A stretch of 38,893 nucleotides of DNA from the NCBI GenBank assembly GCA_014896485.1, contig JADBKH010000019.1, positions 1 to 38,893 on the forward strand, in the 5' to 3' direction. Made by a program: the position numbers and the translations under genes. The first letter of the stretch is position 1. Each line of letters begins with the position of its first letter. This document shows, one piece after another, positions 1 through 38,893 of this stretch. Source of the stretch: Bacillota bacterium (lineage in GTDB: Bacteria; Bacillota; Bacilli; Bu12). The notes beneath the pieces are model-generated. The model made no database searches. It saw nothing but the letters and a program-made list of their open reading frames with translations, and was not told the origin of the DNA.

Positions 1-2
1 TC

Positions 3-227
3 ACCAGTCCACACAGTGCGATTTTGTCTGCCTTGATTTTCAACGCCATCATCATCCCGCTTCTGATTCCTCTCGCCATGAGAGGAGTCAAGTATCGGCC
101 AATGAGCGCAACAGCGATGCTCATGCGGAACATCCTGATTTACGGTGTCGGTGGCGTGATCGCACCGTTTATTGGCATCAAGATGATCGATCTCATCATC
201 ACCGCACTTGGCCTGGCCAATATTTAA
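3..227 (+). CDS. kdpB: Potassium-transporting ATPase subunit B, 3' end only
   Basis: This is the C-terminal 74 residues of KdpB, the catalytic P-type ATPase subunit of the KdpFABC potassium pump in the cytoplasmic membrane. The reading frame is open from the first bases of the window, so the gene begins outside it. The translation starts [15 protein letters not shown] and continues with two hydrophobic segments ([11 protein letters not shown] and a C-terminal [15 protein letters not shown]), typical of the last membrane helices of KdpB. kdpC follows after 30 bases, the standard kdp order. The catalytic domains cannot be seen here. A second, broken kdpB piece lies on the other strand near 10.1-10.6 kb. 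Confidence 0.93.
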
Positions 228-257
228 CCCGTTCAATAACACGAGGAGGAAACCGTC

Positions 258-824
258 ATGGTTACTTTGTGGCGTTCGATACGGTTCACCATTGTTTCTG
301 CCATCCTGCTGGGGCTCATTTATCCGTTGGCTGTGACCGGAGTCGGCAATGTGCTCTTTCCATTTCAAGCCAAAGGAAGCATGGTTCAGTTCAACGGGCG
401 AATTGTCGGTTCGGAATTGATCGCGCAACCCGTCACGGATCCCGGGTTGTTTTGGCCGCGACCGTCGGCAGTCAATTACGCAGCAAACGGGTCCGGAGGA
501 TCAAACCTGGGGCCCACGAACCCAGAACTGGTGAAGGAAGTACGCGATAACGTGAAGTCCGCGGGCATTTCCGGTACAGTTCCAGCTGCATCCATTCCAC
601 CTGACATGGTTGAGACATCTGCATCCGGATTGGATCCAGACATTTCGGTGGAGAACGCGATGCTGCAGATTCCTAGAATCTCCAAGGCAACCGGCTTAAG
701 CGAGTCCACCTTAAAATCGCTGATCATTCAACATCAAAAAGGTCCGTTCTTGGGCCTGTGGGGTGCGCCGATGGTGAATGTCTTGGACCTGAACTTGGCC
801 TTGGAGAAACAGCTGGGCCGATAA
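258..824 (+). CDS. kdpC: Potassium-transporting ATPase subunit C
   Basis: KdpC is the single-span subunit of the Kdp pump that stabilises the KdpA-KdpB complex and raises affinity for ATP. The 188-residue length is normal. A hydrophobic N-terminal helix (about residues 7-28) is followed by an extracytoplasmic domain with the family signatures FWPRPSA, NGSGGSNLGPTNPEL, SGLDPDIS and a C-terminal LGLWGAPMVNVLDLN. The ATG is preceded by AGGAGG at 244-249 with good spacing, which fixes the start. It lies 30 bases after kdpB and is presumably cotranscribed with it. No lesions are seen. Confidence 0.96.
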   Translation: MVTLWRSIRFTIVSAILLGLIYPLAVTGVGNVLFPFQAKGSMVQFNGRIVGSELIAQPVTDPGLFWPRPSAVNYAANGSGGSNLGPTNPELVKEVRDNVKSAGISGTVPAASIPPDMVETSASGLDPDISVENAMLQIPRISKATGLSESTLKSLIIQHQKGPFLGLWGAPMVNVLDLNLALEKQLGR

Positions 825-841
825 GGTGCGAGGTCAAAAAA

Positions 842-1438
842 ATGTTTACTTCGTCGCAATTGTATTTCGGATCTGAGCCGTGTTGTCTCGACATTTTTAC
901 GCTCAGATATCGTTGGTTTGGCGCGGTCTGGAAATACGAAGGAAACCATCAAACTGTACTCGGTTTCTGGTTTGGAGATAGCCAACGAGATATTGTTAAA
1001 CAAGCACACGATGCAGGTTGGAGTTCTTTTATCGATTCAAATGATCCAGAGGCCATTCGCTCCGTATATGAACATATTCGAAATCGGCAAAGCGAACAGG
1101 ACTGGGGTCAGCGATCGCGTTTGGCACTGTACACGGCGTTCATAAAGCCGTGGAAAGATGTCCCTCCGGGATGGTACGTCATTCGCTCAGATAGACGCTT
1201 TCCATTTTACGTTGCGGCTATTCGCAAGACCAAGTTTTTCGTTTGGTTGGAACATGCGAGTGTTTGCGAAACCCAGCGGGACGTGGACATATTGCTGGAA
1301 CGAGTGAATCGAGAACATGGCGTTAAGTGGCAGGTGGTCAGCCGGAATATGATGATTTCGTGTTTAAGGAGCCAAGGAAAAAGTTCATCTGCCGGGGACG
1401 GGCAGTGTCGTCGTCGAACCAGGCGCAACGACGCTTGA
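842..1438 (+). CDS. Uncharacterised protein in the kdp operon
   Basis: An ORF of 198 codons between kdpC and the KdpD-like gene, same strand, 17 bases after kdpC. I do not recognise a family. The chosen ATG (MFTSSQLYFGSEP) avoids overlap with kdpC; an upstream in-frame ATG at 758 would overlap it by 67 bases. The protein is soluble-looking, rich in aromatic and basic residues (FGAVWKYEG, PPGWYVIRSD, KFFVWLEHAS), with a very basic tail. No signal peptide, membrane segment or nucleotide motif is visible. Its position suggests a Kdp accessory role, but that is inference. I recall that the Alicyclobacillus acidocaldarius kdp operon has extra genes (kdpZFABCN), but cannot say whether this is one of them. 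Confidence 0.6.
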   Translation: MFTSSQLYFGSEPCCLDIFTLRYRWFGAVWKYEGNHQTVLGFWFGDSQRDIVKQAHDAGWSSFIDSNDPEAIRSVYEHIRNRQSEQDWGQRSRLALYTAFIKPWKDVPPGWYVIRSDRRFPFYVAAIRKTKFFVWLEHASVCETQRDVDILLERVNREHGVKWQVVSRNMMISCLRSQGKSSSAGDGQCRRRTRRNDA

Positions 1439-1535
1439 AGAGAGAAATGGATGTAGGTCCATACCCTAACGGGGACAAACGCTGGCCTGTACCGTAGCTG
1501 ACTGAGTACAATCACGCAGACAGGGGGCTGCTTAT

Positions 1536-3809
1536 GTGGTTCAAAACCAGACCGAGGTTTTCAGAACAAAGCCCGGACAATTAAAAGTGTTCATTGGCGC
1601 CGCCCCTGGCGTGGGCAAGACATACACGATGCTGCGAGAGGCGGTGTCACTCAGGGAGCGGGGCATCGATGTCGTCATCGGATACGTGGAGGTGCACGGC
1701 CGCCCTGAGACGGCAGCACAAATCGACGGGCTGGAGGTTCTGCCGAGGAAACGCATTGTCTTTCAGAATCGCGTCTTCGAAGAGGTTGACATTGAAGCGA
1801 TTTGCAAGAGGGACCCGGATATCGTGGTGATCGACGAGCTGGCTCATACGAATGCACCGGGTTCCATGTTTCCCAAACGGTATATGGATGTGGAGTACCT
1901 GCTCGACCAAGGAATTTCGGTGTTGACTGCTGTCAATGTGCAACACATCGAGGGAATCCACCAAGAAGCCGAGGAGATAACCGGTGTACGGATTCGTGAA
2001 CTCATACCCGAGTCATTTATCAAACGAGCGGATGAAGTGGCCGTCATTGACGTGACTCCGGAAACGTTGCGCCAACGATTGCGTGATGGGGGCATCTATC
2101 CTCCAGATAAAGTGAATCAGGCACTACAAAATTTCTTCCGGAAGTCCAATTTGTCGGCCTTAAGGGAGCTGGCCTTGCGCGTCGTAGCCGAAGATGTCGA
2201 CGATCGTCTGCAGCGTTCCTATTCAAGGCGCAAAATTCCCGGTCCGGTGGGTGTCCGCGAGGTCATTATGGTATGCGTCAGCGACTACGCCCGTGCGATC
2301 AAACTTCTGCGGCGTGGACGCCAGATGGCAATGCGGATGAAAGCAGACCTGTATGCCCTCACTGTCGCCAATACAGCAGAGAATTTACTATCGGAGAAGC
2401 AACGTGAAAACCGGGAAAAACTCAAGGAATTAGCTGAAAAATACGGGGCCGACTGGGTACTTGAGCCTCTCAATGACCGGCAAATCGGGGCGGTCATTTT
2501 GGAGACTTCAGATCGCCTGAACGTCACGCAAATCGTGATCGGACAACCCGTACCCGAGCAGAAATGGAAATACGTGTGGAAGGACAATCCGGTGAGATAT
2601 TTATTGAGAAATCTACGGTATACCGATCTCCGAATCGTCGGTTGGAAAGACGTTCCGTATTCGCAGAGCAGGGGGTCCAGACGCCGGCGCACCGCTCGGG
2701 ATACGCAACGAAATCACGGCGAACATGCGCGCTCCCACGGCAAATTGACCATATACATTGGGGCAGCGCCTGGGGTCGGGAAGACCTACAAAATGTTGCA
2801 GGATGCCCATGATTGGAAGAACCGCGGCTGGGATGTCGTCATCGGACTGATCGAGACGCACGGGCGGCAAGAGACGGCTGCTCAGATCGGCGACCTGGAA
2901 GTGATTCCAAAGAAGCGAATCGAATACGAAGGACGTGTGTATGAAGAATTGGACGTCGACGCCATTATCCGGCGGAATCCATCGATTGTCCTGATCGACG
3001 AACTCGCACATACGAACGTCCCGGGGAGTCCCCGTGAAAAACGCTATCAGGATATCCTGTATCTGCTTGAGCACGGGATCAATGTTGTAACAGCGGTGAA
3101 CATCCAACACATGGAGAGTCTTCATGACAAAGTCGAGCACATTACGGGGGTCAAAGTACGCGAGCGGATTCCGGATTGGTTCGTGAAGCAGGCTCGTGAA
3201 ATTAGATTAATTGACGTCGTGCCGGAAACCCTGCAGCAGCGGCTCATTGATGGAAAAATTTATTCCACGGACAAAATTCAATGGGCTCTCGATCACTTCT
3301 TTGAAACCGCGAATCTGGCCGCCCTGCGGGAGTTGGCACTGCTCGAGGTGGCGGATGATGTGGATCAGCGGATGGCAGAAGACCGGTCGGCACACCGGAA
3401 CCCCCAAGAACGAGAGCGTATTCTCGTGTGTGTGAACTACCGGCCCCACTCTGAAAAACTGATTCGGCGCGGTTGGCGCATTGCGGATAGACTCAACGCG
3501 GAGCTGTATGTACTGGTCGTCCTGTTTGGAGATACACTTAGCGACCAGGAAAGCCGCGATTTAGAGCGAATTGAGAAGCTTTGCGAGCAATTTGGGGCCC
3601 GCTTGATCAAACGTCCGCCTCTCAAAAATCACGTCGGTTTGACAATCGTCAGAACCGCGGAGGAACTGCAGGTATCGCAATTGGTGGCAGGACAACCTGT
3701 TCCACCCGGTAACTTCATCGCCCGGCTGCTAACGAGAAATCCCATCGATTATGTGTTAAACCATGCCGAATTCGTTGATCTTCACATAGTGGCGGCACAG
3801 AGAAACTGA
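1536..3809 (+). CDS. Tandem-duplicated KdpD sensor/USP protein without kinase
   Basis: A 757-residue protein made of two copies of the cytoplasmic input half of KdpD. Copy 1 has Walker A GAAPGVGKT at residues 21-29, Walker B/DELAHTN at about 98-105 and a universal-stress-protein (USP) domain at about 240-370. Copy 2 has Walker A at 409-417, DELAHTN at about 488-494 and a second USP domain to the end. A basic linker (SRGSRRRRTARDTQRN, about 377-392) joins them. No membrane helices or histidine-kinase motifs follow, so it cannot phosphorylate KdpE itself. The GTG start has a G-rich ribosome site at about 1521-1528. In ordinary KdpD one such half senses potassium/ionic strength. A kinase-only KdpD lies at 10779, so this protein probably acts on it in trans (inference). 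Confidence 0.88.
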   Translation: MVQNQTEVFRTKPGQLKVFIGAAPGVGKTYTMLREAVSLRERGIDVVIGYVEVHGRPETAAQIDGLEVLPRKRIVFQNRVFEEVDIEAICKRDPDIVVIDELAHTNAPGSMFPKRYMDVEYLLDQGISVLTAVNVQHIEGIHQEAEEITGVRIRELIPESFIKRADEVAVIDVTPETLRQRLRDGGIYPPDKVNQALQNFFRKSNLSALRELALRVVAEDVDDRLQRSYSRRKIPGPVGVREVIMVCVSDYARAIKLLRRGRQMAMRMKADLYALTVANTAENLLSEKQRENREKLKELAEKYGADWVLEPLNDRQIGAVILETSDRLNVTQIVIGQPVPEQKWKYVWKDNPVRYLLRNLRYTDLRIVGWKDVPYSQSRGSRRRRTARDTQRNHGEHARSHGKLTIYIGAAPGVGKTYKMLQDAHDWKNRGWDVVIGLIETHGRQETAAQIGDLEVIPKKRIEYEGRVYEELDVDAIIRRNPSIVLIDELAHTNVPGSPREKRYQDILYLLEHGINVVTAVNIQHMESLHDKVEHITGVKVRERIPDWFVKQAREIRLIDVVPETLQQRLIDGKIYSTDKIQWALDHFFETANLAALRELALLEVADDVDQRMAEDRSAHRNPQERERILVCVNYRPHSEKLIRRGWRIADRLNAELYVLVVLFGDTLSDQESRDLERIEKLCEQFGARLIKRPPLKNHVGLTIVRTAEELQVSQLVAGQPVPPGNFIARLLTRNPIDYVLNHAEFVDLHIVAAQRN

Positions 3810-3910
3810 TGGAGTTGGTGAAATTCAGACCAAAAGTTGTAAAAAAGAAGGAATCACTTTAGATCTTGCGTACATTTGATTCGTATGTGTCGAGACCACC
3901 ATAAAACGCG

Positions 3911-3940
3911 GATAACCGGTCCCTCGACCAACCGGTTATC
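3911..3940. terminator. 10-bp inverted repeat after the KdpD-like gene
   Basis: GATAACCGGT, ten bases of spacer, then ACCGGTTATC, a perfect 10-bp stem 101 bases after the stop of the tandem KdpD gene. No T-run follows, so it is at best an atypical terminator. It could equally be a protein-binding site or part of a transposon end. Confidence 0.4.
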
Positions 3941-4107
3941 TCAGAATCCAACCTATTAACTCAGCCTGAGCGCCACATCGTCCGTCGGGATCCTGACAGT
4001 TAGCGGCTCACCGGGTCCCTTCGTAATCTAATTATATCTGTAGGTAAGATTTGTTGCAACGTACTCACAAAAGAGGTGTACTTAGCACGGTGCCACTGTC
4101 CATTCCG

Positions 4108-4128
4108 ACTCCGACCAGTTCTCGGAGT
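4108..4128. repeat. 7-bp inverted repeat
   Basis: ACTCCGA and TCGGAGT are separated by seven bases, forming a short perfect hairpin in the non-coding stretch before tnsA. Function unknown. It may be part of a decayed transposon end. Confidence 0.35.
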
Positions 4129-4428
4129 AGGTATCTCAAGGTTGGCACTCTTGAATCCTCCGTAGACCAAGTTCGATGTACTAAACCCTGCATGAGGTCT
4201 ACTAAATCGCGAATGGTTTGCCACAGTTTGACCTCATCATTTCAACCTCATCCCGCTCTTAGCAGCTTCCAAAAGCGTTTTACACGAAAAATACAATGCG
4301 TTTTGCTCTTTGTACAGGTATCCCCCCACCTGCTCTCCTTGTTGGCGGTACACTACGTAACGAAGGACATACAGATGCATACTGAAGCCAAATAATAGGA
4401 ACGTGAGAGACGAAGGACGGGGTTATCG

Positions 4429-5133
4429 ATGTACCAACCGGTGATGTCAAGCGTCCGAAGCCGGTACGGGAACAACCGCTGGATAGTCGATAGCACAAAG
4501 CTGGGCCGGACCGTTCAATTGAATAGTGACCTAGAATACTATTACTGGATTTTGATCGAGAGCGATCCACAGGTAGCGCGGTATTGCGAACAACCACTGC
4601 GTATCACGGTCCGGGAAGGGAATCGGGAGTATGGATCTGTGTTTGATTTCTGGGAAGAGTACCGAAATGGATTTCAACGGTTCGTGGAAGTCAAATATGC
4701 GGAGGAGATTGACCCAGAGTCCCCACGGAGGTTAGAGCGCTCCATCCGGCAAATCCGGCTCCAGCGTGAATGGTGCGCAGTGCATGGATTCAACTATGCT
4801 GTTGTGACGGACGCCGAGATCTTTCACAACGTGGTGTTGCTGCAGAACAAAAAGCGGATCGTCTCGTTGGCACGCGATATGGTCAGTGTCTCGGCAAGGA
4901 ACCGCGTGAGGAGTCAACTCAGTACCCAACCTATGTCCATTCGAGGACTTATGGACCGCATTCCTGGTCTGAGTGCATTGGAAGCAATGACCATCGTGGC
5001 TCAGCTTCTCTGCCGAGGTGAAGCGGAGGGGGATCTGGCACGCAGGGAGTTCGGATTGGACACAGATATTTGGTTGCCTTGTGCGAGTGGACCAAAGGAT
5101 TGCTACCCTGACGGGGGGCGTTTGACGCCATGA
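4429..5133 (+). CDS. tnsA: TnsA-like transposon endonuclease
   Basis: In Tn7-like transposition TnsA cuts the 5' strands at the transposon ends and works with TnsB, giving cut-and-paste movement. This 234-residue protein shows the nuclease pattern of the family: E36 in LNSDLEYYYW, D73 in GSVFDFW and E87-V-K89 in RFVEVKY, the E...D...ExK arrangement of restriction-enzyme-like nucleases. A small helical C-terminal part (about 165-234) would contact TnsC. The ATG has a purine-rich GAAGGACGGGG stretch just upstream. Its TGA overlaps the tnsB start (ATGA at 5130-5133), indicating translational coupling. No lesion is seen, unlike its partner tnsB. Confidence 0.85.
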   Translation: MYQPVMSSVRSRYGNNRWIVDSTKLGRTVQLNSDLEYYYWILIESDPQVARYCEQPLRITVREGNREYGSVFDFWEEYRNGFQRFVEVKYAEEIDPESPRRLERSIRQIRLQREWCAVHGFNYAVVTDAEIFHNVVLLQNKKRIVSLARDMVSVSARNRVRSQLSTQPMSIRGLMDRIPGLSALEAMTIVAQLLCRGEAEGDLARREFGLDTDIWLPCASGPKDCYPDGGRLTP

Positions 5134-7176
5134 CCCGGCAACGAATCATTGAGGATGTATCCCTGTCCGTGAGCCAACTCGATCCGTCCACCTGGCCGCC
5201 TGTCCTGCGTGAAAACATTCCTGAAAAGTGGCGGGTGCGGTTCGACCAACGTAAGCAAGCGGTGGAGATGTATCTGGCCGGAACCCCGATGAAGGACATT
5301 TGCAGCAGAACGGGCCTCTTGCGACGAGGTGGTTCGGCTCGTCAAGCGTTGTCTGCAAACCGATGCGCAGGGGACGGTCCTCGGCTACCGGGCATTGATA
5401 CCGTACGCGCGGGTGAACCGGTACACCCGAAAGTCACCGGCTCGCAATGCGGGACGCGGACCTGGATTGTTTCAGGATCTCCTAGACAGATATCCCGCGC
5501 TCCGGGACGAAATTCTCGACCTATATCTGGACCGCAAGAAGCGGATACCGAAGGAACGGGGAATCAAAATCAAGTACATCCATCAACGGTTCATCCAACG
5601 TTGCCGCGAACTTGGGATCACTGCCGACATGTACCCATTTACAACGATGGATGCGGGGCTCCGTTCGTTGAGACGTTACTGCAAGCAACTGGAATATCAG
5701 TATTTTCTAGAGGCGAGCGGACGGTACGGTCGGCACGCCCAGCAAGTGGCCAAGCTTGTCACTCGTTCGCCAAACGTTCCCATTGTGCGCCCGTTCGAGC
5801 GGGTGCAGTTCGACGGACATCGCTTGGACGTAGCTATCACCGTGCGCTTTGTCACTCCGGAGGGGGATTATATCACGCGCCCGCTCAACCGGATTTGGCT
5901 GTTGACTGTGTGCGACGTGGCGACGCGGGCAATTCTGGGTTAAACGCTTAGTCTATACCAGGAGTACACGAGCGCAGACGTGTTGAGATGCTTTCGCCGT
6001 GCCGTCGTACCGCATGAGAAGATGACGTTCACCATCCCAGGTCTTCGCTATCCTACGTTCGAGGTTGCGTCTGGTCAGATAGTAGAGGGCGGATTCCCTT
6101 CTGATTTCTTTCCCGAGACCCACTGGGCCGTGTTTGACGAGATCTGCTATGACAACAGGATCTGCTATGACAACGGGCGCGCCAACCTGAGCGAGGTGGT
6201 GATCGACCGACTGCAAACGGTCTTGAAGGCGCATGTCGGACCGGGGCCTGTGGATCTGCCACAACGCCGTGGGCTCATCGAGCGAATTTTCGGGGTTCTT
6301 GAGGACAACGGGTTCCATCGTTTGGTCAGCACCACGGGATCTAGTCCGAAAGATCCCCGAAGACGAAATCCTGAGCAGTCGGCCAGCCGGTACGGAGTCT
6401 ATTTCGAGCACATTCAGGAATTGGTGGAGGTTCTGATTGCGGAGTACAACACGACGCCTCACGGGGGCGTGAACCATCTCTCGCCCCTTGAGGCGATGCG
6501 CCAACGCATTCAGGAGCGAGGCATGCTCCCTAGACAGTTATCCGGAAAAAGACAGGAGGCGGTATTCTTGACGGCAACCGTTGTTCGTCATGTGCGGGGT
6601 AGCGCAAAGTCGGGCAGGCGCCCGCACATCAATTACATGGGTGTGGTCTACCGGAGTCCGCAGTTGGACGAGAGCGCGTATTTGGTGGGAAAACCACTGA
6701 CCCTGCTCGTCGACTTGGACGATTTGCGCGTAATCAAGGCATTTTTGCCGGACGGTTCGGAATTCGGGAATTTGGTTGCAGAAGGCATCTGGGGCATCCG
6801 GCCACACTCGGTCAAGGTGCGCAAGGCGATCATGCAACTTGCTAGTCGGCAGGTCCTGCGGCTGGACGGTGATCCCATCGAGGCATATCACCGCTACCTA
6901 CGGGAGATGGCGATGTCCGACAAGCGAGCTCGTAACCGTTTGTTGCAAATGGACGGCCACCAGTCCCGTCCAGAAAGTCAAGACGTGACCAAAGATAAGT
7001 ACTCTCATAACCATTCCGATTTGGTGGACTATACGTTCGATGACGACAACGAAGTCCTCGTTGGCGGAACCGGTGACCCCGCCACGACCGACGTGCATTC
7101 CAAACGACGCGGGAGGAAACAGCGGGCAGAGGCCCCGCGTCCGCAACGCCGATTTACGCAAACAATCGACTACTGA
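5130..7176 (+). pseudogene. tnsB: TnsB-like DDE transposase, broken by frameshift and stop
   Basis: TnsB binds the transposon ends and joins the 3' ends to the target. The coding capacity is complete but interrupted. The N-terminal frame (MTRQRIIEDVSL...) leaves frame at about 5322-5326; the continuing frame starts DEVVRLVKRC, fitting loss of two bases. A TAA at 5941-5943 then cuts ...RAILG from TLSLYQEY in the same frame. Catalytic motifs are recognisable: an aspartate region in FDGHRLD, CYDNGRANL, and E in GLIERIF about 36 residues later (DD-35-E pattern). The bases 6141-6158 are tandemly repeated at 6159-6176 (17 of 18 identical), adding six residues just before the second catalytic aspartate. 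The C-terminal part resembles the Mu-type beta-barrel and a charged TnsC-binding tail. It cannot make a full transposase as read. Confidence 0.85.
6141..6176 (+). repeat. 18-bp tandem duplication in tnsB active site
   Basis: Two adjacent 18-bp units, each starting GATCTGCTATGACAAC, differ at one base. The result is an in-frame EICYDN-RICYDN duplication beside the DNG catalytic motif of the transposase. It looks like a slippage duplication. Confidence 0.9.
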
Positions 7177-7245
7177 TGTCGTGGTGTTCTGGGATTCGGG
7201 AGATGGAACTTCACAATAACCTGTCGGGGAAGGGGAGAAATACCA

Positions 7246-8250
7246 ATGCCAGACAGCACTCGGCCCGTGGTTGCACCGGGTTGCCATCCCATCGAAACCG
7301 GACGGTACCGCGTCCCGACACGGGCAATCAACGATCTTGGCGAGGTTCTGTTGGATTGGATTCACAAGCGGTCACCTGGCGGGATTATCACAGGGCGACC
7401 TCGCCTTGGCAAGACGAGAACCGTCGAGTACCTGACGATGCAGTTGCCTCGCGTGCTCGGCGATGCCGCGATCCCGATGTACAAGATCTGTTGCAACAAG
7501 TACCGTGTCCCCACGGAGAATACGTTTTATGGCGACATCCTGATGGACCTGGGGCATGCGGAGATCAAAGGAACAATCGCGGTACGCCGGGATCGCATCT
7601 GCAAGTACCTGATTGCGGCAGCATGCGCGAGCAATCAACGGCGCGTCATCCTGATACTGGACGACGCGCACCGGTTAACCCGGCTCTTGTACGAATGTCT
7701 AACGGACATACACAATCAGCTTGACCGGCACGAGGTCAACCTGACTGTGTTCCTGGTCGGGCAGCCAGAACTGATTCACCAGAAGCAGTCCTTGCTTGCA
7801 ATGAAGGCACACCAGATTGTCGGGCGGTTCATGGTCCATGAGTATCAGTTCCACGGGATCCGCAGTGTGGAAGATGTCAGGGAGTGTTTGCAGGCGTACG
7901 ATACCGGCTCGGAGTACCCGCACGGCAGCGGGTGGTCCTGCACGCGATACTATTTTCCGACACAATTCGACAGAGGATTCCGGCTGGAGCAGTACGCGGA
8001 AGACCTGTGGCGCACGTTTCAACAGCTTCACTCCGAAGACGGGCTCGGGCCGTCTGTGGAAATCCCGATGCAATATTTTGCGTTGACGGTGGAGTACCTT
8101 CTCACCGAATTTGGGATCGATGGAAAGGATGTCGACCGGCGGACCAAGTCCAATCTGAGAGAGGCGGTCACGAAGTCCGGATATGTGATTGCAGAGAAAT
8201 ATGCCAGGGACAATTCGTTTGATGACCTTGTCGAGTCGGGGGGAAGGTGA
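7246..8250 (+). CDS. tnsC: TnsC-like AAA+ transposition regulator
   Basis: TnsC is the ATP-dependent matchmaker that loads on target DNA, receives the TniQ/TnsD signal and activates TnsA-TnsB. The 334-residue protein has a Walker A motif GRPRLGKT at residues 50-57 and Walker B in VILILDDAHRL (about 133-143), followed by a sensor-like VFLVGQPEL. The length fits the smaller TnsC proteins. The ATG is preceded by GGGGAAGGGGAG at a good distance, 69 bases after tnsB. The gene looks intact. It ends four bases before the tniQ start, consistent with one operon. Confidence 0.85.
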   Translation: MPDSTRPVVAPGCHPIETGRYRVPTRAINDLGEVLLDWIHKRSPGGIITGRPRLGKTRTVEYLTMQLPRVLGDAAIPMYKICCNKYRVPTENTFYGDILMDLGHAEIKGTIAVRRDRICKYLIAAACASNQRRVILILDDAHRLTRLLYECLTDIHNQLDRHEVNLTVFLVGQPELIHQKQSLLAMKAHQIVGRFMVHEYQFHGIRSVEDVRECLQAYDTGSEYPHGSGWSCTRYYFPTQFDRGFRLEQYAEDLWRTFQQLHSEDGLGPSVEIPMQYFALTVEYLLTEFGIDGKDVDRRTKSNLREAVTKSGYVIAEKYARDNSFDDLVESGGR

Positions 8251-8254
8251 GCGG

Positions 8255-9766
8255 GTGGGAATCCATCACATTCTTACGGATGATGACGTGCGTTTCCGTG
8301 CTCCCAATCCTCACTACGCTTGGAGACCGGAGTGGGGAGGACCGCTGTTGTCACCATGGGCCTACCTTCAACGGTTTTGCTACGCCAATTGCCTCACAGA
8401 GAAGCAGATGTATGAGGCACTGGGCCGAGACGGAGAGAGGGCGCCTTATAAGTCGGAAGTAAATAGACGGGACTTGATCGGTCTGGCTGGCTTTGTCGAT
8501 GACAAAGTCCGAAGCGTGTTTGGCGTGTCCTTCGCCGAGAACAACGAACGGTTCGCCCACACCGTGCTGGGTATGGTCTGGAATGACACGGCCACAAAAC
8601 TCCGGCAATTTCTTCGCCCGGAACTGTCATATTGTCCGGAGTGCGTGCAATTGGGGTTCCATAGCTATCTCCACCAGTTGCGCGGGCTCAGCGTGTGCCC
8701 GTTTCATGGCGTTCCACTCCAGCACGCTTGCCCCAGTTGCAGGCAAACCTTCTCGTATGCCGTGGGATACAAGGAGTTTCGTCAGCCGTTCACGTGCCGG
8801 TGTGGGTATTTCTTTCTCAGGGGGAAGGAAACAGGTCTTTGGGACGTACAGAATTGGGCAGCCCACCAGGAGTTCTCGATCCAACATCCGGCACTATTGC
8901 GACTACTGTCGTGGAATCCGAGCGAGGGTTACATAATGACCTATCCCGTAGACGGGACGTTCGATTATCCGTTGGAATACTTGGCGGACATGACTACCCT
9001 AGCTCTCTCCGATCGGACGCCTACGACCGGACGTTTGTCACGGTTTGGATCGCCGGTTTCGGACTCATGGAATGGATGCGAAAGCTGTACCGACGCGCAG
9101 ACGGACGATTGCATTGTAAAGGTTTTGGAAGGTGACAGCACTCTTAGCGGGATCGCCAAGTCGGTTGCGAAATGTCTACTGCGGTACGTGCGCCGCAGTA
9201 TGGTTCGCTCGGGTCACAGGAGAATGTGCCTGGTCGAGGGGTTTCGCATCGAGCCCTCTCATTCCCGTTGGGTGTACTGTGTGCTGGGTGAAGCCTACGA
9301 ACATTTCAAAGTCAAAGACGAATTTCGCCGGATACCCCAATACTGGATCGTTGAGAACGGCGTCGAGAATTTGATGGCATTCGTGAAGCACGTGGAGCCG
9401 ATTGGCATCAGCAGTAAGGCGGGAGGGAGGGAATTGTTTCGTTTCTGCGTGTCGCTGTGCAAGTCCGGCGTTGACATCCAAAGCTCCATGTTTCGTTGGA
9501 TTTTTGCGCATCTGTACGGGTATGAGGCAGCGAAACGGTGGACCGGCTGGGTCAAAGCCGAAGTTGCGGAGCGGCAACGCGCGACGCATTATACGAGGCA
9601 TTACAGGAAATGGGTGCAATCAGGACCGTATCCCGTACGTGCATTCGTGCGAGTCTTTCCGCAAGACCCTAGTTCTTGTGTGATTTGGTTCCCCGAGTAT
9701 CCGTGTGTCTCCTCGACTTTGAACACCGAGAATCCGCATTACCCTTGGATGTCTCAGAACTCGTGA
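8255..9766 (+). CDS. tniQ: TniQ/TnsD-family target-site selector
   Basis: TniQ-family proteins choose the target site for Tn7-like elements and recruit TnsC. The 503-residue product has the typical zinc-finger layout: CPEC at 127-130, H140, CPFH at 148-151, CPSC at 159-162, then CRC at 181-183. The N-terminal part (PLLSPWAYLQRFCYANCL) matches the TniQ domain start, and the long variable C-terminal half would be the DNA-recognition part, as in TnsD. I chose GTG 8255 because GGGGGGAAGG lies just upstream, overlapping the tnsC end; a longer frame from 8189 would run inside tnsC. No lesion is visible. Its sequence preference is unknown, but the right end of the element lies in a kdpB gene. Confidence 0.82.
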   Translation: MGIHHILTDDDVRFRAPNPHYAWRPEWGGPLLSPWAYLQRFCYANCLTEKQMYEALGRDGERAPYKSEVNRRDLIGLAGFVDDKVRSVFGVSFAENNERFAHTVLGMVWNDTATKLRQFLRPELSYCPECVQLGFHSYLHQLRGLSVCPFHGVPLQHACPSCRQTFSYAVGYKEFRQPFTCRCGYFFLRGKETGLWDVQNWAAHQEFSIQHPALLRLLSWNPSEGYIMTYPVDGTFDYPLEYLADMTTLALSDRTPTTGRLSRFGSPVSDSWNGCESCTDAQTDDCIVKVLEGDSTLSGIAKSVAKCLLRYVRRSMVRSGHRRMCLVEGFRIEPSHSRWVYCVLGEAYEHFKVKDEFRRIPQYWIVENGVENLMAFVKHVEPIGISSKAGGRELFRFCVSLCKSGVDIQSSMFRWIFAHLYGYEAAKRWTGWVKAEVAERQRATHYTRHYRKWVQSGPYPVRAFVRVFPQDPSSCVIWFPEYPCVSSTLNTENPHYPWMSQNS

Positions 9767-10090
9767 CAGTGTGGTCATGTGATTGCGCTTGCGAACGCAC
9801 TATCGGTCGTCCACATGATGAGGAGCTAAATCATTCATTCAACATACAGGAAAATCTTAACTATTACATGTACATGCTTGCATTCTCTTGCATGCTCTAC
9901 AACGTACGCACTGTTCTGTCCGAAGGTCCAAAACTTTTTCCAGTTGTCCGCGACAAAACCGATACTATGTTGTCCTTTTTCCGCGAATATGCCGATACTC
10001 TGTTGTCCAGGAATCGCGGCGTTCGACCCGGAAAACGAGAAAGCCGATATTCTTTTGTCCTGAAAGCCGATACTTTTTTGTCCTTGGACA
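9767..10090. repeat. Right end of Tn7-like element with transposase-binding repeats
   Basis: Non-coding stretch after tniQ. Four clear copies of an 18-bp site (consensus GCCGATAYTNTKTTGTCC) lie at 9959-9975, 9991-10008, 10043-10060 and 10066-10083. Weaker matches occur near 9908-9920 and 9941-9950. All have the same orientation, and spacing is tightest at the outer edge, as in Tn7 right ends where TnsB sites overlap or abut. The element ends TTGGACA at 10090; read from outside inward it starts TGTCCAAGGACA. Confidence 0.75.
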
Positions 10091-10092
10091 TG

Positions 10093-10574
10093 ATTGTACC
10101 CGTCTTATCAAGAATCAACGTATTTACATCCCCGGCAGCCTCGACCGCTTTACCGGACTTGGCTATTACGTTGAATCGGATAACGCGATCCATCCCGGCA
10201 ATTCCGATAGCACTTAATAAAGCACCAATTGTCGTTGGGATAAGACAAACCAACAACGCGATAAGGGTCGCGATATCAATGTTTCCACCGACATAGCGAG
10301 CAATTGGATCAAGCGTGTCAACGACAATTAAGAAAGTTAGTGTGAGCCCAGCCAAAAGAACAGATAATGCCAATTCGTTAGGTGTCTTTTGTCGGCTAAC
10401 TCCTTCCACCAAACCGATCATCTTGTCGAGAAACGATTCTCCGGGGTCCGCCGTAACACGAACCACCAGTTCATCTGACAGAAGCTTTGTTCCACCAGTG
10501 ACGGAACTGAATTCACCACCAGCTCCCCGGATTACAGGTGCCGATTCACCGGTAATCGCGGATTCGTCTACACT
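10093..10574 (-). pseudogene. kdpB: Internal fragment of a second KdpB
   Basis: On the minus strand the translation runs from [14 protein letters not shown] through [38 protein letters not shown] and [16 protein letters not shown] to [11 protein letters not shown], all diagnostic of KdpB. It stops at the phosphorylation motif DKTGTI, where the transposon right end begins. The open frame continues into the transposon repeats but is no longer KdpB. The N-terminal third is also missing: similarity fades upstream of SVDES at about 10574. Only about 160 of roughly 680 residues remain. It is antisense to the kdpD-kdpE genes beside it, so rearrangement must have occurred. It is more AT-rich than the housekeeping block, similar to kdpDE. 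Confidence 0.88.
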
Positions 10575-10778
10575 ATACGTTTGAGGCTGGCTCTCGCACT
10601 GAACCGCCTAAAAGGACTTTGACTCACAGATATTACAGAGATGATTGTAGGTCGAATTCGTGTCAAAATGCCGTTGAGATATGCCATCTGGGTGTAAAAA
10701 GATCGTAAAAATGGAGGACACAGAGGCTTCGGCAGAGCTATAAATCAGGTATTCCTCTAATCGAATGGAGTTAGTAGC

Positions 10779-12404
10779 ATGAAGCAAACAACATCTTTTA
10801 GACCAAAATGGCGTGTACTGACTTCCCACGTCATTCCTTTGGTCCCCGAAACAATTATGGATGGGGCTGACATCGAACCAAACCGCTTTGTACCATATTT
10901 GGTCGCATCGATTATGGTTTTCGGGTTGACTGTTATCTTCTGGAACTCCCAATATGCGTTCACGCCGGTCAACATTGCTCTTTTATACCTTTTGCCGGTA
11001 CTCGTCACAGCGGTCCGTTGGGGACTGTGGCCATCTGTTTATGCCGCCGGTATAGGAGTGATTTCCTTTGATTTTTTCTTCGTTCCACCAATATTTGCCT
11101 TTACAGTTAGAGATATGAGGTATTTGATTTCTTTCGCTGTGTATTTGGCAGTTGCCATATTTACCGCTAGCTTGGCAGTTCAATTACGACAACGCTTCGA
11201 GGAAGCAAAAGCTCGTGAAGCCATTACGTCCGCCATGTATACTTTAAGCACTCAGGTGGCCGCAGCGAGGGACTTAGATGCCGTCTTGCACGAAATTGTC
11301 CATCACGCCTCCAGAACTTTTGGCTTGTCTACCGCAATTGTGCTGCCGGACACAGCGGGGCAACTGACTGTAAGGGTACAGCATGGAATTAAGTCAACCA
11401 ATGAACCAGATATTATCGAACCCAGAATATTACGTTGGGTGTACGAGCATGGAAAAATGGCCGGTTACGGAACAAATACTCACAGGGATAACTCGTTGCT
11501 ATACGTACCTTTGAAAACCGAATCAAAGATCCATGGAGTAATGTGCATCGCTGTCAAACAACAATCGGGAATTGGGAATGCAAACGACCTCATTCGAGTA
11601 GTCCAGGCTTTGGCTGGCCTCGCGTCAGTATTTATCGCGCGTATTCATTTCGAAGAAGAAGCAAAACTTGCCCATTTAGCGGCAGAGTCAGAACGATTGC
11701 GTACAGCCCTATTGGATTCCATTTCACATGAATTACGTACGCCACTAGCCACAATCATTGGCTCCGTTACAGGAATGATAGAGGGCGCAGGCGTTCTTTC
11801 TGCCACAGACCAACATGAATTGCTGCTCACCGTTCGGGAAGGCGCAATGCGAATGAACCGCCTCGTCACAAACCTCCTAGGAATGGTTCGTCTCGAAAGC
11901 GGCATGCTCCGCTTGAACAAGAAATGGTGTGACATCTCAGATATCGTCGGAGTTGCACTAAGTCAGGTACAGGATTCCTTACAAAATCGAGCGGTGGAGC
12001 TAAACTTGCAAGGTAACTTACCCGCAATTGCGGTGGACGATGTACTGATCGAACAGGTACTGGTTAATCTGCTTAGCAACGCCGTCAAATATTCACCCGA
12101 TGGCAGCCCAATTCGTCTTGATGTCTTAGAATACGATGGAGTTCTCACTATGCGGATTCGAGACTGGGGCATAGGCATCGCTCCGGATGAGGTGGACAAG
12201 ATCTTTGACAAATTCTACCGCACAAATGCTGGAAGAAGCATTCCTGGTACTGGTCTTGGATTAGCTATTTGTAAAGGTATAATTCAGGCACACGGTGGCG
12301 AAATTTTCGCCAGGGGTGCAGAGGATGTAGGCACTATTGTTACGATTCGACTTCCTGTTGGTGACATGCCGGAACTTCCACACGATTCGATGAGTTTAGA
12401 GTAA
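10779..12404 (+). CDS. kdpD: KdpD-type histidine kinase lacking the N-terminal sensor half
   Basis: A 541-residue sensor kinase equal to the C-terminal half of KdpD: four hydrophobic segments (about residues 41-57, 65-80, 85-105, 115-133; the DUF4118 membrane domain), a GAF-like region (about 160-285), then the kinase. The phospho-accepting histidine is H317 in SISHELRTPL. The N box is LLSNAVKYSPDG, G1 is DWGIGIAPDEVDKIFDKFYR and G2 is GTGLGLAICKG. Normal KdpD is about 900 residues; the KdpD/USP half is absent, and the 32-residue N-terminus does not contain it. GGAG at 10767-10770 supports the ATG. It would phosphorylate KdpE, encoded 14 bases downstream. The split from 1536-3809 suggests signalling in trans (inference). 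Confidence 0.92.
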   Translation: MKQTTSFRPKWRVLTSHVIPLVPETIMDGADIEPNRFVPYLVASIMVFGLTVIFWNSQYAFTPVNIALLYLLPVLVTAVRWGLWPSVYAAGIGVISFDFFFVPPIFAFTVRDMRYLISFAVYLAVAIFTASLAVQLRQRFEEAKAREAITSAMYTLSTQVAAARDLDAVLHEIVHHASRTFGLSTAIVLPDTAGQLTVRVQHGIKSTNEPDIIEPRILRWVYEHGKMAGYGTNTHRDNSLLYVPLKTESKIHGVMCIAVKQQSGIGNANDLIRVVQALAGLASVFIARIHFEEEAKLAHLAAESERLRTALLDSISHELRTPLATIIGSVTGMIEGAGVLSATDQHELLLTVREGAMRMNRLVTNLLGMVRLESGMLRLNKKWCDISDIVGVALSQVQDSLQNRAVELNLQGNLPAIAVDDVLIEQVLVNLLSNAVKYSPDGSPIRLDVLEYDGVLTMRIRDWGIGIAPDEVDKIFDKFYRTNAGRSIPGTGLGLAICKGIIQAHGGEIFARGAEDVGTIVTIRLPVGDMPELPHDSMSLE

Positions 12405-12418
12405 GGGGCAACTTTATC

Positions 12419-13111
12419 ATGGGTGCAAAAATATTAATTGTAGATGATGAGCCACAAATTCGGAAATTGCTGCGCGTAACCTTGCAGGCCCACGGGTTCA
12501 CGACAATAGAAGCGGCAACGGGACAAGATGGTATCATTCAGGCAGGCATGATAAGACCCGATTTGATCATTCTGGACTTGGGACTACCCGATATGGATGG
12601 CACGAAAGCATTATCTCAAATACGTGAATGGTCTGTCGTGCCCATCATTGTAGTAACCGTACGTGATGACGAAGAAGGAAAAGTGTATGCCCTTGACCAC
12701 GGTGCGGATGATTACGTCACCAAACCATTCGGAATGAGTGAATTGATGGCTCGAATTCGTACGGCTCTTCGCCACGTCGCAAACCAACCAGACGAACCAG
12801 TACTGAAAATAGGAAAATTAACCATTGACTTAGCTCGTAGGATTGTGGAGCGAGATGGCCAACCTGTTAGGCTCACTCCAACGGAGTATGACCTTCTAAA
12901 GACAATGGCGACAAACGCAGGTCGGGTCATGACACATCGGCAATTGTTTCAACAAGTTTGGAAGGGACAAAATTACGAAACCGCGGACCACTATTTACGC
13001 GTATACATCGGACATCTGAGAAAGAAAATTGAAGATAACCCCGCACAGCCAAACCTCATCATCACAGAACCTGGGGTTGGGTATAGACTTGTCATTCCGA
13101 GTGAATCTTAA
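12419..13111 (+). CDS. kdpE: KdpE response regulator (OmpR family)
   Basis: A 230-residue cytoplasmic two-component regulator that activates kdp transcription on potassium limitation. The receiver domain has acidic residues D9-D10, phospho-acceptor D53 in LIILDLGLPDMDG and the conserved lysine in TKPFGMSEL. The winged-helix domain (about 130-228) has LTPTEYDLLKTMATNAGRVMTHRQLFQQVWK and the C-terminal GVGYRL. It starts 14 bases after kdpD with a GTAAGGGGC ribosome site, so the pair is an operon. It appears intact. Confidence 0.95.
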   Translation: MGAKILIVDDEPQIRKLLRVTLQAHGFTTIEAATGQDGIIQAGMIRPDLIILDLGLPDMDGTKALSQIREWSVVPIIVVTVRDDEEGKVYALDHGADDYVTKPFGMSELMARIRTALRHVANQPDEPVLKIGKLTIDLARRIVERDGQPVRLTPTEYDLLKTMATNAGRVMTHRQLFQQVWKGQNYETADHYLRVYIGHLRKKIEDNPAQPNLIITEPGVGYRLVIPSES

Positions 13112-13182
13112 ACTGATGTGACTCAGGAACATAGAAGCACGCCGGTTAACGACGGTTTTCATTTGCTTTTAGAAGGGCCCGC

Positions 13183-13658
13183 AACGAGATCAAGTCCGAA
13201 ATGTGGTGTAAATTCGTCCTTCTGCAGTCTCAGTGTGAAATCAGCGAATTGGACTCACTTTTGAGGCTGGCTTCTTGTGCTCTTCACGCCATGCAAAGTA
13301 TTCCTTCATGTCGAGGTATTTGTGTCCCGACTGCCACTTCTCGTCCATCTCCATCAACAACGCACCAATCAAGCGCATGACGGAATTGCGATTGGGATAG
13401 ATGCGAATGACTCGGTCTCGTCGGCGTATCTCCTCGTTGAGCCGCTCCATGCCATTGGTCGTCCGTAGACGCTTCCTGTAGCGTTCTGGCAAACACAAGA
13501 CCGCTGTAATGTCATCAAATCCATTTTCGAGAACCTGAATCGATTTGGGTGCTTTCTCGCTGTAATTCGAGACGACCTGATTCATCAGCAACCGTGCTGT
13601 CTCTACATCAGGGGCATCCAGAATTGCCCGCACTTTTCCGTACAGTTCTTCATGCAAA
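13183..13658 (-). mobile_element. IS256-family element, 3' remnant
   Basis: The remnant contains the transposase C-terminus and, downstream of it (13183-13215 on the plus strand), a terminus-like stretch. Read on the minus strand this is GAATTTACACCACATTTCGG followed by ACTTGATC, similar to ends of IS256-family elements. Its 5' side is cut at 13658/13659 by the left end of an IS3-family element. The exact outer end is approximate. Confidence 0.65.
13241..13658 (-). pseudogene. IS256 (mutator-type) transposase, C-terminal fragment
   Basis: About 139 residues from LHEELYGKVRAILDAPDVET to the stop, including the family block RKRLRTTNGMERLNEEIRRRDRVIRIYPN and MRLIGALLMEMDEKW. Complete IS256 transposases are about 390-410 residues, so roughly the first 260 (with two catalytic aspartates) are missing. 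The reading frame extends a little beyond 13658, but those residues belong to the adjacent IS3-type end. Not functional. Confidence 0.85.
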
Positions 13659-14003
13659 TGTATAGTGGACCCAGGAATTTGAACCACAGAAAGGGGATCG
13701 GTTAAGCTACACTCAGCTTATGAGAAAACACTATACCGCATCATTCAAAGCACAAGTCGTGTTGGAGTTGCTCAAGGAAGAGAAATCTATCAGCGAGATT
13801 GCCTCGGAGTACGGTGTTCATCCGACCATGCTCCATCGGTGGAAGAATACGGCTGTGGATAACATGTCCTGCCTGTTCGAGGACGAGGGCAAGAACAGTG
13901 CTGCCGCCCTTAAGAGAGAACACGAGAAGGAGACTACTCAGCTTTATTCAAAGATCGGCAAACTAACCACTCAACTGGAGTGGCTCAAAAAAAGCTGGCA
14001 TCG
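13659..14003 (+). mobile_element. IS3-family element, left-end remnant
   Basis: The remnant begins TGTATAGTGGACCC, an IS3-family-like terminus, directly at the point where the IS256 transposase is cut. It contains orfA and is truncated at 14003/14004 by the left terminal repeat of the three-gene transposon. orfB (the DDE domain) is absent from the window. Confidence 0.65.
13720..14003 (+). pseudogene. IS3-family OrfA, 3' end cut
   Basis: The product begins MRKHYTASFKAQVVLELLKEE and has the helix-turn-helix ISEIASEYGVHPTMLHRWK followed by a coiled-coil-like segment ending LTTQLEWLKK, typical of OrfA. A run of seven A residues followed by G (13987-13994) lies where IS3 elements use -1 frameshifting to make OrfAB. 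Within a few codons the sequence enters the next transposon, so no OrfB is joined. The open frame continues to 14031, but its last nine residues are foreign. Confidence 0.82.
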
Positions 14004-14028
14004 TGTAGTCGCTCACGCTGCTTGGCGG
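14004..14028 (+). repeat. Left terminal inverted repeat
   Basis: TGTAGT followed by CGCTCACGCTGCTTGGCGG. It matches the inverted copy at 17203-17227 in the TGT terminus and 18 of 19 core bases. Confidence 0.8.
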
Positions 14029-14127
14029 TAATTTTCTCACCGTCATCGGCGTGAGCACTGTACCGTCAGTCCGTCATCGTAGTGGTCGTCGTGCCGTCAA
14101 TCATGGTAGGTGTAGCAGAGCAGCCGG

Positions 14128-14949
14128 TCATCCGGCCGCCCCTCGTTGCCGCTCTTGGTCTGCCAGCACCCGCTGGACGTGTGCGTCTTCTACGACGTCA
14201 CTGTCTTTCGCTGCTGCGTCGTACAGGGCCTGTAGGCAGATTTGGTTCACCACCCGTGGAATCCCTCGACTGGCCCCGTAAATCAGGTGCAAAGTGCTGT
14301 CCGTAAACGCCGGCGCTTGCTGCCCGGTCAATCGAATCTGGTGGCGGATGTATTCAGCCGTCTCTTCTCTGCTCATTCCATGTAAGTGGTACACCATTTC
14401 AATCCGTTGCGAAATCGCCTCATACTTCTTGAGTCGCAACTTCCGTCGCAACTCTGGCTGTCCAACCAATATCAACGGGAACAGGGACATGGCGTCCATC
14501 CTCTGGTTACGGACGAACCTGAGTTCCTGCAGCATCTCATCGGAAATATCCTGTGCCTCATCGATCACCACAGCCCACCGTCTTTCGCCGGCAAGTCCAC
14601 CGGCCTGGACCCGTTCGTTCCAAAGCTTCCTCGCACAGCTCACGGAGAAGGGGTTCGCCTCTCCTAGATATGAGAGAAGCTCTCCGTAAAACTCCTTTGG
14701 GCGCAGACCTGGTACACAAATGTAGACGGGGAGTCACTTCATCTGATCGAGTCCACCAATCAGTCGGCGAATGAGTGTCGACTTCCCGCTGCCTACTTCA
14801 CCGGTTAGCAGCCCCAGTGCGTTTTGCTCAAGCACCCATTCCATCCGGGCCAAGGCTTCCCGGTGTCCAGCGGTCTCGTAACATTCGTCTCTCTCCACAT
14901 CCCGTCGAAACGGCAGCTTTTCAAATCCCCATTTCTCCTGCGGCGTCAC
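14128..14949 (-). pseudogene. Transposition ATPase (TniB/ExeA/TnsC type) with internal stop
   Basis: A 273-codon gene encoding the AAA ATPase that normally activates the adjacent transposase. Walker A is GEVGSGKST in the first segment (14949-14737) and Walker B is RWAVVIDEAQDI in the second, followed by FPLILVGQPELRRKL, a sensor-like motif. Both parts are in one frame, separated by TGA at 14734-14736 (...GGLDQMK then LPVYICVPG...), so a single nonsense change breaks it. The ATG overlaps the transposase stop by four bases (ATGA), indicating an operon. It could work only by readthrough or restart. Confidence 0.82.
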
Positions 14950-16331
14950 TTGGATTCACCACGCTTTGTCTCCGAGAATCGCAGCGGGGATTCCTCGACT
15001 GCAGCCTGCTTGCGTCGGTTTTTCACCGCTTGGAAGAAGGAGACATGCTCTGTGGTTACTTTGTCGCTCTTCACCGTCGAGGCAACCCTGCGGTCATAAC
15101 GGCGGGTCAGATCCACGGGCTTCGCATTGGACCATCGTTTGTCCTCAAACCAGACTTGGATCACCGAAAGGTCAAACGGGTCGTAACGCAGCGTCACCTT
15201 CTGTCTAGCCAGGTCAGCATCCACCTCGTAGGTGTTGCCCATCAGGGAAACACAAGTGGCTTTGTCTGCTGTACGTTCTTCCTCCCACAGAAAGATCTCT
15301 GTCAGTTCCGCCTCAGAAACCCGTTTGGGCACCCGGTTGCTGCTTGCAGCTCTTTCTTTTGTCGGCGTTCCAGTGCTGCCATGCTTGCGCAGGTGGTAAT
15401 ACCCGTCCACCCAGGCCCAGAACGCTTCATTCAACTCGACAAGCCTCCGGATATGTCCCGCTTCCACTTGCTCATACGCTTCGGGAATGAAGCTTGTATC
15501 GAGGAATCGGAATATCCGTTCAATTTTTCCACGGCCAGCAGGACGGTAGGCTTTGCTATGCGACAGATGAATCCCCAGCCTTCCGCAGATGCGTTTCAAA
15601 TGCTGGGACGAGAAAACCGCGCCGTTGTCCACGTACAGCCGTTCGGGGATGCCATACCGCAAGATCGCCTTTTTCAGGCTGTCTTCCAAGCGTGGCAGCT
15701 GTTCGTCCCAGTAGAACTGCCCGTGGACAATGAGCCTCGAGTAATCATCAGGGATGGCGAACAGAATCGTCTTTTTCTTACGTTCCGGATGGCTTGGATC
15801 AGGCAAGTACAGCGCATGCTTAAAATCCGCCTGCCACAGAACATGCACGTCTTCCGCCTCAAAGCGCCGGTATCCCCGGTCGTTGGAGCGAAGCAACTCT
15901 TTACGACTAACCCCTAAGCGACGCAAATGGCGGGCTAATGTACTCTGTGCCACTGTGCCTGGCTCCACAACACCGCTTGCCTCGAGCAGAAGGACAATCT
16001 GCTCTACGCTGCGCTCAGGACGTTCCTTGCGTAACGCCACCGCCTTCTGAATCACTTCGTCTGGCAACTGGTGGCGCCCTTTGTCGCTACGGGTCTTGGG
16101 CATGAGGGCTTCGTATCCGCCCTTGCGGTACGCCTCCAGCCACCGTTCCAGGGTTCGTACACTGAGTGTCGTTCTGGTGGTGCCGGGAATCACATAGGAT
16201 TGTTGTACCATCCGCTCAAAATAGGCACGCAGTTCCCCTGGAGACAACGGCGTTTGTCGACTCACAATGGGTGCAATCGTTCCGTATCGAAACGCCGCAA
16301 TCTCCTTCGCCAACTTCTTTCGGTCCACCAT
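14946..16331 (-). CDS. DDE transposase (Mu/TnsB/Tn552 type)
   Basis: A 461-residue transposase that would bind the terminal repeats and catalyse strand transfer. Helix-turn-helix segments occupy about residues 30-140 (TLSVRTLERWLEAYRKGG; STLARHLRRLGVSRKEL). The catalytic triad is D169 (LWQADFKHA), D235 (LYVDNGAVFS) and E271 (GRGKIERIF), a DD-35-E spacing. A Mu-type C-terminal beta-barrel follows (about 350-420: CVSLMGNTYEVDADLARQKVTLRYDPFD). ATG 16331 is chosen because GGAGAGAGGAG lies immediately upstream; the frame is open further back but has no ribosome site there. No lesion is seen. Its ATPase partner next door is broken. Confidence 0.88.
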   Translation of the reverse strand: MVDRKKLAKEIAAFRYGTIAPIVSRQTPLSPGELRAYFERMVQQSYVIPGTTRTTLSVRTLERWLEAYRKGGYEALMPKTRSDKGRHQLPDEVIQKAVALRKERPERSVEQIVLLLEASGVVEPGTVAQSTLARHLRRLGVSRKELLRSNDRGYRRFEAEDVHVLWQADFKHALYLPDPSHPERKKKTILFAIPDDYSRLIVHGQFYWDEQLPRLEDSLKKAILRYGIPERLYVDNGAVFSSQHLKRICGRLGIHLSHSKAYRPAGRGKIERIFRFLDTSFIPEAYEQVEAGHIRRLVELNEAFWAWVDGYYHLRKHGSTGTPTKERAASSNRVPKRVSEAELTEIFLWEEERTADKATCVSLMGNTYEVDADLARQKVTLRYDPFDLSVIQVWFEDKRWSNAKPVDLTRRYDRRVASTVKSDKVTTEHVSFFQAVKNRRKQAAVEESPLRFSETKRGESK

Positions 16332-16416
16332 ACCATCTCCTCTCTCCAGAATCGGTACAAGCCTATTCTCGGATGCGCGTGCCAACCTGTTCCATAGACA
16401 TACGCTGTGGGATCGG

Positions 16417-17022
16417 CTATGCCGTGCTGGTCGACTGTGACTGGCGGAGCCGGTACAGGCCGTGAAAGAGGCCAACATTCACTTTGCTTGGCGAAAGCTC
16501 CATCCAAATCTGCTGCCAGTACCGCAAACGCTGCGTTGGGCGGTTACGTCCCCTTGGCATACGGATGGTGGGATGGAGTGAGATCACATACTGCCAAAAC
16601 TGGCTGTCAAGTTTGTCCATATCCTCCTGCCAGCGCTTCATCCATCGCCATACAGTGCGGGCACAGAGCGGACCCACCGGAGCCGGTAGACGTTTGGCCG
16701 CTTCTTCCAAAGATTGTTCATCCGCCTTCGTGCACACAACCTCTTGGACATCCCAAGTGAAGCGCTCATAACGACCGACGAAGCTCGGCAACACGCTGCA
16801 GGTGTGTTTGCAGTCCGAATTTGCACAGCGGAACCGAAACACCCGAATGCGCCAAAGCTTCTCCTCTGCCCACACGTTCCGAACGTAGCAGCCATGACTG
16901 TGCAGGGTGGTACACCCGCAAAATTCGCATGACGGTGGACGCAACAAATCCAGGTTAGGAGCTTCACAAAATCGCAAATAGGACTCGACGTTCGGGAAGG
17001 GGATCGAATATGATAGAGACAT
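16417..17022 (-). CDS. Zinc-ribbon/HTH protein of the transposon (DUF6431-like)
   Basis: A 201-residue protein, first gene inside the right terminal repeat. It has two Cys pairs forming a zinc ribbon (CEFCGC near residue 32-36 and RCANSDCKHTC near 66-75), the segment SVLPSFVGRYERF, and a C-terminal helix-turn-helix (CARTVWRWMKRWQ). I believe it resembles the DUF6431 family often seen beside transposases, from memory. It may bind transposon ends or help choose targets, by analogy with zinc-finger TniQ proteins (inference). The ATG at 17022 follows AT-rich DNA with no strong ribosome site. The frame extends upstream into the terminal repeat, which is not coding. Confidence 0.68.
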   Translation of the reverse strand: MSLSYSIPFPNVESYLRFCEAPNLDLLRPPSCEFCGCTTLHSHGCYVRNVWAEEKLWRIRVFRFRCANSDCKHTCSVLPSFVGRYERFTWDVQEVVCTKADEQSLEEAAKRLPAPVGPLCARTVWRWMKRWQEDMDKLDSQFWQYVISLHPTIRMPRGRNRPTQRLRYWQQIWMELSPSKVNVGLFHGLYRLRQSQSTSTA

Positions 17023-17202
17023 AATCGAATATGGGCACGGGAAAACCGTGGCCTTGCAGAAGCAGAGACCGAGGCGGCCAAACCTTACGGTCTCTCTTCT
17101 TTTTCGCCTCCTGTCGATGATTGTCGGTACGATACAGATCGTCATACGACAATCACCGGGAAAACCCTCCGTCAACGAACACAACAAAAAACCGCTCATC
17201 CT

Positions 17203-17227
17203 CCGCCAAGTAGCGTGAGCGGTGACA
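17203..17227 (-). repeat. Right terminal inverted repeat
   Basis: Read on the minus strand it is TGTCAC followed by CGCTCACGCTACTTGGCGG, the partner of 14004-14028. It directly interrupts the IS110 transposase frame on its outer side. Confidence 0.8.
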
Positions 17228-17470
17228 TACCACCAGCACTTGAAAGTCCGCCGATTCCAGAAGGTTGTAGATTGGTTTCCAGAACGAAGCGGTACTTTCC
17301 ATGGCAACGTGGGTGCATCCATGTTGTCCGAGCCAGTCGACTAGCTCCAGGAGATCCTCTGTCATTGTGGAGAAAGTACGGATCTCCTTGGTCTCCGGCG
17401 TTAGTGCACAGGCGACCACCATCTTTTTGTGAACATCGAGGCCGCAACAACGTTCGTATACGACATCCAT
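17228..17470 (-). pseudogene. IS110-family transposase, N-terminal fragment
   Basis: About 81 residues starting MDVVYERCCGLDVHKKMVVA and continuing TEDLLELVDWLGQHGCTHVAMESTASFWKPIYNLLES, the DEDD-type catalytic N-terminus of IS110 transposases. The protein stops making sense after FQVLVV, where the right terminal repeat of the three-gene transposon begins; about 300 residues are lost. ATG 17470 has AGGAAGGA just upstream. The DNA from 17471 to about 17540 is probably the IS110 leader. Confidence 0.85.
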
Positions 17471-17720
17471 GCGAATCCTTCCTGATGACTGGTAAGATTG
17501 AAGGGCTGATGCAACGACCATAATGGATCATTCTATCCTGCGTACTTCTCCGAGGCGGAGAGCGACATTCTGCGGTGCACCTGGTCGTCGTAATCAGTCT
17601 AAGGCTCGGGCTCGAGGCACCAAGAAGTGACGACCTGCCTTCGCCAGCCACCAAGAAATGCATTCAACACAAGGTCATTTTCATCCTTCTGATGGTGCCG
17701 CCCCGGCGGATAGAGTCTAA

Positions 17721-18419
17721 GGTGATTCCACACTCCGCAACTACCTCACATTCCTCTATAGCGAGGGGTTCGTGTCGACAAATTTGAGTCTCCATCTTCC
17801 CAAGGTCCGCGTTATCCGACAAGCCTTTATTCCCTCGTCGTGGAATCCAGAAGATGTGGGGAAACTTCTCGCCGCGATTGATCGCGCAAATCCACGTGGG
17901 AAACGGGATTATGCCATTCTTCTGATGGTCATCCGATTGGGGCTACGAGTCAGTGACATTCGCAACCTGACTTTGAGCAATGTGAACTGGCCACGCAAAT
18001 GTCTGTCGATTGTCATGACAAAGACTCAGAGGTCATTGGAATTACCGCTCTTGGACGATGTCGGGTGAGCACTGATTGACTATCTCCAGCATGGACGACC
18101 TGCCACCACCTCCGACCGTGTGTTTATTCGGCACAGAGCGCCATATGATGGTTTTTCCCAAACGGACAATCTTCAGCGTATGCTTCATCGGTATATGCAG
18201 AGCGCCGACCTCAGCATTTCTGAACAAACGTACGGGTTACACTCTTTGCGAAGCACCTTGGCTCGGACCCTACTCGAACACGGCACTCCGCTGCTCGTCA
18301 TTGCCGATGTGTTAGGGCATCAAGATATTCAAGCCACCAGTCACTACTTGAAAATCGACTTGAAGGGATTACGCCACTGTGCCATAGACCCTGATTCGGT
18401 GATTGCCGATGAACGCTGA
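17721..18419 (+). pseudogene. Tyrosine recombinase 1 of the trio, truncated, internal stop
   Basis: Readable from DSTLRNYLTFLYSEGF (about 17724), preceded in frame by a stop at 17718-17720, so the N-terminal core-binding domain is missing. The catalytic domain is clear: R in RLGLRVSDIRNL, the HxxR box LHSLRSTLARTLL, GHQDIQATSHYLK with the histidine and the nucleophile tyrosine. TGA at 18066-18068 interrupts ...LLDDVG / ALIDYLQHG...; related proteins make a TGG to TGA change likely. Its last codons overlap the start of the next recombinase. Confidence 0.8.
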
Positions 18420-19389
18420 ATATCCGTGGAAGAGCGCACTGGCGACAGTACTGCAGGCCTTTTTACAGGAGATGCAAATGGCTGGATTCCGCTACGCTGA
18501 CGAACCTCGGATGCTAAAGCGATTCGATGCGTATTGTGCATCCCACCAACTGGAAGAACCTGTGCTCACGCAACCGTTGGTGGAGGTTTTTTGCTACGGA
18601 ATCTCGTACGAAAAGCCGAGTACGCGCTATAACAAAGAACGGCTGCTGCGCCGTTTAGGCACCTTCATGTGTCGGCAGGGTTATACCGCGTATGTCTGTC
18701 CAGTAACTTCGATGCCCAAAAGGTCTGCCTACGTGCCTCACATTTTCTCCGGCGACGAATTGCTTCGATTATTCCTCGAAAATGATCAGCGCTCTGCACA
18801 CTGCTTCAGCACGAGAACGCTAACCAGTCCGCTCCTCTTTAGACTCATCTACGGGTGTGGGCTGCGCGTCTCGGAAGCCCTGAACTTGCGACTCTCCGAC
18901 GTGGACCTCGAAGAGGGCACCCTGAACATCCGGCAGGCCAAGAATGCCAAAGATCGCCGGATTTCTATGGCACCACGCCTACTCACACGGTGTAAGACGT
19001 ATCACATTACCGTGCATGGCATGAGTTCGCCGGAGACCTATTTCTTCTCGAATCGAGCAGGAGGAAGGTTGAACCACACGACCGTGTATCGGGAATTCCG
19101 CGATATTCTCTGGAACGCGGGTATCCCCCACTCGGGTCATGGACCGCGCATTCATGATTTGCGGCACACCCATTGCGTCCATTGCCTTCGACAATGGGTA
19201 CGGGACGGAAAAGACCTGATGACGCTGCTCCCATATTTGGCTGCCTATTTGGGACACACCGATTTTCGGGGCACCCAATATTACCTACGGTTGACCGCGG
19301 ACGTCTATCCCGACATGATGGACTCCATGGAAGTCTTCTTGGGTTCTCTCATCCCGAAAGGAGCCATGACCAATGAAACAACCAACTGA
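18409..19389 (+). CDS. Tyrosine recombinase 2 of the trio
   Basis: A 326-residue site-specific recombinase/integrase with no lesion. The N-terminal SAM-like DNA-binding region is about residues 1-105. The catalytic set is R in YGCGLRVSEALNL, K in RQAKNAKDRR, HDLRHTH, H in AYLGHTDFRGTQYYLR and the following tyrosine. I use ATG 18409, which overlaps the end of recombinase 1 by 11 bases; a TTG two codons upstream is also possible. On its own it may be inactive, because RIT elements are thought to need all three proteins. Confidence 0.85.
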   Translation: MNAEYPWKSALATVLQAFLQEMQMAGFRYADEPRMLKRFDAYCASHQLEEPVLTQPLVEVFCYGISYEKPSTRYNKERLLRRLGTFMCRQGYTAYVCPVTSMPKRSAYVPHIFSGDELLRLFLENDQRSAHCFSTRTLTSPLLFRLIYGCGLRVSEALNLRLSDVDLEEGTLNIRQAKNAKDRRISMAPRLLTRCKTYHITVHGMSSPETYFFSNRAGGRLNHTTVYREFRDILWNAGIPHSGHGPRIHDLRHTHCVHCLRQWVRDGKDLMTLLPYLAAYLGHTDFRGTQYYLRLTADVYPDMMDSMEVFLGSLIPKGAMTNETTN

Positions 19390-20401
19390 TTTTGCCCGCT
19401 ATCTCTCCATATTTTCTTGCGCAATACCTACTTGGGCAAAGAAATGTGAGTCCGAATACCATCATTTCATACCGTGATGCGTTCAAATTGTTTCTGATCT
19501 TCTGCAGCCAACATGAAGGTCTTGCGCCCGAAAAACTCACGTTCACAATGGTTACGAAAGAACGGATAATCTCGTTTTTGGACTGGTTGGAAAACTCGCG
19601 CGGTTGTTCCGCCGCGACTCGGAATCAACGATTGTCGGCCATCTGTGGGTTCATCCGCTATGTCCAGCAGGAAGTGCCTGACCATTTGTTTGAATGGCAA
19701 CGAATTCAAGGAATTCCTTCAAAAAAGACGGCACAACCTTTGGTGCCGTATCTAACTGAGGACGCCTTGAGCCTGCTCTTTCAGCAGCTTGATACCACGA
19801 CAGCTCAGGGGCGTCGCGATTTGGTGCTCTTGGCCGTGATGTATGACAGTGCAGCTCGCGTGCAAGAACTGGCAGATTTACGGGTCTGTGACGTACGGCT
19901 CACTTCGCCGGCGATCGTGACACTTCTCGGAAAGGGACAGAAAACGCGTCAAGTACCATTGCTCGTTCGAACCAAAGAACTTCTAACTGGCTATGTGGCT
20001 CAGCACCAGAAGTTAGCGCGGGGGATACCTGGCAGAGAGGCACCACTGTTCTTCAACCAGCGTCGAGAAAAATTGTCCCGATGGGGGATCGCTCACATTC
20101 TGCAGAAATATGTGGTCATGGCTCAGAGCCAAGATACGTGCCCGAGCAATGTGCGGGTAACCCCCATGTGCTTCGCCACTCTAAGGCCATGGGTATGCTA
20201 AAAGCTGGGGTTAATTTGGTATACATCCGTGACTTTCTGGGGCATGTCAATGTCTCAACAACGGAAATCTATGCGCGAGCCGATGACGTAATGAAGCGTA
20301 GAGCCTTGGAAAAGACGTACCACGAATTGCAGACAGAAGCCTTACCAAATTGGGAGGAAGACGAAGATCTGATGCGCTGGCTACCGAACCTGTGTAAATA
20401 G
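19373..20401 (+). pseudogene. Tyrosine recombinase 3 of the trio, two frameshifts
   Basis: The natural start is ATG 19373 (MKQPTDFARYLSIF), overlapping recombinase 2 by 17 bases, with AAAGGAG upstream. After the 17th codon or so the frame is lost: the run TTTT near 19418-19421 has one T too many, and the true sequence LAQYLLGQRNVSPNTIISYRD continues in another frame. A second shift occurs at the C run at 20161-20165: five Cs are present, and six would restore VTPHVLRHSKAMGMLKAG. The catalytic R (SAARVQELADL), HVLRHSK, LGHVNVSTTEIYA and the tyrosine are visible across the frames. Both lesions are in homopolymers, so sequencing error cannot be excluded for this gene. Confidence 0.78.
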
Positions 20402-20497
20402 CTTCCGCGGGTACGTTATGGGTAGCGTTTCTGACTGGAATGAGGCTACAGCGCCATTTGTCAGCGTCACTCCCCATATACCCGCACTCCCCATAAT

Positions 20498-20527
20498 GCC
20501 GCATATGGAGATCTCTCCATATGCGGC
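20498..20527. repeat. 30-bp near-perfect palindrome
   Basis: GCCGCATATGGAGA, two bases (TC), then TCTCCATATGCGGC: fourteen-base arms match perfectly. ACTCCCCATA occurs twice just before it (20469-20497 region). It sits between the recombinase trio and a recombinase tail and may be a crossover or end site of the trio element. Confidence 0.85.
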
Positions 20528-20679
20528 ACACTCTGGCAACCGTTCTGCTAAATCAAGGTGCGCCACTGGTAGCCGTTCAATCAATCCTCGGACATGACAA
20601 GCCCGAAACTACGCAATTGTATGCGTCCTTAAGTGGCACGGCGCGTCAACAAGCCTACTTGCGCTACTTTGTGCAATGA
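20518..20679 (+). pseudogene. Tyrosine recombinase C-terminal tail
   Basis: An open frame of 53 codons reading HMRHTLATVLLNQGAPLVAV, SILGHDKPETTQLYASLSG and ending QQAYLRYFVQ before TGA. This is the C-terminal part of an integrase, with the HxxR-like region, the second catalytic histidine (GHDKPET) and the tyrosine (QLYA). The upstream part is absent; the frame enters the palindrome at 20527. It belongs to a fourth recombinase, different from the three in the trio. Confidence 0.75.
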
Positions 20680-20703
20680 CGTGACTCAGTACACATACCG
20701 TCG

Positions 20704-20720
20704 CTCAAGCCATGCTTGAG
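20704..20720. terminator. Short hairpin beside the group II intron remnant
   Basis: CTCAAGC, CAT, GCTTGAG form a perfect 7-bp stem. It lies 13 bases before the possible 5' GTGCG of the intron remnant. Class C group II introns typically insert just after terminator-like hairpins. There is no T-run. Confidence 0.4.
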
Positions 20721-20732
20721 ACTCGAAACGCA

Positions 20733-20880
20733 GTGCGTATGGACACGCAGGAAACTGCGTGGGTCGAAGGGACGCTTCGGATGGAGAGACGGATGCGTTG
20801 AAACGCGCAAGTCCGGTTCGGAGAAGAGCCCGGGCGCCAAACTGCCCCTATGCGGGTGGGTCGGCTCGGGCTTATTCTAC
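20733..20880 (+). ncRNA. Group II intron remnant (domain V/VI and 3' end)
   Basis: Bases 20786-20821 read GAGACGGATGCG TTGAAA then CGCGCAAGTCCGG and TTCGG, which folds and reads like domain V of a bacterial group II intron. Domain VI-like pairing follows (GAGCCCGGG with CTCGGGCTT), ending TTATTCTAC at about 20880, a typical intron 3' end. Upstream, a GAAA-capped hairpin (ACGCAG/CTGCGT, 20745-20760) and a GTGCG at 20733 are present, but there is no room for domains I-IV or a reverse transcriptase. It is probably an internally deleted relic, not self-splicing. Confidence 0.6.
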
Positions 20881-21047
20881 ATTAGCGCTGCAGCGCTGCG
20901 CTTCATTGACAGTACCATGTGGTGAGGGTCGGAAAACAATTGCAGGGGTGGAACGTTCGTTTGAACAGGTCCACTGTAAACCACTTACCACGCATTATTT
21001 CCGTCCATCGTTGCGGGAAAAACGGGCAGAAGTGTTCATTTAAGTGG

Positions 21048-21947
21048 TCAATCCAACTGAAGCTGGCCAGTCACTGTGATCACTGCCGCACCGCCCACGC
21101 GGATTTCAGGTGAATCCCCAGGGACTATATCCACGAAGACCATTCCGGGACGTCCCGTTGAGTCTCCCTGCGCGATGCGTAACGAATGTCTTTGTTCGGA
21201 ATTCAGTATTCCTTCCAGAACGAGATATCCAGCCAGAGCACCATTTGCCGCACCTGTAACCGGATCCTCCGGGATGCCCACTGCAGGGCCGAAGTCACGG
21301 GTGTAAATATCGTATGGCTCCCCTTCTTCGGCAAATGTGAACAGGTGCGTAGTCACTGCTTGTTGCTTCGTATTCATCTCGGCTAAATCGGTGAGATGAG
21401 GTTGCGCAGCATCTATGGCGGCGCGTGAAGCAACGGGGACGAGCAAGTGCCAGTTTCCCGTATAACCAAGTCGAATTGGATAGTTCGATCCAGTGTCGGA
21501 AACGTTGATCCCGACGATACGGGCGACTTCCTCGGGGCTCACTTCAGTATTCCTAACGCGTGGGGCGACTTGGCGCATGAAGACGTTGTCCACATCGCCT
21601 TCTTGATTGAATGCCCATTCCACTGGAACAACGCCCACGTTCGTATGAAAGGCAATTCCGGATGCGCGTGTCTTCCAACCAAATTCAGTTGCCAGCACCC
21701 ATGAAGCGCCTATAGTTGCATGGCCGCAAAAATCAATTTCGGATTTCGGGGTAAAGTACCGGATCCGATACTCTCCTCTACGTTGATCCGGAGTCAAGAA
21801 CGCTGTTTCAGACAGGTTGAGTTCCCGGGCGATGTTTTGCATATCGTCGTCCGTTAGACCCGTGGCATCTGGGACGACCCCCGCTGGATTTCCGCCAAAT
21901 CTTCGGTTGGTAAAGGCATCCACATGATAAACCAGAACCTCTCTCAT
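21048..21947 (-). CDS. PhzF-family isomerase/epimerase-like protein
   Basis: A 299-residue protein of the PhzF family (two-lobed, diaminopimelate-epimerase-like fold; the phenazine enzyme isomerises a dihydro-hydroxyanthranilate, but most members have unknown substrates). Landmarks are VYHVDAFTNRRFGGNPAGVV with the family glutamate in LNLSETAFL, YFTPKSEIDFCGHATIGASW, and RDFGPAVGIPEDPVTGAANGALAGYL. ATG 21947 is chosen because AGGAG lies about nine bases upstream; the ATG at 21956 has no room for a ribosome site. It is divergent from a lysR-type gene with about 118 bases between, suggesting that regulator controls it. No phenazine genes are nearby. Confidence 0.88.
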   Translation of the reverse strand: MREVLVYHVDAFTNRRFGGNPAGVVPDATGLTDDDMQNIARELNLSETAFLTPDQRRGEYRIRYFTPKSEIDFCGHATIGASWVLATEFGWKTRASGIAFHTNVGVVPVEWAFNQEGDVDNVFMRQVAPRVRNTEVSPEEVARIVGINVSDTGSNYPIRLGYTGNWHLLVPVASRAAIDAAQPHLTDLAEMNTKQQAVTTHLFTFAEEGEPYDIYTRDFGPAVGIPEDPVTGAANGALAGYLVLEGILNSEQRHSLRIAQGDSTGRPGMVFVDIVPGDSPEIRVGGAAVITVTGQLQLD

Positions 21948-22065
21948 TGGGCACATCTCCTCACACCGATTTTCAATCCCAGTCTATTCAAAAAAATATT
22001 CGTGTCAAATGAATGAAAATGATTATTGTCATCATGATTCATGATTTGAAGTTGAGGGATGCGAA
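21948..22065. promoter_or_regulatory. Divergent promoter region between phzF-like and lysR genes
   Basis: AT-rich gap holding both ribosome sites. It contains interrupted dyads of ATGAT/ATCAT words (around 22016-22046, TGATTATTGTCATCATGATT), the kind of T-N11-A sites LysR proteins bind. The dyad assignment is inference. Confidence 0.45.
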
Positions 22066-22941
22066 ATGGACATCAACGCCTTCAAGGTGTTTCGTACTGT
22101 TGCAGTTGAAAGCAGTGTAACCAAAGCCGCCAGACGCTTGAGCTACGTGCAGTCGAATGTGACAACTCGAATTCAACAATTGGAAAAGGAATTAGGTGTC
22201 CCCCTGTTTTATCGAGAGCATCGGAAGATGACCTTGACTCCCGCAGGACAGACGCTGCTTCCATATGCAAACCAGTTACTGCGAATTCTGGATGAAGCGA
22301 AAACGGCTGCCCTGGATTCGTCTGTCCCACATGGTCCGCTGTCCATTGGTGCAATGGAATCAACGGCTGCCGTCCGACTGCCGGAGATTATTGCTCAATA
22401 TCACCAACTACACCCTCAGGTGGAGCTACAAGTGCTGACGGCACCAACGGAAGTCCTAATTGAGGCGGTTTTTGAGCGCGAGATCGAAGGAGCGTTCGTC
22501 GATGGACCTGTCCATCATCCTGACCTTGTGGACGAACTGACATTCGAAGAGCGGTTGGTACTCGTGACGTCGCCTTCCAATGATCGGGTGGAGGATGTTT
22601 TGAGCGAACCCCTCCTGATGCCCTTCAAACGCTGTGTCTACCTTGAGCGATGGCAGCGCTGGTTGAAGGAACAAGGTCATCGTCCCGCGAGAGTCATGGA
22701 ATTTGGGACCCTTGATGGAATTTTCGGCTGTATTGAGAATGGCTTTGGAGTGACCGTGGTTCCTTATTCCGTCATCGCCGCAGTTGCAAACCAGAGGCGG
22801 GTTCGCTGTTTTCCGATTCCTGATCCGCATGGTGTTGTTCCTGCGGTGTTCATGCGGCGCAGAGATCTGTACGTCACAACTGCGTTGCGTACATTTATCG
22901 ACTTTGCGCGTTCCTTGCTCAGTAAAGTCAGTCAACGTTGA
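22066..22941 (+). CDS. LysR-family transcriptional regulator
   Basis: A 291-residue regulator with an N-terminal winged helix-turn-helix (residues about 1-60: NAFKVFRTVAVESSVTKAARRLSYVQSNVTTRIQQLEKELGVPLFYRE) and a two-lobed periplasmic-binding-protein-like effector domain (about 90-291, starting GPLSIGAMES). Length and layout are normal. GAGGGATGCGAA precedes the ATG. The effector is unknown. It is divergently transcribed from the phzF-like gene and probably controls it and itself. The stop is followed after one base by a decayed methyltransferase tail, so a rearrangement boundary lies right at its end. Confidence 0.93.
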   Translation: MDINAFKVFRTVAVESSVTKAARRLSYVQSNVTTRIQQLEKELGVPLFYREHRKMTLTPAGQTLLPYANQLLRILDEAKTAALDSSVPHGPLSIGAMESTAAVRLPEIIAQYHQLHPQVELQVLTAPTEVLIEAVFEREIEGAFVDGPVHHPDLVDELTFEERLVLVTSPSNDRVEDVLSEPLLMPFKRCVYLERWQRWLKEQGHRPARVMEFGTLDGIFGCIENGFGVTVVPYSVIAAVANQRRVRCFPIPDPHGVVPAVFMRRRDLYVTTALRTFIDFARSLLSKVSQR

Positions 22942-22942
22942 G

Positions 22943-23283
22943 ATGGTTATCAATGGCTTAAAAAACGCCTTGAATGAGTTTGGAATATCCGCAGCAGAAA
23001 GGAACCCTTGGGTTTATCCGAGTATTATGCCTGTTTGCTTGAGAAGCAGGGCTCTCGAGTCACTTATGCACTCCATTTTGACCGTCCAACACCTCTCGAA
23101 GATGGAGAACGGGGCTTGGACCATTGGACAAATGCCTTCGTGGGACATTTTTTGCATGGTCTGTATGATTACGAAAGACTTGATATGATACAAATGGTAA
23201 AGAACAACACGTTCCCATCTCTTTAGGGATGGTCCGTGGTTCGCTGACTATAAACATCTACGAATTGTTGCTGTTAAAAATTC
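22943..23283 (+). pseudogene. Class I SAM-dependent methyltransferase, decayed C-terminal part
   Basis: Three reading frames must be joined. MVINGLKNALNEFGISAAERNPWVYPSI is in one frame. SEYYACLLEKQGSRVTYALHFDRPTPLEDGERGLDHW...KNNT is in the next. LFRDGPWFADYKHLRIVAVKN follows after a third shift near 23215. The pattern NPWxYPSI, LHFDRPTPLEDGE, DGxWxADYKxLRxVAVK is one I recognise from small SAM-dependent methyltransferases. The N-terminal SAM-binding domain is missing. Non-functional. Confidence 0.65.
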
Positions 23284-23324
23284 AACGACATATATTTTGG
23301 AGTCTGGTCTTCTTGCACTTACGG

Positions 23325-23990
23325 GTTGCGACTTGTAAGTTGCCGATATTCATACGGTGAGAATCCATCCGCTCTGAACTGCGAGCGCGAACCTACCGTG
23401 ACGTGGGATAGCGGTAACGCTGTTTTGCGAAAGCTCACGGGACAATGTAGCCGTGTTCGATAGAGTGATTCGGACCGGAGCTAGGTTGCAGGTGCATGGT
23501 AAACGAAAGTGAACCCCTTATAAACCGCGTTACGCAAGCGAAACACTCTAACACGCTTGAGCCAAAAGGCAAGTAGTCGGGATCAGTACTCCCGTTTTAC
23601 TGATTCGCAGTTTCAAGCACTACCGCGGGAGTCGGGGCACCTAAACACTTGGTTAGTGGGTTATCGGTGAAACAAGGTAAGCCCGATGGGGTCTGTCCGT
23701 AACACGGGCAGTAAGCAAAGCGTAAGCGGTGCTGAATCCCCCAGGGGGTAGAGGAGTGGGCAAAAAGCGAATGCCATCTTGTAATGAGGTGGATAGGGAC
23801 GGCAAAAAGCCAGTGTCCTGACGTGAAAGCGTGCAGACTTGCCCAAGGTCATCTAGCTGGAAATTTCGTAGCACATGGCGAATGGCGTGACCTGTTTTGA
23901 ACCCAAATATCCGACCATGAGACGAGTCAACGGGTCACACTCGAAAGAGTATGCGAGAAGTCGCAGTCGCGTCATGGGTTACCGAGACAA
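23325..23990 (+). ncRNA. Group II intron, 5' half (domain I region), truncated
   Basis: This structured stretch carries hallmarks of bacterial group II intron 5' regions. It has GTTGCGAC near 23325 as a candidate 5' end, GGTAAACGAAAGTGAACCCC near 23498-23517, AACAAGGTAAGCCC near 23671, and the CAAAAAGCGAATG...GACGTGAAAGCGTGCAGAC segment (23761-23837) that usually precedes the maturase gene. No reverse transcriptase follows; the DNA runs into the 3' end of phoH at about 23991. Both edges are approximate. It is not the missing half of the 20733-20880 remnant in any simple way, since the order is reversed. Confidence 0.65.
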
Positions 23991-24293
23991 CTGGTCATCG
24001 AAGCGCTCACCTATATTCGGGGCCGGAGTTTGCCGGATTCTTTCATCATCGTCGATGAAGCGCAGAATCTCACCAAGCATGAGATGAAGACCGTGGTCTC
24101 GCGGGTAGGGGAAAACAGCAAGATCGTTTTGTTGGGAGATACCGAGCAGATCGATCATCCTTATCTGGACACCCTCAACAACGGGTTGACCCATTTGATC
24201 GAAACGATGAAAGATCAGCCACTGGCTGGTCATGTCAAGCTGATCAAGGACGAACGTTCGGCACTGGCTCAGTTGGCGGCCGATCTTTTGTAG
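23991..24293 (+). pseudogene. PhoH-family ATPase, C-terminal fragment
   Basis: About 100 residues beginning [34 protein letters not shown], with the Walker B DEAQN motif, [20 protein letters not shown] and a final LAQLAADLL: the C-terminal third of PhoH/YlaK-type ATPases. Walker A and everything upstream is missing, replaced by group II intron sequence. There is no visible start. The 3' end overlaps the convergent rqcH end by 50 bases, suggesting this end is ancestral. Confidence 0.85.
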
Positions 24294-26043
24294 TCGAAGG
24301 GGAACCGTTCGCTTGGGTGTGCTCCTGCTCCGCTTGTTCGAGCAAGCGGAGTACGGATGCAGGGTCCACCTCGACCGTAAGCGTCTCTTCGTGATCATAG
24401 AGCACCAAACCGGTGCGTTGCGCTGGCGATTTGCGGACGTAGCGCGCCTGCGTCAGATCGACATCTGCTTTTCCGATGTGCACCCCGGAAAGGTAGGCGC
24501 ACAACATCGCCGCCATGCGTCGATCTTCAGGTGTAGCCGGACCACGCAACAACACATGTGCACCAGGGTAACCGCGCAGATGGAACCAGAGATCATTCGG
24601 CTTGGCAATATGCAGGCTCAGCTGCTCGTTTTGGCGGTTGTTACGCCCCCACATCAGCTGCGCGCCGCTTTCCAGCTGTACAAAAGCCGGGCGGGCTGGC
24701 TGTGGGCGGCGCTTTTGCTTGCTCCGTTTCAAATAGCCTTCCTCTTCAAGCTCGTCTCGGATTTCATCGATGGCCGTCGGTGAGCCTTCTTGGAGCGCGA
24801 TCGCAACGCTTTCCAGGTAGACCAACTCCTGCTGCGCCTTTTCCCGCTGCTCCTGCGCATAGCGTAAGGTCCGCTTTGCCTTGGCATACCGTTTGAAGTA
24901 TTGCTGGGCCATCTGTGTGGGGCGCAGTGTCGGATCGAGCGGTATCTCGATCGACTCTCCCGTGTAGTCGTCGATGAGCACAACACGTTGCGCTCCCGTC
25001 GGGATTTCGGGCAAATGCGCCAAGATCAGCTCTCCCATGCGTTGCAAGCGCTGTGCTTCTTCCGCATCATGTAAACTTTCATCCAGTTTCTCGATCTTGC
25101 GCTGCAGCCGGGTCCGGGCTGTCTTGACGAGTCCCAACAGCTCGCCAGCTTTTTGGGCAATGGCACGTTGGCGGGCCGCTGCTTCGAAATACCGCGCTGC
25201 GGCTTCATTCATTGTCGGAAATGTGACAATCTCAACCTGCGGTTGAGGAGCGATTCCAATGGGCGAAAGGCCGATCGCCTGCGCCTGCTGAAAGGCCACG
25301 GAGGGCACATAACGGTGTTGGCGTACTTGTGCTTGCAATGCCCGCAAGGCCTGTATCCACTCGCTGGAATCGGGGTGCATCTGTACAAATTGCGCTGCCG
25401 TATAAGGCGACCAGCCGGGCAGGGCATGGGCGAAATGCTTGGCGATCGCATCGGTTCCCTTTTCCCGCAGGGCAACGGCCTGGGCGACGACGGGCTCGAT
25501 CTCCTCGGTCGTCGCTTCCAACAGGGAAGGCCCTGAGAGGGGAGGAGCAGGTGTAAAGGTTGCACCGGGTACCAACTGGCGATCGGTCCACTGCGTACCG
25601 CTGACACGCACCAAGGCATCGATGATCCGACCGTCCTGTTCGTCGACCAGGATGGCATTGCTACGCCGCCCCATGACTTCGATCACCAGCCGCCAGACGT
25701 GATCGTCGCCCAATGCGTCGGTATGGCCAATCAGCAGGGAAACCATCCGCTCGACACCATCTTGTTGGACGCCGAGCAGCTCTCCGCCTTCCAGGTATTT
25801 GCGTAACAGTTGACAGAATCGCGGAGGCTGTGTCGGGTTTTCGGCAGGTTCCGAATCGGTGGTGTACAGCCGCGGCAACTGGGGATCGCAAGAGAGCAGC
25901 ATGGTCGTATGCCCGCTGCGCGCACGCAGCAAGAGGCGCAATTCCCTCGGGTACGGTTGGTAGATCTTCACGATTTTTGCGCCTACCCAGCGCATTGCCC
26001 ACTCATGGGCGACGGCGCGTACCCCCAAACCGTCGAGCAACAT
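24244..26043 (-). CDS. rqcH: RqcH (NFACT family) ribosome quality control protein
   Basis: RqcH binds stalled 50S-peptidyl-tRNA complexes and directs alanine tailing of nascent chains. The older name is fibronectin/fibrinogen-binding protein (YloA). The 599-residue product has the NFACT-N domain ([28 protein letters not shown]), the helix-hairpin/coiled-coil arm (about 300-440) and the C-terminal NFACT-R domain ([38 protein letters not shown]). ATG 26043 is used because GGAGGAG lies about nine bases before it. It heads the yloA-to-priA conserved cluster but points away from the following ATPase gene, and its tail overlaps the phoH remnant. Confidence 0.94.
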
Positions 26044-26186
26044 GCCCTTCATCTCCTCCATGACCAACGGGCTAGTATACGGAGCCGTGCACATTGCCCG
26101 CAACCCGCCCCATCATCAAGCGCCCTGCAGCTGAATAGGATAGGCGCGACGAGTGTCCAAGCTTTCAAGGTCGAAGGGGTGGACGG

Positions 26187-28922
26187 TTGTCGGAAGATAC
26201 ACAACAGTGGTATGCCCTTCCGGTAGAGCGCGTGCTACAGGTACAGGGCAGCGATAAGGATCGCGGCCTTTCCTCCGAGGAGGCGCAGCGACGCCTGCGG
26301 AGCTTTGGCAGAAACGAGCTGGAAAAGGCGGAAAAGCAACATCCGCTCTTTCTGTTCATTGCGCAGTTTAAGGATTTCATGGTACTGGTTCTGCTGGCCG
26401 CCACCCTTCTTTCTATCCTGCTCGGCGAATATGCCGATGCGCTCACCATTTTGGTGATCATCGTGATCAATGCTGTTTTGGGGTTCTTGCAGGAGTACCG
26501 TGCAGAGCGATCCCTAGAGGCATTACGCGCCCTTTCGGCACCGACGGCAATCGTCTTGCGGGATGGAGACAAACAGACGATTCCCGCTGCTGAAGTGGTC
26601 GTCGGCGATATCGTCTATCTCCAGGAAGGCGATCGCGTTCCTTGCGATCTGCGTCTCTTTACGTGTCGGGCGCTGCAGGTCGATGAATCCGCATTGACAG
26701 GAGAGTCGACGCCGGTGTCCAAGCAACCCGAAGCGTTGGCGGATACGCGTCTGCCGATCGCGGAGCAGAGGAACATGGCATTTATGGGCACCGTGGTGAT
26801 CCGTGGCCACGGGGCAGGGGTTGCAGTTGCCTGTGGCATGCAGTCGCAAATGGGTCAGATCGCCGGCCTGATCCGCCAAAAATCTCCCGAGCAGACTCCC
26901 TTGCAACGTCGGTTGGCGACGCTTGGCCGTTACCTCGTCTACGGTTGTCTGGGCATTACCGCCCTGGTTGTCCTGCTCGGACTGTGGCGGGGGGAACCTC
27001 TCTACCAGATGATCCTGGCGGGAGTCTCCCTTGCGGTTGCTTCGATTCCCGAGGGGTTGCCAGCGATGGTGACGATCGCGCTGTCGCTCGGTGTACAACG
27101 CATGATACGACGCAATGCGGTGGTGCGTAAGCTCCCTTCGGTCGAAACGCTGGGATCCGCAACCGTGATCTGCGCCGACAAGACAGGTACGCTCACACAA
27201 AACCGCATGACGGTCACCCAAGTCGTTACCCTCCAGCAATTCTGGCATCTGCAGCGCCCATCTGAAGCCGTCCAAAGTCAGGAAGCACTGGTATGGATGC
27301 ACAACGGTCGAAAAGTCTCGATACAACGGCAACCTTTGGTACGCAGGCTGGCCGAAATTGCTGTCCTATGCAACAATGCCGAGCCCGATCGCCTACATCC
27401 GCAGGTGTACCGAGGCGATCCGACCGAAGTGGCACTTTTGGAGATGGTGGCTGCAACGGGGGTAGAGTCGACAGCGACACGGGCGGCATGGTCGGTTTTG
27501 CGGGAGCTCCCGTTTGATTCCAACCGCAAGCGGATGAGTGTGATTGCTCAGTTGGAGGGAGAAGTGGTTGTCTTCTGTAAAGGGGCACCCGATCTGCTGC
27601 TCCAGCGTTGCTCTGCCTGGTTTGACGGGGAGCACGCTCGTCCTCTTCAAACGGCCGATCGCCAAAAGCTCCTACGTGCCAACGAAACGATGGCCGCTTC
27701 GGCACTGCGGGTTTTGGCCCTCTGCTACCGTCCGAATGCCCAAGGACTGTTGAATGCAACGGAAGAGCAGATTGAACGCGACTTGGTCTTTGTCGGACTG
27801 GTTGGGATGATCGATCCACCGCGTCCGGGCGTGCGGGAAGCAGTTGCCCGCTGCCGGCATGCTGGCGTGCGCACGATCATGATCACCGGCGATCATCGGG
27901 CAACTGCCGTTGCGGTTGCCCGAGAGATTGGGCTTTTGCCAGATGACGGTGAGGTGATCAGCGGTGAAGAGCTTGACTGTATCGACCAAAAGGAACTCGA
28001 GGCGCGCATCGAGCGCATCTATGTCTTTGCTCGCGTCGCTCCAGAGCACAAGTTGCGCATTGTGCAGGCGCTGCGCAGCAGGGGCGAGATCGTCGCCATG
28101 ACCGGGGATGGGGTCAACGATGCACCCGCCATCAAGCAAGCCGATATCGGCATTGCCATGGGACGATCGGGCACAGAGGTGGCCAAGGAAGCAGCCGCCT
28201 TGGTACTGCAGGACGACAATTTCGCGACCATTGTCGCTGCTATTGAAGAAGGCCGCGGCATCTACGACAACATCCGCAAGTTCATCCGCTATATGCTCGC
28301 CTCCAACGTGGGAGAATTGCTGGTGATGTTCGTCGCCATGCTACTCGGCATGCCGTTGCCGCTGATTCCCATTCAGATTCTGTGGGTCAATCTCGTCACC
28401 GATGGCTTGCCAGGAATTGCCCTCAGCCTCGATCCGACCGACGCTGCGGTGATGGAGCGGCCACCCCATTCTCCGACGGAAGGCCCCTTTGCCCGGGGGT
28501 TGGGCCGACGGATTGCTGGGCGTGGCCTGTACATCGGCTTTGCCTCGCTCTTTGTCTTCTACCTGGCATTGCGGGTAAGTGGGGAAGGGATGGCCTATGC
28601 CCAATCGATGGCGTTTGCCATGCTGGTTACCACGCAACTCTTCTACGTCTTTGAGTGCCGCAGTGAACAGCGCTCGATCTGGGAGGCCGGCTGGCTCAAA
28701 AACCGAGCCCTGGTCATCGCCGTCGCGATCTCGTTTGTGTTGCTGTGGGTCACGCTGTATGTTCCCCTTTTGCAGCCTATCTTCCATACCGTTCCGCTCA
28801 ATTTTCAAGATTGGCTTTTGATCATCGCCTTGGCTGCCCTGCCCATTCTAAGTAGCGGGTTACGCCTGTTGGCCCATACCGTGGGCACAGCCATCCACGG
28901 TGCAGCCGGACACAGCGACTGA
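26187..28922 (+). CDS. Cation-translocating P-type ATPase (SERCA-like, calcium)
   Basis: A 911-residue membrane pump like B. subtilis YloB, which exports or stores Ca2+. Features in order: N-terminal cation ATPase domain ([18 protein letters not shown]), TM1-2, actuator loop with [11 protein letters not shown]3-4 with the PEGLP calcium-site motif ([12 protein letters not shown]), phosphorylation site D331 in CADKTGTLT, nucleotide domain ([17 protein letters not shown]), [10 protein letters not shown], and six C-terminal helices with [13 protein letters not shown]. The start is TTG with an AAGGGGTGG ribosome site. It is divergent from rqcH with about 143 bases between. Intact. Confidence 0.93.
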
Positions 28923-29365
28923 ACCGCGAGGTTCGACAGCATCTGACAAGTACTATATGTTATCTTTAAAAGTGCGAACGTGCTTGTAAGCCGCTTGCGA
29001 AAGCGCATGAAAGGGCGTGGCCAGTGGAACAGTTCATCGATTTCTGTTGGGGCCCACTGACATTGCACCGTGGGACATTCACCTGGGGAAAAGAACGTGG
29101 ACAATGATCTGACAAGTTTCTCGATTCAGAAGTTGGCCCTTTATTGTAAAAGCTGGAGTTTCGTCGGTGGAATGGACCACAGTGGTTCTCGATCGTACTG
29201 CGTTGCTTAACCCGCGAATCAATGTCTACGTCGAGATTCGCCGTGCTCAGGATGGTGCCTGGCAATCTAACTGGTGCTATGCTTTGCATGACGTGGAAAC
29301 CTATTTTTTGTTATAGATTTCTTTATGAATGGCAGCAGGAAGTGGCTCGTCAGGGAGGGACTGTA
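28923..29365. other. Gap with no clear gene before the formamidase remnant
   Basis: About 440 bases. A 49-codon plus-strand ORF at 29167-29316 (GTG start, MEWTTVVLDRTALLNPRINV...) and the tail of another frame ending FTWGKERGQ at about 29103 look protein-like but match nothing I know. ATCTGACAAG occurs twice (28942 and 29107). It may be decayed coding DNA, like the adjacent fmdA remnant. Confidence 0.45.
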
Positions 29366-30335
29366 TTGGTACGTACATTGATTTCGGTTGACCCCACAAA
29401 ACCGGTTGAAGACCAACGCGAGGTACTACAAAACCGCTGGCATCCGGATATTCCGCCCATTGCCAGCGTCAAACCGGGTGATGATTTTGTTGTCGAGAGC
29501 GTCGATTGGACTGGCGGTCAGGTCCGTAACGATGACGATGCCTCCGATATTCGGGACATGGATCTGACGCGTGTCCACTATTTGACAGGCCCCATCCGCA
29601 TCGAAGGAGCAGAGCCGGGTGATCTACTGATTGTGGATATTCTGGACTTGGGACCCCACCCCAAGAGTGGCTGGGGCTACACAGGCATCTTTGCCAAGGT
29701 CAACGGTGGTGGCTTTCTCACTGAGTGCTTCCCCGAAGCCACATAAAGCCATTTGGGACTTTGATGGCAAATGGGCCTTCGCGCCATGTTCCCAAAGGTC
29801 GCATCCCTAGTCTGCCTCATCCTGGCATTATGGGTACGGCACCCAGCCAGGAGATGCTGGACAAGTGGAACCAACGAGAACGTAAACTCATTCAAACCAA
29901 CCCCGAACGTGTACCCGCGCTGGCGATGCCACTTGAACCGACCAACGTTATGGCCACAGGCCTTAAGCCAGGTACGGCCGCCTTCGAGCGAATTGCCAAG
30001 GAAGGTGCGCGAAGTTTTCCAGCTACCTGGTCTTTGAAGGTTATTCCGTGGACGAAGACGGCAATCAATACTCTCTTGATCCTCATGTGGCTTACTGGCG
30101 GGCCTGCTTAGAAGCCGTATCCTATCTACAAAAATTTGGCTACACCGGCGAAGAGGCTTACGTGATTCTCGGCGCGGCACCCATTGAAGCACGTATTAGC
30201 TCTATCGTAGACATTCCCAACGCCTGCTGCACGCTGTGGCTACCGACGGAAATCTTCGATTTCGACATTCGGCCTACGGAAGCCGGTCCTCACCGATCTG
30301 TAGAGGGTGGGCAGATCGCTGAGGCAAGATCGTAG
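29366..30335 (+). pseudogene. fmdA: Formamidase/acetamidase, decayed
   Basis: The first 126 codons read cleanly from TTG 29366 (GGGAGG upstream): MVRTLISVDPTKPVED, NRWHPDIPPIASVKPGD, DIRDMDLTRVHYLTGPI and GDLLIVDILDLGPHPKSGWGYTGIFAK, typical of acetamidase/formamidase enzymes that release ammonia from short amides. A one-base insertion near 29744 creates a stop. A second shift near 29765 leads to GPSRHVPKGRIPSLPHPGIMGTAPS...KEGARSFP. A third change near 30015, with loss of about 100 residues, joins SSYLVFEGYSVDEDGNQYSLD...AAPIEARISSIVDIPNACCTLWLPTEIFDFDIRP. The gene is dead, though each segment is well conserved, suggesting recent decay. Confidence 0.85.
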
Positions 30336-30379
30336 GAAGCCTTGCTTCATGACGAATGGTCGATAGGCGAAAGACCATG

Positions 30380-30417
30380 GGAAAGGGCCACCTGCAGAAG
30401 GGCAGGTGGCCCTTTCC
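30380..30417. terminator. 16-bp perfect hairpin upstream of dapF
   Basis: GGAAAGGGCCACCTGC, a six-base loop AGAAGG, then GCAGGTGGCCCTTTCC: a perfect 16-bp stem. It lies 45 bases after the formamidase remnant and 63 before the dapF start. No T-run follows the stem, so it is a strong structure but an unusual terminator. It could act as a bidirectional barrier. Confidence 0.6.
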
Positions 30418-30480
30418 TGTGGGATGCGTTTGGCCCACAGCATCGAAGCGGTTAAGATGAATACCAGTGGAGGTTTTGCG

Positions 30481-31335
30481 GTGGAGTTTTGGAAAATGCA
30501 CGGATTGGGCAACGACTTTGTCGTCGTCGGCGTAGTGGATGCCTTGCCGGATCATGCCGCATCCTTGTCGGTCCAATGGTGTGATCGTCATTTTGGAATC
30601 GGTGCCGACGGTGTGCTCTTCGTTCTTTCAGGAGGATTGCCCGGCCAGGAGGCCCCGTTTACCATGCGCATGTTCAACCCCGATGGTTCGGAGGCAGAGA
30701 TGTGTGGCAACGGCATTCGCTGTGTCGCCTCCTTCTTGCGGCGTAAGGGAGCGTGGCAAGCAGAGGAACTCTCTGTCGCTACCCTTGCTGGATTACAGCA
30801 TCTTACCTTCCGCGGCCACACGCGTTGGGAGGACGTCGTCGAGGTTGATATGGGTCGCCCGCAGCTTGACGGGCTCCAGATCCCGACCCGCCATGCAGGT
30901 GCTGTGATCGATCAGCCGATCGAGGCGGGTGGACGCACGTTTGCGTATACTGCTGTCTCGATGGGCAATCCCCATGCCGTCATCTTTGTGGATGATCCGC
31001 ATGCGCTGCCATTGGCGGAGGTTGGGCCACAGATCGAGCACCATCCTGATTTTCCGCAACGCACCAATGTCGAGTTTGTGGGGTTTTCCGGAAATGTACT
31101 GACCGTCGATGTGTGGGAGCGGGGGGCTGGGGCCACGTTGGCCTGCGGGACAGGTGCCTGTGCTGCTGCAGTGGCGGCCGCTTGGACGGGCCGTGCGCCG
31201 CGCGAGACGCAGGTGCGCTTACCGGGAGGGACCCTTCAGATTCGTTGGGCAGAAGATGATCATGTACACATGACCGGGCCAGCTACCGTCGTCTTTACCG
31301 GGGATTGGCCGCACAAGGAGGACGTTTCAGCGTGA
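30481..31335 (+). CDS. dapF: Diaminopimelate epimerase
   Basis: DapF converts LL- to meso-diaminopimelate for peptidoglycan and lysine synthesis in the cytoplasm. In the 284-residue product the two catalytic cysteines are C75 in EMCGNGIRC and C222 in ACGTGAC. Further landmarks are MHGLGNDFVVV, RMFNPDGSEAEMCG and SMGNPHAVIFV. GTG 30481 is chosen because GTGGAGG lies seven bases upstream and the protein then begins MEFWKMHGLG like its relatives; an ATG at 30457 is the alternative. Its TGA overlaps the dapL start (GTGA), so the two are translationally coupled and complete the aminotransferase route of lysine synthesis. Confidence 0.95.
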   Translation: MEFWKMHGLGNDFVVVGVVDALPDHAASLSVQWCDRHFGIGADGVLFVLSGGLPGQEAPFTMRMFNPDGSEAEMCGNGIRCVASFLRRKGAWQAEELSVATLAGLQHLTFRGHTRWEDVVEVDMGRPQLDGLQIPTRHAGAVIDQPIEAGGRTFAYTAVSMGNPHAVIFVDDPHALPLAEVGPQIEHHPDFPQRTNVEFVGFSGNVLTVDVWERGAGATLACGTGACAAAVAAAWTGRAPRETQVRLPGGTLQIRWAEDDHVHMTGPATVVFTGDWPHKEDVSA

Positions 31336-32510
31336 GTCGGTTTGCATCACAACGCATCAGTCAGGTACCGCCTTATCTCTTTGCTGAACTCGACAAGAAA
31401 GAGGCCGCTTTGCGCGCCGCAGGGCGGGACGTGATCAGTTTGGGCATCGGCGATCCGGATCGTCCGACACCGGATTTCATCCGCGATCGCATGCATGCAG
31501 CCATCGATGACCCCAGCAACCACCGTTATCCGGCGTATGCGGGCAGTACCGCTTTTCGCCAGGCGGTCGCCGATTACTATCAGCGCCGGTATGGCGTCAC
31601 CCTCGATCCACAGCGGGAGGTCATGGCGCTGATCGGCAGTAAGGAAGGGATCGGCCATCTCGCGTGGGCGTTGGTCGACCCAGGGGATGTCGTACTGGTG
31701 CCCGATCCCGGCTACCCTGTCTATCGGATTGCCACCCTTTTTGCCGGTGGGCAACCGTACGATCTGCCCCTGTTGCCGCGCAACGCCTTTTTGCCCGATC
31801 TGGACGCCATTCCCAACGATGTGCTTGAACGTGCCAAACTGCTCTACTTGAATTATCCGAACAACCCGACAGCCGCCGTCTGTGACGTGGCGTTCTACGA
31901 ACGGGTGGTCGATCTGGCCCGCCGATACAACATCGCAGTCGCTGCTGATCTCGCGTATGGCGAAATCACTTTCGGTGGTTATGAAGCACCCAGCATCCTC
32001 CAGGTTCCAGGAGCGAAAGAGATAGCGGTCGAATTTGGCTCCCTTTCCAAGCCGTTTAATATGACGGGATGGCGCATCGGATACGTCGTCGGCAATGCAG
32101 AGATCATTGCCGCTTTGGGGATCATCAAGACCAACTTGGATTCAGGGCAGTTTACCGCTGTGCAGCAGGCAGCAATCACCGCCCTGCGAACACCAGATGA
32201 AGCTGTAGCGCAGGCACAGGCACTTTACGCGCAACGCCAGCAGACAATGCTGGAGGCACTCCGCCAACTCGGTTTGGAGGTCTCGCCCCCCAAGGGGAGC
32301 TTCTATCTGTGGTTGCCAACGCCGCCTGGGTACACTTCAGCTGCCTTTGCCGACGCCGTCTTACAGCAGACGGCTGTGGTCGTCTCTCCGGGCAGCGCTT
32401 TTGGGCCTTCGGGAGAGGGATTTTTCCGGATCTCCTTGACTGTCGACACTTCCAGACTGCAAGAAGCTGCACGGCGCTTGGCCCAGGACTTGCAGGTAAG
32501 GTGGAGATGA
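31332..32510 (+). CDS. dapL: LL-diaminopimelate aminotransferase (class I/II PLP enzyme)
   Basis: The fold is aminotransferase class I. Context beside dapF supports LL-diaminopimelate aminotransferase, which makes LL-DAP directly from tetrahydrodipicolinate. The 392-residue product has the PLP lysine K240 in SLSKPFNMTGWRIG, LGIGDPDRPTP near the N-terminus (substrate loop), YLNYPNNPTAA with the PLP-contacting asparagine, and the C-terminal FFRISLT arginine. GTG 31332 overlaps the dapF stop by four bases, with AAGGAGG upstream. Other aminotransferases of this class share these motifs, so the exact substrate is inferred from the neighbour. Confidence 0.88.
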   Translation: MSRFASQRISQVPPYLFAELDKKEAALRAAGRDVISLGIGDPDRPTPDFIRDRMHAAIDDPSNHRYPAYAGSTAFRQAVADYYQRRYGVTLDPQREVMALIGSKEGIGHLAWALVDPGDVVLVPDPGYPVYRIATLFAGGQPYDLPLLPRNAFLPDLDAIPNDVLERAKLLYLNYPNNPTAAVCDVAFYERVVDLARRYNIAVAADLAYGEITFGGYEAPSILQVPGAKEIAVEFGSLSKPFNMTGWRIGYVVGNAEIIAALGIIKTNLDSGQFTAVQQAAITALRTPDEAVAQAQALYAQRQQTMLEALRQLGLEVSPPKGSFYLWLPTPPGYTSAAFADAVLQQTAVVVSPGSAFGPSGEGFFRISLTVDTSRLQEAARRLAQDLQVRWR

Positions 32511-32613
32511 CGGTAGTATGGTTCAATAACGGGGCGCCAGAAGGCGCTGGAATGAGAGGAGCCTCCCTCAGGGAGATCGGGTGCACCATTTTGCCCAGGG
32601 AGAAGGATGCTTG

Positions 32614-32892
32614 TTGGGAATTCAGCTCATCAATATAGGCTTTGGCAACATTGTATCGGCCAACCGGATTGTCTCGATCGTCAGCCCCGAGTCGGCGCCG
32701 ATCAAACGGATCGTTCAGGAAGCACGGGATCGTGGACGTCTGATCGATGCGACCTACGGCCGCCGAACACGGGCAGTCATCGTTACCGACAGTGATCATG
32801 TCATTCTTTCTGCAGTTCAGCCGGAAACGGTGGCGCACCGTCTCAGTGAGCAGACAAGCAATATCAAAAATGAAGATGAAATCGGCCTTTGA
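32614..32892 (+). CDS. remA: RemA-like extracellular matrix regulatory protein (DUF370)
   Basis: RemA is a small DNA-binding protein that activates biofilm-matrix genes in B. subtilis by wrapping DNA. The segment [20 protein letters not shown] followed by [34 protein letters not shown] is almost the family consensus. The TTG at 32614 (M-G-I-Q-L-I-N-I-G) has AGGGAGAAGGA about seven bases upstream; GTG 32581 would add eleven atypical residues. The product is 92 residues, a normal size. It lies just before gmk, as in B. subtilis ylzA-gmk. Confidence 0.92.
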
Positions 32893-32930
32893 TCCATTTG
32901 ATTTGATCCAAAGGTAAGGAGCGGGCATTC

Positions 32931-33566
32931 GTGGCAGATCTGACGGACGCAGGGCTGTTGTTTGTGCTTTCAGGCCCTTCAGGTGTTGGGAAGGGGACGG
33001 TGGGGCGTGCCCTGCGCAAGAGGTTGCCACAGTTGGCCTATTCGGTTTCTGTGACGACGCGTCCGCCACGTCCGGGCGAGCGCGATGGTGTGGATTACTT
33101 TTTTGTCGCTCCACCGCGCTTTCAGGAAATGATCGCCCAAGGTGAGGTCTTGGAGTGGGCGGAGGTCTATGGCCACTGGTATGGAACCCCTCGGGCCTTC
33201 GTCGAAAAACTGTTGCGCTCCCATATCGATATCCTGCTGGAGATCGATACCCAAGGGGCGATGCAGGTAAAGGAGCGCTATCCAGACGCGGTAACGCTCT
33301 TTTTGCTTCCACCGTCCCTCAAAGAATTGCGGAAGCGGATCGAACGACGCGGCACGGAGACGCGAGAAGCAGCAGCAGAGCGGTTCCGATCGGCCCAAGT
33401 GGAGTTGACACTGGCGCCTCGATACGACTATGCGATTGTCAACGATCGCCTTGACGAGGCCGTGCGCCGATGCGAAGCCGTCGTGGTCGCGGAGCACTGT
33501 CGCAGCAGGCGGTTGCGTTTTCCCCAATATGCCGCTGAGATCAACAGAGAGGAGGACATTCGGTGA
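32931..33566 (+). CDS. gmk: Guanylate kinase
   Basis: Gmk phosphorylates GMP to GDP. The 211-residue enzyme has the P-loop SGPSGVGKGT at about residues 14-23, the GMP-binding block SVSVTTRPPRPGERDGVDYFFV, GHWYGTPRAFVE and LLEIDTQGAMQVK. The GTG start is preceded by GGTAAGGAG. The stop overlaps the rpoZ GTG (GTGA at 33563-33566), indicating coupled translation. It is cotranscribed with remA, 38 bases upstream. Confidence 0.95.
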   Translation: MADLTDAGLLFVLSGPSGVGKGTVGRALRKRLPQLAYSVSVTTRPPRPGERDGVDYFFVAPPRFQEMIAQGEVLEWAEVYGHWYGTPRAFVEKLLRSHIDILLEIDTQGAMQVKERYPDAVTLFLLPPSLKELRKRIERRGTETREAAAERFRSAQVELTLAPRYDYAIVNDRLDEAVRRCEAVVVAEHCRSRRLRFPQYAAEINREEDIR

Positions 33567-33763
33567 TTCAACCTTCGACCGATGAACTGACAAAGCGTTA
33601 CCCTTCGCGCTATGCGTTGGCCGTCGTTGCGGCACGCCGTGCGCGGGAACTCAACGATGGTGCCAAACCGTTGGTAGAGACAACACCTGCCGAAAAACCG
33701 GTCAGTATCGCACTGCGTGAGATTGCAGCGGGCCGTGTGGGCGTCGGATTGCCCAGAAAGTAA
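33563..33763 (+). CDS. rpoZ: RNA polymerase omega subunit
   Basis: Omega helps assemble and stabilise RNA polymerase. The 66-residue protein has SRYALAVVAARRAREL, the conserved helix that contacts beta-prime, followed by KPVSIALREIAAGRVGV. GTG start overlapping the gmk stop, with GAGAGGAGG upstream. The order gmk-rpoZ-coaBC is standard. Confidence 0.94.
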   Translation: MIQPSTDELTKRYPSRYALAVVAARRARELNDGAKPLVETTPAEKPVSIALREIAAGRVGVGLPRK

Positions 33764-33816
33764 GGCAAGAGCGCCCCAGGAATTGAGCGTGTTGTAGAAA
33801 GTGGGAGAGGGAAAAG

Positions 33817-35028
33817 ATGGCTCACATCGTGTTAGGCGTCACCGGAAGCATCGCGGCCTTCAAGGCTGCTGATTTGTCCAGCTATCTGACCAGGCGCGGG
33901 GATCGCGTCGATGTGGTCATGACCCGTGCTGCTATCTCCCTTATCGCTCCGACAACCTTTCAGGCGTTGACGCACCGGCCGGTCTATTCGGGCGTCTTTG
34001 AGGAACATGATCCTGCGCGGATCGCCCATATCGCCTTGGCCGACGATGCCGACTTGATCGTCATCGCCCCGGCCAGCGCCGATTTTATCGCTCGTGCTGC
34101 GCTAGGGACTGGCAGCGAGATGCTCGATACCGTCTTGCTCGCAAGCCATTCTCCGGTGCTCTTTGTGCCGGCAATGAATGTGCATATGTATACGCACCCA
34201 GCCGTTCAACAGAACCTGTCCCGCTTGGCGCAGTGGGGGTATCAGGTAATGGAGCCTGCAGAGGGCAACTTGGCCTGCGGGTATGAGGGTAAGGGACGTT
34301 TTCCAGAGATCGAGGCGATCGTCGCATTCATCGACCGACTGTTGCAGCCTGCCCCGCGCGACCTGGAGGGGGTGCGGCTGCTGGTGACGGCAGGGGGTAC
34401 CCGTGAGCCGCTCGATCCTGTCCGTTACCTGGGGAACCGCTCTTCCGGAAAGATGGGCCACGCCTTGGCGCAGCAGGCAGTACGCCGTGGAGCTTTGGTC
34501 ACCTTGGTCACGGCTTCGGCGCTGCCGGCTCCCAATGGGGTGGAGACCATTCGCGTTTCGACCGCTGAAGAGATGGCAAGTGCAGTCTTGTCCCGCGTTT
34601 CTTCAGCCGACGTGATCTGTGCCGCTGCTGCTGTAGCAGATTTCCGCGTAGAAAAGCCCCATCCACGCAAGATCAAGAAAGAGGGGCGGACACAGTGGCA
34701 GCTGGACCTGATCCCTACGACCGATATCCTGCAACAAGTTGCTCAGCAACGGCGTCCCGATCAAGTGCTTGTCGGTTTTGCGGCAGAGACCGATCAGGTC
34801 GTGGAAAATGCCCGCAAAAAGTTGCAGGAGAAAAGGTTGGACCTGGTCGTTGCCAACGATGTCTCTCAACCCGGATCCGGTTTTGAGGCCGAGAACGATC
34901 AGGTGTGGTTGGTCACCCGAGAAGGTGTAGAAGCGCTGCCGTTGCTCCCCAAGACGGAAGTCGCCGATCACATCCTCGATCGCGTCGTGCAACTGCGGGG
35001 CCAAAAGATGGCAGAAAGTGTTCGCTGA
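33817..35028 (+). CDS. coaBC: Phosphopantothenoylcysteine decarboxylase / synthetase
   Basis: A bifunctional enzyme of coenzyme A synthesis. The N-terminal CoaC flavoprotein domain (about residues 1-180) has VTGSIAAFKAADL, the APASADFIARAALG FMN-binding segment, VPAMNVHMYTHPAV and the active cysteine in GNLACGYEGKGR. The C-terminal CoaB domain (about 185-400) has LLVTAGGTREPLDPVRYLGNRSSGKMGHALA, AAAVADFRV and VLVGFAAETD. The length of 403 residues is normal. GAGAGGGAAAAG precedes the ATG. It overlaps priA by 11 bases. Confidence 0.95.
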   Translation: MAHIVLGVTGSIAAFKAADLSSYLTRRGDRVDVVMTRAAISLIAPTTFQALTHRPVYSGVFEEHDPARIAHIALADDADLIVIAPASADFIARAALGTGSEMLDTVLLASHSPVLFVPAMNVHMYTHPAVQQNLSRLAQWGYQVMEPAEGNLACGYEGKGRFPEIEAIVAFIDRLLQPAPRDLEGVRLLVTAGGTREPLDPVRYLGNRSSGKMGHALAQQAVRRGALVTLVTASALPAPNGVETIRVSTAEEMASAVLSRVSSADVICAAAAVADFRVEKPHPRKIKKEGRTQWQLDLIPTTDILQQVAQQRRPDQVLVGFAAETDQVVENARKKLQEKRLDLVVANDVSQPGSGFEAENDQVWLVTREGVEALPLLPKTEVADHILDRVVQLRGQKMAESVR

Positions 35029-37213
35029 CGTCGTCGTCTGGCGCTCCGTCGAGGGCAGGGAAGCACGTTTCTCGTACGCCGTTCCCCCTGAGTTTGTGCC
35101 GAATCTGGCGGTGGGGACGCGGGCACGCGTTCCATTTGGGAAGGGCACCGCGATGGGCGTGGTGTGGCAACTGCGGGACGAAGTTCCCGAATTGCCGACG
35201 ATCCGCCCCCTTCACGCCGTGATCGATGCCTTACCACCCTATACGCCAGAGATGCTCGACATCGCTTCCTGGCTTTCCTCCCACGAAATTGTCTCATTGG
35301 CAGCTGTCTTGCGGGCCATGACACCTAGACATCTGCGCCCTTTCTCTCCCGCTCTCGCGCTCGTCGCTGACCCGGACCAAGTCGCGCAAGGCCATGTCCC
35401 GCAAGGGGTGCGTTTGCGTGCGCTGTGGAACCGTTTACAGCAACGTCCGCTGCCTAAAGAAGCACTCGATGCTGCAGAGCGGGCCGCCGCCAATCGGCTT
35501 GTCGCGCGGGGATTCGCAAAGTGGGTGGAACGTCGACCAGATATCGAGGCAACAGCGGTGGCAGGCGAAACGCTTCCCCCATCCCCTGCATTGACAGAGG
35601 AACAGCAACGGGCAGCCGATGCAGTAGGTGCTGCGATGGCTTCAAAACGTGCCGATCGTTTCTTGCTACAGGGTGTGACCGGGAGTGGAAAGACGGAGGT
35701 CTATCTCCGTTTGGCCGAATGGGCATTGGCCCAAGGGCGCAGCGCCCTTATCCTGCTGCCCGAGATTGCTTTGACGCCACAGATGGAACAGCGGTTCGTA
35801 CAGCGTTTGGGTGCTCGTGTGGTCGTCTGGCACAGTCAGCTCAATGAGGGTGAACGGAGCGACGCTTTTTGGCACGTGCGTACCCAGCGTGCAGTCGTTG
35901 CGGTTGGCGTACGCTCGGCGGTTTTTTTGCCATTTGCCGACCTGGGGCTGCTCGTCTGCGACGAGGAACAGGAAGAGAGTTATCGCCAACAGGAGTCGCC
36001 CCATTACGACGCTCGAGAAGTGGCCTGGGCACGGGCGCGTTACCACCATGCACCGCTGCTCTTTGGGTCGGCGACGCCGTCGGTCGAAACCGCGTACCAG
36101 GTCAAGCAGGGCCGTCTGAAGCCGCTTTACCTTACGGCGCGTTTTCAGCGGCGTCCGTTGCCTCAAGTCCAGCTGGTCGATCTTCGCAAAGATCGTCCCT
36201 TTGTGGGCAGTGGCGGGATGATCACCCAGCCGTTGCTCGACGGGCTGACGGCGGCGCTTGATGCAGGGGAACAGGCGATGCTGCTGCTCAACCGGCGAGG
36301 CTATCACGCCGTCTGGCTCTGCCCCTCGTGCGGTGCGGCGGTCCGCTGCCCTCACTGTGACGTAGCCCTTACCTTGCATCGTCGCAAACAGGAAGACGTG
36401 CTGATTTGTCACCTGTGCGGGTACGCCACGGTACCGCCCCTGACCTGCAGCTTTTGTGGACACCGGATGCATGGATTGGGTTTTGGAACGCAACAACTCG
36501 AAACTGTCGTGCAGGCGCTGCTGCCGAACGCGTCGGTGTTGCGTATGGATCGCGATACCATGGAACGCAAAGGGGCCTACGCTCGGGCAATCGAAACGTT
36601 TCAAAAGCGCCAGGCACAGATTTTGATCGGCACACAAATGATCGCCAAAGGACACGATTTCCCCTACGTTTCGTTTTGTGGCGTAATCGCAGCCGATCAA
36701 GCGCTCTTTTTGCCCGATTTTCGCGCAGCAGAGCGTACGTTCCAGACATTGACCCAACTGGCCGGACGCTCTGGACGTGGAGAGCGCCCGGGTCACGTGG
36801 TCATCCAGACCTACAATCCCGATCACTATGCAATTCGCTATGCCGCTCAACAAGATGTCGAGCATTTCATCCAGGAAGAACTGCACGTCCGCCAGCAGAC
36901 CAAGACACCGCCGTTTTGGCGCTTGGTCATGCTGCGCCTGGTAGGGGAGGATCAAGTCGCCGTGCAGCGCGTCGCCGCAGCCACTGCCGAGACGATGCGC
37001 CAGAAGATGGCACGTTTTGCCGAAGTGCTCGGTCCAGCTCCCAGCTATCGGGCCCGTGTCGAGGATCGTTACCGCTACCAGCTGATCGTACGTACGCGCC
37101 ATCTTGCCACCACGCGAGAAGCCATCGAAGCTTGGCACGATGCTGCGTTCGCAACGTTGCGCCGCATGCATGTGCAAGCGGTGGTAGACATGCATCCATC
37201 CGGATTGTTGTAA
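35018..37213 (+). CDS. priA: Primosomal protein N' (PriA replication-restart helicase)
   Basis: PriA recognises stalled forks and reloads the replisome. The 731-residue product has the N-terminal 3'-DNA-binding domain (about 1-100), helicase motif I GVTGSGKTEVY (about 217-227), motif II DEEQ (D315-Q318; relatives usually have DEEH), and motif III region LLFGSATPSVET. Four zinc-binding cysteine pairs follow: CPSC, CPHC, CHLC and CSFC, between about 432 and 480. IGTQMIAKGHDFPYV and QLAGRSGRGERPG (motifs V-VI) are also present. GTG 35018 overlaps coaBC. The H-to-Q change in motif II is noted; otherwise complete. Confidence 0.95.
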   Translation: MFADVVVWRSVEGREARFSYAVPPEFVPNLAVGTRARVPFGKGTAMGVVWQLRDEVPELPTIRPLHAVIDALPPYTPEMLDIASWLSSHEIVSLAAVLRAMTPRHLRPFSPALALVADPDQVAQGHVPQGVRLRALWNRLQQRPLPKEALDAAERAAANRLVARGFAKWVERRPDIEATAVAGETLPPSPALTEEQQRAADAVGAAMASKRADRFLLQGVTGSGKTEVYLRLAEWALAQGRSALILLPEIALTPQMEQRFVQRLGARVVVWHSQLNEGERSDAFWHVRTQRAVVAVGVRSAVFLPFADLGLLVCDEEQEESYRQQESPHYDAREVAWARARYHHAPLLFGSATPSVETAYQVKQGRLKPLYLTARFQRRPLPQVQLVDLRKDRPFVGSGGMITQPLLDGLTAALDAGEQAMLLLNRRGYHAVWLCPSCGAAVRCPHCDVALTLHRRKQEDVLICHLCGYATVPPLTCSFCGHRMHGLGFGTQQLETVVQALLPNASVLRMDRDTMERKGAYARAIETFQKRQAQILIGTQMIAKGHDFPYVSFCGVIAADQALFLPDFRAAERTFQTLTQLAGRSGRGERPGHVVIQTYNPDHYAIRYAAQQDVEHFIQEELHVRQQTKTPPFWRLVMLRLVGEDQVAVQRVAAATAETMRQKMARFAEVLGPAPSYRARVEDRYRYQLIVRTRHLATTREAIEAWHDAAFATLRRMHVQAVVDMHPSGLL

Positions 37214-37288
37214 GTCCGACCTTTTCGAAGTTCTTGAGGGAACACTCCCCCTTCCTCTATTTTATAAAATTCTTATTTTGCAACACAT

Positions 37289-37410
37289 GGTATACCGATA
37301 AACGGTGGTTTGGAATAATATAGAAAAATACCGGCAAAAGAAGCACCGATCCGCAGAAATTTCTTGCAATACACCCTGAGACACTTGAGGTGAAGGAGAA
37401 TTGGTATACC
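37289..37410. promoter_or_regulatory. Paired GGTATACC operator-like sites before the oxidoreductase operon
   Basis: The palindrome GGTATACC occurs at 37289-37296 (as ATGGTATACCGA) and 37403-37410 (as TTGGTATACCAT), 114 bases apart. Both lie in the AT-rich gap between priA and the oxidoreductase operon. TTGGTATACCAA-like palindromes are typical of GntR-family operators. Spacing near eleven helical turns would suit looping. No regulator is encoded nearby. Confidence 0.45.
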
Positions 37411-37435
37411 ATCTTTCCTGCAAGAAGACTTTGGT

Positions 37436-38531
37436 ATGTTAAGTGCATTCAGTCAAAAGGACGTATCTCGCAAAGAAGAGGTGCATCCGATGGCAGGCGG
37501 CTCGGTCGATGTTACTACCGGGGCATTTTTCAAAAAACCTGGCAGCGCTTATCACCAAAACACTTGTACAGGCGGCAAGACTGGACGGTAAGATAGGGGG
37601 TACGGTGCAACGCAACGGAGATTCTCCGGAACGCCACGGCATTCCCGCGAAGCAATTTTCCGTAATCGCAGAGTCGGAAAAAGAGCTGCACGTTGAGATG
37701 GCCAAATACCAGCCGGACAACGTGCGGGTGATCTGCGTGATGGACGATACGTTGGCCAAAGGCGTGGAATCTTGGGCCTGGTATGGCGTACAGCCCATCC
37801 ATATCAACCTGCAACCCGGGGGAACTGTCCTCTTCATTTCCCATCGCACGCCGCAAGAACTGCTGCAGTTTGTTCCACGCAAGCCGTTTGATTGGAAGAT
37901 AGCCATTTTAGACGGAGATCCATGCTTTGCAGGCTTATGGGTCTACAAAGACGATGGTATAGATTATCGCACCATCGGTGCCGTAGCTCACATTGAGCCG
38001 ACACTGGTCTCCATCCATGCGCTACGTGAGCATGTCAGCAAGCTTCCGGACGCCGAACGCAAATTACAGGCTTTGGAAGCTGGATATGCCAGGGTCCGTA
38101 TCTACCCTGTCCAAGCGGGGGAAGGCGCCGAAGACACCTATGTGCCTGTGGAGAAACCCGGATGGACGGAGATGCGGGAAGGATTGGTGATCCCAGCTGT
38201 TCCAATGGGCCAAAACAACGAGCTGTTCAAGAAATATACCACGCGTACCCAGCGACCTGTCATCCGTTTTGATACCTGCATCAAGTGTGAGCAGTGCTAT
38301 ATCGAATGCCCAGACGAGTGTTTCGAGATTGCGGGCGATGGCTACTTTATCGTGAATTATGAGCACTGTTGTGGTTGTGGCATCTGCTCTGAAATTTGCC
38401 CCGTCGAGGGGTGTATCACGATGGTCGACGAATTGCGTTTTGAAAGTAACGAGGATCTCCACGAACTCTATGTCCAGGATCCCCAATTGTACAACGATTA
38501 CATCAGTGAAAAATTGGAAGCGGTGAGGTGA
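37436..38531 (+). CDS. 2-oxoacid:ferredoxin oxidoreductase gamma-delta fusion
   Basis: This subunit carries a pyruvate/2-oxoacid:ferredoxin oxidoreductase gamma domain followed by a delta-type ferredoxin. The gamma part includes TLVQAARLDGKIGGTVQRNGDSPERHGIPAKQF and DDTLAKGVESWAWYGVQP. The ferredoxin has two 4Fe-4S motifs, CIKCEQCYIECP and CCGCGICSEICP, at the C-terminus. The N-terminus is in another frame: ATG 37436 or ATG 37490 (the latter with AGAAGAGG upstream) begins ...MAGGSVDVTTGAFFKKPGSAY. The main frame takes over at ITKTLVQ, which fits a two-base loss at about 37547. Without that reading, the main frame would have to start at GTG 37443, with no ribosome site. It is followed by the alpha subunit in an operon. 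Confidence 0.8.
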
Positions 38532-38536
38532 ACAGG

Positions 38537-38893
38537 ATGGCAAGTGTCGTTGAGCCGGCAAAAGAGCTCGAACATGAGGAGATCATGACGGGCTGCGAGG
38601 CTGTGGCCCATGCCATTCGCCTTGCTGATGTAGATGTCATGGCAGCTTATCCAATCAGGCCCTACGATTCGGTGATGTCTGCCGTTTCCAAAATGATTGG
38701 CAAAGGGCAGATGGATGCTGAATTTATCGTTGCCGAATCGGAACATTCTCAGTTTGAGATTGCCAAGCATGCTTCAGCGGTTGGGGCGCGTACCTTTATC
38801 GGCTCTTTAGGTGTCGGCTGGATGTACGGGATGGAAGCGCTTGTCGTCACGGCTTCCCTGCGACTTCCTGTTTTGGCTTTGGTCGGAAACGGG
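38537..38893 (+). CDS. 2-oxoacid:ferredoxin oxidoreductase alpha subunit, 5' part
   Basis: The first 119 residues of the alpha subunit: MASVVEPAKELEHEE, then MTGCEAVAHAIRLADVDVMAAYPIRPYDSVMSAV and FIVAESEHSQFEIAKHASAVGARTFIGSLGVGWMYGMEAL. This is the pyrimidine-domain start of pyruvate or 2-oxoacid:ferredoxin oxidoreductases, which convert a 2-oxoacid plus CoA to acyl-CoA, CO2 and reduced ferredoxin. The ATG has an AGGTGAACAGG ribosome site and lies five bases after the gamma-delta stop. The gene continues beyond the window. The substrate (pyruvate or another oxoacid) cannot be decided here. Confidence 0.88.
   Translation, partial: MASVVEPAKELEHEEIMTGCEAVAHAIRLADVDVMAAYPIRPYDSVMSAVSKMIGKGQMDAEFIVAESEHSQFEIAKHASAVGARTFIGSLGVGWMYGMEALVVTASLRLPVLALVGNG

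What the first reader, a model, noticed from the sequence alone, without database searches (positions are those of the whole stretch)
1536..3809. KdpD input module duplicated in tandem and detached from its kinase
One 757-residue protein contains two full KdpD/USP units, each with an intact GAAPGVGKT Walker A and DELAHTN, and no kinase. The kinase half of KdpD is a separate gene at 10779 lacking exactly this part. Truncated KdpD proteins without kinases are known (for example in cyanobacteria), but a tandem pair opposite a kinase-only KdpD would be a two-protein sensor in which two nucleotide-binding and two USP domains could form an intramolecular dimer.
Basis: partly seen in the sequence, partly recalled or inferred. 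Interest (0 to 1): 0.72.

Follow-up and report, generated by a model that had tools for sequence, protein, structure and literature searches.

The report
Tandem detached KdpD serine-kinase module
This gene encodes two fused copies of the front part of the potassium-sensor protein KdpD without its histidine kinase; it belongs to a protein kind already known from Alicyclobacillus and other Bacilli, where it most likely acts as a separate off-switch kinase for the Kdp potassium pump and not as a lost antenna of the kinase found nearby.

Summary
Window 1536-3809 encodes KdpD-Usp-KdpD-Usp (757 aa) with no histidine kinase. The gene at 10779 is KdpD residues ~404-888 (DUF4118-GAF-HisKA-HATPase), followed by kdpE.

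Splitting of kdpD in Alicyclobacillus was published in 2006. The detached KdpD domain is now known as an atypical serine kinase that phosphorylates KdpB to shut the pump off (PMC11018627). Both units here keep the ATP-site and catalytic residues.

Tandem proteins are common in Bacilli and are not tied to a headless KdpD. Of 57 tandem-bearing genomes, 28 have a headless KdpD, 5 a full-length KdpD, and 24 neither at a convincing level.

In this genome the two halves come from different donors. Window 1-3848 is 94.5% identical to one Alicyclobacillaceae genome; 10091-13119 is 92-94% identical to A. sacchari. A Tn7-like element lies between. KdpA is absent from the assembly and KdpB is in fragments.

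By-product: the tandem form probably arose twice. In the Paenibacillus/Bacillus form the first unit has usually lost the catalytic Walker B glutamate; in the Alicyclobacillus form both units are intact.

The parts
1536..3809 (+). kdpN-type gene: KdpD-Usp-KdpD-Usp, 757 aa, no histidine kinase
   Evidence: NF038185 KdpD_non_kinase, 914 bits, two stretches
1575..2198 (+). unit 1 KdpD (P-loop, atypical serine kinase) domain: GAAPGVGKT, DE, R190 equivalent kept, Trp39 position is Tyr
2256..2645 (+). unit 1 Usp domain (approximate)
   Evidence: alignment to E. coli KdpD
2736..3362 (+). unit 2 KdpD (P-loop, atypical serine kinase) domain, same residues kept
   Evidence: (2r8r, E 4.9e-66)
3414..3791 (+). 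unit 2 Usp domain (approximate)
3..203 (+). C-terminal end of kdpB (residues ~609-675), cut by the contig end
258..824 (+). kdpC
   Evidence: PF02669
1..3848 (+). block 1: 94.5% DNA identity to genome G217 (Alicyclobacillaceae), holds kdpB end, kdpC, an ORF and kdpN
3849..10090 (+). Tn7-like element or its remains (TnsA 4429-5133; TnsB-like frames 5130-7176, broken, assigned by position only; TnsC/TniB-like 7246-8250; TniQ 8189-9766)
9959..10083 (+). four copies of CCGATACTNTTTTGTCC-like repeats at the element's right end
10091..10607 (-). inverted kdpB fragment (residues ~149-310, holds the DESAITGES target motif), cut just after DKTGT
10091..13119 (+). block 2: 92-94% DNA identity to Alicyclobacillus sacchari, with kdpB start and kdpA (2.48 kb) deleted
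10779..12404 (+). headless KdpD (KdpH type): DUF4118-GAF-HisKA-HATPase, matches E. coli KdpD 404-888
12419..13111 (+). kdpE response regulator

Best explanation
The 757-aa protein is a KdpN-type regulator: two fused copies of the KdpD-Usp module that act, in the organisms where it is native, as a stand-alone atypical serine kinase. It would be made with the pump (gene after kdpC) and, when potassium is plentiful, phosphorylate the serine of the TGES loop of KdpB and so stop the pump. Transcription is handled by the separate headless KdpD plus KdpE, or by neither. The tandem arose by duplication to two neighbouring genes and later fusion. In this genome the gene arrived with a kdp fragment from one Alicyclobacillaceae donor, while headless kdpD and kdpE came with a different fragment from an A. 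sacchari-like donor; the pump is incomplete in the assembly. Shown: architecture, catalytic residues, operon position, phylogeny, two-source mosaic. Inferred: serine-kinase activity of this protein, its target and its signal.
For: E. coli KdpD 1-230 alone phosphorylates KdpB Ser162, and this needs Walker A, D109/E110 and W39/R190; a short KdpD-Usp from Deinococcus geothermalis does the same (PMC11018627). Both window units keep GVGKT, DE and R, with Y for W39, as do all 36 units of 18 Alicyclobacillus-type tandems. The gene lies at or near the position after kdpC in almost every tandem locus read. The target motif DESAITGES is in 45 of 46 KdpB frames, the exception being a truncated one. Tandem genomes often lack any KdpD kinase, so the module must have a job of its own. 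Unfused neighbouring pairs group with unit 1 and with unit 2. NCBIfam names the family KdpD-like non-kinase (NF038185).
Against: I found no measured activity for any tandem protein. In E. coli the N-terminal domain also interacts with the C-terminal half and alters the kinase/phosphatase balance (PMC2714519), so a role in trans on the headless kinase is not excluded. TGES is a general P-type ATPase motif, so its conservation is weak support. KdpA is missing from this assembly, so the protein may have no substrate here; but the contig ends inside kdpB and the rest could lie in an assembly gap. The two-donor mosaic could also be an assembly chimera across a shared transposon.
Confidence: 0.72

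Rival explanations
1. One reading: the tandem protein is the input half of a two-protein sensor; two nucleotide-binding and two Usp domains form an intramolecular dimer that docks on the dimeric headless KdpD and controls its kinase/phosphatase switch.
For: Same kdp region in Alicyclobacillaceae and in genus f4/g27, where kdpN-kdpH-kdpE are consecutive. In E. coli the N-terminal domain interacts with the C-terminal part and is needed to repress at high K+ (PMC2714519). One AlphaFold model aligns with tandem UspE-type structures over ~550 columns, TM 0.59-0.64 by target.
Against: 24 of 57 tandem genomes have no convincing KdpD kinase. Five have a full-length KdpD as well. Headless KdpD also occurs with a single-copy module (L085). 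In the window the two halves come from different donors. Model confidence is poor for domain placement (pTM 0.53; 0.29 in the second model).
Confidence: 0.15
2. Both roles at once: the tandem protein is the serine kinase for KdpB and also a partner of the headless kinase in species that have one, as full-length KdpD does in one chain.
For: Full-length E. coli KdpD does both jobs (PMC11018627). Gene order kdpABC-N-H-E in genus f4/g27.
Against: No direct evidence for contact; the tandem persists where no headless kinase exists.
Confidence: 0.3
3. In this genome the whole locus is a non-functional remnant: two imported kdp fragments joined around a transposon, with no working pump, so the tandem protein does nothing here (compatible with the best explanation, which is about the native setting).
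For: No KdpA in a 96% complete assembly; KdpB only as tail and inverted fragment; deletion of kdpA and the start of kdpB next to headless kdpD; GC of both blocks (0.52, 0.47) below the 0.57 of the resident backbone.
Against: kdpC, kdpN, kdpH and kdpE frames are all open; 92-95% identity to the donors suggests recent arrival or continuing selection; the contig ends inside kdpB, so kdpFAB of block 1 may be unassembled.
Confidence: 0.45

Closest known systems
Split kdpD of Alicyclobacillus acidocaldarius (Schleussinger, Schmid, Bakker 2006, BBA 1759:437; title seen in the reference lists of PMC11018627 and PMC3035248)
   Same: kdpD split into a module gene with the pump genes and a separate kinase gene, in two divergent kdp operons; the same layout was read here in several Alicyclobacillaceae
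   Different: The full paper is not held, so I could not check whether it already describes the module as a tandem. In the window the two parts are fragments from different donors, in one orientation, separated by a Tn7-like element.
KdpD atypical serine kinase / short KdpD-Usp proteins (PMC11018627; NCBIfam NF038185 KdpD_non_kinase)
   Same: Domain content, catalytic residues, operon position
   Different: Two fused units in place of one; the main text of that paper does not mention tandem units
E. coli KdpD (full length)
   Same: ~41% identity of each unit to residues 23-352; headless gene matches residues 404-888
   Different: Domains on two chains; module doubled; Tyr for Trp39
S. aureus KdpD Usp domain that binds c-di-AMP (7JI4, PMC8214093)
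   Same: Fold (TM 0.83 by target)
   Different: Binding motifs (A/G/C)XSXSX2N(Y/F) and SXS-X20-FTAXY absent in both Usp domains

Membership tests
KdpD_non_kinase (NF038185) / KdpN-type short KdpD | KdpD domain plus Usp domain without histidine kinase, over the NCBIfam cut-off | tested here: met
   914 bits against cut-off 550, two stretches; no HisKA/HATPase
KdpD_non_kinase (NF038185) / KdpN-type short KdpD | single KdpD-Usp unit (model length 373); a property of the model, not a published requirement | tested here: not met
   two units in one 757-aa frame; it is a tandem form
KdpD atypical serine kinase | Walker A, Walker B Asp-Glu, adenine-contact aromatic/Arg pair | tested here: met
   both units GAAPGVGKT, DE, R; Tyr for Trp39
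KdpD atypical serine kinase | phosphorylates KdpB Ser162 | not testable with these tools
   target motif TGES present in the kdpB fragment and in relatives; activity needs an assay
Split KdpD of Alicyclobacillus | module gene after kdpC, kinase-only gene with kdpE in the divergent operon | tested here: inconclusive
   true for relatives; in the window the genes share one strand and come from different donors
c-di-AMP-binding KdpD | SXS-X20-FTAXY or (A/G/C)XSXSX2N(Y/F) motif in Usp | tested here: not met
   genome has two diadenylate cyclases, so binding by another mode is not excluded
Full-length KdpD histidine kinase | KdpD-Usp-TM-GAF-HisKA-HATPase in one chain | tested here: not met
   none in the genome

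The most novel reading that the evidence does not exclude
Covalently doubled KdpD serine kinases evolved twice in Bacilli. In the form of the Paenibacillus/Bacillus-like families the first unit is a pseudokinase (Walker B Glu lost in 19 of 22 sequences) that regulates the active second unit, while the Alicyclobacillus form keeps two working sites; fusion restores the pairing that the detached module lost with its histidine-kinase dimer.
Probability: 0.35. Interest if true: 0.55.

Novelty: new member of a known kind. Interest (0 to 1): 0.36.

Why it matters
The finding itself is mostly explained: split kdpD and the serine-kinase role of the detached part are published. The survey adds that the detached module is very often doubled in Bacilli, probably by two separate duplications, and that one lineage has turned one copy into a likely pseudokinase. 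This gives a simple system for asking why an atypical serine kinase benefits from being paired. It also warns that two halves of a split sensor found near each other in one contig need not be partners.

Tried and rejected
Searches of the genome's own family and order returned only the window's genome, so the class was sampled. Two region requests failed for length and were repeated. 'KdpN' in the paper library gave only unrelated hits. A c-di-AMP riboswitch as the regulator of this locus: riboswitches exist in the genome but none on this contig; the kdp promoter region is not in the contig, so this stays untested. An AlphaFold model from the tandem-only alignment was too poor to use (pLDDT 51, pTM 0.29). 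An AU test of one shared duplication (unit 1 with unit 1, unit 2 with unit 2 across both forms) gave p 0.042 and 0.042, so independent origin is favoured but not firm; unit 1 plus unit 2 of the other form as one clade was not rejected (p 0.55). No left-end partner of the transposon repeats was found at 3.8-4.4 kb.

Full report
What is there. The frame 1536-3809 encodes 757 residues with the order KdpD-Usp-KdpD-Usp and nothing else. The two units are 49% identical to each other and each is about 41% identical to E. coli KdpD residues 23-352. Both keep GAAPGVGKT, the Walker B pair DE and the arginine equivalent to R190; the tryptophan-39 position is tyrosine. The closest solved structure is the P. 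syringae KdpD N-terminal domain 2r8r. The gene at 10779 covers E. coli KdpD 404-888 and has DUF4118, GAF, HisKA and HATPase_c; kdpE follows. No full-length KdpD exists in the assembly.

How common it is. In 300 genomes of the class, frames of about 750-840 aa with KdpD domains are frequent in several families. I tested 57 genomes with such a frame or an adjacent pair of units for DUF4118, the membrane domain of the headless kinase. Twenty-eight have a headless KdpD, mostly 510-575 aa (in G271 it runs off the contig end, in G215 it is in two frames), 5 have a full-length KdpD, 4 have a weak match in another protein, and 20 have none. Two units were seen directly in the tandem loci that were read; for the other genomes of the 57 the tandem is inferred from frame length and match count. 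Gene maps show these settings: Alicyclobacillaceae with kdpE-kdpH divergent from kdpABC-N; genus f4/g27 (7-Mb genomes, probably Paenibacillus, not named by the tool) with kdpABC-N-H-E in a row; genus f4/g4 with a full-length KdpD and KdpE plus kdpABC-N; and many genomes of other families with kdpABC-N alone. Named relatives with the tandem at 72-76% identity are Alicyclobacillus tolerans, A. sacchari, A. mengziensis and A. ferrooxydans. A Terriglobia locus (L085) has a single-copy module followed by a headless kinase and kdpE.

What the module does. Silberberg et al. 2024 (PMC11018627) showed that the KdpD domain is an atypical serine kinase: residues 1-230 alone phosphorylate KdpB Ser162, dependent on Walker A, D109, E110 and W39/R190, and a short Deinococcus KdpD-Usp protein does the same under c-di-AMP. 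They note that A. acidocaldarius keeps the serine-kinase chain downstream of the pump while the histidine kinase is separate, citing the 2006 split-kdpD paper. The window protein fits this kind, and NCBIfam names it KdpD-like non-kinase (NF038185). The main text of the 2024 paper does not mention tandem units. The c-di-AMP motifs of S. aureus KdpD are absent from both Usp domains, though the genome has two diadenylate cyclases.

Origin of the tandem. In a tree of 87 units, unit 1 and unit 2 of the Alicyclobacillus form are sister clades (95*), and four pairs of unfused neighbouring genes fall beside them, one gene with unit 1 and one with unit 2. So duplication came first and fusion later. The other form (families f3, f4, f22, f27, f33 and the second copies in f48) has its own unit-1 and unit-2 clades. 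A shared duplication is disfavoured at p 0.042. In the Alicyclobacillus form all 36 units keep DE; in the other form all 22 second units keep DE but only 3 of 22 first units do (DG 12, DD 4, DH 2, DQ 1). Since E110A abolishes activity in E. coli, those first units are likely pseudokinases. This pattern was not part of the finding and I found no paper on it in the few searches made.

The window as a mosaic. Bases 1-3848 are 94.5% identical to genome G217, and bases 10091-13119 are 92-94% identical to A. sacchari (G146, L061/L078), with a 2.48 kb deletion that removed kdpA and the start of kdpB. The two blocks differ in GC (0.52 and 0.47) from each other and from the backbone (0.57). The rest of the contig is resident: its PriA is at most 48% identical to those of 19 other genomes of the class, Alicyclobacillaceae included. 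Between the blocks lies a Tn7-like element (TnsA, TnsC/TniB-like, TniQ), whose right end with four repeats abuts kdpB just after the DKTGT codons. KdpA is not found and KdpB is present only as a tail at the contig start and as the inverted fragment. Either the genome took up two kdp fragments, or the assembly joined two strains across a shared element; reads would be needed to tell.

Structure. A model from 17 sequences has pLDDT 78 and pTM 0.53. Foldseek finds 2r8r (TM 0.94 by target), the c-di-AMP-bound KdpD Usp 7ji4 (0.83) and tandem-type UspE structures aligned over about 550 columns (0.59-0.64), which would place the two Usp domains side by side. A second model from tandem sequences only was too poor to use. 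The intramolecular dimer is possible but not shown.

Verdict. The two-protein sensor reading is not the best one: this is a tandem form of the known detached KdpD serine kinase, common in Bacilli, and in this genome it and the headless kinase appear to be imports from different sources.

Noticed in passing
G000 contig C12, L035:7445-9595: A second tandem KdpD-like protein (716 aa) in the same genome, decayed in both units (no Walker A in unit 1, Walker B changed), directly followed by a PAS-HisKA_3 histidine kinase (L035:9609-11144).
   Followed up: partly
window 3849-10090: Tn7-like element (TnsA, TnsC/TniB-like, TniQ) with a broken gene at the TnsB position and four right-end repeats, single copy in the genome, abutting a kdpB fragment.
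   Followed up: partly
window 758-1438: ORF between kdpC and kdpN without a Pfam match; relatives in G217 (L052), A. tolerans (L077:703-1227) and, away from kdpN, L042:2104-2685.
   Followed up: partly
L081:2908-7520: MAG with a fused tandem followed by two further single KdpD-Usp genes, four units in a row, beside headless kdpD and kdpE.
   Followed up: partly
L049:11372-13048 and L082:8179-9891: Tandem kdpN divergent from or beside a different histidine kinase (HisKA, no DUF4118 found in L049) with a KdpE-like regulator and kdpABC: a possible replacement of the headless KdpD.
   Followed up: partly
window 18403-20201: Two adjacent tyrosine recombinases of the phage integrase family.
   Followed up: no
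window 14128-16478: Minus-strand Mu-type transposase with a neighbouring AAA ATPase frame, a second transposon of the same broad kind.
   Followed up: no
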